DNA from: Isoetes taiwanensis
Lineage: Eukaryota; Streptophyta; Lycopodiopsida; Isoetales; Isoetaceae
Assembly: GCA_021234155.1 (NCBI GenBank)
Contig: JAJEKV010000002.1
Span: forward strand, 43,389,203-43,453,202
Direction of reading: 5' to 3'
DNA: 64,000 nt
Shown piece after piece: positions 1-64,000 of this stretch. Position 1 is the stretch's first letter, and the number at the start of each line of letters is the position of its first letter. Below the pieces are notes generated by a model. The model did no database searches. It saw only the letters and a list, made by a program, of their open reading frames with translations, and was not told the origin of the DNA. Made by a program: the position numbers and the translations under genes.

Positions 1-1610
1 CTTTCTTAGAAGCTTATTTTCACCCAAGTTTCTAACTTGTGAACCCAAATGACTGAATTTCATATAATAATCGGACACAGTTTCTCCGTCATCCTGTTTA
101 ATAAGATCCCACTCCTTTTGCAATATTCTATGATAATTTGCGGGCAAGTAATGGGCTTCGAATGCGCTACGGAATACTGTCCATGAATTAACCTCAGGTT
201 GCATCAATCTGCGGCCTTGCCACCAAACTTGTGCTTGTTCATCTAGATAAGTGTCCATGGCTTGCAGTTTCTCTTGTTCAGTTGCGCTTACTCTCTTAAA
301 GAACTTCTCCCAAATTCTAAGGAAACTTATCATCTGCATTGGTTTAACAGCTACTCCGCCACTAAAGTATGGCAAATCCACTTTTTCTAACCATTTAGGA
401 GCCTTATTCTTCTTATTTTGAGAGTTAGTTTCTACAGCAATCATAGGATCTGGGTTGGAATTAATTAGTGGTGGATTTACGGGTGGCAAGCTTTCAGGTG
501 GTGGCGGATTAGCAGGTGGAGGTTCACTTGGCAGTGGAGGCTGCTGAGCAATACTGGGTAGAAACCCATAAAGTAGAGCGATCTGCTCTAGTTTATGCTG
601 ATAATCTTTTGGAGATGAAGGCGGTGGCAGTGCTATCTAATTAGCAATTTCTTTTGCTATAAAATCGGCAGTTCTTAATGCCTGCTGATACTGGCTTTCA
701 GGGATATTAAATCGACGAGCCATTGACACAAGTTTCCGGAAAGACCTTGCTCTGATACCAAATTTGATACGGTAACAACAAACTTAGAAATACAAACAAC
801 AGAAACTTAAACTGAGATCCTCCAATCTTTAGGAGATAATTCGCCTCCCAACCAGGCTCAGATCCAACTTGCCAGCTCAACAATCATAAGAGAATTCTTT
901 ATCTTTAACTTCAATCAGATTAGATCAAGGGCAAGTAATGACGTAGAGTTCAGCGCTAGAGCAGGAAAGCTTAGATTTAGATAGGAAGAACAACAAATAT
1001 TTATAACGGGTGGAAAATACCTTTTTCCTGAATTCCCTTTTTGGCTGCGAAAGGGCTAATAGGAGTGGCTGACATGGATTCGGCTCAAGAATAGCTGGAT
1101 TTGGCCCTTTTTGATCAGATCAACCCCCCTATTAACAGAACCATTGAAGCTATTTTAGCTTTGATACCTTTTTTGATTAAAGGATCGATGACCTGTTATC
1201 AGCCGCACAATATCTTTTAAGCATAATTTTCCCATGGTTGGACCTTTAAAACATTTACACCATATGGTAAGCTTATAAGTTGTTCTTTGTGCTAAATAGC
1301 TAGATAAACTATTTCAAAGCTTTCTGGTGTTCCCGGGATTAGTAGAGCGGAAGTTTGCCATTTGGCGGGACTTCTTGGATGTTGTAGATGGTGATGGTCG
1401 GTTTGTACAGCAGTAGAGTTGCAGTTTTTCTGTGAGTTTATTGTGGAGTGTCGAGGTATCGCTGTCTCTTTGGGGCAGTTCTCCTTCCTCCTCACTTGCT
1501 TTGTAACATTACCATTCTTTTAATATATTGATGACACAGTTCTTCAAAAAAAAAAAAAAAAAATGTATTGAGCCTGAGCTGCTTCCCCGAGCCGATCTTA
1601 AGCCGTAACA
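1..1610 (-). mobile_element. Ty3/gypsy retrotransposon, 5' part (LTR, primer site, gag), cut by window edge
   Basis: Read on the minus strand this is the start of a gypsy-type element that leaves the window at base 1. The LTR spans about 765-1610, opening TGTTACGG and closing CCGTATCA, an imperfect terminal inverted repeat. The primer binding site TGGTATCAGAGCAAGG lies at 745-760, four bases inside the LTR, and matches initiator tRNA-Met. Gag starts with an ATG at 721-723. After a proline-rich linker comes a retrotransposon-gag domain with words such as WWQGRR, FRSAFEAHYLP and SDYYMKF. The copy looks broken (at least one break in the part seen). Pol would lie beyond the window. The LTR holds an 18-base homopolymer near 1545-1563. 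Age cannot be judged with one LTR. The family call rests on gag similarity recalled from plant elements. Confidence 0.82.
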
Positions 1611-3010
1611 GAATCTAGAGGGATTTAACGTAATTTCCATAAAAATTTTGAAAATCTAGAGGAATTTTGATGGAATCTTAGAGAATATAAGCAAACTTTA
1701 GAAAATGTAAGAAATCTAAGGGAATCTCATAAAATCTAATAAAATCTAAAGGGAATCTTCATAAAATCTTAGAGAATCTCTCCATAAAATGTAAGGCAAT
1801 CTCATAAAATCTAAGGGAATTTATGGGGATCTTCGTATAATCTTTGAGAATCTAGTGGAATCTTGACGTCGGTCCAAACTTGCGTACTAGGAACTTGGGC
1901 TGCAAGACGTATATAAGTAACATGGGATGTATTCTAGATTGTTTTAAAATGTTCTAGGATGTTCTCAATATTTTGGAATGTTCTAGATGCTCATAGATAG
2001 GCATCTCAATCGAAAATAGAAAGTTCTTTTGACTGGGGAGTTCTAGAATGTTCTAAAAAGCTTTAGATAGTTCCAAAAAGTTCTGGAATGTTCTTGATTG
2101 TTCTAGAATATTGTACAGTCGTGGGTAAGCACCTAAAAATAGGATTTATTTTTTTTTTCAAAAATTTGTGAAAGTCGAAATAAAATGTTTAAGATAGTTT
2201 TAGAAAATTCTCTAATATTCTAGATGTGCATGGGTAAGCACCTCAATCTAAAAATAGAAAGTTTGCAAAGAGCCAAAATAAAATATTTTGGAATGTATGT
2301 TCCAAATGCTTATGGGTAAGCACCTCAATCTAAAAATAGAGATTTTATTGGAACTTTACAAAGAGCCAAAATAGAATGTTCTAGAATGTTTTACATGCTC
2401 ATTAGTAAGCATGTCAGTCTAAAAATAAAAAGTTTCTCTGAAATTTGTAAAGAGTAAAAATAGAATGTTGCAGATGTTCATGTGTAAGCACCTCAATCTA
2501 AAAATAGAAACTTTATCAGACCAGAATCAGAGATGTTGCAAAGAGTAAAAATAGAATATACTTGAATGTTTTAGATTCAGAAATGTTGCAAAAAGCTGCT
2601 TTTCAATGTTCTAGAATGTTTCAGACGCGTATGGGTAAGCACTTCATTCTAAAAATATTTTTAGAATGTAAGGGACGCTAGGGGAATCTAAGAAAATGTA
2701 AGGGAATCCTTTCAGAGAATGCTAGAATGTTCTAGAATGTTCCAAAAAGCTCTAGAATGTTCTAGAAAATTCTAGAACCTTCAAACTTGTTCTAAAAAAA
2801 TGCTAGAATCTTCTAGAAACTTCTAGAAAGCAAGGGAATAATCTTCATATCTCATAGGCTTTGAATCTATAAGAATTTGCATGAAATCTAAAGGAACTTA
2901 GAAGAATCTAAATATAATCTTGAAGAATCTCACAGAATCTCAACAGAATCTTAAAGAATGTAGAAGGAGAATCTTCAAGAATCTAGGGCATAACAATAAC
3001 TTGCACCGTA
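1611..3010. repeat. Low-complexity array of GAATCTAAGG and TTCTAGAA words, forward orientation
   Basis: About 1.4 kb built from diverged short words: GAATCTAAGGGAATCT-like at the left, then GTTCTAGAATGTTCTAGAA, and from about 1980 a longer imperfect unit of roughly 90-110 bases containing GGTAAGCACCTCAATCTAAA, AAAATAGAAAGTTT and CAAAGAGCCAAAATAGAATG. The same sequence in the same orientation recurs at 15490-16800, including a stretch with GACGTCGGTCCAAACTTGC (about 1866 and 15763). No gene is visible. TTCTAGAA is a perfect dyad and the array is AT-rich, so chance heat-shock-element-like matches are expected. Confidence 0.85.
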
Positions 3011-3240
3011 GAATATGCTAAAACTAGAAAATGCGTCGTAGGACGTACCCGTGTAGTACCGTACTTCCCCTATCGTACGTGAACAGTACGGATACAAGGT
3101 ACAATATGGGGTACGTACGAGGGCCTGTTTAACGTACAAACATACGTCAAAAGTAGTTGTTTTAAGTATGCATACAGTACATATGGTACCATAAAATACG
3201 TACGATACGTACATCAACCAAAATATATATATACAAGAAA
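3011..3240. repeat. GTAC-rich block closing the repeat unit
   Basis: Dense in GTAC and TACG words (GTACCGTACTT, CGTACGTGAACAGTACG). A closely related block lies at 16801-17220, again right after the text CTTGCACCGTAGAA. It appears to be a fixed part of the repeat unit. A short open frame through it is a composition effect. Confidence 0.7.
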
Positions 3241-4125
3241 TTTAACACGTCCTACGGTGCATGTTCCAACAGTGCAAGTTCCAATTTTAGCATTCCTTTA
3301 TATTCTTCAACATTCTATGTACTATATTTAGCATTCATGAAGATTCCCTTAGATTCTTTTAGAATTTTCTATTTTGATTGAGGTGCTTACCCATGAGCAT
3401 TTAAAACCTTCCAAAATAATCTATCTTGGATCTGTGCAACATGTCTAAAACACTTTCTATTTTTAGACTTAGGCGCTTACCCTGAGCATCTAGAACTTTT
3501 TTTTTTCAAGATTTATATTGTATACCTTTATTATGAAACATTTTAGAATATTCTATTGTGGCTCTTTGCAAAATCTTAAAAAAACTCTAAGATTTCATCA
3601 AGATCTTTTTAGATTCCCTTAGATATTATGAAGATTCCCCTAGATTCAACTAGATTTTAAGAGATTCCTTTAGACTTGTAAATATCTTCTTAGATTCTCT
3701 TATAATTTATGAGATTTCCTTAGATTTCCTTTAATTCTCCTGGATTCCCTTACATTCTACAAATTTCTAAAACATTTTAGAACTTTCTGGAACATTCTAA
3801 AACTTTCAAAACATCCCTTTTCTGGAAGTATTTCCCTATTTCCTTACATTCCCAAAGATTCCCTTACATTCTAGAACTTATTAGAACAATTTGGGACTTT
3901 CTGGAAGAATTCTCTTAGATTCTCCCTAGATTCTCTTATATTCCAAAACATTTTAGAACTCTAGAACTTTCTAGAACATTCTAGAAGATTTTAGAACTTT
4001 CTAGAGCCTCCAGAACTTTCTAGAACTTTCTTGAATTATCTAGAATGTTATATAAACTATTTTATCTTAATCAGAACATCACCTTTAAGTATAATTGAAA
4101 CATAAATTGTTTATACAATTAATGC
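3241..4125. repeat. Repeat array, reverse orientation
   Basis: The same words as at 1611-3010 but reverse-complemented (CCCTTAGATTC, TAGAACTTTCTAGAA, GAGGTGCTTACCCATGAGC). With the preceding array it forms a large inverted arrangement around the GTAC-rich block. No gene is visible. Confidence 0.75.
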
Positions 4126-4215
4126 CTGGTCTAGTGGTTAGAATGGGGGGTTGGGGGGTTAATGACCAGGGTTCGAATCCCCCCAATAACATAAAAAATT
4201 TTAAAAGCCTTTCCT
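4126..4215 (+). repeat. tRNA-derived SINE-like head, copy 1
   Basis: An A-box-like TGGTCTAGTGG at 4127-4137 and a B-box GGTTCGAATCC at 4170-4180 are spaced as in a tRNA promoter, followed by TTTTAAAAGCCTTTCC. The anticodon arm region is a run of G and T that cannot fold as a tRNA and the acceptor ends do not pair, so this is a tRNA-derived repeat rather than a tRNA gene. The same head with the same flanks recurs at 5361 and, reversed, at 14560. Confidence 0.7.
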
Positions 4216-4500
4216 TAAGATTTGTTGAGAATACCAAGGCCCGAGCATGCAATGTGAGCCGTAGGATCTTGGACCAAGGATTATGATCAATCTGGACCGT
4301 AGGATCATGTAGGATATATCTAAAGCAACGTGAGCCGTAGGATCTCGGACCAACGGTCAGGATCAGATCAACCTGGACCGTAGGATTGCTTACATATAAT
4401 CGGTCACAAACTCCCAAGCCACTTGGGCCGTAAGATATGTCCCAAAGCCACGTGAGCCGTCGGATCTCGGATCAACGGCCGGATTCAGGAGGACAAACAT
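4216..4500. repeat. CCGTAGGATC repeat block, copy 1
   Basis: Four or more diverged repeats of about 60-70 bases carrying GAGCCGTAGGATCTCGGACC and CCTGGACCGTAGGAT follow the SINE-like head. The same block follows copy 2 (5460-5760) and, reversed, precedes copy 3 (14085-14560). It seems to be the tail part of the composite repeat unit. Confidence 0.7.
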
Positions 4501-5345
4501 AAGAACATATATATGTTATGATATATATACAAGAAATTTAATGCGTTCTACGGTGCATGTTCGAGTTTTAGCATGTTCCTACGTGCAAGTTCTTGTAAAA
4601 GAATCTCTTGATAGATTCTCTAAGATTCTACCAAGGTTCTCTTAGAGGGTTCGTGAGCATTTTTCTAAATTTTATAAGATTCCCTCTAGATTTTATTAGA
4701 TTTCCCTAGATTCTCCAAGATTCTATGAAGATCCCCTTAGATTCTCTTAGATTCATTTAGATTTTATGAGATTGCCCTAGGTTCCCTTACATTACATGAG
4801 ATTCAAAGAGATTCTATAAAGATTCCCTTAGATACTCTAAGATTTCATCAACATTTTCTTAGATTCCCTTAGATTTTATGAAGATTCCTTTAGATCCCCC
4901 AGATTTTAAGAGATTCCCTTAGGCTTGTAAATATTTTCCTAGATTCTCTTACATTTTATAAGATTTTCTTACATTCTATTAAATTCTTCTGGATTCCTTT
5001 ACATTCTATAACTTTTTAGAACATTCTAAGACTTTCTGGAACATTCTAAGACTTTCAATATATTCTAGAACTTTCTGGAAGTATTTCCCTAGATTTCCTT
5101 ACATTTCCGTAGATTCCCCTACATTCTAGAACATTCTAAAACTTATTAGAACAATTTGGAACTTTATGGAAGAATTTTCTTAGATCCCCCTAGATTCTCT
5201 TATGTTCTAGAACTTTCTAGAAGATCTAGAACTTTCTAGAGCCTTCCAGAACATTCTAGAACCTTCTGGAACTAGCTAGAATGTTATCGTCTATTTTAAC
5301 TTAATGGGAACATTACCCTTAAGTATATTTGAAACATAAATTGTT
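4501..5345. repeat. Second reverse-orientation repeat array
   Basis: Starts with ATATATATACAAGAAATTTA, as at about 3225, then CTACGGTGCATGTTC and the CTTAGATTC / TTCTAGAA array. Together with 5361-5760 it is a tandem second copy of the 3225-4520 unit. No gene is visible. Confidence 0.7.
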
Positions 5346-5360
5346 CATGGAATTAATGCT

Positions 5361-5445
5361 TGGTCTAGTGGTTAGAATAGGGGGTTGAGGGGTCAATGGC
5401 CAGGGTTCGAATCCCCCACACAACATAAAAATTTTAAAAGCCTTT
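5361..5445 (+). repeat. tRNA-derived SINE-like head, copy 2
   Basis: A-box-like TGGTCTAGTGG at 5361-5371 and B-box GGTTCGAATCC at 5404-5414, followed by TTTTAAAAGCCTTTTCC as in copy 1. The body lacks a foldable anticodon arm. Confidence 0.7.
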
Positions 5446-5770
5446 TCCTAAGGGATGAGCATTCAACTTGGGCCGTAGGATCTTGGACTCGATCAAGGGT
5501 CGAGATCTCACGCAACATGAGCCATAGAATCTATTACATATAATTCCCAAAGTCATGTACACCGTAGGATGTGTCCCAAAGCAATGTGAGCCGTGGGATC
5601 TCAGACCGACGATCAGGATCAAATCAACCTGGACCGTAGGATCGCGTCTATACGAATTATATATAAACTCCCAAGCCATCTGGGCCGTAAGATATGTCCC
5701 AAAGCCACGTGAGTCGTCGGATCTCGAACGGACGGTCGGATAAGCGCGACAAACATAAGAACATATATAG
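5446..5770. repeat. CCGTAGGATC repeat block, copy 2
   Basis: Repeats with GGGCCGTAGGATCTTGGAC and GAGCCGTGGGATCTCAGACC, ending near AAGAACATATATAG. The end matches, in reverse, the start of the composite repeat at 14085. Between 5771 and 5856 nothing is recognisable. Confidence 0.65.
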
Positions 5771-5856
5771 AGTAGATATTTTTTTTGAAAAGTACTTGTA
5801 CATTATGAGTCCTTACAGTTTGACTCTTGTCTTAGCCAATGGAGGGCTTGTAAATG

Positions 5857-6324
5857 TAGGGGAGGGTGCCCTTCTTTCACCCGCTCCCCTTCAATGGCCC
5901 ACTTTTTGCCCCTTAATAGTCCATTTTTTCCCCTTTCAGAGCTCACTTTTGCCCTTTAATAGCCCACCTTTGCCATTTAATAGCCCACCAAAAGAACTAT
6001 TAAAAATTGAGCTAAATGCATGGTCGATTGATGGGCACTTGTGGTCCAATGAAGGTCAATTATGAGTATTTAATGGTCCATTGGAGGGCTTTTTGGTGGT
6101 CCATTGAAGAGCATTTGGGGGTTTATTGGTGTCAAAATTATCATACAACTTAAAATCTTTATAGCATTCTTCCAATTTGTAGAAATGACTCGTGCTTAGT
6201 ATCAATTGAAAGCTAAACTTTGAAATTTCATAGTGTTATTTCAAAATAAGAGATTAAAAAAAAATAAGCCTATCATAATAAAGTTTTTTCGCTTAAGTGG
6301 GCGGTTTATGGGCACCCTCCCCTA
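5857..6324. mobile_element. MITE-like element with 15-bp perfect terminal inverted repeats (hAT-like ends)
   Basis: TAGGGGAGGGTGCCC at 5857-5871 is the exact reverse complement of GGGCACCCTCCCCTA at 6310-6324. Just inside, the left end repeats AATAGCCCACC-like words and the right end has AGTGGGC, a subterminal inverted repeat. The interior (468 bp) has no transposase. A TAGGG start is common in hAT non-autonomous elements. I see no matching 8-bp target duplication, so the boundary or the family may be off. Confidence 0.6.
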
Positions 6325-7282
6325 GTTCTCCTCGAGTTTCTTTTTAGAAAGAATAGAGGCCATAGTAATTTTGCTGCTCAAGCTTGAATTCATTAGAATA
6401 GACTTCAAAGATGAGTTAAGATCAGTGGTCGAGATCTTTTCTTTTGTGGATTGGCTTCTGAAGTCATTGTGAGTAACCTGCAATTTTGAAGGTTCCTTGT
6501 TACCAAGAGGAGCTTTCCCTTTCGTGATGTACCTATCATCAGAGACTTGATCTTTAATTTTTAGAGGACCATAGGATAGCCCTTTGTTCAGCACATTAAC
6601 TATAATCCCTGGCATTTTCATAAAAAATTTTCTATGTTTAGACCTAGAGTCAAACATTTCCTTTTTGAGGGCCTCATTCATAGCCTTAGCCTCTCTTTTT
6701 TAATTCTTTTGGCACTACCATTTTTATTAGCATGAATCCATATGTTGGAATCAATGCTATTACTAGTGACTGATTTGTTTTCAATAGAAATTCCACTTCT
6801 TTCCTTATTGCAAATTGTTGTAGACTTAAGATATACTTCATAATCAGCTGAAGCCGGATCCATCACCTTGGGAGCTTCTTCTAGATTTATAAGCTTGAAG
6901 TTTTCCTATAAGATACTGACCAATTGTGCCTTTTTCACAGTTATCACAGAAACAAGGGAGACCGGCCCAGCTGACAGGTAAGTTATTTTTTTTGACCAAA
7001 GAAATCAATGTAAGGAATAGAGTTGGAATTGGTTTGCTGAGATCAATTTGAATGAAGGTACGAGGAGGTCTTGAAGGAACATATTCAGTAGCGATGTATG
7101 TGCCAATTGAGTCAAAAAACTTGGAGATGTCAATTTCATTCCAGTAGATTGGGTTTTGAAGGAAAGCTGAAGCTGGGCATTCCTTTATTTAGGTTAAGGA
7201 AAAATGCCCAAAATTTATCTGGAAAAATTCCAACTTTATTGACTTTGACAACGATTGCCGACTCACTCATTTTTTTTTATTT
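6322..7282 (-). pseudogene. DUF4283-like / zinc-knuckle plant protein remnant (C-terminal part)
   Basis: On the minus strand an open stretch of about 325 bases (roughly 7168 to 6844) reads through YWNEIDISKFFDSIG, IATEYVPSRPPRTFIQIDLS and then CFCDNCEKG. The order (LW..L..IG.PIATD, arginine-rich segment, V.ID, CxxC) is that of plant DUF4283 proteins with a zinc knuckle, often ORF1 of plant LINEs or LINE-derived host genes. The usual CX2CX4HX4C is incomplete. The downstream basic Lys/Ser-rich part (6322-6866) continues in other frames, so the copy is decayed. The upstream part probably continues past the SINE and LINE-A at 12845-13511. Confidence 0.55.
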
Positions 7283-7408
7283 TAGATAGATAGATAGATA
7301 GATAGCATTTTTACGTCATGCCACATTGGCAGCATCCATGAGGACATATGACGGACCCCCAGAGACTTGAACACAAGATCTCTTAGTTGCTAACCCAATG
7401 GACTAGCC
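7283..7408 (-). mobile_element. tRNA-derived SINE with (GATA)n tail, copy 1
   Basis: Read on the minus strand: GGCTAGTCCATTGGGTTAGC holds an A box (7395-7405), a degenerate B box GTGTTCAAGTCTC lies near 7361-7374, then a short body and a 3' tail of TATC repeats (7286-7305). A copy with the same body (GGCAGCATCC, ACGTCA) and the same tail lies at 16346-16530. It sits inside the DUF4283-like remnant. Confidence 0.65.
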
Positions 7409-7599
7409 AATAAACAAGAGAAGAATTCAAAAGAATACTTTTAAATTCTTTTGGACCCATCAAAGGCTTTGAGAAGGTCAAAAACATCATTTATGGTAGC
7501 ATCAGAATGTAAAGCCATGCTAGGTCTAGTAACTCCGTGAGCCTTGGGGATACTAAGAGGCCTCCCAATGTGGTCAATATCAAATCTTCACCCATACAT
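7409..7599. other. Unassigned stretch between SINE and LINE-A
   Basis: Probably a further piece of the interrupted DUF4283-like locus. On the minus strand words such as FDLLKAF are visible but no reliable frame. Nothing else recognised. Confidence 0.3.
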
Positions 7600-8267
7600 A
7601 AGAACCTCAGAGTAAAAGGCGGACGGGGCAAGCTACGGGGCAGAGAGGCTAAGCCTCCGCCGTACACCAGGATAGCGAGGGCTAGACCCACCAACTGGTA
7701 ACCCGAACCACTAAAAACTCGATAACGTCTCGGAGAACAACATATGACTTATAGCGGGGTATGAAGAATACCTTATGTGTCGAAATTGCCGACACGTCGG
7801 ACAAGGGGGCAGATTATGATCGGAGGGGTTAACCCCGCCATAGAGCAGGACAACGTGAGCACTGCCCCCAAATGATGCTATATCACCAAAATGATGCAGG
7901 TACAGAAAACACAGAAATACAGAATTACAGAAATACGGAGATACAGAAGTACAGAAGCACGGAAAAGGACGGAATACTGGCACGTAAATACATAATCAAT
8001 ACAGGCAGGCAGCTACCAAACTAATCGGCTCCGAAAGGATCAACCTCGGCAAACAGACGAAGAAGATTGAATAACAATAAAAAGAGACGGGTGAAATAAC
8101 TACGGACATTTTGAAATTCAAATTAAAACGGTAATTTTATAAAAAATACCGTTTAGGAGGAGGAGATATATAGTCCTAAGGAGGCACCGCGAATACCTTA
8201 CAAGAGAAAGTCTAATACGAGCGCACTGCCCAAAGGTCACCACAGATCTTTCTTGCAAACATGAGCT

Positions 8268-9341
8268 ATGGCCGATAGTGTCATCAACAGCAGCCAGCAG
8301 AGGAGAGCGGATGCGGCAAGAGCGCCACCGACCCAACAGGACCTTAAGGATTTCCTGGCACAGATGGAATCAAAGATCCCGAACTTGGATGCACTCAACG
8401 CTACCGGGCGAACGTAACAAGAATAAACTAGCCATCGCTAGCATGGATGAGAGTAGGAGGCGGTGGAAGACGAATGAGGAAATGCAAAGCCATGTAATGA
8501 ACGAGATCGAAGAGGAAAAAGCAAAGATCCTGCAAAGTTGGTTGAATTAGAGAAATCAAATGTTGAACTGGATGCATGGGAGTCATTTGATAGGATAAAG
8601 CCACATTTAATGGAATATGAGGAGCAAAGTAAAATTAAGCATGATGTTAGGCTAATTGGGATAGCGGAGAGACCTAATGAGGATATATATCGAGTTACTG
8701 CAGAAGTGTTAGAGACAGTGTTCAAGGAACACAGGAGCGTCATCGTCAAGGCTCTGCGGTCAGGTCAGTGGAGGGGGAGATCGAGGCATATAAATCTGAC
8801 ACTGAGAGACATGGCAACCAAAGAAAGAATCCTGCGGATGGGATCCAGATTGAGGAATGGAATCAAAGTACAGGAGTCCCTAACGGTGATGCAGCGACAG
8901 GGGCTACACAGGGAATTAGCCAAAGCCAGGGAACTGAACCAAGCAGGGATACAGGCGGGGGTCAAGAATGGCAAGGTGTATCTCCACAAGAGAGTAAGGG
9001 AACAAGCGACCCAACCCCAAGAGCATACAGTGGGGATGCAAGGGATAACAAAAGCAACGGAAGCAGAAAAGGAAAAGGAAAACATACACCCCCTGAAGGC
9101 AATACAACAGGGGCAGGAAGGCAGATTGCAAGGGGGAGCACTGAGGGCGATCACGTTAGAAGGGAACCAGAACAGAGTAACAGGAAGAAACGGAGGAGGG
9201 GGAAGCGAAGACCGAACAATACAAACAGGGTTCGGGGGGCCAACCCCGACAATGAAGACCAGAGGGAGACCAAGAAGAATAGGCAATGGTACAGAAAACA
9301 CGGAGACCCCGAAGGAGCAACCTCGGGGGAAAAGACACTGA
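8268..9341 (+). pseudogene. LINE-A ORF1: coiled-coil and L1-ORF1p-like RNA-binding protein
   Basis: An RNA-binding chaperone-type protein that packages LINE RNA. The ATG at 8268 starts MADSVINSSQQRR, with QQDLKDFLAQMESKIPNLDA. A heptad-rich coiled coil (KAKIL, VELEKSNVELDA) follows, then an RRM-like core (RLIGIAERPNEDIY, RHINLTLRDMATKERIL) and a C-terminal domain (ESLTVMQRQGLHRELAKARE, KVYLHKRV), the order of L1 ORF1p. The tail is Gln/Gly/Arg-rich and stops at TGA (9339-9341). Compared with LINE-B, one G is lost near 8530 (CAAAGTTGG against CAAAGGTTGG) and the frame is also shifted near 8400, so only 8538-9341 (267 codons) is open. Confidence 0.8.
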
Positions 9342-12300
9342 CATTATGGTACTGGAACTGTACTGGGTACCCGTGGGATGATGGAGAAAGACTAGAAGGT
9401 GCCCACGGCTGCGACATAATATGCCTAGCAGAAACATGGGAGCATAACGTCAAAAGGCTGCCAGAGGAAGAAGGATACCAACTGTTCACGTGCTGGAAAG
9501 ACAAGGATTTCAAGATAGGGAGGGGAAGTGCAGGTTTGGCCTGTTATATAAAGAATAATATAGTTAACAGTGCATGTATGTTACATTCGGATATCAATAA
9601 AAGATATATGGTCTTGAATATCCAATTGAAAAACAAACAAGAAGTATTTCTGATAGTTACATATTACCCGCCAAACAGTGATAAGCTAGAATTGCTGGAC
9701 TTAGGGGAAAATATAATGAAATGGAAAGAACAGGGACCAATGATACTAGTAGGAGACTTAAACGCCAGAACCAGACAGGAACAGGCACAAATCACACAAA
9801 TAGAGGAGAAGGATGGTCAGATAACATACACGGCAAGGGCACAGGAATGGCAGAGAGACACAGAGGATAAGGCAGAGGTCAATGCTAAAGGTGAGTTACT
9901 GCTGGAAGTTTGCACGGCAACAGGAATGATCATATCTAATGGAGTAAAGAAATGGAGGGGATCAGGGGGTTTTACAAGCCAGAATGCACATGGTAAGAGC
10001 ATAGTGGATTATGTAATCTTGAACGACCAAGCAGTAGGAAGAATAGAAGGACTAGTGCTACAGGAGTGGCCAACAGGGAAAAGGGAAAGTCACAGACCGA
10101 TCCAGTTAACAATCAGAATGGATGGGACACCACAGATTGATAGCACAGGAAGGAAGGAGGATAAGAAGGACAAAGTGAGGATCCAATTTCAGGAGAAATA
10201 CGCAGATACATTCATACACACAATTAGGGAGGAAATGGGAAAATGGGATTGGAAAAACACAATGCGAACGACAATGGAAACACCCTCAATGACATCATGC
10301 TAAGAGTAGCAACAGAGATGTTTGGGAAAAGGATCAAGACCAGAAAGAACAGGGCATTCAGAGCATCAGTATGGTATGATGAAGAGTGTAGAGAGCAAAA
10401 AACGAAAACAAAAGGACACAGAGGAAAGGAGACATACCAGAAAGAAAAGGCAGCATACATAAGATTACTAAAGAAGAAATCCAGATAATAACCTTTCAAA
10501 GACCAATGGTATATGGGAAAATTGTTGAAGAAACAGTCCCGGAGATTTTGGAGGGGACTCAAACAGAAGGGAGGGGACAACAATATGAATGCAAGGAATG
10601 AACAAGATGGTATCGGAACAGCGGGATGGGAGAATTACCTAGATAAATTGTATAAAACAGGGGCACCTCCAGTACCAATACCAATACTGCAGGATTTGGA
10701 CAAACCATGCTTCAACATGCTAGAGGTAATGATAGCCCTAAACAGGATGGCTAACCATAAAGCACCGGATCTATATGGCCTGACCGTAGAATTGCTGAAG
10801 TGTGCTGAGACAGAAATCAGCAGACAAATCACAGACATCTTCAACGGCATCATACATACAGGGCTTCCAGATAGGTGGACATACAATAGAGTCATACCTC
10901 TACATAAGGCAGGAAGCAGACAGGATCCAGGGAACTATATGACGATAATGGTGAGCTCCATTTTCGCGAAATGGTTTGGAAAAGCACTAGATAACAAATT
11001 AAAGAAATGGGCAGAAGAAGGAAACATGAGAGCACAAGGGCAAGCAGGATTCAGGCCGGAACACTCAACCACCGATCACTTGGTGACTCTTCGGTATTAA
11101 TAGAGCAGAACAAAGCACATGGAAGGAAGATCATCTGTTGTTTTGTAGATTTCAGAAAAGCATTCGACACAGTTCCGAGGGAGAAGCTATTAAAAAGATT
11201 GATAGACATGCAGACCCCGATAAACATGGATGGTTCGATTGCAAGATTATACCATAAGGTATATGCTAATATGGAACAGGAAGGACAACCGATAATCTGT
11301 GACACAGGCGTAAAACAGGGCTGCCCGTTATCTCCAACTCTGTTTGGAATATACATAGATGCTTTGCAGGGGTACATAGCAGAACAGCAAGGGGACGAAT
11401 ATGCCCCCACATTAGGAGACACGAAAGTACCAATAATGCTATACGCGGATGATCTAAGCACGATGGCCACAAAAAACAAAGGGATGCATAAACTGTTAAA
11501 AATTCTAGAATAATTCTGTGAAGAAACAGGGCTGACCGTGAATCTGGCAAAAACCAAGATAGTCATATTTGGTCATAAGAACAGACATAGACCCTTCAGA
11601 TATAAGGAAAAAGACATAGAGGAAGCAACGGAATACAGATATCTAGGGTATGATGCACATGGTACAGGGAAATGGGCCAAAGGAGCTGACGCCAGGTTCC
11701 AATCAGCTATACGGAGTTACTTCAACATGAAGAACTTTTGCAACAGAAGCAGAATAATTGACTGGGACATCAAGTGCAGTGGTAGCCACCGCCCAGCTGT
11801 ACGGGGCAGAAGCATGGGGGCCAGGCCTAGCAGACAGAAATTGGGAAAAACAGGAAGGAATTCTTAGGCAATGGCACAGACAGGAATTCAGGGTAAGGAC
11901 AAATACGCCACTAACAATCATGGTCCTCGAAACAGGGCAAAAACCAATGGAGGTGAGAGCATGGGAGAGAACCATAAGGTACCTGATCAGGGACAATGCA
12001 GGAGACATTCAAGGAAAATTGTCCAATATTGCAATTACCGAATCAGCAAAATCACACATCCTCACAGGAAGTGGATGGTTTAAAGATGTGGCAATTTGGA
12101 CCAGAGAAATGGGATTAAATTTGAGCGACCTAATTGAAGAGGGGCGGTGGAATGAGGAATGGGCAGACAGAGCCACAAGAGCGTGGCTGCAAAGACACAC
12201 AGGTCCCAAGACAGCCTGGCTCATGCAGGTTTTCAACCCAGATCAGCAAATAGGACACCAGATGTATCGGGATAACACACTGGGAGTCATGATCTAAGAA

Positions 12301-12566
12301 TCGAAAAGGACAGGTGGGGAGGGATAGACAAGGAGGACAGGATATGCAGAATCTGTGACGATGGGGAAATAGAGGATGAGAACCATATGATTAACGATTG
12401 CCTGATCTACGGAGACATCAGAGACAAGTACAGGAGTATAAGATGGGGAGAACCGGTCTACATTCTGATGACGATAACAGAATCGCTTCGGGATTTGGCA
12501 GACGCGATTCAGAGAATGTTGACAAGACATAAAGAAGTACACAGTGAAAGAGGATTCGTAATATGA
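9290..12566 (+). pseudogene. LINE-A ORF2: endonuclease / reverse transcriptase
   Basis: Target-primed reverse transcription enzyme. The N-terminal endonuclease has LWYWNCTGYPWDDGERLEG, ICLAETWEHN, LVGDLNARTRQEQ and a late SHRPIQLTI, the usual EEP layout. RT motifs follow: NHKAPDLYGLT, QAGFRPEHSTTDHL, DFRKAFDTVPREKLL, KQGCPLSPTLF and the catalytic MLYADDLS near 11440. The C-terminus has CRICDDGEIEDENHMINDC, a CCHC-like motif, and ends at TGA (12564-12566). The frame overlaps ORF1 in the -1 phase and is open back to 8768, so the true ORF2 start is unclear. Breaks include frameshifts near 10290, 11095, 11800 and 12290, TAA-TAA at about 10486, and TAA at 11511, where LINE-B has CAA (Gln). Confidence 0.88.
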
Positions 12567-12844
12567 TCCGTACAAAACGGGTCATAAAACCCCATACAAA
12601 ATGATCAGCTAAAAGATGATTGATAACGGCGCATCACTGCACGGCCATGAAGCCGAGATAAAGCGGGATGCTGATATTAAAAGAAAAAGTCAGCCTTCAG
12701 AAAAGGCTACATAATAACAGCGTGATGTGCTAGTAGCACCCTTTTAGGGAGCTCGCCCATGCTACACAAGTCCAGGGGCCTCGCGGCACAAGGGACATTA
12801 ATGTATTCTATTCTATTCATATCTGGATCCTTTGACAGATCATC

Positions 12845-13511
12845 TCAGAAATGGACATTTTTGGATTTCGGATCCATGTTCTGCTCTTGACAAAGAAGGT
12901 TAGCAAAATTGCCAAAATGAATGAAATCAGAGTTTGAAGAGGCAATTGAACGTAATTGATCGATCCAGGCAGATTTTTTAGAAGGATTGAACTTGGCGAA
13001 GTGTTGGAGAATGGCTAGATTAGATCCATTTAGGGTAATTTGGGGAGCCATAGGAAAGACATAAAGGCAGACAAAAAGATCAAGAGAAAACAACGAAGGA
13101 AAAGCAAGGAGGCAAATTTCAGTCAAAGGAAAAGGCAAAAAACAGGGGACAAGTTTTAATTGATACTTTGGTCAAGAAAAGTCAAGCCTGTTTCTAAGGG
13201 ACCGAAACCCCCAAGTCATCCAGGCCAAGATCAAAGCCAGAGCCATTAGATATCATCAATCATTCCAAGTATATCTTAACAAAGATTTTCTCTTTTGTCC
13301 CGTCACAATTCACGAAAAAGATACTAGTGGCCGAAATATTCATAAAGTCAATGAAATCTTGAAGCCAAGAATGGATGATTTCTGCCTCAAATTCTTCAGT
13401 GCTTGGCACAAATGAGTATTCGGGAGTGAAGAGGATATCTGAAAAAAAACTTTTATAGATAAGATTATTCCACAAATCAGAAAAGTAGCCCTGAAGATAA
13501 CCACAAATCAA
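12845..13511 (-). pseudogene. DUF4283-like remnant, N-terminal side of the LINE-A insertion
   Basis: Two minus-strand open stretches (12845-13138 and 13260-13511) in different frames. One reads MAPQITLNGSNLAILQHFA and GNFANLLCQEQNMDPKSK, the other EIIHSWLQDFIDFMNISATS. They stop at the LINE-A tail and fit, by strand and order, as the upstream part of the remnant at 6322-7282. I do not recognise a domain here with certainty. The link to the DUF4283-like part is inferred from position. Confidence 0.35.
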
Positions 13512-14084
13512 TCTCTGTCCCTATTTGAGTTTTGTAAAAAAAAATTATATCGATATAATGGTCAAAGGACTAGGAGAGCAAATTTGCCGGCCTTCTACAT
13601 AGCCAACAAATATAATTGACAAGTTTTTTGCTCAAGCACCAAAAAATTCACCAATTTTACCAAGTTTGAATCGAATAGGACAAACAAATCAAGAAAGAAG
13701 GTGCGCATTTTTGACGTGTCTAGAAATTAACACACAACCGTCAACATTCAACTTGCGGTACCCAACTTAGAACATGCAGATAAACAGTACCACAGTATAA
13801 TCAGCAGCTTTAGAGGCGTCCGTTCAAAATGGGCAAAACCCACAAAAATAGAAATCGAGATACACCTCATCCTTGCTTTGCCTTGCATGATCAAAGGCGC
13901 TCCAGATCCAGGAAACAATGATGTAGGATCTGATTGGAGCGCCAATTTTAATGCAGCCACTGCCAGGCACCGACATTTGCCAGAAGAGAAACAAAACGTG
14001 GCACCAAGAAGGCGATTTTGATTGGGACGCAGAAAATTTGGCAAGACCATGAACAAAAATGAAAAATTCGAGAATGCTTTATAT
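13512..14084. other. Unassigned stretch
   Basis: About 570 bases with one 102-codon minus-strand frame (13748-14056) that I do not recognise and that has no splice or start context. No repeat or RNA gene seen. Confidence 0.3.
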
Positions 14085-14559
14085 CTAACATATATATGTT
14101 CTTATAAGGATCGGCGCTATCGGACCGTCGGTGCGAGATCCTACGATCTAGGTTGCTTTGAAATATATCATACGACCCTGATCTCTTCGGAGTTTCTATG
14201 CAAATTATATGTAGTCGATCCTATAGTCCACATTGATTTGATCTTGATCGTCAATCTGAGATCCGATGGCTCAGGTTGCTTTGGGATACATCCTACAGCC
14301 CAGATGGCTTGGGAGTTTCTATATGACACATCCTATGGTCTACATTGATTTGATCCTATCCTACGGTTCAAATGGCTTGGAAGTTTATATGAAATTGATC
14401 GTATAGTCCATGTTGTTCTTGATCCTGATCGTCGATCCAAGATCCTAGGGCTCACATCGCTTTAGATATATTCTATGTGATCCTACGGTTCAGATTGATA
14501 CACATCCTTAGTCCAAGATCCTACAGCTCATGTTGCATGCTCGGCCTTTAAGGAGAGGC
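14085..14559. repeat. CCGTAGGATC repeat block, copy 3 (reverse)
   Basis: Reverse complement of the blocks at 4216 and 5446: GATCCTACGATCTAGG, GATCCGATGGCTCAGG and similar. It begins with AACATATATATGTTCTTATAAGG, the reverse of the end of block 2. Confidence 0.65.
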
Positions 14560-14640
14560 TTTTAAAAAAATTTGGTCATTGCTCCCCGAGCCCACCACTC
14601 TAAGCACTAGACCAAGCATTATTTCATTGAAAATTTTGAT
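14560..14640 (-). repeat. tRNA-derived SINE-like head, copy 3
   Basis: On the minus strand TGGTCTAGTGC (A-box-like, 14604-14614) is followed by a degenerate B box and TTTTAAAAGCC. The same flank word AATTTTGATATTTTAAATATAC, reversed, occurs with the other copies. Confidence 0.55.
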
Positions 14641-16345
14641 ATTTTAAATATACTTAAGGGTAAAGACGTAATTAAGACAAAGTAGAGTAGAATGTTCTAG
14701 AAAATTCTAGAAAGCTCTAGAATATTCTAGAAAGTTTTAGAACATAAGGGAATCTGGAGGAATCTAAGCAAATATAAGAGAATCTAGAAGGAAATTTTCT
14801 AGAAAGTTCCAAAATGTTTTAGAATATAAGAGAATCTAGAAGGAATTCTTATAGAAAGTTCCATAATGTTGTAGAAAGTTCTAGACTAAAAGGAAAATGG
14901 AATCCTTCCAAAAAGTTCCAAATTATTCTCTTAAGTTCTAGAAAGTTCTAGAATATAATGGAATCTACGAGAATATAAGGGACTTTATGGGAATGTAAAG
15001 GAATTTAAGGAAATACTTCCAAAAAGTTCAAGGATATTCTGAAAGTTTCAGAATGTTCCTAAAAGTTCTAGAATATACTGGAAAGTTCTAGAATATAAAG
15101 GAGCCTAGGAGAATCTAAGAAACTCTCATAAAATGTAAGGGAATCTAAGAAAATATCCATAAGTCTAAGGGAATCTCTTAAAATCTAGGGAAATTAAAGG
15201 AATCTTCATAAAATCTATGGGAATCTAAGGGAATCTTGATGACATCGTACGTATCTAGATGAATGTTCATAGAATCTATTTGAATTTCATATAATGTAAG
15301 GAAACCTAGGGCAATCTCATAAAATCTAAGGGAGTCTAAAGGAATCTAAAAGAATCTCAATGAATCTTGATAAAATCTTACAGAACCCAGGGGAATCTTA
15401 GAGAATCTCATAAAATCAAAGAAAATCTAAGGGAATTCATAGAATATAAGGGATCTTATAAAAGCTAAAGTAATCTAAGGGAATCTAGAGGGGTTTAACG
15501 TAATTTCCATAAAATTTTTGAAAATCTAGAAGAATTTTGATGGAATCTTAGAGAATATAAAAAAACTTTAAAAAATGTAAGAAATCTAAGGGAATCTCAT
15601 AAAATCTAAGGAAATCTAAGGGAACCAAAGGGAATCTTCAAAAAAATTTAGAGAATCTAGGGGAATCTCCATAGAATGTAAGACAATTTCATGAAATCTA
15701 AGGGAAATCTAAGGGAATTTACGGGGATCTTCTTAAGATCTTTGAGAATCTAGTGGAATCTTGACGTCGGTCCAAACTTGCATAGTAGCAACTTGTGCCG
15801 CAAGACATATATAAGTAACATGCGATGTATTCTAGATTGTTTTGGAATGTTTTAGGAAGTTCTAGATGCTCACGGACTCAATCGAAAATAAAAAGTTCTT
15901 TTGACTGGGGTGTTCTAGAATATTCTAGAAAGCTCTAGATAGTTCTGGAATGTTCTTGATTGTTCTAGATTATTGTACATAGTCGTGGATAAGCACCTAA
16001 AAATAGAATTTATTTTTTTTTTGAAAAATTGTGAAACTCAAAATAAAATGTTCTATAATGTTTAAGATAGTTTTAGAAAATTCTCTAATATTCTAGATGC
16101 GCATGGGTAAGAGCACCTCAATTGAAAAATAGAAAGTTAATCAAAAATATTGCAAAGAGCCAAATAAAATATTTTGGAATGTATGTTCCAAACGCTTATG
16201 GATAAGCACCTCAGTCTAAAAATAGAAATTTTCTTGGAACTTTGCAAAGAGCCAAAATAGAATGTTCTAGAATGTTTTACATGCTCATCAGTAAGCACAT
16301 CAGTCTAAAAATAGAAAGTTTTTCTGAAATTCAGAAAGATAGATA
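14641..16345. repeat. Repeat array, forward orientation (second large copy)
   Basis: TTCTAGAAAGTTCTAG words, then GAATCTAAGGGAATCT words, then the 90-110-base unit with GGTAAGCACCTCA. From about 15490 it is closely similar to 1611-2450. No gene is visible. Confidence 0.8.
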
Positions 16346-16530
16346 GATAGATAGATAGTATTTTAACGTCACGCCACTAGGCAGCATCCAACTGGACATG
16401 TGACCACACACCACACCACATTGCTTGGTTGGGCCCTGCCCCCAACCACTTTACATTGCGTCTGTGGGTTTTGACACCCAACAGTTCAGAGTGCGATTCT
16501 GGGCGGTCTCGAACTCGAGACCTATAGTTG
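16346..16530 (-). mobile_element. tRNA-derived SINE with (GATA)n tail, copy 2
   Basis: Minus strand: B box in GGTCTCGAGTTCGAGACC (16505-16522), a body ending GGATGCTGCCTAGTGGCGTG, then a tail of TATC repeats (16346-16370). The A-box end is missing, so the copy is 5'-truncated. It is inserted in the repeat array, whose text resumes after it. Confidence 0.6.
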
Positions 16531-16800
16531 CATCTCAATCTAAAAATAGAAACTTTATCAGACCAGAATCAGAGATGTTGCAAAGAGTAAAAATAGAATA
16601 TACTTGAATGTTTTGGATTCAAAAATATTGCAAAAAACTAAAATAGAATGCTCTTGGATGTTCTAAAATATTCCAGACATATAGATAAGCACTTCAGGAG
16701 ATGCAAATAGAATCTTGAAGAATCTCACAGAATCTCAGGAGAATCTTAAAAAATGTATAGAATCTCAGAAGAATCTTGAAGAATCTAGGCACGACAGGAA
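16531..16800. repeat. Repeat array resumes after the SINE
   Basis: Text with AAAATAGAAACTTTATCAGA continues the array and matches 2500-2990. Confidence 0.7.
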
Positions 16801-17220
16801 CTTGCACCGTAGAAACATACTAAAACTAGAAAAATGCATCGTAGGACGTACCAATGTAGTACCGTACCTCCCCTACCGTACGTGTACAGTACTATGCAAC
16901 GTACAGTACGGGGTAACATACGATGGCCTATCTAACGTACAAACGTACGTCAAAAGTTGTTGTTTAAAGTACAGCGACGGTACGTATGGTACCATAAAAT
17001 ACGTACAATACGTACATCAACCAAAAAATTATTTTTTTTTTTTTTGAAAAGTACTTGTACCGTACCTATAAAGTATATATCGTACATGTACCATACCTAT
17101 AAACTACGTACCGTACGCGTACGCAAACAACAAACCAAAAAAAAAAAATCTTATTTGATGCATAAAATGAATAAGTACGTACAGTACGTATGGGTACGGT
17201 ACCTTAAGTACTGAAAACAT
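16801..17220. repeat. GTAC-rich block, second copy
   Basis: Matches 3011-3240 (CCGTACCTCCCCTACCGTACG) and extends it with more GTAC/TACG runs and two homopolymers near 17030 and 17135. From 17221 to 17488 only short TTCTAGAA words are seen. Confidence 0.65.
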
Positions 17221-17867
17221 AACATATGCATATGTAACCTACACTGCGTAAGACGCGATCTGAGAAGTTGGATCTGGTGGCCCATCTCATCCATCCATTT
17301 GTTCACAAATATCGCACATGCATTCATGCAAAAAAGAGGTGCATTTTTCAATATAAGGGGGCCATCCACATGAGGATGGGCATTCCAATTCACGGCTAGA
17401 ATGTTCTAGAATTCTTTAGAAAGTTTCAGAATGTCCCAAATAATTCTGAAATGTTCAAAAAAGTTCAGGAGTCTACTAGATTGCTCTTAACAGGATTGCG
17501 TATTAAACGGGAGCAAATCATCGAAACGAGAGCGAAAGGAATATTCCTCAAAGATTCCCTTTTTTTTTTTACAAAAAGGGGGTAAAACGAGGTTAAAAAA
17601 AAAGATGCATGAAATTCTATTTTGACCCCCACCCAAAGTGACTATTTTTTTTGTGCAACGAAAGAATTGACTTTTTTAAAGTGTCACTTTTCTTAGCAAA
17701 TAGAATGTCCTTGAAGTATATTTTATGAGAGAAACTCTAATTTCAGAGGATAAAATATTTAACAAAACATTGAAGTAAGTCCGTAACTGAAACTGTAGTA
17801 TTCTCAAAATTTGAAGATAGAACTTCATATTCACATGCAAAATTTACAGTCTTTTTCTAAGACTCAG

Positions 17868-20800
17868 TTATGTACAAAAGTGAGGAGTGATGAGAGAGGG
17901 ATCCAGGACGTCATCATGTTCATTTATGCCATCCTCATCACCTTCACTTTTTTCACTGTCACTAGAGGAAATGCTTGAGTTATCTTCCTCATCACTATCA
18001 ACAGATGGTGAAGCATTTCCACCACCTTCTTCATCCTCTTCTTCGTAATTACAAGCTTTTTTAAAAAATTGATAGTCCTCTGGCGTAGATTTCAATTTAA
18101 AATCATAGCACAATATAGTCACGTCATTAAGGATCAGCTCATCCCTACAACCCACCTTCTTGGACTTTCTCCCTTTTCCTTGACTTCTCATTTCTAACTC
18201 ATATCTACCTTCAAAAGCATTTTCTGAGCGTGTTGCAAGCCAATGAATCTTGAGTTTAGTGACTAAGCCTTCCTCCTTGACTGTGTCAAGCACTTTTAGT
18301 ATCCAGAAAGTCGACCTTTGTCATCCTCCTTAGTTGGAAGAGCAATTAGCATACCCTTGGTAATTTCTGTGATATTACCTTGAGGCTCATTCCTGCGTCT
18401 TGGTCCGAGGTACATGACTCGATCCTCGTCTTCTTCTACTGCAGGTGCTAATGTAGCATTGCTTGGACCTGCTTGGTGCTGGGGTTGATGGAAGGTGTTA
18501 GGCCATTGAAATGGTTCTTGCAACTGTCTTAGAGCTATATTTTTCACAACAATTTTCTGTTCGAGAAAGAAATTACTCCACCACATCTGATCTTCTTCTA
18601 AGAAGTACTTAAAGCCTGAAGAAATTCCATTTTCAATGGCTTTCAAAGATGACTCTGGGGTACTTTTCTTCTGCTTGGACTCCTTAGGATTTTTGAGAGG
18701 AAGTTGCTCAGCACGTTCTATGAAGGAAGTGTCTGGAATATATTTAAGGAAGCGTAGTCCCTTTGGTGGACTCCAGTCCTTAGTTGTGGTATACTTCTTC
18801 CCCTGTAAGAAACTTTGACCATCCTTCAAGTAGAACTTGATGTGATGTTGAAAGGTGAGATCATTCAATTTGTTCACAGCTTGTTCTCTGTCTGAACGTT
18901 GAGAGAAAATAAACTCTCTAAAATCAGCAGTCTCTTTAAGAAGATCGATCACTGGAGTGGGAGTGTAAGAATCTTCAATAATTCGAACTAAAGTAGGAAG
19001 AGAGAAAGCCTTCTTCCTTCTGAGGCGCACAAAAAATCTGTTGAACATTTGGTCAATTTGATCATGAGTGTGGCCTACAAGTAAGAAACCCAGCTTCACT
19101 TTTCTAAAGATCCCTAGCTCCACTACATGGCACAGTACGCAAAGAGTGTTTGATTCTTGTTCTCCCTTGTAGTATTGTCAAGTTGCAGGTAAAGCACTGG
19201 TGGTAATTGCTCTTGCTCGCACAAGGCCTTGTTAAGAATTGTAATTGTGAGGTTCGAGTCACCATGCAAGTTTGGATACGTCAAAAATACTTTGCACTTT
19301 AGACTTCCTTTGAAGACCATAGCTCCTACAAGGTGGACCTTAACAAAACATTCCTCTGGCACATCTTTAGGAATGTTCAAGAAAATGCTTGGTAGAGTTT
19401 TTTCTGGTCCATTCCATCAATCACAACAGACATATATTGCAGTGGACGTTCAAGAGCTTTTTTTCTGTGTTTGGCAAGCTTTCTTCTCTCTGCTGCTTGT
19501 TGTTCACGATGTCTGGCAAGGTTCTATTGCACAATATCTGTAGACGAAATCAGGTCAAAGCATTTTCTTTAAAACAAGTGAGAGATTGGTGAACATGAGC
19601 TTACTTCTTTTCGACCCTGTGGTTTGCGGTTTCCGTTGACTCTTTAATTACGCACACCTTGAGCAAACGGACATTCTATGTCTCCCGGGAATTTTCACTA
19701 AACCGAATTCACTTTTCCACGATCACGGTGAAGTGTGAGTAAGAGATGTCTTTCAAGCTGAGTGCAAGTCTCTTTGTACTCATTAAAAACATCCTTTTTG
19801 GTGATGTTATCGGTTAAATGATACATGTTGTTGTTAGGGACTTCTCACATGTTTCTCTAAAATATTTCTCCATCCATGACACAAAGAAAGAAGGGCATGC
19901 ATGGTTACAACTCCTTGGTCCACAATGATGATCAATTGCTGGATTTTTGTCCAGTCTTTTGTGTATTCTAGACATTCTGGTGGACCCTAAACGGTGGACA
20001 ACCATAAAGCATTTCTGACAAACTTCTTGACGGTTAATGTAGTGCAAGAAGGTGTTGCGGTCTGGTCTTACATGATAGGCCAAGTAGGCATTCTGGTCAG
20101 CCAATGTCATTGAACTGTAGTGGTCTCTAATTGCTCGTAATTTAGCCATGTTAAATTTGTTGATGCAACCCGACGAGCAGCATTTACTTCTTAAAAGTCT
20201 TCTCATTTTATGCTCGTCCATAAGGTTTCTTCTTCTTACAGAGGAGGATGCTCTCAAACCAAAATCCACCTTGAATTTCTTGGTGGACTGGCTAGAGAAT
20301 GTGTAATCTCGTTGCACTTCGTTGGTGTCTTCATCTTCTGAAGAGAGTTCTACTCTGGGGGTGACCTCCTCTACCCTTAGTGGTGTGCTTGTAGAGGAGA
20401 ACAAACCAAGTGAAGCTGTACCCGGATAAGGCGGAGGTACAGTGATTGAATGAAGGAGATGGGCCACCATATGATGTGCCAGCGAAAGTTGTTGTAGCTT
20501 CTTCACAAGGAGTTCGTTCAAACATGTCTCTTAGAGCAGACTAAAATTCTGCAAACCCATGTGTCACCACGGTTGTGTGAAGAGGAGTAGATGTTGCAAG
20601 GTCGTGGTGGGAGAAGCTGTGGTGAATCTCGCAGTCTTCAGAACGTGCTGTATTCCTTGTTTGTGTAAGTGAAGATGGAGAAACTACAAATGGTTGAGGT
20701 AGTCTGTTTCGAAAAATTTTCTAAGGTCGAGCATTTGTAGTGTCGGGGGATGGTACATATGGTGGTGGAAGATTGCTACGTGCAACAGGTGAGGGTTGGA

Positions 20801-21029
20801 AAGGTGGTGGCAGCCGGTTTCCTACTGGACTTGGAGAGGGTTGGAAAGGTGGTGGCAGTCTACTAGTTACTGGACTCGGGGTGTCTTCGAGAAGCAACAA
20901 AGACCTTGTCGAGGTAGGTGTTGAAGAAGCGTCTCCGTCTTGTGTTCCATCTAAAGTAGAGGTACTTGGGCAAACAAATGGTGGTGGAAGTTTGTTCACG
21001 AAGCGGTTAACCATGTTAAACAACTGCAA
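17868..21029 (-). pseudogene. DUF7869-type protein, probable RNase-H-fold transposase, decayed copy
   Basis: Minus-strand pieces in order: a proline-rich repeat region (LPPPFQPSPSP, 20721-21029); a Cys-rich region (19814-20521) with LRSKCCSSGCINKFN, LAYHVRPDRNTFLH and QEVCQKCFMVV; a core (about 18296-19550) with YMSVVIDGMDQKKL, PPVLYLQLDNTTRENKNQTL, FLLVGHTHDQIDQMFNRFF; then FWILKVLD and an acidic Asp/Glu/Ser tail. DG-MDQ, LQLDN..ENKN and GHTHDQID are the hallmark motifs of DUF7869 proteins, and acidic/His residues spaced like this suggest an RNase-H-like catalytic core. An intron acceptor CTACAG lies near 19550. At least four frame breaks occur, mostly one base in a homopolymer, plus an in-frame TAG before NLARHREQQ. 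Function as transposase is inferred. Confidence 0.72.
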
Positions 21030-21409
21030 AAAATTGTGGACTTGTTACTAACTCACAAGTCGATTGGACTAATGATATTAGAGAATACAAATGCTATTCT
21101 GGAATACTAATTTGTGTGCGGCAAGATTTGTGTGGTGTGCATAAATGCTATTCGTATCTGATTTGCCCCGAAAGTGTTTGGACAAGGCGTATTCGCATCA
21201 CATAGAAAAACACAACCGACGGTGGCCTACCTTTAAAAGGAAAAATTGAGCGCCTCATTTGCATTATTCCGCTTCTGGAGATTTAGTCGCCCGGCCCGGC
21301 GCCTTCGATCTATATTGATTTGTTGTATTCGATTTACATAGCGAAAATAATGGACGGTAAGCAATTAAAGTACATAGTACGTCTTCGTGTGTGTTTCGAT
21401 TTGCTTTTC

Positions 21410-21715
21410 GTAGAATACACTTTGAAAGTGTATTCGGAATACACTTTGCTTTGGCGGAGTGCAAAGTGTATTCCAATAAGTGCAAAGTGTGTATACGGAA
21501 TACACTTTGCTGGGCAAAGTGTATTCTGGGCAAAGTGAGGAATGCGGCAGGCAAAGTGTATTCGAATCGCCCTTTGCAGCGAACTTCGTGCGAGGAAGGC
21601 AGAGCGTATCCGGAATACACTTTGCACTCCGCCAGTGAGCAAAGTGTATTAATACACTTTGCACTTAGGCAGAAGCTGAAAGTGTATTCTGGAATACACT
21701 TGGCTTATCTTCTTG
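21410..21715. repeat. Central cluster of GTGTATTCCGGAATACAC-type dyads
   Basis: About eight half or whole copies of AAAGTGTATTC and its reverse complement within 300 bases, including AAGTGTATTCGGAATACACTT-like and GTGTATTAATACAC centres. The cluster lies between the divergent genes, where a shared promoter would be expected. Isolated related sites (TATTCTGGAATA) occur at about 21095 and 21897. Confidence 0.8.
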
Positions 21716-23337
21716 AAAACACTTGTTTTTTTGCACCTAAACACACCACTTTTTAGCGGAAACAGACCACTTTTTAAGTTAAATATAGCACTTTTTTTAG
21801 TCCAATTAAGGCATAAAAAATTGTGTTGGAGCGACAATATTTAGGCTTGTTTTCCTGTTTTTTGCTGGCGTTTAGGGCACAAGATTAGTAAATCTTATTC
21901 TGGAATACAGCTTCCGTCCCATTTCCTGTCTTAACATTGTTATTTTAAACGTTTCAGTGGCAGGGAGGAAGGAAGCAAAAAAGCACCAAAGAAAACTCTG
22001 AAACTTAGGCGCCCACACCCTCAAAGAAAACAGCTGACACGGACGAGCCTGCAATATACGAAAACTTCCAAACGCAGTGGTTCGTAACCAGGGGTGCGGA
22101 CGGAAAATACAAAGACTAATCGACGTTTTTCAGACGTTGTAAAAGTCTTTGGGAACAAAAAAATGCCGACACCGAGTTCGTTAACCTCGGGACAATAAAA
22201 GAGGTCTCAGAGGTTGCCGGACAAGGAGGTCAGACGGGGAGGATATCCTTCAAAACCTCCCAAGGCTTCATTCTTGTAGATATCGCATTCTTTAGAATTG
22301 TCAGTGTGCAACCACAGACACTGTACAAATTCTTTTCTCACTACCGGACCAAACATAGCCTGTGTTCACTAATTAGACAGGTTTGTTCGAGTACAAGCGA
22401 GGACTTTTCTGTCAGTGAGTCCGAGTGTTCAGATGCAAGCAGATCAGGATCATCACCTTCTGCTAGTACTTCCGGGGGGTCATCAGATGGAGGGTCGCAA
22501 GAACAAGAAGAGGAAGTTCCCCCAGTGCCGCCAAAGAAACTTAGCAGGCCAAGAGCCACCATAGCCGCTAAGGAACCAAAAAAGCGGAAGGTACAGCAGC
22601 TTGAAGTGGCAGAAATTCTCGAAGAACAACCAAAAACGAAGAAGGAAAAGGGCAAGGCACCTGGGGTGGCCATTAAAGAAAAAAAGGTGGACAAGACCTC
22701 AGAGAGGATGGAAGAAATTAATCAGAACAAGTATGTGCAAGGTGTAATATACTTGCCAGTAACTTCCATGAGGTTGCCACCGAAGAATGCAGATGGTGAG
22801 CGCCCCCTTCAGGTTCGCAAAATCTATGCTGACCACTTAAGAAATCTGAAGGACAGAATAAGGAGCAATCCCAATGCCCATGTTGCTCCAATTGTTGTTC
22901 TTGTTGACAGATCCTAGTGCATGGACCCCAAGGACTACGACAGAGAAAAAGCAGACACCTACATGCACTATGTCCTTGGGGGAAACCACAGTTTCAAAGC
23001 AAGGAGGCAGTTGTACAAGGAGAAACACAATCCAAGATATCTCTCTGTGCTCTGCGCTGTTTACTGTGGCCTGACAGACGAAGAAGCCAAAATCGTTGCC
23101 AACACGCACAATGCTGACAATGAATATAAGCTTAAAATGAGTTTCGTGGACAAAATCAGGTTCATGCACAGGGAATATGTAATATTTAAAGAAAAATATG
23201 GAGATGATTTGAAGAAACCACAATACTCTCTGGAACTGAAAGAAGCGTGTGCTGTGTAGTGCTACGACGAGGCTAATAAACGGCAGTCTCTAATACCACA
23301 TGACAACTGGTTCCAACTAGCCTTTAGAGACGGCAGA

Positions 23338-23400
23338 GTAAGTTTTGTATTCTGGAATATACCTGCAACTTTCCCACTGACATCGCTTTTTTTTCTGCAG
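23338..23400 (+). other. Intron 1 of the ParB-methyltransferase gene
   Basis: GTAAGT at 23338 and TTTTTTCTGCAG ending at 23400. Removal keeps phase (GGCAGA joined to ATTTGGGAC). It contains TATTCTGGAATATAC, a variant of the element's dyad. Confidence 0.8.
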
Positions 23401-23711
23401 ATTTGGGACCTTCGAAACGAAATCTTCACCATGTTCGAGCGTGGTGATTTGAAAAGCAAAGGAAAGGTCTCGGAAAAGAAAAAAGGATCCGACGTCCCCA
23501 AAAAGGAAATGACTATAACTGTTTGGCGAGAAATGCAGGGCTTCACAGATATGGATATACTAGAAAGGCTACTGCAAAAGGTTGTTGATAAGGAGTTTAC
23601 ACTAGAAGAAATGTCCAAGGAGCTCCACAAGTAAGAATGCCGCTTTGGGTTTGTTGTTTGTTAGGAAGAAGTGTTTTCCTACTACACTGTGGCTCACACA
23701 CGAAAGACAAT

Positions 23712-23945
23712 GTGTATTCCGGAATACACTTTGGCCCAGTCGAAGGAGACAAAGTGTATTCCGGAATACACTTTGGCCCTCACGTAAGAGACAAAATGTC
23801 TTCCAGAATACACTTTGCCTTACAGTGTAAGGGCCGAAGTGTATTCCGGAATATACTTTGCCTTACAGTGTAAGGCCGAAGTGTATTCCGGAATACAATT
23901 TGCCTTACAGTGTGAGGGCCGAAGTGTATTCTGGAATACACTTTA
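23712..23945. repeat. 42-43-bp minisatellite, six units each with a GTGTATTCCGGAATACAC dyad, inside an intron
   Basis: Dyads begin at 23712, 23754, about 23797, 23839, 23881 and 23924. Linkers are 24-25 bases and resemble each other (TTGCCTTACAGTGTAAGGGCC). The array lies in the intron between GTAAGA (23630) and TTACAG (about 24022). Each unit could form a hairpin in RNA or bind a dimeric protein. Confidence 0.9.
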
Positions 23946-24638
23946 TGTTACTGTCTTAAAATGATTCATTCTTGTTGCTTTTTTTTTAGTTTTGCTCCTT
24001 CTAACGTTCGTACTATATTACAGCCAGAAAAATGTCATCACATGTCAAACATGCTTAATGGAGCAGTTAAATGTGCAAAGAGCTTTACCCTATAGCAACC
24101 TCGGACGACAGGATTGTCCAATATGCGCCAAATTTTGAAGGCTGGGTATGATGAATTGTTTTTCAAATCGTTGTTCTTCGTGTTACTAAGATGTTTCTTC
24201 TTGCAGAGCAAAAAGAAAAACAAGGATCTGCCGGAGGGTTTCATGCATCTGGTCAGGACAGCGCGCGAAGAGAGGACGCTGGCGGACAGACGTGTTTTGG
24301 ACACTGAGCCCTCCGATTATGAACGGTTTACAATGTACGATCAAAATAACATGTTCTGTATAGTACACGGTGACTGCACCAAACTAGCCGAATCAATAAA
24401 GCCCCAGGATTTTACCTTGGTAATTGCTGACCTTCCATATGGGTTTAAGCTGAAAGACAGCCGCTACGACGGCCAGCCATGAGTTTAATGCTTTCGTCGA
24501 CGGTATAAAGCAAATTACCACGGCAAAACATTGGAGGCTGGTTGTATTTCACTCTAGCATGCAGTCCGGCCTTGTGGAAGCCAGCTTTAAGAATCATTTT
24601 GGTTCGCCTGCGCAAGCTGGTTATGAAAATCTTGTTTG

Positions 24639-24799
24639 GTAAGCACTTATTCTGGAAAACACAAGTCCTCTTGTTTTTATTACCTTCTATTTTTTGTAGT
24701 TACAGCTGTAGCATTTTCAAATTCTTGTTAGGAGTTTCTATTCCGGAATACGTTTCTTTTGGCTGTACTTAAATCCTTTTTTAAAAAATTGTTCCTTAG
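24639..24799 (+). other. Intron of the methyltransferase part
   Basis: TG|GTAAGC at 24639 and CCTTAG|G at 24799-24800 restore W-YKTN across the junction. It contains TATTCCGGAATACG, again the dyad. Confidence 0.75.
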
Positions 24800-25755
24800 G
24801 TATAAAACAAATATTAATTACCATGGTGGAGGCCCGCGACTGCTGAGTAAGGTCGAATATCTCCATGTGGCTTATTGGAGTTTCGATGGGAAACGTACAA
24901 TGGAACACTTCAACACAGCGGCTTGCCAGAACTTTTCAAACGTGTTGGAGTTTCCAAATGTTTGCGTGAAGGCTGCAGGACCCTAGTGCACAAGGAAGAA
25001 TAGTGAATCACTACCAAAAGCCACAGAAGCTGATTAACCATCTTCTGGACATGTTTTCACGTCCAGGAGATTGGGTGCTCGACGCATTTTCTGGCTCTGG
25101 TACACCTATTGCTTGTGCACTTAAGAAGGGCCGAAATTGTGTAGCTGTTGACATTGATAAGGAGGTCGCATAGTTCATCAAGATGAGACTTTACGCCTTA
25201 CCAACTTTACCGCAGGCGAGAATCAAGAGTTGGGGGAAAGTCTAATTTCGATTTTGCTAAGATGACATCTTGGAGATGACCTCCTTTCACAAGCTCTTTG
25301 GAAGACGAAGCTACATTTGCAAAGCTTAAGGAAGTTGCTCTAGCTACAATACCTGAAGCAGCCACCAACACAGAAAAGCCTAAGTCACCAGAGAAAGGTG
25401 AAACAAAAGAGACTGATCAAGCTGAGAGCAGCAAGAAGAATGAAGAAGACTTTAATTTAGATCTCTGACGGATTTTTGTTGTGGCTACTGATTGACATCT
25501 ATTATTTATTGCCATTATTGGCCATTATTGATATAACACAAAAACAGTAATGAAATTATTATTATTATGTTTACTAAATTTGTGTTTTTTGTACATCCAC
25601 CTCTATAAAATTACGTGCTCATGTCTCAATTCTGCTATTTTCACGTAAAGAATATCCCAAAAATAGGCCCAAAAAAAACTGATACTCCTGAAACTTTAAA
25701 CCTCTCTTAAAAAAGCCTAATTTTTGAAGTGACGTGTTTTTTCTAAAGGAATCTT

Positions 25756-25788
25756 TGAAACGGGAGTGCTGCAACACTCCCGTTTAAT
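25756..25788. repeat. Right-end hairpin of the 8.3-kb element
   Basis: AAACGGGAGTG, loop CTGCAA, CACTCCCGTTT: 11-base perfect arms, immediately next to the terminal core. The left end instead has a direct repeat (AAACGGGAGC, AAACGAGAGC), so the ends are structurally different. Confidence 0.8.
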
Positions 25789-25801
25789 TTGCAACAGTGT
25801 T

Positions 25802-26545
25802 TCTTGAAAATTCTAGAATAATCCAAAAAGTTCTAGAATGTCTTAGAACATTCAAGAAAGTTCTAGAATGTTCGAATGCTCCAAAAAGTTGTAGAATCTT
25901 CTATAGAAGATTCTAGAATCCTCTAGATTTTCTAGAAATTTCTAGAATCTTCTAAAAAAACTTAGAATTCTCTAGAAAGTTCTAAAGGTTTCTAGATAGT
26001 TCTACAATGTTCTAAAAGTTATGATTTCATAAAATCTAAGGGAATCTAAAGATGTCTCATAAAATCTAAGGGAATTTAAGAAAACCTAAGGGCATTCTTA
26101 TAAAACCTAAGGGGATCTAGGGGCATCCTCATAAAACCTAAGGGAATTTAGAAAAGCCTAATAAAATCTAATGGAATCTTGAAGAATCTAGAGCACCTTT
26201 CATTGAATCTAAGGGAACCTATATAGAGTCTAACAGAATCTCATAAAATCTAAGCGTATCTTCACAAAATCTTGGAGAACCTAGAGGAATCTCATAAAAT
26301 CTAAAGGAATCAAGGAAATCTCATAAAATCTTCGAGAACTTGGGCAATCTTGATGGAATCTTGAATCTAATAGAATCTACATAGAATCTTAAGGAACCTA
26401 AAGCAATCCTAGGATAACCTTTGAAAATCTAGGAGAATCTTAAGAGAATCTTTAGAAATCTAGGAGAATCTCAAGAGAATCTTAGGGGATTCCAAAAAAA
26501 TCTATTGTACCGTAGAAACATGCAAAAACTGGAACTTGTGCCATA
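25802..26545. repeat. Repeat array, third field
   Basis: TTCTAGAA words, then GAATCTAAGG words, ending with CCGTAGAAACATGC and GGAACTTGTGCCATAGGAC, the same closing text as at about 3010 and 16810. It is the outer flank of the 8.3-kb element. Confidence 0.75.
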
Positions 26546-27858
26546 GGACATATTAAATAACTTGTTTATATATAGTGATAGAGGGACTCCAAACGTTTTA
26601 TATTTTCGTGCAATTGCCAAAATGCCCCTAGTTTTGGGGGATTTTTAACGCCTCTAGTTTTTGGGTATTTTTATCGAAATAATCGTAATTTTTTGCGATG
26701 CATTGTAGAGGAGGATGAGGTTTTCTTATCAAAGTTAATCTGAACTGAAGTCCAAAATCACAAAATGACACAAAAATTTATAAGGATTTAGAAGGGATTT
26801 AGGAGACCATAACTTAAAAACTCCGACTCTAGTTCAGGTAATCTTAACTTTTTATCCTAAGTTGATCCACATCCATTTTTTACTTAACAGATAAGTTTTC
26901 ATTCAACTCCCTATAAAGGACGTAATAATTATTATTTTAGATAATTATTACGTTCTGTCTTTTCTTTGATCCACTGCTGTTTTCACCCCTATCATAAGTT
27001 GATCTGCATCCAAAGATTTTTTACTTATCAAAGCAATCTTTATTCCAATCTTTATCACTTAAGTGTTACAATTTCTTCTCATACAAAGAAAGCAAGGAAC
27101 CGGGGCCAAAGGCAAGTGTCATGCAGGATTATTTGGTATTTTCTATGGCAGAAATCTTAGCAAGGCAGTTTCAGGTTTTGCAAGCTAAGCTCTCAAGCAA
27201 GGGAACACTTTCCAACAGAGTTACGAGACTTCTATTTGCAGTTTCATAATTCTATATTCCAATCAATCGAGAATTGAGAAAGGAAAGGAAATTATGGTTC
27301 AACACTCGAAGTGGTTTGGCAAGCACGGCTGGCTGATTTTACTATCTATATGCTTCAGTCTTCCAAAAGTCTTCATTTTCAGCAGTGTTACTTCATTATC
27401 AGGAGGGCTGTTAAAACTATGCTGACATGTATGATGATGTCATACCACTGGGTTACCACTTGCTGCTGACATCAATTATTTGCTTCACTAACTGTTAGGC
27501 GCTTTTTTCCTGTTTTAACTTTCTTTCTTCACCTGTATAGAGAGCTAGAGTTCATCAATATTCATGCCATAGCCATAAGAAGTTGCGCATAACCAATTGT
27601 GTTGAAAAAGGAACTTCAAATTCTAGTAACCAAATGCATCCAGATATGCCAATTACTCCGAGCAATATAACCAAATTATTTCCATCTTATGTACATAGAA
27701 GAAACCCATGCCTGATCTGTAGTGAAATTTATAAATGCAAGTCTCAAATAGATATAGGCACCCCTCCAATTGGGGTTTCACGCTATACAAATTCCATAGA
27801 AATATGACAGCCCTAACTTGTGTAACCCGCCCCATACGTTATACAAACGAATATGAGC
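26546..27858. other. Intergenic stretch downstream of FATB
   Basis: AT-rich, about 1.3 kb. Only short frames are seen, none recognised. One short inverted word pair (AATAATTATTATTTTAGATAATTATT) lies near 26930. The FATB 3' UTR and poly(A) site should fall in its right part on the minus strand. Confidence 0.4.
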
Positions 27859-30002
27859 TCACTTAGTATGTTTTAGCCTCCACGTTGTTTTCCCTCTGAG
27901 GATTTCTCGCCCATTGTTTTGCATCTTCAACAAATGTGTATAATGAAAAACTTCACCTGCCATAACAGTAGTAGTAATATCCCCAGATACTGCATCTAGA
28001 ATATCCCCATCTGTCATATCTGGACTGGCCAAAGATGTAATTACATCAGAAGCAGAAACCTCTCTCCTGTATTCCAGGACCATGCTCGCTAATTCAGATG
28101 CAACTAATAGTGTTTGTGGCATGCTCTGCACATGTAACACGTCAACAAATTGTAACAGCTAGCACAGCCTTCCAGTGCAAATAATATGCAACAGTGAAGA
28201 TAAGCTATTACCTCTAGGACCCAGCCTATATACTTCACGTTGTTAACATGTTCATTCATGTCCACATCATGAAGACGAGGCTGCAAAAGAAGCCAAGAAA
28301 ACTAGCATGAAACCTGTATCCAGAGCTGTTACTTTCTGGCCCAAAAGAGTTCCTAGATATTAATAGAGGCTTCTGTAGATTATTTTTCTACCGAAGTATT
28401 TTACATATTAAAATTCATTAACTTTGTCCAAGGATTACTAATGACCTTCAACTTACTGCAATATTTGGCCGAATATGTGGTGCATCATCATCAAGCTTTC
28501 TAATCTTCTCATACGAATCATCTTCAATAACACAACGCTTTAAATAGTATGGAGATATCTCTGCTTGCACATCCTCCGGTATCCTTGCGAGCCTTCTGGT
28601 ATCTTTGTTCATCATTGCCCACGTGCTGCAACACCAGTCAGCAACAGTTACTATGTAGTTAGCGCAGATTGGACCAACTGAAGGAATGTGGTCATTGTAA
28701 TGCAAAAAGCTCATAATCCATACACTCTGGCAATTAAGCATTGTTTTGATTATAATGAAGAATGCCTATGGAGCAATAAAAAATAGCATTATGACACTGA
28801 GTGTCAGAAAAACCAACTCATGGACATCCATAAAGAGAGCATAGTTCAAGACATTATATAAGGAATTAAGTATTTGTGAAACCATACCATACCTTGTAGC
28901 ACGGCATAGGACCTCACCAGTGGCATAATCCCGAACAAGAAAATCACGCGTTATAAAGTTTTTACTTCCACCGTTAATCCAGGAATCTATTTGCACAACA
29001 TCCCCCCTATTCATGGACAAGTACGGTTATATAATATAGCTGACATTCTGAAACAACGGGCCTAGATGTCCATACCAAATTGGATAATGGTCCACTTGAA
29101 TATGCATCCTAGTAACCACCCATATCAATCCATGTCGAATCATCGCATTCGTTGCCCCCATGCCATCACCCACGAAATCTGACATGCCAACATGGTTCAA
29201 TGCTGTTTCCTAAAGAAGCAACAAAAGCTATCAATTTGAAACTTACATAATAGAAAAACAGAACATATTGCATCTAGTCATCAATTGCATTGCTCAACAT
29301 AAAGCATCATAAACTTCAAAATTATAAACTTCGTCATTCGTATTACTCGCTGCCACATATTTTCTTTCTAGTTACGAACCTTAACCATGATAAAGATCCC
29401 TAGTTTGCTAACTTATCCTTGTGAAACGTCTGTAGATATTTACATACCTGAAAAAGATTTGTCAATGTCTCTATGGATGCCATCTTATCAAATCCAACCT
29501 CGTATGATCGTATAGGAAAAGTTTGTCTATAGACGAGGTCATTCTCCACCAACGTCCCTGTTCCCAAAGGATCCATCAACACGTCAATCCTTTCAGAACC
29601 ATCTTTATTATACAGAATATCTTCCAGAATCTTTTTCTGCTCAACAGCCATAATAGCCGATGCAATCAACGGAATAATATTTCCAAAACTCGTACTATCC
29701 TCTTGAAAAAGCATAGCCATGGAGCTGCTACTAATTACATCATTTTGTTTACTTCCAGGTAGTTTTGGGGCTGCTTGCATCTTGATACCATTCAGCTTCG
29801 CAACATCTCTGGCCAATTCCCGGCCACTTCTAATTCTCGGCAAACTGAGGCTAAGATTTACTCTACTTCCAGCCAAAGCATCCATACAGCACAAAAGAGA
29901 AGAAGAAATCCATGCTAACCTCAAAAAATCAGCACCAGTGGCATACAACCGCTTTGACACTCCCATAGGAGAGCTAACTCTGCCGCTAAAAAGTGAATCC
30001 AT
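27859..30002 (-). CDS. FATB: Plastid acyl-ACP thioesterase, FATB type (six exons)
   Basis: Hydrolyses acyl-ACP in the plastid stroma, ending fatty-acid synthesis and releasing mainly saturated acids. Exons: 30002-29448, 29209-29076, 29006-28893, 28625-28457, 28280-28212, 28125-27859; all introns GT-AG, phases agree, 435 residues, TGA stop. The N-terminal 60 or so residues are Ser/Arg/Leu-rich, fitting a transit peptide. The double hotdog region begins near residue 157 (VYRQTFPIRSYEVG, SIETLTNLFQ) and continues ETALNHVG, LIWVVTRMHIQVDHYPIWGD, TWAMMNKDTRRL and DVDMNEHVNNVKYIGWVLE. Catalytic Asp331, Asn333, His335 and Glu369 are in place, but the Cys that normally follows that Glu is Val370. FATB is preferred over FATA by SIETL, ETALNHV and the MMNK..RRL..IP pattern. 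The start is the first ATG of the frame; a longer frame upstream has no ATG. Confidence 0.94.
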
Positions 30003-30217
30003 AGCGAAAAACAATGCAGCCTGCCGGATTAAAACATGATCCTCTGACAGCCCATAAAATATATTTTCTCCCAAAGGACTTCACCAGTTCAAGCAATCTA
30101 GAGCTAATTCAACATATCTGACCAATTGCTGCTCCGGCACTAAATAGCTTGAAATATAAGTTGAACTAGACCTACCGGATTAAATGCGGCTTGAGATGAG
30201 ATCTAGCTGTATTTGGA

Positions 30218-30224
30218 CTTTATA
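30218..30224 (-). promoter_or_regulatory. Possible TATA box of FATB
   Basis: TATAAAG on the minus strand, about 215 bases upstream of the ATG, leaves room for a roughly 190-base 5' UTR. Position fits, but such words are common in AT-rich DNA. Confidence 0.3.
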
Positions 30225-31315
30225 ATGATGTACATAGGCGTATGCATGTTGTATGTTGTATTTCGTATTTTATAGTCCGTATGTGTACAGATGCGCAAAT
30301 CCAATAAAATACTTTTACACCTTTCAATCTACCACAATTGACGGGCCATTAAATTTTAACAATGTAAGTGGGTGATGACAAGCTCGGATATTGGGTTTGT
30401 AATTATTGCTAGAGGAGGGTCACCACCCGCCACCGCGACTCGCTAGCAGTCGTGGTCACAAGAGGCCCGCCTCCCTCATGGATCCTCCGTCGACCGCGCA
30501 CAAAGTGACTTCTGGACGTGCCACGCCTTGTGGAGGCCGACCAGGTGGCCACTCCAAACTGACTTGGATCGAGCCCTCTTTCGACTCTTTAAAACCATTC
30601 GACGCCGTTCCAAAAAGCTCACCTAGCCCATTCAAAGAGAGCTGTCACATTTCTTTCAAATGGAGTGGATCAAAGACTCGAATTGATTTGAATTCATCTC
30701 TGGGAGCTTCTCGATGAAACTTTACTGTCGGCAATCTCCATGGCGCTTACATGATCGAACAGGATAAATGGTAACCTTAATCCAATAAGTGCCCTTGCAA
30801 TTACCAAGAGGGCAAAGCGTCAAAGGAAGAGGAGGACAGAGCGAACATCGGATAAAACTCAAGCCATGGAGACTCCTCCATCGAAGAGAGGCAATGGACG
30901 GAACAACAGATGCTGGACATCCAGGAAGTGGTTAGATATTTCGATTAAAGAGGCTTCTAGGAGGTCTAACGTATCTGAGTACTGGTTGCTTGGCTTTGGA
31001 TAGGGTAGCCTCGGGAATAGGGTGCAGTGAAGGAGAAGGGCAGCCCAGATGTCTTGTAATGGTGAAATAACCACACTCATTAGTTTGCCAGATACTAAAA
31101 AAAGGTGTAAATTATTCAAGCAAAAGCACCCTAGTTTCTCTTTAAGGAGTGCATAAATATTGAAAAGGTCAAGTGCACTAGCCATAAACCAGCATAACCC
31201 GGACATGTTCTACTCGGGCCTTAAAGAAATTTATAATGATTTTCAATGCCCTCAATCCAGGATAAAGAATGTAAGGAAAGGTGTCTGAGATGTTGAATGT
31301 CACTAACACGAGGGA
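30225..31315. other. Unassigned stretch upstream of FATB
   Basis: About 1.1 kb. Frames at 30406-30717 (+) and 30859-31206 (-) are not recognised and lack supporting context. The part from 30400 to 30720 is GC-richer than its surroundings. No repeat family identified. Confidence 0.3.
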
Positions 31316-31877
31316 GTGGGTGACAATCTTAGTCTGTGTAATGCAGAGGGATTTAGAGGAAGGGGTTGTTCAAGCAGTGTCGCCAAATGCATGAATGACC
31401 ATAAACCTCTTCAAGTCATGACTGACTATTTTCAAGCGAGGGCGTATGGAGGTTTCTCTCCAGAAAGGCCACATTTAATTGTCTTACATGGCCATAATAG
31501 CCATAGTGATCTAGAGGTGATTCTATTTGCCAAAGAGCAAGGCATCCACTTTGCACTGCTTCCAACTCATACCTCACATGGACTGCAACCTTTGGATGTT
31601 GCATGCTTTGTCATTTCATGGTTGCTTTGAAAGTTTGAGGATAAAATACATTTATGATGGGCGGATGGAACCTAAAAGAGAGGAAAATGTTGAAATAATT
31701 TCCAATGCAATTAAAGCAGGGTTAACTTCAGAAAACATAAAAATTGGATTTAAAACCACTGGAATTTACCGGTTCGACAGCACAAAGTTCATGGCCTTCC
31801 CAACAATTGGAGAGCCATTTAACCAGGTTGTAGGGCATATATGGAAAATGGAGAGGGCTTATAGGTTTTTTGCATGA
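31316..31877 (+). pseudogene. pogo/Tigger-type DDE transposase, C-terminal remnant
   Basis: The C-terminal half of a Tc1/mariner-superfamily (DDE_1) transposase. Visible motifs: GGFSPERPHLIVLHGHNSH, HFALLPTHTSHGLQPLDV, then after a frame change near 31610 NAIKAGLTSENIKIGF and KTTGIYRFDSTKF. In active relatives the second catalytic residue is Asp in LxxDGHxSH; here it is His (LHGHNSH). The third Asp in LQPLDV is kept. N-terminal DNA-binding and first-Asp regions are missing. The copia element is inserted about 20 bases after the last recognisable codon. Confidence 0.8.
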
Positions 31878-31897
31878 ACATTGCTTGGATTTGTATC

Positions 31898-32547
31898 TGT
31901 TGAATGTTGATCATATTATAATCAGAGTAAGTTGCCAGCAAGTTGCCAGCAAATTCCAGTGAATTGCCAGAGAAAGCAAATGATTATAAGGTTAGCAGAA
32001 TGAACTAAGCATAGTTGGTCTGTAAAGGCTATTTGACTCTAGCTAGGTCGTTTGGGTTGAAAGGAGCAGAGCCAAAATTATATTATGGTTTTCGAACCTA
32101 TTTGAGACCATAGTCCTAAGGTATGATTTTAAGGTATGTTAATGGTTTATATGGTTCAATATTTTAATGAGGTCGGTCGAATAAAGCAAGGCCACATTAT
32201 AAGATTCAAATAGCAAGCTATGGAGCGAAACCGACGTTGAGGAATTGGTGCCGATTCTCCATGGATCGGTGCCGACTGCTGAAAAATATAAGAAGGATTG
32301 ATCTGTTGTATGTTTTAGTGCGGATTCATCTAGGGATGAATGCCCGAGCTGTCGAGACTATTTGATTCATTTTCATTTCATGAGCTATAGTATTCTATTC
32401 AATAAAACTGCTACAGTAATGTTCAAAGGTTAAGTCGAGTTAGCTATTTTATTGCATATAAGAAGTAAAGTTCAATAGGCTATTTGCATTGAATAGTAGA
32501 AGATTTGAGCCCCATCATTTAGACATCATATTTCTCTAATTACAACA
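31898..32547 (+). repeat. Copia 5' LTR
   Basis: 650 bp, TGTTGAATGTTGATC to TTACAACA, preceded by GTATC and followed by the tRNA-Met primer site. Confidence 0.96.
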
Positions 32548-33553
32548 GTGGTATCAGAGCCAGGTTCAAAATGTCTAGCAGATTTGGGGCATCTCTTCTA
32601 TCTGGTATTAAAGTCTATGAAGGTGGTCCTGGTTTTCAAATATGGAAAGAGCAAATTAAAAATGTACTAGAAAATGAAAACCTATGGGATTTGATGCAGG
32701 ATTCTTATGAATCTTCAAGTGCAGTTGCAGCTAGAAAGGAGAGTAGCTCGTCTGACACAAATGCAACAGGAACAACAGTGAGCAGTGGTGGAAGTGAAAA
32801 TGCAAAGATCAAAGAGGCTTATGCAATCTTGACAAGTAAAGTTGGAGCGTCCATTTTACTCAAGGTAAGAGGGAAAGCACCTGGAGAAATTTGGAGGTAC
32901 TTACTCAAACATTTTGAAGAGAAATCATCTTCTCAAATTGATGTACTAGACAAATCACTTAGGAAACTAAGACTCAAAGATGATGATGATCTTACTAAGT
33001 TTTTTTCCAAGTTTGACAATATAATAGCAGATTTGGAAGGTGCAGGAGTGGGTTTAACTGAGCAACAGAAGTCTTACACATAGCTAGAGCTGTGGAGGGG
33101 AACAAACAGCTAGCTACATTAATTCGAAATGTAGCAAAAACTAGAGAGGCAGCTGAAGACATGATAAGAACAGCGAGCAGCATAAGGTACTGTTTGATGA
33201 TTATGATGATAATGTAGAAGTGTTGTATGCTGGCAGAGGAAAGTATAAAGGAAATAGCTCCAGCAATTTAAAAGAAAAAAGGCAGGTTGGACCTTGTTAT
33301 CATTGCAAAGAGCATGGACATCTAAAAGTAGATTGTCCTAAGTTAAGAGAAGTGGAGTGCTATAATTGTGGTGGGAAGGGCCACTTTGCAAGCAGGTGCT
33401 CCAGCAGCAAAGGAGGACGGGGAAAAGGCAACAGAGGGAGGCCAGCTTTTAGAGGTCGAGGTAAAACACATGGAAAACAGAATGCAGCAGTAAATCTGGC
33501 TGAAGAAACTGAAGAAGATTCAAGTGAAATAGATGAGGATGCTGAGGTAAGAA

Positions 33554-34230
33554 CCCGGGGGATTCACCTCTATTATAGGTATATATGCCATGTGCGTTCC
33601 TTAGGTTGCCAAAAAACCCATTGTATACGATAGTTTCATATGAAAAACCCTTTGTATACGACTACATTATTTGTAAAAGAATGCAGCCCATATCATATAA
33701 TTACTTGCCCAAAACACTTTTATTTGACAACCCCTTCCATATATATACGATATCTTCTATATTATCATAGTATCAATACTTATTATGTAAACAACATGAA
33801 GTATATTATCCGTACCAAAATGTAATGTGATTAGTATGAGTTGAAGTTGATTCAATATATTGTGAGTTTAAAAAACTATTCTATTCTATTCTATATATAA
33901 ACTCGATGTCAACTTAGTTGTTTAAAATTAAAACATAAAATTCACTATGTCTAGATGTCTTAGCTCTTCATAAGCTAGCCTATAATTAATCTTATAATGT
34001 GAAATAGATGAAGCAGCCAAAACAGTAGAAGCTCATAAAAAATGACAGACCCTTACAATATGAATACGAATCAAACACTGGAACCACCACACTCCCTCTG
34101 GTATCCTACGGCATTCAAACTATAAAAACCTTATATTTTTTGTAAGTATACGGTACCAAAGAGGCAATAAAAAACCCCATTTGGTGCACTCACATGTTTC
34201 ATACCCCATAATCTAGGTGAACCCCCCGGG
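33554..34230. mobile_element. 677-bp non-autonomous TIR element inserted in the copia element
   Basis: CCCGGGGGATTCACCT (33554-33569) and AGGTGAACCCCCCGGG (34215-34230) are 16-bp inverted ends with one mismatch. GGTAAGAA flanks both sides (33546-33553, 34231-34238), an 8-bp target duplication. The interior is AT-rich (CTATTCTATTC run near 33880) and codes nothing recognisable. An 8-bp duplication suggests hAT or another 8-bp class; the CCCGGGGG terminus is not typical of hAT, so the superfamily is open. It must be younger than the host copia copy. Confidence 0.85.
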
Positions 34231-37200
34231 GGTAAGAAAAAATGATATTCTATCTATTCCAAAAGAGGAATCTAATGATTTAAATGACATGCTAATACTA
34301 GATAGTGGAGCAGAAAAAACAGTGACTGGATCAACAAAATTGCTCAAGCAAGAGAATGAAGGAAGGACTGGTTTCATTAAACTTGGAAATGGAGAATTGC
34401 AGAAAGTTCAATGTGGAGGCACGTTGGAGCTGTTTGATCTGCAAGGAAAGCCTGTAGTTTTGAAGGATGTGTTGTGTGTACCAACACTAGTCAGGAATTT
34501 AATTTCAGTAAGTCAGTTAGTAGATATGGGGTATACAGTCATTTTTGACAAACTCCAATGTACTGTGCTTTTTGGGAATAAAATAAAGTTTCTTGGAAAA
34601 AGAGTGGGGAATCTCTTTGGTTTGAACATTCATGATCTGCCTAATATTGATGCAATCATTGTTCCTGATATAAATACATGGTACCAAAGGCTCTGTCACA
34701 GCAGTAACAAAAATATAGAGATCATGTTTAAACAGGGAATGATTAAGGCTGAAAAACTGAGCAAAGGAGAAGAAATTTGTTATGGTTGCATGATGGGAAA
34801 GCACTCAAGATTACCTTTTAAAAAATCAAATAAAAGAGCAAAGAGAGTATTAGATATTATACACACAGATTTGTGTGGACCTCTCAATGTGAGAAGCATG
34901 TCTGGAAAAAGATACTTTATTACTTTCATTGACGATTTCAGTAGAAAAACCAAATGTGTATGTTTGAGAAGCAAAGACCAGGCCTTTGAGGCATTCAAAA
35001 TGTTTGCTGCAGAAGTCGAACTTGAAACTGGAAGGAAAATAAAATGCATACGATCTGACAGGGGTGGAGAATACATATCTGGAGAATTTAAAGCATATTG
35101 CAAAACTAAAGGGATTAAGAGGCAACTCACATGCAGGTTCTCTCCACAACAAAATGGTGTGGCAGAGAGGAAAAATAGAACAATCCTCAATGCTGTTAGA
35201 GCCATGCTGAAACGTACAGGATTACCCAATTTCCTTTGGGAGGAGGCTGTAAAAACAGCAGTAGAAGTTCAAAATATGTTGCCTTCTACAAGCATTAATG
35301 GAGCAATGCCCGAGATGTTTTGGTCAGGGAGAAAACCAGAGTTTGATAAGCTAAAAGCCTACGGTTGTCTAGGTTTTGTACATGTTCCCAAAGAGCTAAG
35401 GCTTAAACTTGATGACAGGGCAAAAATAGCTTACTTGGTAGGCTATGATGAGCAATCAAAAGCATACAGGATGTTTGATCCAGCAAAAAGGAAGATAATT
35501 ATAAGCAGGGATGTGGTCTTTGATGAAAGCCAGTGCTATAAATCCAGCAAGTCTATGCCTGCCAATGTTGAAAACAAAGAAGAAAGTGTGACAGAACAAA
35601 GAATGGATAACATGGCATCTATAATTGATGACGATGATACTAACACCACTATTGTGCAGGAAGATCAAACAAATGGAGAAACACAAGTTCCAGCCCTTGA
35701 AGAAGATATACCAGCAACTAAAGATCATGAGGAAACCGAAGTAAGGAGTGGCCGTGAGAAAAGGACTAATGCCCAAATACTGCAAGATGAAGCTCAGGTC
35801 AGTACTGAACTCTATGGTAGAGACTCCTCTGGAAGAAGTAGAAGATTAAAAAATATCCCTGCAGAAATAAATCTAGTTGAAATACTAGCAATGCTTGATT
35901 TTGAAGCACCAGAGAACTTTGAGGAAGCCATAAATACAGCTGATGCAAAAGAATGGAACAAAGCCATGGAAAGTGAACTTAGTGCTTTTAAAAGGACTGA
36001 TACCTTTGAACTAGTGGATCTGCCCAAAGGTAAAAATGTAATAGGGTATAAATGGATTTATAAAATCAAACAAGGAACTGATGGTAATTCAGTCAAATAC
36101 AAGGCAAGGCTTGTTGCACAGGGTTTTACCCAAAGAAAAGGCATTGACTATGAGGATACATTTTCTCCCATAGTCAAAATGACCAGCATTAGAATGCTTT
36201 TGTCATGGGCAAACGCTCAAGATCTAGAAGTGCATCATATGGATGTGACTACTGCATTTCTAAATGCCAAACTAGATGAAGATGTTTATATGAAACAGCC
36301 CCCTGGCTTTGAGCAAGGGAGAGGAAAAGTATGGAAGTTAAAACGAGCAGTCTATGGACTCAAACAGTCTCCCAGGCAATGGTATCTTTGTATGGACTCA
36401 TATTTGAAAGATCAGGGTTTTGTAAAACTTGAGGATGATGGAAACATATATCAGTTCAAGAGAGAAAAAGAATTCTGTTATATTGCCTTATATGTAGATG
36501 ACAATGTCATGATTGGAAGCAATATGAGTATTCTACGGCAATGCAAAACCATTTTGAAAAACAGGTTTGAGATGACAGACCTAGAGGAATTAAAAAAATT
36601 CTTAGGGATTGAAGTTTACAGAGATAGAAAATGGAAAATCATGACCTTATCTCAAGGACAAAATGTGGCAGGAGTCTTGAAAAGGTTTCACATGGAGGAA
36701 TGTAAAATAGTGAAAACTCCAATGGCTTCAGGAACTAAATTATCAAAGGATCAATGTCCTAAAACAGAAAAGGAGGAAATTATAGCACAAGGTTTGCCAT
36801 ATCGAGAGTTAGTTGGATGTTTGCTGTACTTAGCAAACTGTACCAGGCCAGACATTTCTTATGCAATAAATATTCTGAGTAGATATTGCAATGATCCAGG
36901 CATAGGTCATTGGCAGGCAGCAAAAAGGATCTTAAGATACCTAAAGGGTACCAGCAACTATGGTATAATGTTTAACTCAGAAAACTTAGAACTTCAATCA
37001 TCCTGTGACTCAGACTGGGGTGGAGATCCTGATGAAAGAAAACCCACTTCTGGATTTATTTTGATGCTAGGAGGTGGGCCAATATCTTGGAAATGCAAAA
37101 AAGCAAAACTCAATAGCACTCTCAACTGCAGAGGCTGAATATGCAGCCACTATACTTGCAGCCAAAGAAATTCTATGGTGTAGAAGGCTGTTAAATGAAC

Positions 37201-37472
37201 TTGGAATCACTCAGAAAGATCCATTGATTTTGCAGTCAGATAGCACTAGTTGCATTGCAATGACAAAGAACCCTGTGTTGCATGAAAGGAGCAAACATAT
37301 TGAGTTAGAAATGCACTTTATCCGTGATCTAGTGAACAGAAATATTGTACAGGTAAAATATGTACAGACTGAAAACCAACTGGCTGACATTCTCACAAAA
37401 CCTTTGATTGAAAACAGGTTTGTTAAGCTGAGAGAATGGACAAATTGCAGGGATTATAATATGAAGGGAGAG

Positions 37473-38123
37473 TGTTGAATGTTGATCATATTATAATCAG
37501 AGTAAGTTGCCAGGAAGTTGCCAGCAAATTGCCAGTGAATTGCCAGAGAAAGCAAATGATTATAAGGTTAGCAGAATGAACTAAGCATAGTTGGTCTGTA
37601 AAGGCTATTTGACTCTAGCTAGGTCGTTTGGGTTGAAAGGAGCAGAGCCAGAATTATATTATGGTTTTCGAACCTATTTGAGACCATAGTCCTAAGGTAT
37701 GATCCTAAGGTATGTTAATGGTTTATATGGTTCAATATTTTAATGAGGTCGGTCGAATAAAGCAAGGCCACATTATAAGATTCAAATAGCAAGCTATGGA
37801 GCGAAACCGACGTTGAGGAATTGGTGCCGATTCTCCATGGATCGGTGCCGACTGCTGAAAAATATAAGAAGGATTGATCTGTTGTATGTTTTAGTGCGGA
37901 TTCATCTAGGGATGAATGCCCGAGCTGTCGAGACTATTTGATTCATTTTCATTTCATGAGCTACAGTATTCTATTCAATAAAACTGCTACAGTAATGTTC
38001 AAAGGTTAAGTCGAGTTAGCTATTTTATTGCATATAAGAAGTAAAGTTCAATAGGCTATTTGCATTGAATAGTAGAAGATTTGAGCCCCATCATTTAGAC
38101 ATCATATTTCTCTAATTACAACA
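37473..38123 (+). repeat. Copia 3' LTR
   Basis: 651 bp, nearly identical to the 5' LTR, preceded by ATGAAGGGAGAG and followed by GTATC. Confidence 0.96.
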
Positions 38124-38128
38124 GTATC

Positions 38129-38266
38129 TTATCTAACCCTGTTGCTTATGGGCGACTCACATGGGCGAATTTTCCTTCAGCGTTGAAAATTGGAACATAG
38201 CTGAAGCATTGCTTCAACAGTGTGTCATGCATGGCACAAGAGATGAAGCCTCTCATTAGGGCTGAA
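38129..38266. other. Short unique stretch between copia 3' LTR and LINE-B tail
   Basis: About 140 bases. Probably the original neighbour of the pogo remnant. Nothing recognised. Confidence 0.3.
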
Positions 38267-38530
38267 AATAGAATAGAATAGAATAGAATACATTAATGCC
38301 CCTTGTGCCGCGAGGCCCCTGGACTTGTGTAGCATGGGCGAGCTCCCTAAAAAGGGTGCTACTAGCACATCACGCTGTTATGATGTAGCCTTTTCTGAAG
38401 GCTGACTTTTTTTCTTTTATTACCAGCATCCCACTTTACCTCGGCTTCGTGGCCGTGCAGTGATGCGTCGTTATCAATCAGCTTTTAACTGAACAATTTG
38501 TATGGGGCTTTATGACCCGTTTTGTACGGG

Positions 38531-41500
38531 TCATATTACGAACCCTCTTTCACTGTGCACTTCTCTGTGTCTGGTTATCATTCTTTGGATCGCGTCTGCC
38601 AAATCCCGAAGCGATTCTGTTATCGTCATCAGCATGTAGACCGGTTCCCCCCATCTTATATTTCTGTATTTGTCTCTGATGTCTCCGTAAATCGGGCAGT
38701 CATTAATCATGTGATTCTCATCCTCTATTCTTCCACCGTCACAGATTCTGCATATCCTGTCTTCCTTGTCTATCCCTCTCCACCTGTCTTTTTCGATTCT
38801 TAGATCATGACTTCCCATCCTGAATCTAGCCAGAATGTCTCTTCTGTTTTTCCCCAATATGTTATCCCGATACATCTGGTGTCCTATTTGCGGACCTGGA
38901 TTGAAAACTTGTGTGAGCCAATCTGTCTTGGGTCCTGTGTGTCTTTGCAGCCGCGCTCTTGTGGCTCTGTCTGCCCACTCCTCATTCCACTGTCTTTCTT
39001 TTATTAGGTCACTCAAGTTTAATCCCATCTCTCTGGTCCATGTTGCCACCTCTTTAAACCATCCACTGCCTGTGAGGATGTGTGACTTTGCTGATTCGGT
39101 AATTGCAATGCTAGACAGTTTCCCTTGAATGTCTCCTGCATTGTCTCTGATCAGGTACCTTATGGTTCTCTCCCATGCTCTCACCTCCATTGGTTTTTGC
39201 CCTGTTTTGAGGATCATGATTGTCAGTGGCGTATTTGTTCTTACCACAATTCACATGCGTGCCATTGCCTAAGAATTCCTTCTGCTTTTCCCAATTTCGC
39301 CGTTAGACCTGGCCCCTATGCTTCGCGGGCAGGTATAAGCGAGTGATGGCTACCGCTGCCTTTGAATAGGTAACATTTGATGTCCGATCAATTATTCTAT
39401 ACATTTACAAAAATTCTTCATGTTGAAGTAGCTCCCTATAGCTGATTGGAACCTGGCGTTAGCTCCTTTGGCCCATTTCCCTGTGCCATGCGCATCATAC
39501 CCTAGATAACTGTATTTTGTTGCTTCCTCTATGTCTTTTTCCTTATATCTGAAGGGTTTATGCCTGTTCTTATGACCAAAGATGACTATCTTAGTTTTTG
39601 CTAGATTTACGGTCAGCCCTGTCTCTTCAGAGAATTGTTCTAGAATTTTTAGCAGTCTGTGCATCCCTTCGTTTTTTGTGGCCATCATACTGAGATCATC
39701 AGCATATAGCATTATTGGTACCTTCGTGTCTCCTAATGTGGGGGCATATTCGTCCCTTTAACGTTACGCTATGTATATCCTTGCGGAGCATCTATGTATA
39801 TTCCAAGCGAGTTGGGGATAGCGGGCAGCCCCGCTTTACACTGCGTGTCACAGTTATCATCTACCGTCCTTCTTGTTCCATCTTAGCATACACCTTATGG
39901 TATAATTTTGCAATCGACCCTACCATATTTATCGGGGCTTGCATGTCTATCAATCTTTTTAATAGCTTCTCCCTCGGGACTGTGTCGAATGCTTTTCTGA
40001 AATCTACAAAGCAACAGATGATCTTCCTTCCCTGCGCTTTGTTCTGTTCTATTAATATCCAAAGAGTCACAAGATGATCGGTGGTTGAGTGTTCGGCCTG
40101 AACCACCTTTGCCCTTGTGCTCTCATATTTCCTTCTTACGCCCATTTCTTTAATTTGTTATCCGATTACTTTTCCGAACCATTTTGCGAAAGCTCACCAT
40201 TATCGTCCTATAGTTACCTGGATCCTGTCTGCTTCCTGCCTTATGTAAAGGTATGTCTCTGTTGTATGTCCATCTGTCTGGAAGTCCTGTGTGTATGATG
40301 CCATTGAAAATATGCGTGACACATGCGCCAATTTACGTCTCGACACGCCGGCAATTCCGGTCGGGCCATATAGATCCGGTGCTTTATGATTAGCCATCCT
40401 GTTTAGGGCTATCATTACCTCTAGCATGTTGAAGCATGGTTTGTCCGGATCCTGCAGTATTGGTATTGGTACCGGAGGTGCCCCTGTCTTATACAATTTA
40501 TCCAGGTAATTCTCCCATCTCGCGGTTCCAATGCCATCTTGTTCATTCCTTGCTTTCATATTGCTGTCCCCTCCCTTCTGTTTGAGTCCCCTCCAAAATC
40601 TTCGGGGCTGTTTCTTCAGCAATTTTGCCATATACCATTGGTGCTGTAGCAGGTTATTGTATCTTTTCTTCTTTAGTAATCTTATGTATGCTGCCTTTTC
40701 TTTCTGGTATGTCTCCTTTCCCCTGTGTCCTCTTGTTTTCCTTTTTTGCTCTCTACACTCGTCATCATACCATACTGATGCTCTGAATGCCCTGTTCTTT
40801 CTGATTTTGATCCTTTTCCCAAATACCTCTGTTGCTACTCTTACCATGATGTCATTGAGGGTGTTTCCATTGTCACTCGCGTTGTGTTTTCCCCAATCCC
40901 ATTCTCCCATTTCCTCCCTGACTACTTGTATGAATGTTTCTGCGTATTTCTCCTGGAATTGGATCTTCACTCTGTCTTTCTTATCCTCCTTTCTTCATGT
41001 GCTATCAATCTGTGGTGTCCCATCCATTATGATTGTTAACTTGATCGGTCTATGGCTTTCCCTTTTTCCAGTCGGCCATTCCTGTAGCATTAGTCCTTCT
41101 ATTCTTCCCACTGCTTGGTCGTTCAAGATTACATAATCCACTATGCTCTTACCATGTGCATTTTGACTCGTAAAACCTCCCGATCCCCTCCATTTCTTCA
41201 CTCCATTAGCTATGATCATCCCTGTTGCCGTGCAGACTTCCAACAGTAATTCACCTCTAGCATTGACCTCTGCTTTATCCTCTGTGTCTCTCTGCCATTC
41301 CTGTGTTCTTGCCGTGTACATTATCTGACCATCCTTCTCATCCGTGTGTGTGCTTTGTGCTTGTTCCTGTCTGGTTCTGGCATTCAAATCTCCTACTATA
41401 ATCATTGGTCCCTGTTCTTTCCATTTCATTATATTTTCCCCTAGGTCTAGCAATTCTAGCTTATCACTATTTGGCGGATAATATGTAATTATCAGAACTA

Positions 41501-41770
41501 CTTCTTGTTTGTTTTTCAATTGGATATTCAAGACCATATATCTTTTATAAATATCTGAATGTAACATACATGCATTGTTAACTATACTATTCTTTACATA
41601 ACAAGCCATACCTGCACTTCCCCTCCCTATCTTGAAATCCTTGTCTTTCCAGCACGTGAACAGCTGGTATCCTTCTTCCTCTGGCAGCCTTTTGACGTTA
41701 TGCTCCCATGTTTCTGCCAAGCATATTATGTCACAGCCGTGAGCACCTTCTAGTCTCTCTCCATCATCCC
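38531..41770 (-). pseudogene. LINE-B ORF2: endonuclease / reverse transcriptase
   Basis: Endonuclease motifs (ETWEHNVKRL, VGDLNARTRQEQ, SHRPIKLTI), RT motifs (NHKAPDLYGPT, DFRKAFDTVPREKLL, MLYADDLSMMATK) and the C-terminal CRICDGGRIEDENHMINDC are present, ending GFVI-TGA at 38531. Breaks include a TGA after QIDST (about 40995) where LINE-A has Gly, and frameshifts near 40200, 39850 and 39250. At the position of the LINE-A stop at 11511, this copy has CAA. Confidence 0.87.
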
Positions 41771-42048
41771 ACGGGTACCCGGTACAATTCCAGTACCATA
41801 ATGTCAGCGTCTTTTCCCTCGAGGTTGCTCCTTCGGGGTCTCCATGTTTTCTGTACCATTGCCTGTTCTCCTTGGTCTTCCTCTGGTCTTCATTGTCGGG
41901 GTTGGCCCTCCGAACCCTGCTTGTGTTGTTCGGTCTTCGCTTCCTCCGCTTCCGCTTCTTCCTGTTGCTCTGTTCTGGTTCCCTTCTAACGTGATCGCTC
42001 TCAGTGCTCCCCCCTGCTATCTGCTCTCCAGCCCCTGTTGTATTGCCT

Positions 42049-42884
42049 TCAGGGGGTGTATATGTTTTTCTTTTCTGCTTCTGTTGATTTTGCTATCCCC
42101 TGCGTCCCCACTATCTGTTCTTGCGGTTGAGTCGCTTGTTCTTTTACCCTCTTGTGGATGTAGACTTTGCCATTCTTGACCCCCGCCTGTATCCCTGCTT
42201 GGTTCAGCTCCCTGGCTTTGGCTAATTCCCTGTGTAGCCCCTGTCGCTGCATCACCGTTAAGGACTCCTGCACTTTGATTCCATTCCTCAATCTGGATCC
42301 CATCCGCAGGATTCTTTCTTTGGTTGCCATGTCTCTCACTGTCAGGTTTATATGCCTCGATCTCCCCCTCCATTGGCCTGACCGTAGGGCCTTGACGATG
42401 ACGCCCCTGTGTTCCTTGAACACCGTCTCTATCACTTCTGCAGTAACTTGATATATATCCTCATTAGGTCTCTCCGCTATCCCAATTAGCCTAACATCAT
42501 GCTTAATTTTACTTTGCTCCTCATATTCCATAATGTGGCTTTATCCTATCAAATGACTCCCATGCATCCAGCTCAACATTTGATTTCTCTAATTCAACCA
42601 ACCTTTGCAGGATCTTTGCTTTCTCCTCTTCGATCTCGTCCATTCTGCGCTGCATTTCCTCGTTCGTCTTCTCCACCCCTCCTACTCTCACGTCCATGCT
42701 AGCGATGGCTATTTTGTTACTGTCGCACGTTTCAGCCAGCGCGTTGAGTGCATCCAAGTTCGGGATCTTTGATTCTAGCTGCTTGTCCATCTGTGCTAGG
42801 AAATCCTTAAGATCCTGTTGGCTCCTTGGCTCTTCTTGGCATCCGCTCTCCTCTGGCTGGCTCTTTGTTATCTTTGTCGGCCAT
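42049..42884 (-). pseudogene. LINE-B ORF1: coiled-coil and L1-ORF1p-like protein
   Basis: ATG at 42882-42884 (MADKDNKEPARG). The coiled coil (IDEI-like EEEKAKILQRLVELEKS) and the RRM/C-terminal domains (VRLIGIAERPNEDIY, RHINLTVRDMATKER, RQGLHRELAKARELN) follow, ending TGA near 42049. The frame is interrupted near 42800 and again near 42525. Confidence 0.78.
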
Positions 42885-43372
42885 AGCTCTTGTTTGCAAG
42901 AAAGCTCTGTGGTGACTTTTGGCAGTGCGCTCGTACTAGACTCTCTCTTGTAAGGTAGCCGTGGTACCTCCTTAAGACTATATATTTCCTCCTTCTAAAC
43001 GGTATTTTTATTTAAAATTACCGTTTTAATTTGAATTTCAAAATTTCAAACTGACCATAATTATTCCGCCCATCTCTTTTTATTGTTATTCAACTTCCTT
43101 CGTCTGTTGTCCAAGGTTGATCCTTTTCGGGGCCTTTCGGGGCCGATTAGTTTGGTAGCTGCCTGTCTGCATTGATTATGTATTTACATGTCAGTATTTC
43201 GTCCTTCTGTACTTCTGTACTTCTGTATCTCTGTATCTCTGTAGTTCTGTATCTCTGTGTTTCCGTACATGTGTCATTTTGGTGAACTGGAACCATTTGG
43301 GGGCCGTGCCCGCGCTCTCCTGGTCTATGGCGGGGGTTAAACCCCTCAGTCCATAATTTGCCCCCTATCCAT

Positions 43373-43750
43373 ATTATCGACAATTTCATCACCTGAGGTA
43401 TTCTTCATACCCCGCTAGAAGTCGTATGTTGTTCTCCAGATACTTTAGTGAGTTTTTAGTGGTCCGAGTTACCAGTTGGTGGGTCCAGCCCATCGCTATC
43501 CTGGTGTACGGCGGAGGCTTAGCCTCTCTGTCCCGTAACTTGCCCCGTCCACCTTTTACTCAGGTCGGTAAAAAACAGAGCAAATGAGGTATTCTTCATA
43601 CCCTGCTAAAAGTCATATGCCGTTCTCCAAATGTTAACGAGTTTTTAGTGGTCCGGGTTACCAGTTGGTGGGTCTAGCCCTCGCTATCCTGGTGTACGGC
43701 GAAGGCCTAGCCTCTCTGTCCCGTAGCTTGCCCCGTCCGCCTTTTACTCT
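43373..43750 (-). repeat. Two tandem 5' monomers of LINE-B
   Basis: Each begins GAGTAAAAGGYGGACGGGGC and ends near GTATGAAGAATACCTCA, 189-190 bases apart. The layout resembles tandem promoter monomers of mouse L1. LINE-A has one copy at 7611-7800. Confidence 0.85.
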
Positions 43751-43758
43751 GAGGTTCT

Positions 43759-44599
43759 TTTGTTCTTTGTTTGTACCTTCATTGGTCCCGCTTTACCTTT
43801 ACCCTTACGAGGCTTGTTCAGCATGGCATAGTATCCTTGTCCTTTGCTTATCTGTCGTCCCTCATCTTGTATTTCCCTTGGCTTCGACATGTTCGCCACC
43901 CTTTTTGTTCTGATTCGATCTTTGTCGCGGTATGGTCCATTTCTCTAATTTTGTCTGGTATCTTTTCTATTCTATTGCCAAATGTATCCCGGTGTCGTCT
44001 CTAATGCTTACTGACCTTGTATATATCCGCTGGTGTAACTGGTCAACATTATACTCCCACATTGTTCCCCATTATGTTCTATGTTGTTAGAATCCGCAGT
44101 TTCCCATACCTTTGTTCATTGTCTCCATGGGGTATAATACTTTAGATCAGAATCAATTCATTACTGAGGTAATTTAAGAATATACAATGAAGCTACTTTA
44201 CCAATGACAGCCATTATTTCAGATTTTCTTCATTCAAAATTCTCTAAACAGAGATAATACATATGTATACATACATCATTGAAAACATTTGAAGCATTCA
44301 GCTATGCTTAATGCATGGATTTCTCTCAATTGGCATATTTCCTTTCTTCCTGCATACTGCATCTATTTAATTCATTTAGACAATCCTGCTCAGCCGAGGG
44401 CTGTTACAGGTTACCCATCCTATTGACCGGGATCATACGTAAAGCAAGAGCTAAAGATAATTGATTCAAAACAGAAGATGAGAATAGAACTATTAGAAAG
44501 ACAAAAAGATTCTAAGACTAAACTCTAAACTTATCCACCTCGGGCCTCTTCCATTTTCCCTTCTTCCCGCCTTCTCCTTGCTGCTTCATTTCATAGCTT
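43759..44599. other. Unassigned stretch
   Basis: 43759-44100 may be further LINE-B 5' leader. 44160-44600 is AT-rich with no recognised gene, repeat or RNA. Confidence 0.3.
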
Positions 44600-45076
44600 T
44601 TACTTCTTCTGCTTCTTTTCTGTTGAAGTCTCCCCAATATTCTTCACTTTTTCCAGGTTCCTGTGCATATATGCTTGGCATAAAAAATCTACAGGGTTTT
44701 TCTCGCAACAAAAGATGCACACTTTGCCATAGTCGCCAATCATGAGGCTATGCTGGTATCTCTTCGCTTTTTGTATGGCTGCATGCATTTGCAGTCTATT
44801 GAAGCACTGCATTACTCGATCCAGATCCTGGCGTCGGACTGTGTCATTCTTGTCTGAAAGAACCCCCAGAACATCCAGAAGGCTGAGACTATAACCTGAA
44901 TCTTTCATCGCCTGTGCATGATGGATGCGGTCGCAGAACAAGCAGTGAATGCGCCCACAGTTTATGTATGATCCTAAACCTTTATCCAGGCAGATGCAAT
45001 TCGGATCGCAGATACACCATGGATTCAAGTCTTCAAGGTCCGGATTATATGGCACGGTAGAGGGTGTTAAAAGCAA
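44600..45076 (-). CDS. Unrecognised Cys-rich protein or exon (about 158 codons)
   Basis: A minus-strand frame with two Cys clusters: CICDPNCICLDKG with CGRIHCLFCDRIHH near the N-terminal side, and CIFCCEKNPVDFLC near the C-terminal side, which could bind zinc. The middle (SLLDVLGVLSDKND, RRQDLDRVMQCFNRLQMHA) is helical-looking and the end is Lys-rich (STEKKQKK). The frame closes at TAA, and TGA follows two codons later. No ATG opens it, so it may be an exon of a larger gene. I do not recognise the family. It lies next to the LINE-B 5' region and a TGTGTCA-rich repeat. Confidence 0.4.
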   Translation of the reverse strand: MLLTPSTVPYNPDLEDLNPWCICDPNCICLDKGLGSYINCGRIHCLFCDRIHHAQAMKDSGYSLSLLDVLGVLSDKNDTVRRQDLDRVMQCFNRLQMHAAIQKAKRYQHSLMIGDYGKVCIFCCEKNPVDFLCQAYMHRNLEKVKNIGETSTEKKQKK

Positions 45077-45610
45077 AAAAATGTGTCAAAGAGACATCTT
45101 TCGTAGAGAAAATGTGTCAAAAGAGAATTTATAGTTTGATAAAATGCGTCAAAAGAGACTTTAAAAATTTTTAAATGTGTCATTTGACACACTCAAGAAT
45201 ATTAAGTGCGTCAAAAAAAATTAGAGCCTAAAATACACAAGAATTGTCTGTACAAGGCTTAATGTATGTGTATACTTACTAATGCTATCAAATTTGAATT
45301 CAAGTTATTTCATTGTCAGCTAATCCTTATGAGGTTGTTGATTGGTATGAGATCTACAACATTTGGCTCAATGAGCAATGAATTAATATTCAATAGAATT
45401 TTTCATTTTCCTTATATTTATATAAACTTATCTTTCATAGCAAAATTCATTTTGTAATCTTTTTGTTGTAGAATTTTAAATTATTTGCTTCATTTGATAA
45501 CATAAAAAAAAGTGTATCAACGGTGTTCACAACGCGTCAAATGAGACACAAAAAATTTGGAATTGTGTCAATTGACACATTCAATTCTAAAAAGCGTGTC
45601 ATAAGAAATA
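45060..45610. repeat. TGTGTCAAA motif cluster with two short palindromes, MITE-like
   Basis: Left part: AATGTGTCAAAGAGAC, GAAAATGTGTCAAAAGAGA, AATGCGTCAAAAGAGAC, and the palindrome TGTGTCATTTGACACA (about 45176-45191). Right part: ACGCGTCAAATGAGACAC and the palindrome TGTGTCAATTGACACA (about 45566-45581), with AAGCGTGTCATAAG. Motif clusters at both ends of a 550-bp AT-rich body suggest subterminal repeats of a small DNA transposon. No clear terminal repeat or target duplication. Confidence 0.5.
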
Positions 45611-47074
45611 CAATTAATAAGTTGAATTTCCCACACTGGAACATCCTCCTCGTAAATACAAGGAATTCCTGCCACATCATAAGGCATACTAGGTCAAAGA
45701 TAGATTATTTTAAGTGCACATAATAAGATGGAAGGACAAAATTGTTTTTAGACCAAAATGATGCTGACAACTTAAATTTGCCGTGTTCCAGTAATAGCAA
45801 ACTCATTAGAAATTACCATATTAGCAATAGGTCAAAACCACAATGACTTTAGGATCAAAGGTATATTCCACAATCCAGAACTCAAGGTCACAAACTTTCT
45901 TCTACAAAACCTTCAGTTCCCTTATGCAGCATACTTGTACATAGACGATGTGTCTATTTAAATGCGTTAATTATATAATTTGTAGGCATACACGCATGCA
46001 ACACAAAGCACAAGCTCAGGTCTTCTGATTCAACACAAGTTTTTTAACACAGTCACTTTGAAGGTTGTGTTTAGCAGCTCAGGCAATTGCTCTGATTTGA
46101 GACCATGTTTAAGCATAAAAGAGCAAAAAATGAGAGATTAAGCTTATGAACCCATCCTCTCTTCAAAATCTCCTTAAGAGTTGTGATGCAAAACTTATAT
46201 GCTACTAATTTACATTCCTAATTGTAATCTAGGTATCAACTCTTAAAGGTATCTTGTAAAATTGCTGATGTGTGCAATTAATACTCTCTATGTTTGCTTC
46301 AATTCCAAACACTGATTTTGTATTAGATAGACACATGAATATATTGTTGCCATCATGGCAATGATATGGATTTAAGTTTGTGGTGTTAACAAAATAATTT
46401 GATCAAATTGTGCTTGTCTCAATCATTATATTGTATAGACCACATGACATCAAATTGTAGCCTATGCCTGCAACAACTACCTACATGTTAGCCATTAAAA
46501 CCATTTCTGTCATTAAAAATTGCAATACTCATTATTGTATGATAGATGGAAAAGCACAATTCTCAATTTCAAGTATGCACCATTACTAATTACACTATAT
46601 ATCGCACACCCACCCCACACCATTACGTCATGAACACATCATACATGTGAACTGCCATATTTTCTTTGCAATTTCGTGCAATATTGGCAATTATATGACC
46701 TTTTTTTCTAGTAGCATGGATAAAGACTTCCTAAGGTTTAGAGATAGACATGGTACCCGCGATGTCAATATCGAGGCCATGAGGTTTAGCCTAACCAAAG
46801 CCCGCGACATGGCTCTGGTTCCAAATATTCCAAAGGCGATTCTGGTTGCCGATTTTGAGAGTATGGTGAATGGACACAATGAAGCCACCATAATTCCTTT
46901 TTAGGATATATGATGGATTTGTAATTATTAAAGACTCAGAGTGGCGCTATATAAATATGCAACAATAAAATGAGATATACTAGATAGCTAGACTTAGATG
47001 GCTCCGCGTATCAATTCCTTGAGGTTTTCAGAAGTATTGGGTTGGTATCAACCATGTATTTATCTCTTGCAAAC
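45611..47074. other. Unassigned stretch
   Basis: AT-rich. One plus-strand frame at 46707-46904 (DKDFLRFRDRHGTRDVN, ILVADFESMVNG) has better codon balance than its surroundings but is not recognised. Otherwise nothing. Confidence 0.3.
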
Positions 47075-47880
47075 CTTCTCGCCCTGGTCAAGCGACTCAA
47101 TAATCAAGTCCGACATGTTCCTTGAGTTTTTCAATATTAACTCTGCATTTGACCGGTCATTATATTCCACCTGCATTCAAAAATTGTCAGCGCCATACAT
47201 TACATCATTTGGGCATTCATTTAGCATGATGAACTTACCCGCCATTTTGCAGCATCTGCATATTTACCTGCAAATGGGGGGTATATCAAAGATTTAAGCA
47301 ATTTCGAAAAACTAGAGGTGAAAACTTCATTTGCAAGGTAGCTGTTGCAATATGCCTCTTTTCTACTCTCCCCATAGCTGTGTCAATATCAACATTCAAG
47401 AACCTGGAGAACCACACCATCAGAAATACTTGTCATCCCAAAAGGTCTTAGAATATACTTGATTGCAGTGCCTACCATCGCTCATTAAAATATAACGCAA
47501 TCTTTTTCCAGTCACCTTCTGGAAGTATTAAGTAATTCCCCTCTAACCACTATTTTGTGCCTACAATGACAAAACTCGTTAACTTACAAGCAACGAAGGA
47601 TCAAAAAGATAAATTATCCAAAATTTATCCTATGTGTTGAGAAGAGTACGATGGAGACACATATATATCACGTTCTATAGGGTTGTGCCAACTCCATGAT
47701 CAAAAGATAGAAAATAGGCCCATCCCTGGAAATTGTCTTCAAATTAAAAAACAGGTAACATAAGAAAGTCCCAGGAAACAAGTACTGTACCTGGTTTCTC
47801 AAAGGCAAGGCAATTTGCAAGTTCGACAGGATCAAACATCCATGGAGCTGAGTAAGCCTCCCCTTAGTATCCTTTAAACA
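47075..47880 (-). pseudogene. Uridine-kinase-like P-loop NTPase, C-terminal exons
   Basis: Minus-strand exons with good GT-AG borders: 47880-47791 (SAPWMFDPVELANCL), 47560-47476 (EGNYLILPEGDWKKIALYFNERW), 47403 to about 47327 (FLNVDIDTAMGRVEKRHIAT), 47267-47239 (KYADAAKWR) and 47170-47075 (VEYNDRSNAELIL, MSDLIIESLDQGEK). The order APWTFDP, VEGNYLLL..W, WFIDVD.DTAM.RV.KRHI, AKWR, YNDRPNAELI is that of the plant P-loop family related to uridine kinase, which phosphorylates a small metabolite with ATP. The Walker-A exon is absent: upstream lies the repeat block at 48015. Two exons need a one- or two-base change in a short run to stay in frame (near 47545 and 47860), so the locus is decayed or the assembly has errors. 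Confidence 0.72.
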
Positions 47881-48014
47881 CTGCACAGTCCCTACTTTTT
47901 TTCTTCATTAACTGTTCTAACAACACCCTCATTTTTCCTGGTTAGCTTAAGAACTTTGTCAGTGATCACCCCAACATTAGAAAAATTGACCTCCATAGTT
48001 AAGGATGGTCCCTT

Positions 48015-50928
48015 TGTTAACCACCTAGTGGTTAACATTGTGCATGCACATGTTAGGTGCATGCACATGTTAGGTGTCAGTGGTGGCAGACTGACACTTG
48101 GCATGATTAGGTTAACATAAGTGTAGGGATTAGATTTAGTTAGATGTACGGCTCAGATTTGCGGTCTACACTATATTAGACCGGAGCCTCTTCATTTGTA
48201 CTCAGGTTTATCTCAAATTTGGAGAGCCTCATTTGGCCACGTTCCCCTTCATTCTTTGTACATATTTCTTTGTCTTGTTCTTGTTTTGTGATCATGAGCA
48301 TGGCAGCTTTGTAGCATCATATAGTCATGGATCGCTTTGCGAGGTGTATGCCAAGAATCCAAAACTAACACCCTTAATTTTCAAACGCTTCACCTTTGCA
48401 CCACACTGAATTCAAGGAAGAACACGCATTTGTATGCAGCAAAGACGACTCTTTTGTTCGTCTTTGCAAAGAATCTTGGTTAGAAGTTACTTCACGATCT
48501 CTTCACTACTAGCTTGAACCGCTAAGTTGTCCCCTTTTCAACCTCTCCATTGTACTTGCTATTCCTACCTTCTTCTAATGCAAAGCGATCCGCAAATTCT
48601 TTTTAGTTGCTGCCCTTGTGCCTTGCTCCGCCAGATTCTCGCATGCCCAAAGAACCCTTTTGTTTACGCACACTACATGCAACGTCCGGAGAAACCTTTT
48701 TTCTTTGAGAATTGATATTAGGCACCTCGGCACATGATCCTTCTGTACTAAGTTTAGAGGTTCCTTTAGAAAACTCTGCATTACATTTTCCGAAAGTACT
48801 CATGATTGCTTCAAGCTTCACTACAAGTTGGGAAGGGGAGGACTTGTTTTTGTGTTGGCATTTACGTCATATGGGAACACCATGGCAATTAATTAGCGGA
48901 CATATCCGCTTTCGGTGGCAAAACAATAGCAATAAATGTACCAACTTACCTCAAAGGTTAATGTGACGTTCCAAGTATTTATACGGTATCCGTATAAATA
49001 TACTGACACGTCACGCAGTAAAGACACGCCACCATGGGGTATTTTAACCTAGGGGGCTGACCTAAAAGGGATTAATTTAGCTATGCTAAATTAATTATTA
49101 AAGGTTAATTACCTATAATTAAGGAAGCATTGTCAAATTAACTCAATTAAGTTAATTGATTAATTAGGAAGGTGCCACATGGCCAAATTCGATTGGCCAG
49201 CATGAGAACGCTAACTTGAGGCATCAACATTGAACCCTTGTCCCATTTGGCCCCAAAATCGAACCAGGAGGAGCAGCTGCTGAGCGCCCAAGTTCCTGGA
49301 AGATGGAGATGCCAGAGATGCCACATGACAATGGATCTAGCAGAAACTCGGGTTAGTGGATAGTCTAGCTTGATGTTTCTAGGGTAGCGCCTCAGTCAGT
49401 CTTCTCTGGTTGTCTTTGCTTAGGATTAACCCTTCTTTGATACTTAGGATTGTATTTCAATCATGGATTATGCTTTGTTATAGATGTATCTCTGTTAGCC
49501 TTCCGTAAAGCAGGGATTAAAGGGGGGTAGAGACCTCTGTGCCTAATGTTCTTAGTATGCTCCTAGTAGTTTCCCTAGTTTCCAACTATGTGCATAGGAG
49601 ACCACCGAGCCGTGGATGCTATGGAATTGCTCAGCACCAGAGAAGGGACGCAGTGATGAAGTGGGGGTGGGGTCTTGCACGAACATAAAAGGCTCCTGAG
49701 ACTCCTACAGTGGGCTAGGCCTGATAGCCGGTCACGTAGAGGGCCGGGTATGGGTCTGACACTCCCTGGGTGCAGAGATGTGATCCGTATGGGGCATCCT
49801 GTACTTTGAAGATAAAGTTAGGGGAGTAGGTCGGGTACGGATGCGGGGGTCGCTGATGCGGCACGTATTCTCTAGCTCACCCATGGAACCGCTGCTATCC
49901 TGGAAGGGAACACTTCCCTGACCTGCCTCATCGGACTAGGGAGATGTAACCTGGAGTAGACTCGAAGGGTGGTACCTTGAGTCTGCGTCTCCGGAAGACT
50001 ATAGTGATCCCATAGCATGATTCGACTCATCTGCAAAGTGTGCACAGGAGGGGCGGATGGAGTGGACAACCCTAGCCGATGTTCTATGCCAGCCAACGCC
50101 ATGCCAAGATTCGGTCTGCTGATCTCTTGAGACCTAGCCGTCAGTCGATCCTCACTGGAGTCTGAGCCAGGGTAGAACCGACGGGGTTTTGGGGTGTTTT
50201 CTCTAGTATTTAAATGTATCTTCTCTGTTGTTACCAGTTGTTATGGATGTGCCACCCTTCGTGGTGGTTGTTGTTTACATGATTATGCTGTATGCTAACC
50301 TTGTATGCACGCTTCCGCGACGTAGGAGTCCCATTGAAGGCGTGGGCCGAATGACACCTCTGTGTCCTTCACTCGAGCATCTTTCCATAGATGGCCCGAG
50401 TTAGACAGAGGGCCCTGCTCATGGCGAGTTGGTTGCCATGGGAGAGGAAAGTCCCCGTATGTATACGTCCGAGTGTCGTATATGTTCTGGGAGCGTCACA
50501 GTGGTATCAGAACCGTGATTTTGGGTTGCCCGAAATCATAGCACTGACCAAACCCCTAACTCGTTAGTTCGGTAGTTAGGTGGGACTTTAAGCTAGTTGG
50601 ACTGTTTAACCCTTAGATGTTTGGTTTTGTGCTAGGTTAATGTAATAAAATTGCAAGTTTTTAAGAAGTTTAGGGTGACTGGAGGACCCAAGTTTGGAAG
50701 GGCCATAACTTTTTGTAGGTAGCTCAGATGAAGGCGAAAATGGTTCCAATGGATCGGGCACCTCTCAAATACCCTAGGGGGCACGTTACCCGAGGGCGAA
50801 ATGGCGACAGCAAGGCGAAAAAGAAAAAGGGGCGCTGCTGTCGGATGAGGTGTTTTTCTCGAAAAGTTAAGGGCGTATAACACTAGCAGCGCCCCATACG
50901 GTCCCGCGTATAAAAATATGCGTGCATT

Positions 50929-50959
<31 letters not shown>

Positions 50960-51262
50960 AAACTTTTTACAAAAAGTTAGAAGTTAAATTCAAATTTGTG
51001 TTACTTTTCGAAAAGTGTATTAGTTGGGACGCCTTCTTGCCGCCATAGCCGCCGGACTTGAGCTCCTTTTCTGCCATAGCCGACCTCCATTGCTACCTTG
51101 CAACTGCCCTAACCACCTAGGGGTATCTAGCGCCATCTATCTAAACCTGAGCGCCCTATTTCTTCTCTTGTTATCCATCGCTAGTGCCATGATGCCGCGC
51201 TTCAAGCTCACCGTGGACCTAAAGAAGGCGAATGTTTTCCAGTTGTATAGCGTCACAGTGGT
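48015..51262 (+). repeat. 3.25-kb direct repeat, copy 1 (LTR-like head, gypsy LTR, start of gypsy interior)
   Basis: Begins with the palindromic TGTTAACCACCTAGTGG, runs through a 1539-bp LTR (48962-50500, TGTGACG...CGTCACA), a tRNA-Met primer site TGGTATCAGA (50502) and about 760 bp of interior, and ends at CACAGTGGT. The same series is at 53228-56496. A 25-base homopolymer lies at about 50931-50955. The copies are close; differences are clustered. Confidence 0.9.
48962..50500 (+). mobile_element. Ty3/gypsy LTR with short interior, partial element
   Basis: TGTGACGTTCC to GGAGCGTCACA, 7-bp perfect terminal inverted repeat, followed by the tRNA-Met primer site. The interior stops at 51262, so this copy is partial. 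Nearly identical to the LTR at 54177-55725, so recent. Confidence 0.85.
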
Positions 51263-53227
51263 GACAACACTCCTCTCTGCAACAAAATCAAGAAAAAATC
51301 CAGTGTTTTTATCTTTTACTCAGAATCATCTTCCGTTTCTCCTGGCTTATCAGAAATTGTGCCTTTGCACACCAAAAAAAAAATTTGTCTCAAGAGGCAG
51401 GACGTCATTCTCTGCCATTATTTCTTCAGAAAATTCGTGCAGTGCTTGTTGCTGCTCACAAAAAATATTACTCAGCTGCAGTCTTTCCTGATTGCCAAGA
51501 GCACGCAGCTGTAAGCAGGGCTCTGATATTCTATTTCAAAAAATTTGCAGAGGACCAGCACTTGGCTAGCCCCCTATAAGTCCTCAACTATCTCTGCAGG
51601 ATATTCGTTCTTTTTCTATCAGCATCACCTGCAAGAAAGCACAGTTCAAGAAACAGTTCAAGCGAGAATCATTTTCCGGAACAGGAAGCCAGCACATCCT
51701 TTGTAAGATATCATTTGTAGCAGACAACAACTTCTTGTTCCTCAGGCAGCTTGTTAACTGATTTACGGGAGTTATTCCTGCACCTTAAGCATCTGCAACA
51801 CATAAACTTGTCTGCTTCCAGTATCTATTCTTATTCAAGTTTTTCAAGAGAGCCAGCATTTCTGCTAGCCCCCCTTCATCTGCTAAAATACGTACTGGTT
51901 GCAAACCCAGCAAGCCCCTTTATAAGTGGATCTTTGAAGCATCAGCACCGATTCAAGGCCATTTTATCTATTCAAGCTTCGTCCCTTCAAGCTCTCAGAC
52001 GATGTTAAAACAGATTCAGCAGCTCGGATTCTTGGCCGCCGTTCAGCATATCATCTGCAAATACCAGAGCAGTCAGCACTTTTGATGCATAATTTCAAAG
52101 CAATAGTCAAGCACAATCATTCAAATTCGATCTTCCTACTTGTACACACTCAAACAACACAGATACATATCTCTCGAAGTTTTCCCAGCCAAGTCTCTGC
52201 ATCAAGCAGCAGTCAATCCCGTTAGAAGCAGAATCCGGCAAAGCGGAGTTCCTAAATCGGCCCTACCATCGACTCTCAAGCTTTCTATTTCGGCCCTTGC
52301 CTTATCCGATCCATCAGCTCTTGCTATTTTTAGCTCATAGATTACCGCCATCATCGGCCGCCGCACATGCCCCTCTCTCAAACATTTTAGGGCATTTTTA
52401 GGGCACGCAGACATATTGACGCAATTCTGGCTGATACCGGGTCACGCCAAGCCACGCCCACGCTCATGTTCCCATGCCCATGCCCACGCTCACGTGTTGT
52501 TGACCCTCGCTCAAACTCTGACCCACGCTCACAGTTTATTGCTTGTACTCACGGCTCACGGGGTCACGCTCACGGGCCCCACGCCCACGCTCCAGCCACG
52601 CTTCCTGCCTTTTGCCCACGCCCACGGCCATTGCCTCACGGTCAGGGTCACGCTCCTAAATCCACACTCACGCCATGCTGCTCCCGCTCACGCTTATGCC
52701 ACGGTTGTCCACGCCTCCCTCCTCAGGCCTTGGCACTTTCTATGACAAGTCATGGTTACATTTGTGACGCCTTTCTCGTTGTTGGTCTTTTTCATCTTGG
52801 CATCCACACCGTGACCTCTCTTAAGACACGTCCATCCTCCTTATGCTTGCTCACGCTAAAAGTCACATTGTATGCTTTATTTGGCCTATCATGGGGGACA
52901 TGATTTGATGCTTAAATTTTGAAGACCCCCCCTCAATATTTTTCAATGGAATTTTGGGCCTTGTGCATTAAAATTGACTTACCCATGATATAAGGGAATA
53001 GTCGCTATGTTTTTTTCTGACCCCAATTCCTCTGATCCATGTTCTGCATCGACATTCATTCGGATCTTATTCGTCATCGACGCATTCATGAAGATATTTT
53101 TCGGCGACACAACCCAACCATTACCATTATTTTTACCCCTAATTTTTGGCACCATGTTGTAATTGTCAGACTTGTCTTATAAAAGTCTGTACATGTTTTC
53201 GTGCTAAAAACTTTTAGGGGGAGGCAG
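51263..53227. other. Core between the two 3.25-kb repeats; retroelement-like 3' interior
   Basis: About 1.97 kb with no recognised protein. It ends AAAACTTTTAGGGGGAGGCAG directly before TGTTAACC, which looks like a polypurine tract before a 3' LTR. 52440-52740 is a degenerate CACGCT/CACGCC simple-sequence run. It could be the interior of a non-coding (LARD-like) retroelement with TGTTAACC-starting LTRs. Confidence 0.45.
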
Positions 53228-56200
53228 TGTTAACCACCTAGTGGTTAACATTGTGCATGCACATGTTAGGTGCATGCACATGTTAGGTGTCAGTGGTGGC
53301 AGACTGACACTTGGCATGATTAGGTTAACATAAGTGTAGGGATTAGATTTAGTTAGATGCACGGCTCAGATTTGCGGTCTACACTATATTAGACCGGAGC
53401 CTCTTCATTTGTACTCAGGTTTATCTCAAATTTGGAGAGCCTCATTTGGCCACGTTCCCCTTCATTCTTTGTACATATTTCTTTGTCTTGTTCTTGTTTT
53501 GTGATCATGAGCATGGCAGCTTTGTAGCATCCGGCAGTCATGGACTGCTGCTGCAGGGTGTATGCCAAGAATCCAAAACTAACACCCTTAATTTTCAAAC
53601 GCTTCACCTTTCCTGCACCTGAATTCAAGGAAGAACACGCATTTGTATGCAGCAAAGACGACTCTTTTGTTCGTCTTTGCAAAGAATCTTGGTTAGAAGT
53701 TACTTCACGCATCTCTTCACTACTAGCTTGAACCGCTAAGTTGTCCCCTTTCTGAACCTCTCCATTGTACTTGCTATTCCTACCTTCTTCTAATGCAGGC
53801 GATCTGCAAATTCTTTTTAGTTGCTGCCCTTGTGCCTTGCTACTGCCAGATTCTGCATGCCCAGCAACCCTTTTGTTTACCTGCACACTACATGCAACGT
53901 CTGGAGAAACCTTTTTTCTTTGAGAATTGATATTAGGCACCTCGGCACATGATCCTTCTGTACTAAGTTTAGAGGTTCCTTTAGAAAACTCTGCATTACA
54001 TTTTCCGAAAGTACTCTGATTGCTTCAAGCTTCACTACAAGTTGGGAAGGGAGGACTTGTTTCAGGTGTTGGCATTTCTGTCATATGGGAACACCATGGC
54101 AATTAATTAACGGACATATCTGCTCAGGTGGCAGCAAACAATAGCAATAAATGTACCAACTTACCTCAAAGGTTAATGTGACGTTCCAAGTATTTATACG
54201 GTATCCGTATAAATATACTGACACGTCACGCAGTAAAGACACGCCATCATGGGGTATTTTAACCTAGGGGGCTGACCTAAAAGGGATTAATTTAGCTATG
54301 CTAAATTAATTATTAAAGGTTAATTACATATAATTAAGGAAGCATTGTCAAATTAACTCAATTAAGTTAATTGATTAATTAGGAAGGTGCCACATGGCCA
54401 AATTCGATTGGCCAGCATGAGAATGCTAACTTGGGGCATCAACATTGAACCCTTGTCCCAGTTGGCCCCAAAATCGAACCAGGAGGAGCAGCTGTTGAGC
54501 GCCCAAGTTCCTGGAAGATGGAGATGCCAGAGATGCCACATGACAATGGATCTAGCAGAAACTCGGGTTAGTGGATAGTCTAGCTTGATGTTTCTAGGGT
54601 AGCGCCTCAGTCAGTCTTCTCTGGTTGTCTTTGCTTAGGATTAACCCTTCTTTGATACTTAGGATTGTATTTCAATCATGGATTATGCTTTGTTATAGAT
54701 GAATCTATGATAGTATCTCTGTTAGCCTTCCGTAAAGCAGGGATTAAAGGGGGGTAGAGACCTCTGTGCCTAATGTTCTTAGTATGCTCCTAGTAGTTTC
54801 CCTAGTTTCCAACTATGTGCATAGGAGACCACCGAGCCGTGGATGCTATGGAATTGCTCAGCACCAGAGAAGGGACGCAGTGGTGAAGTGGGGGTGGGGT
54901 CTTGCACGAACATAAAAGGCTCCTGAGACTCCTACAGTGGGCTAGGCCTGATAGCCGGTCACGTAGAGGGCCGGGTATGGGTCTGACACTCCCTGGGTGC
55001 AGAGATGTGATCCGTATGGGGCATCCTGTACTTTGAAGATAAAGTTAGGGGAGTAGGTCTGCACGGATGCGGGGTCGCTGATGCGGCACGTATTCTCTAG
55101 CTCACCCATGGAACCGCTGCTATCCTGGAAGGGAACACTTCCCTGACCTGCCTCATCGGACTAGGGAGATGTAACCTGGAGTAGACTCGAAGGGTGGTAC
55201 CTTGAGTCTGCGTCTCCGGAAGACTATAGTGATCCCATAGCATGATTCGACTCATCTGCAAAGTGTGCACAGGAGGGGCGGATGGAGTGGACAACCCTAG
55301 CCGATGTTCTATGCCAGCCAACGCCATGCCAAGATTCGGTCTGCTGATCTCTTGAGACCTAGCCGTCAGTCGATCCTCACTGGAGTCTGAGCCAGGGTAG
55401 AACCGACGGGGTTTTGGGGTGTTTTCTCTAGTATTTAAATGTATCTTCTCTGTTGTTACCAGTTGTTATGGATGTGCCACCCTTCGTGGTGGTTGTTGTT
55501 TACATGATTATGTTGTATGCTAACCTTGTATGCACGCTTCCGCGACGTAGGAGTCCCATTGAAGGCGTGGGCCGAATGACACCTCTGTGTCCTCCACTCG
55601 AGCATCTTTCCATAGATGGCCCGAGTTAGACAGAGGGCCCTGCTCATGGCGAGTTGGTTGCCATGGGAGAGGAAAGTCCCCGTATGTATACGTCCGAGTG
55701 TCGTATATGTTCTGGGAGCGTCACAGTGGTATCAGAACCGTGATTTTGGGTTGCCCGAAATCATAGCACTGACCAAACCCCTAACTCGTTAGTTCGGTAG
55801 TTAGGTGGGACTTTAAGCTAGTTGGACTGTTTAACCCTTAGATGTTTGGTTTTGTGCTAGGTTAATGTAATAAAATTGCAAGTTTTTAAGAAGTTTAGGG
55901 TATTTGGAGGACCCAAGTTTGGAAGGGCCATAACTTTTGTAGGTAGCTCGGATGAAGGCGAAAATGGTTCCAATGGATCGGGGCACCTCTCAAATACCCT
56001 AGGGGGCACGCACCGAGGGCTTAAATGGCTTATAGCAAGGCTTAAAAAAAAAAAAAGGCTTCTTTGTCCGGATGAGGTGTTTTTCTCGAAAAGTTAAGGG
56101 CGTATAACACTAGCAGCGCTTCCATACTGGTCCCGCTGATATAAAAATATGCGTGCATTAAAAAAAAAAAAAAAAAAAAATGAAAACTTTTTACAAAAAG

Positions 56201-56496
56201 TTAGAAGTTAAATTCAAATTTGTGTTACTTTTCGAAAAGTGTGTTAGTTGGGACGCCTTCTTGCCGCCATAGCCGCCGGACTTGAGCTCCTTTTCTGCCA
56301 TAGCCGACCTCCATTGCTACCTTGCAACTGCCCTAACCACCTAGCGCCTTTGCCTAGTATCTAGCGCCATCTATCTAAACCTGAGCGCCCTATTTCTTCT
56401 CTTGTTATCCATCGCTAGTGCCATGATGCCGCGCTTCAAGCTCACCGTGGACCTAAAGAAGGCGAATGTTTTCCAGTTGTATAGCGTCACAGTGGT
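53228..56496 (+). repeat. 3.25-kb direct repeat, copy 2
   Basis: Same series as 48015-51262. Here the gypsy interior continues beyond the repeat. In its head part the minus strand is open for 183 codons (53389-53940), Ser/Lys/Glu-rich and unrecognised; in copy 1 this frame is interrupted. Confidence 0.9.
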
Positions 56497-59400
56497 ACCT
56501 GGATGGCAAACACTGGGACCCCGCGGTTCCTTTTGATCTTCTTCATCCTCATCTGCTCCAGCAAGTGGATCTCATCCACCGCACCCCGACTACACTACTT
56601 TTCTTCAGTTCTACTGTGAGGAGATCGTGCCTGCATGTGTCTTCAATGAAGACGACTCACAGCTCTATCTCGACTTCCACACCTTGCTCGAGATGTTGGG
56701 AGGTGATGAACATGCCCGGAATGTCATTAAGGGCATTAGGAGGAGAGGGACCGACCTCCCTATCGTTACTATAGATCGGGAAGTCTGTTTTGAGGCTCGA
56801 TTCGCGCTGGCCATCATCATGGACCAGTATATTGAGGATGAGCAGATAGCGGCAGCGGCCTCTTCTACCATTACCTCTCCCCGGGAAAGGCGATGAAGTC
56901 GTCGACGAACAGGACTTTGCACGGTGGAAGGAGCTAGCCACCGAAGCATCGGCAGGTCGTGATAAAGCCCTCAAGCTCGAAGGGCTAAACCTCCTCCCTA
57001 CCGTACTCTTGAACAACCAAGAGTATTTGATTCTCGAGGACATTATGTGGGCTTACCGCGTCATTGCTGATATGCGGGGCTGCCGAAAGATAGAGGTCCT
57101 CTACGACCTTGCCGAGTATTGCCAGGATGACTTCCTCGACTTTAGACACCTGTTGTGCATCCGCCACAAGTCAAGAACTTGTTAGTATTTCGGCCAGAAG
57201 AGCTAGAACCCATTGAGACCCTTTTGTCTCTTCGGCAATTTCTATTGACTGATGCACCCCAGCCTCCGGAGGGAGGTTTTATGCTCACATGCGCCCTCCT
57301 CCTGCAGTTCAGCCTTTACAGATCACTATGGGAGGGGTGGATCAAGAGGAGGAAGACCTTTGGGACACCAGGATGAGTCTTAGGGATGACAAAGAAGAGG
57401 CAGAGCAGGAGAAGATCCCTGTTAACTTGGAAAAGGAAGCAGAGCCCTTCAGGGATCCGCAAATTAGGGCAATGGGCAACCATTTGACCCGATTCTTCCT
57501 TTCAGCCTTCCGGCAAGGTGAGGTCTTGTTCTTCTCCAAGAACTTGGGGCCTTCTTCTGAAGCATCTTGGTGGGCGCTCCGTGCGTTATCCACCTTGGCG
57601 GGCCATAAGAAGATTGATTATCACGCTACTACTATCACCTTGGTCCGACGAGATTTGGCTATCGTAATATGCGACTCCTTGTGGCGGCACCATTGGCCAC
57701 TTGCTTACCATCGGAGGCAGCAGCTCGAGCCGCTCTCTCTGCTAGCTCTAGCACCACCTTGATGCGCTACCGACCACCTCCTCAGCCTATGGATGAAGAG
57801 GAGGAACCTAGTTCTTAGATATCTTTTTACAATTATAGATCTTTGTATTTCGTATGGATGTAATCTTTGATTGGCATTTTCCTTAAGCCATCATATAATA
57901 CATGTGCTATTTTCCTATGTTTTATGATTATTGTATCGTTGAGTACGATTAAATTGTTTCCCTATGCTACTTGTTTGTCTCTTTTAGAAAATCGTTCAAT
58001 ATTGTATATTCATTCTTGCTGTCTTACAGACGATGAGCTCAAAGAAATCGAATACAGAATAACCGACGAATTACGAAGGGACGATCAGGTACCTCCAGAA
58101 CAAGACTATGGTCAACGGTATGGGGAGTATCCGGATCGGGATGACGATTATGAAGCAGAGGAGCCCGTGGAAATAGGCGACCCCTATGACCCAATTAAAG
58201 GCTTGGAAATTGTCAATATCCTCCGAGAGCGTGCTTTCGAGCATCTACAACAAACTCTCCATCGTACCTGGGATTACTGGGATATGACGAAGCATGAGGC
58301 TTTTGCCGACGCAAATGATCACTTATGGCAGATCTTTTATGCGCTAAGAGACCTCTTCAATTACCTTATCATTAGTCCTACGTTAGACTATCAGTACGTT
58401 ATCATCCAGGCATGGGCTCGCTACAAGGTAGTCAGGGCAGTACGGGAGAGCATCCGTTACTCCATCCTCTACCCTTTCGCGCAGCCCTAGGCCTGATCTC
58501 TTCAGTTTTTTTCGTGACTAAGTATGTGTTGTTTAAAAATTGTCCAATGTATAATCACTACTCTTGTACTGTACATCTTCAAGTTTTTGTTAAAACACCC
58601 CCTTCCATGTAACTGTCCCTTTGACATTATAATAAAGATCTTTTCTTTAATTCTCTTGTATTGTCTTTATTATTGTTTCCTAGTACTACTCAAAATGATC
58701 TTCTTTGTGACACTTGGTATCACAATAATTCTGCTTATACCATCTTATGGTCAATATAGACGGTGCACGTAACGCCTCATGGCAGACACCCTCAAATGCT
58801 AGCAGATTAACACCTGAGCAAGAACTCATGTTGATGAAGCGGCAGTTAGTAGAGCTGCAAGCTTATGTGTTAAATGCCAACCCACCACAGCATATGCAGG
58901 AGGACGGACTGGAGTTACCTCCATTACCACCAAGTCCACCACCACAGCAGCCACCTGCACCAGAACCAGGCCCTGTACCAGCACAAAGGAGGCACCGTTC
59001 CAAACGTCGTCGAAGCTCGTCTACGGATAGTGCCACATCCTTACAATCAGCCACTTCTGTGTCTTCAGAGTCATCTATATCGTCTGGTGACCATGCAAAG
59101 GCCTGGAATACCCGTAAGACGGTTGATACGGCCAGCACCAGTATATGGAAAAACAGAAAATTGGCTCAGTTTGATGGGAAATCTAGAGGCAGCCTGAACG
59201 CAGAGTCTTGGTTGGACGAGATGAAGGAGTTTGGGAAATCCTATGGGATGACGGAGAAAGATACAGGAAAAGTTGCCACTACAAACCTTACAGGGGCCGC
59301 TTCGATTTGGTGGAAGGGCTATGCTAGAGCCAAGCATCTAGACAGAAGCAGATGCAAGTTTAAAAAGTTCGTTAAAGCTTTTAAGTCGCATTATGTGCCT

Positions 59401-60200
59401 CGTGCGCACAAATGCCAACAGATTCAGACTTTTTATAGGTTGGAGCAGAAGGGTATGTCAGTTCAGGCCTACACAGATGAATTCATGCGCTTGAGGCTGT
59501 ATGTCCCAGGTATGAACGAGAAGAGGGCGGTGGAGGGCTATATTGAAGGGTTGGCCCCCTCAATTAAATGAATGGTTAAGGCCATAGACCCGAAGTCAGT
59601 TGCAGAGGCTGAGGCTAAGGCATTGAGCCTTGAAGAGGACACACCAAGAACCCAGTACCAACGCACCGCCTCTTACTCCCAGCCGCGCCCGTACACATCT
59701 TACAAGCCCCGTTCACCAAGTTCGGGGCCTTCTCAGCAGAACTCTAACGGTCGCCAGGAAAAGAAAGTCACCTTCAACATGCCAGATAAACCGAACAATG
59801 TCGGTAACGCCGTTCGGAACCTCTTACAATCTATTCCCAAAGAGGCCCGAGAGCAGCTCCGCAAAGAGAAGGCATGTCACAGGTGTATGCGGCCCGGGCA
59901 TTTCATGCAGAATTGTCCTTATGTCACACAGACTGCCCAGCTGGCCATGGCCGACCTTGATTGGGACGATCTCGAGTCTACACCACCTGTCGACGAGGAG
60001 GCTCCCGAGTATATTCACGGTGCCTCCCATATCTGTGACGTTCTAGGGAAATATATGCCATAAATACGTATATTTCCAGGTCCGTCACTATACAAGTCTA
60101 TCTTCATAGGGGGCATGACTAAGTTATTCATACAAGAAATTTATCGCCAAGGCCGCCGCGAACATTTCTTTTGTTCGAATTGTTTCTAGTTTGAACTGTG
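54177..60200 (+). mobile_element. Ty3/gypsy element: 5' LTR, extra upstream ORF region, gag; pol not seen
   Basis: LTR 54177-55725, primer site at 55727, then about 3 kb with several open stretches before gag, and gag at about 58.75-60.1 kb: a Pro- and Ser/Arg-rich N-terminus, retrotransposon-gag domain (AQFDGKSRGSLNAESWLDEM, WWKGYARAK, FKSHYVPRAH) and zinc knuckle CHRCMRPGHFMQNC. A long coding region between primer site and gag resembles the extra ORF of Ogre-type gypsy elements. No protease, RT or integrase is recognisable downstream, so the element is incomplete and broken (a few breaks in the part seen). Right limit is approximate. Confidence 0.75.
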
Positions 60201-61060
60201 ATTGTATGAATCAGTGCGAGATAGTCTTAGTGTCAAAGATGCCTAGTTTGACAATGTTGTGGTCTTTGGGATCCTTATCTTCTATTTGGGTTATGCATTC
60301 TATGCAAGAATGGTAGACCATGGAATTATGTTTTCCTAGCTAGGCGCTATTTTAGTAGGCTCACCTAAGACCAAGCGAGAAGCCATGGACATGATAGCAA
60401 GAAGAGAATTGAAGCATTGAAGTACCATGCTAGCAAGGGACAATAGAAGCCAACAATGAGTATCATCAAGTAAGTTTGTTTAAAAAAAACAATGGTTGGA
60501 ACCATTTTTTAAATTGGTTAAGAAAAGCAATGGTTCGAAGCACCAAAGACATTAAGAAAAAGGAGATATTGTTGTTCTTTACCCTCAAAAACTATTACAA
60601 CAAATCCAAGAGAACCAGGAAAAAGGGGATATTATTCTTGGAGATATTATTCTTCTGTATCCTTGAAAACTATTACAACAAATCCAAGTGAGCCATGCTG
60701 ATCAGCCAACAGAACAGTCTGGGAATGGATGTGGTGCAAGGGAGCAAAAGCCTTTGGATGCCAAGTTGCATATTATTCCAAGAACCAGAAGCCAGATTGT
60801 GCTTTCCCGGATGTTCCTAATTATTAATCATATTAACTAGGAAATTACAATCTGAAAAAAAAAAGGCAAGTGCCAAGTAGAAAATTTTGGTTTATATAAA
60901 TTACAAATGCTTCAATGAAGAATTTGTTGGTTTTGCTATGCAAACAGCATTATTGGCTAGTCTCATCCATTTTGTTACATAAAAGTAGCAGGTCAACAAC
61001 ACGGGCATAAGAAGGTGACCTGAAATTCATAACATGGGTGATAGTATTGCCATGCAACTA
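60201..61060. other. Unassigned stretch with a short tandem repeat
   Basis: 60550-60690 holds two diverged units of about 75 bases ending ACTATTACAACAAATCCAAG. The rest is AT-rich without a recognised gene. Confidence 0.4.
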
Positions 61061-61141
61061 CTTGTTCAAACATACAAATGTTTGTCTGCATCAAAAAGGG
61101 TCACTGCACAAGCATGGTAGGTATTCATATTGCACTGGTAC

Positions 61142-62095
61142 CTTAATCGTGAGGCTCCAAAGTGCTCAGAAAATGTGATTATATCTGGTATATTATCCAT
61201 ATTAAATCCTGCAGCAATGGAACGGGCAAATGCCATCCGCTGCTCCCTTTGACGCATTGATCTGCGCGCTTCCATTGCTTTTGTTAAGCGTAACCTGCAC
61301 ATCCCTTAAAGATTAGATTAAAATTGTGCATCATATAGATGCTTAAAAGACTCCGTCTTGATCCACATCATCCAGGGATTCACGCCTTATTAACTATATT
61401 AACCATGAGCAAGAAAGGTAACGTCCCATTAGCCATGAGTTCTAATAATCAGGAGAAACGCACCAAGTATTGTTCACCCTATACACACCTTTGTCATACC
61501 CCCATCCTTATCCAGAGTTTACTTCTGAGTCGCTTTGCCACCTACAATTAAATTACTTCAAATCTGTTAAAGCCCTTGATCCAGGTCTAGAAAATAAGAG
61601 TTTATCGGCTGAACGTATCATGATCATTGGTAATGTAATGATTGCCCACTACATGGCAGCAGTTAGAGCCAGGTTCCAGCTTTACCTGAGTCTTCATTTG
61701 CTTGATTGTATAAAGCTTCTTATATTTGTAAAAGTTCTGCATCTATCTCGTTCTAATACTTCTGGCGTACTCACAAAACGTACAAACCTAAAATCAAAGG
61801 AATGAGTAAGCAAACCAGGAATGCAAATGGCCTACAAATACATGAAAATTGTATATACTTCTGCATGGTGCCCTTTGTAAACCAGCTCACATTAATCTCT
61901 GAAGGGGGCTCCAATCTGATAGAATAGCCTCCAGCGGCTGTTTGTACTTCTGCAACTCGTAGGTGAGTAAGAAACGGCTACAAAAGGCCCGAAGTAAGCT
62001 TTTCTGTGACACCTTTGGCGCAAACCATGAGCTCGCCATGAATAATCATGTTATTTGAAACCTAGCCTTGGTCTACATAGGTATCCAAGTTCAGT
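61142..62095 (-). pseudogene. COP1-interacting protein 7 (CIP7)-like, N-terminal exons
   Basis: Two minus-strand exons. 62095-61842 reads GVTEKLTSGLL, a TAG, PFLTHLRVAEVQTAAGGYSI, RLEPPSEINVSWFTKGTMQK; 61294-61142 reads MEARRSMRQREQRMAFARSI, AAGFNMDNIPDIITFSEHFG, ASRLR. In CIP7-like plant proteins the matching text is EKLASGLL/IFxPF..HL.....QI.KGGYSI.L.P...WFTK and LE.R...R.EQ.MAFARA.AAGFD......L..F...FGASRL, so assignment is firm. CIP7 is a nuclear light-signalling factor. The TAG sits where relatives have Gln, Asn or Glu. A second TAG lies near 62055, and exon phases do not join directly, so exons are missing or the copy is a fragment. Confidence 0.72.
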
Positions 62096-62159
62096 CTGCA
62101 ACAAAAATGAATACGCAGGTTGAATCTGCGGGAAACATGGGTTATCAGGAAGAAGAAAT

Positions 62160-62340
62160 AAATACCAAGATCAGTCTCTGAAAAATATCGATTCCAGTGA
62201 TCAAGTTGCCGCTCCTGCTTGCCCTTCTCATATTGGGGCCTTGCATTGGTATTTTTTCAGAGTCCTTGCCATCGCCCTGTTTGCCCAGATAACTTTTCCA
62301 GAAAGCGGAAAGGAAGCATTCAGCCTGTGCATCTCCTACC
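62160..62340 (-). other. Possible exon of unknown gene
   Basis: Minus strand, from an AG near 62336 to CTTG|GTATTT near 62164: an open reading DAQAECFLSAFWKSYLGKQG followed by a basic segment and LITGIDIFQRLIL. Balanced composition and splice borders suggest an exon. I do not recognise it. It lies directly 5' of the CIP7-like exon. Confidence 0.35.
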
Positions 62341-62691
62341 TAGGAAATCTTTGTGAAGCTTTAGAAAAGACTAGAAAGTAAGTATTCCGACCCACCACCG
62401 AGCAAAGCCATAGCTCGCCATGCCACAACACTTGAGCTAAGGTCGTGCCCGACATCGCCAATAGGCGTCGAAATAGCAGGAGAATGCAAGGACCTTAAGG
62501 AGAGGATTTGACGGAGCCGATAAAAATTATTACAATGATGCCAAGAAGCTACATTCAAGTCCTAATCACTGTATCCGAATAACATCGAACGGGAGCAAAG
62601 AAAATTGCAGAATTACCAGATGAGAAGGGCCGGGAGAAACGTTGAGCAGGCGCAGTTACAGAGTTGGATAGGGGACGTGGATGAAGAGAAT

Positions 62692-62760
62692 CCGCCAATC
62701 TTTGGTAGCATGCGTTGTGGTCATTAGTCCTTCTTCAATGCCAAACTCATCATTGACAAC
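62692..62760 (-). pseudogene. GAPDH exon fragment
   Basis: After an acceptor TTGTTGTAG (62761 on) the minus strand reads VVNDEFGIEEGLMTTTHAT then KDWR. This matches the GAPDH segment VxxxFGIVEGLMTTVHATT...KDWRG, but the residues between HAT and KDWR (about a dozen) are absent and the frame then becomes unrelated. Too short for an active enzyme; a captured or decayed exon. Confidence 0.55.
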
Positions 62761-62837
62761 CTACAACAATCCCATCCAAATTCACTATCACAAATTTTAT
62801 ATCTGATAATACCTCGCAGAAGAGTAGTATCCCATAC

Positions 62838-62987
62838 CTTAGCAAGCGGAGCAAGACAATTCGTGCAACTAGCATTTGAAACAGAGGATTTGCACACAGC
62901 ACAGCAGCAAAAAGGGCAAAACCATTCCTCTTCGGGCGCTCCATCCAAATCATGACATGGCCAGAGAGACGCAGCATAAGAACCCAT
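62838..62987 (-). pseudogene. PHD-finger-like / Cys-rich exon
   Basis: Minus strand: PCHDLDGAPEEEWFCPFCCC, AVCKSSVSNASCTNCLAPLA, K, then donor AAG|GTATGG at 62838. H...D....EEWFCPFC resembles the last zinc ligands of a PHD finger, followed by two more CxxC pairs. The first half of a PHD domain is not seen upstream. Confidence 0.4.
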
Positions 62988-63225
62988 AAATTTTTGTTAC
63001 CTGGTGTGTTGGCGGTGGTGTGCAAGAGCAGAGCTCGCCGGAATGGAGCAGAGTGAAATGGAGAAAGCAAAGCCTCAGGGAGAGATCAGACGGAGGGGAT
63101 TTCTTCGATGCCGATAAAATAAAACGTGGCGTTGCTTGCAATTTTCTGTGGAATATTTTTTGCACCCTATTTTTTCCCCCACCCAGGAATCTGGGAATCG
63201 AATCTTGGTGTGTCTCAATTATATA

Positions 63226-64000
63226 TGTGTAGATAACTTAGCCAACCTTAGGTTAAGACCATTGTCCACGTGGCCTTAACCTATTGGGCACCCGCCACAC
63301 GGACTTAACCTATTGGAGCCACGTGGCATAACATGTGAACCCTAACCTATAAAGGCATAAACCCTAACCCTAGGCCTCTTTTTTGGCTCCAACAGTCTGG
63401 GAACCTTCTTCGCACTCGAAACTCCGTTTCGAGAACCGTCTGCGGTGGCACAGCATAGCGTGGCAGCCCCCAGAGCGTGAGCGCATCGGCAGGAGTGGGA
63501 GCGACCCCGAACACCTTGAAGATCATGGAGACGCCAGGATTGGGAGGGAGTGCTTTTGGACTAGGTATGTGGAGTAGTGCTCTTAGTAGTCCATCTGGAA
63601 GTTAGCACTCCAGATGGGTTAGTATGTCATATCTAGAGTAGAGCCATCCTAGAACCCGTATTCAACATCTTGAACCCTAATCAAGGAACCCTAACTGTAA
63701 GTTAGATATGTATGATTAGGTTAAGATGTTCTTATGATGATTATCATGTTATGATGCTATGTGATGTTGGTTGATCATGTTTGCTCCTCTTGTATTGGGA
63801 AGGGGGGTAGAGACCTAGGGCCATATGTAGTATGCTCCTAGTGTAGATCCCTTAGTTCCTATTATATGCGGCCTGTGCATAGGAACCCACCGGGCTATGG
63901 AAGCTATGATGTGACTCAGCACTACACAACGGGGCTAGAGGCAATGCGGAGGGAGGATCCCTGCCGAGTGGGGGCTACGGGGGATCCCATAATGGGCTAG
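63226..64000 (+). mobile_element. LTR related to the 48962/54177 gypsy LTR, cut by window end
   Basis: Diverged but collinear with the LTR at 54177: GGGGGGTAGAGACCT, AGTATGCTCCTAGT, GTGCATAGGA..CCACCG, CTCAGCAC and TGGGCTAG occur in the same order. It starts near TGTGTAGATAAC. Only the left 775 bp is in view, so no coding part is seen. An older or sister family. Confidence 0.6.

Follow-up and report, generated by a model that had tools for sequence, protein, structure and literature searches.

A probable decayed DNA transposon enclosing a DUF7869 gene, a DNA methyltransferase gene and a private set of palindromes

The segment 17489-25801 of the 64-kb stretch of DNA analyzed here (hereafter the window), which belongs to a plant-like genome, is very likely the decayed remnant of a class II (cut-and-paste) DNA transposon with an accessory gene whose product may bind and mark the element itself. 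The element spans 8,313 bp, with defined ends and a target-site duplication, and a single boundary encloses two divergent genes, one of the DUF7869 family and the other of an N6/N4 DNA methyltransferase family, both of which are broken by stops and frameshifts.

Boundaries of the element

A bounded element at these positions had been proposed in a previous, sequence-only reading, and this proposal is borne out by the terminal inverted repeats, the duplication and the reconstructed insertion site. The terminal inverted repeats of 25 bp (17489..17513, plus strand, and 25777..25801, minus strand) match at 20 of 25 positions in an ungapped comparison of the ends and are flanked on both sides by TCTT (17485..17488 and 25802..25805), the arrangement expected of a class II element. 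The imperfect inverted repeat of the sequence-only reading is present at both ends: ATTAAACGGGAG is found once at 17502 on the plus strand and once, inverted, at 25777, with no further occurrence in the window, and is accompanied at either end by TTGC on the outside and CAAAGATTCC on the inside (17549 and, inverted, 25748). An extra, third CAAAGATTCC is located at 3853, beyond the element, and a near-perfect 28-bp palindrome (hairpin) is present at the right end only (25758..25785). The duplication had been given as either TCTT or ACAG; the former stands, whereas the latter was rejected because the resulting ends are asymmetric and differ by 3 bases.

Short repeats are not convincing on their own, given that 67 of the 4364 inverted pairs detected in a survey of the whole window (all inverted pairs with at least 20 of 25 matches, 2-15 kb apart) are accompanied by a 4-bp duplication. 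The 18-bp core of the terminal inverted repeat was likewise discarded as sole proof, because 26 of 2986 random pairs and 337 of 3000 pairs from the repeat fields scored at least as high. Because 66 of the 67 duplication-bearing pairs end in repeat fields or in a LINE pair, such pairs evidently form without an element, and this fact, along with the shortness and imperfection of the inverted repeat, is compatible with a chance assembly in which two unrelated degenerate genes happen to be adjacent and the repeat and TCTT are coincidental. We consider such an assembly highly improbable, because removal of the pairs that end in repeat fields or in the LINE pair leaves 92, among which the only one with a duplication is 17489-25801 (the ranges removed were chosen by us, with limits just outside the element, at 17480 and 25802), because a separate test of the insertion site agrees, and because the palindromes described below extend from the spacer between the genes into the introns of the methyltransferase gene. 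In the insertion-site test, the flanks of the element joined with exactly one TCTT yielded the best continuation of the surrounding repeat field among 17 offsets, so that a pre-insertion site with a single target could be reconstructed from the element's own flanks. The corresponding offset (k=0) came out best in 35 of 300 random joins, of which 2 reached the margin of the element and 5 its score; with contiguous pieces of the repeat field, it came out best in 98 of 150.

A nested element around the methyltransferase gene alone was rejected, with no candidate end pairs (at least 11 of 14 matching end positions plus a 4-bp match), and one weak nested-end candidate, with 11 of 14 matches, was observed around the DUF7869 gene. 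The CpG ratios of the two halves of the element are unequal (0.48 vs 0.69), which could mean unequal ages. Within the window, there is no second copy of the element, no Rfam family at the gathering score and no tRNA.

The two divergent genes

The divergent pair of genes recognized in the sequence-only reading as parts of one mobile element is supported. The DUF7869 gene occupies approximately 17868..21044 on the minus strand, in several frames; its open pieces between 19523 and 18296, which were joined by us, match PF25273 with an E-value of 1.9e-50, and in a Pfam search of the joined protein with E-values up to 1, DUF7869 is the sole match. The catalytic region (18296..19523, minus strand) contains the motifs VIDGMDQ, QLDNTTRENKN and GHTHDQID, each in another frame. 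The frame change between the latter two falls within an overlap of frames (19177-19123), which indicates a frameshift rather than an intron. The acidic residues of the joined protein are spaced approximately as D-91-D-41-D, with GHTHxxID, a triad that is our own reading because its first D precedes the Pfam-matching stretch (residues 69-258 of the joined protein). From this motif layout and the context, the protein can be predicted with high confidence to be the RNase-H-type D-D-D transposase of the element that integrates with 4-bp duplications, which points to a transposase function for DUF7869, so far a Pfam domain without a known function. No mention of DUF7869 by name was found in the literature searched, and PF25273 was detected in none of the 14 control genomes and not in the one record searched, a result that is uninformative with regard to absence.

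The second gene, on the opposite strand and also within the element ends, extends over approximately 22040..25250 (plus strand), with four probable GT-AG introns. Its beta-class methyltransferase domain (24204..25242) is clearly identified: the protein joined from pieces of the window matches PF01555 (N6_N4_Mtase) with an E-value of 7e-16, CcrM (PDB 6pbd) with 1.4e-9 and phrog_67 with 7.5e-24. In beta-class N6/N4 methyltransferases, motif IV, with the consensus [DNS]PP[YFW], precedes the AdoMet motif. The order of the motifs in the present protein is the same (ADLPYG, then LDAFSGSGT), with DLPY in place of DPPY; this substitution perhaps reflects decay of the present copy and makes activity uncertain even in an intact relative.

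The sequence-only reading had described a ParB-like methyltransferase, and whereas the methyltransferase part of this description stands, the ParB identification is weak. The putative ParB-like region (GGNHSFKARRQL; 22735..23337, plus strand) matches TIGR03764 with an E-value of 8.4e-4 and a score of 19.1 bits, far under the cut-off of 143.75; shorter pieces of it match the same family with E-values of 0.0058-0.0096, and PF20188 is matched with 0.003-0.018. The predicted structure of this part is too poor for use (pLDDT 36.6), its 9 matches among PDB sequences at E-values up to 10 are all to ATPase beta subunits (best 0.071) and are attributable to chance, and a tblastn search against phages and plasmids with E-values up to 1 yielded no matches. 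The ParB-like region and the methyltransferase are presumably joined in one gene across stops and introns. The joined protein matches 389 phage records with E-values up to 0.01, and in the 20 listed the alignment is confined to the portion that follows the ParB part (query 291-551). Scans of viral contigs, run separately with the methyltransferase part, the DUF7869 part and the ParB part, revealed no relatives; six viral-contig loci retrieved with ENKN...GHTH motif patterns were rejected after their translated frames appeared chance-like by eye.

In the methyltransferase gene, in-frame TAG codons are located at 22915, 23257 and 25171, and the frame is broken near 24480 and 24985; a further stop lies directly before 22120, should the coding region begin farther upstream. 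With broken frames in both genes, the present copy is probably dead. The sequence-only reading does not include these interruptions.

Palindromes in the spacer and introns

A palindrome-rich center between the two genes had been pointed out previously; it is present, and the palindromes also run on into the introns. Half sites CAAAGTGTATTC and palindromes GTATTCYGGAATAC are abundant in the intergenic spacer (21083..21909). What is new in the data is that the palindromes are private to the element: with up to 3 mismatches, GTATTCCGGAATAC has 12 sites in the 64 kb, all 12 within the element, compared with a mean of 0.19 and a maximum of 2 in 200 dinucleotide shuffles of the element, with the qualification that the consensus was chosen by eye from the element itself and is thus biased toward inside matches. 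None of the 12 sites falls in a coding segment, given the approximate limits of these; they are placed upstream of the methyltransferase gene and in its introns. Half sites CAAAGTGTATTC with at most one mismatch are all inside the element (23 of 23, with both palindrome arms counted), 3 of 29 with 2 mismatches are outside, and at 3 mismatches the half site is common, with 46 of 112 inside.

Six of the 12 palindromes share one tandem array in the second intron (23705..23944), which consists of 42-43-bp units with a 26-bp palindrome CAAAGTGTATTCCGGAATACACTTTG, and hence are not independent. This array, the interruption of both genes and the presence of many genes of unknown function in giant Ectocarpus transposons (PMC12477816) would fit a rather unlikely scenario without self-recognition, with a methyltransferase that is carried along as passive cargo and palindromes that stem from an unrelated minisatellite in the introns or from tiny inserted hairpins. 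A single tandem expansion, however, leaves unexplained the isolated palindromes at 21094, 21684, 21895, 23347, 24647 and 24738, which are spread over the spacer between the genes and two further introns. Judging by its placement, the palindrome is a candidate binding site of the ParB-like/methyltransferase protein.

Proposed function and relationship to known systems

Plants silence transposons with 5-methylcytosine. The plus-strand protein might, tentatively, serve the element as an accessory factor, with its ParB-like part binding the palindromes of the element, which are of the GTGTATTCCGGAATACAC type, and its CcrM-like part methylating the element. Under this mechanism, the DUF7869 protein would excise and paste the element with 4-bp duplications, the ParB-like part would bind the palindromes, and the CcrM-like part would methylate adenine (or cytosine at N4) within the element; the mark or the bound protein could then regulate the divergent promoter, label new copies or counter host silencing. 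A more specific version, which we regard as unlikely, is that about a dozen private palindromes comprise a centromere-like or operator-like array on which the ParB-like methyltransferase loads, marking the element by adenine methylation as a self-identity system. If true, this would provide the ParB-methyltransferases postulated for algal transposons with their first concrete cis-site, within the literature searched and among the matches listed. A plant transposon with its own bacterial-type amino-methyltransferase and private palindromes would offer a chance to test whether an element writes its own epigenetic mark.

Sola transposases have a D-D-D layout, and the target-site duplication of Sola1 is 4 bp. 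It is quite possible that the element is an ordinary Sola member, most likely Sola1, with DUF7869 as its Sola transposase and the ParB-methyltransferase as an accessory gene of the Ectocarpus type, so that there is little novelty beyond the host. The length of the duplication fits, and so does Sola1-1_Ec32, a 21.5-kb DNA transposon of the brown alga Ectocarpus in which a single gene opposite the transposase encodes a 1104-aa protein with ParB-like and N4/N6 DNA methyltransferase domains (Dinatale et al., 2025; PMC12477816). Conversely, TCTT does not match the AT-rich AWWT duplications reported for Sola2 (PMC3627910), and DUF7869 is absent from the literature searched.

The pairing of DUF7869 with a ParB-like/methyltransferase gene holds, whereas the element is a new type only in part, given the published Sola1-1_Ec32 and its algal parallels. 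Self-modification, raised in the sequence-only reading, had already been proposed by Dinatale et al. for the algal protein, which in their view attaches to its own element and modifies it (PMC12477816); with the palindrome array, this published speculation becomes accessible to specific assays of binding and methylation. That paper is the one relevant report of other ParB-methyltransferase transposons in the literature searched, among the matches listed, and, judging by titles and the openings of abstracts, no relevant land-plant element is among these matches.

The present element resembles Sola1-1_Ec32 in the combination of a presumed transposase gene with an opposite-strand gene for a methyltransferase and a putative ParB-like region, and differs from it in its size (8.3 kb), its plant-like host, its presumed transposase of the DUF7869 family, and the private palindrome array, which is not mentioned for Sola1-1_Ec32 in the available portion of the paper (PMC12477816). 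Similar ParB-like/DNA methyltransferase proteins are encoded, in other hosts, by red- and green-algal transposons (Petroll et al., 2025 and Iyer et al., 2011, as cited in PMC12477816); for red algae, giant EnSpm elements that contain several accessory genes are named. The bdelloid N4CMT, presented as a rotifer gene whose targets include transposons (Rodriguez et al., 2022; PMC8885841), is likewise a bacterial-type PF01555 methyltransferase in a eukaryotic nuclear genome; it contains a chromodomain, unlike the present protein, and the word ParB is absent from the main text of that paper. Finally, CcrM and other beta-class N6-adenine methyltransferases (6pbd, 1g60, 1eg2) share the domain order and the AdoMet motif with the present protein, which is distinguished from them by DLPY in place of DPPY, a preceding putative ParB-like region and introns.

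Element limits and genomic surroundings

The element at window positions 17489-25801 (8,313 bp) is a real, bounded and decayed DNA transposon carrying an accessory ParB-like methyltransferase, the function of which we infer. Both limits proposed in the sequence-only reading are flanked by TCTT, and the ends inside them match at 20 of 25 positions without gaps. A near-perfect 28-bp palindrome built from the core of the terminal inverted repeat (TIR) is present at 25758-25785, at the right end only.

The window is a difficult one for a test of the ends because its repeat fields, together with a pair of LINE-like copies, yield many inverted pairs. The fields (1600-5700, 14200-17400 and 25802-26600) consist of repeats of the TTCTAGAA type with a 10-bp period, which by eye look like heat-shock elements, and the first two fields are partly inverted and partly direct in their relative orientation. 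The LINE-like element is present in two inverted copies (7610-12818 and 38276-43561; 87.9% identical across 5.3 kb) containing endonuclease- and reverse-transcriptase-like frames that were assigned by eye.

Among the 4364 inverted pairs of the window (at least 20 of 25 matches, 2-15 kb apart), 67 show a 4-bp duplication. When pairs with either end in 1500-5800, 14000-17480, 25802-26600, 7600-12900 or 38200-43800 were removed, ranges that are our own choice and whose borders stop just outside the element, 92 pairs were left and the duplication was found in a single one of them, the element's own. The flanks were also fused with one TCTT, and the 60 bases round the joint were compared with the repeat field. 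The joint with one TCTT (k=0) ranks first among 17 offsets, with a mean of the top 20 matches of 37.8 (next, 35.6). When field pieces were joined at random 300 times, k=0 came first in 35 cases; the margin of the element's joint was at least equalled in 2 of the 300 and its score in 5. For contiguous field pieces, k=0 was best in 98 of 150. Taken together, the pair count after range removal and the joint test make it most likely that the repeat field was the target of the element's insertion and that a 4-bp duplication arose in the process.

Several other features of the window were recorded. A Copia-like LTR retrotransposon at 31898-38125, with a polyprotein frame of 973 aa (assigned by eye) between 653-bp direct repeats (31898-32549 and 37473-38125) that are 99.1% identical, is probably a recent insertion. 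A direct repeat of approximately 3.3 kb (48015-51262 and 53228-56496; 96.4% identical, 2 kb between the copies) perhaps represents very long LTRs. An exon-like frame at 29400-30080, with a weak match to acyl-ACP thioesterase (E 0.0066, 16.6 bits against a cut-off of 23.7), probably belongs to a host gene. This match and the copia- and LINE-like frames point to a land plant as the likely host.

The DUF7869 and methyltransferase genes

The joined pieces of the minus-strand gene, the presumed transposase, match DUF7869 (PF25273) with an E-value of 1.9e-50 over residues 69-258 of 421, and no other Pfam family was matched at E-values up to 1. The protein contains three aspartate motifs, VIDGMDQ, QLDNTTRENKN and GHTHDQID, the first of which precedes the Pfam-matched stretch; the aspartates are spaced by 91 and 41 in the joined protein, a layout that would be expected of a D-D-D RNase H-type transposase. 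The three motifs occupy three different frames, and the change of frame from QLDNTTRENKN to GHTHDQID sits in the overlap of both frames and is therefore a frameshift. A second copy was not found in the 64-kb window, nor was any mention of DUF7869 by name in the literature searched.

The C-terminal part of the plus-strand protein is, as judged from its sequence, a beta-class amino-methyltransferase, with matches to PF01555 (E 7e-16), CcrM (6pbd; E 1.4e-9) and phrog_67 (E 7.5e-24); its motif IV reads DLPY instead of DPPY. A ParB-like fold had been proposed for this protein in the sequence-only reading. Its N-terminal part, which contains GGNHSFKARRQL, matches the ParB family TIGR03764 with an E-value of 8.4e-4 (0.0058 and 0.0096 for shorter pieces) at a score far under the cut-off; a ParB-like nature of this part is probable rather than proven. 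The same part matches PF20188 (DUF6551) with E-values from 0.003 to 0.018, and AlphaFold run without an alignment gave no usable model for it. Four GT-AG introns are readable in the gene. Its coding sequence is interrupted by three in-frame TAG codons (22915, 23257 and 25171), and the frame is also broken near 24480 and again near 24985, so this copy is probably dead.

Palindromes associated with the methyltransferase gene

With a consensus, GTATTCCGGAATAC, that was chosen by eye within the element, 12 sites with at most 3 mismatches were detected in the 64 kb, all 12 of them inside the element; 200 dinucleotide shuffles of the element contained on average 0.19 such sites (maximum, 2). The half site CAAAGTGTATTC falls inside the element in 23 of 23 cases at up to 1 mismatch, in 26 of 29 at up to 2, and in 46 of 112 at up to 3. 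Three palindromes (21094, 21684 and 21895) are located in the divergent spacer, one (23347) in intron 1, two (24647 and 24738) in intron 4, and six form a tandem array in intron 2, which amounts to few independent events. Within the coding segments as approximately delimited, which cover 5388 of 8313 bp, there are none of the 12 palindromes and 1 of the 26 half sites. None of the 12 palindromes is close to the element ends or within the DUF7869 gene; they therefore belong with the methyltransferase gene and not with the ends, to which a transposase would bind, and because of this placement we consider them candidate sites of the ParB-methyltransferase.

Comparison with known systems

The element shares with Sola transposons the length of the duplication, 4 bp, whereas the Sola2 duplications, given as AWWT in the pertinent passage of PMC3627910, do not match its TCTT. 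The element had been proposed as a new type on account of its gene pair. However, the passage of Dinatale et al. (PMC12477816) on Sola1-1_Ec32 of Ectocarpus describes a ParB-like N4/N6 methyltransferase gene on the strand opposite the transposase, so that the pairing of a transposase with a ParB-methyltransferase was already known. Novelty may lie in the partner, DUF7869, provided that this is not itself Sola1, and also in the plant-like host and in the array of palindromes.
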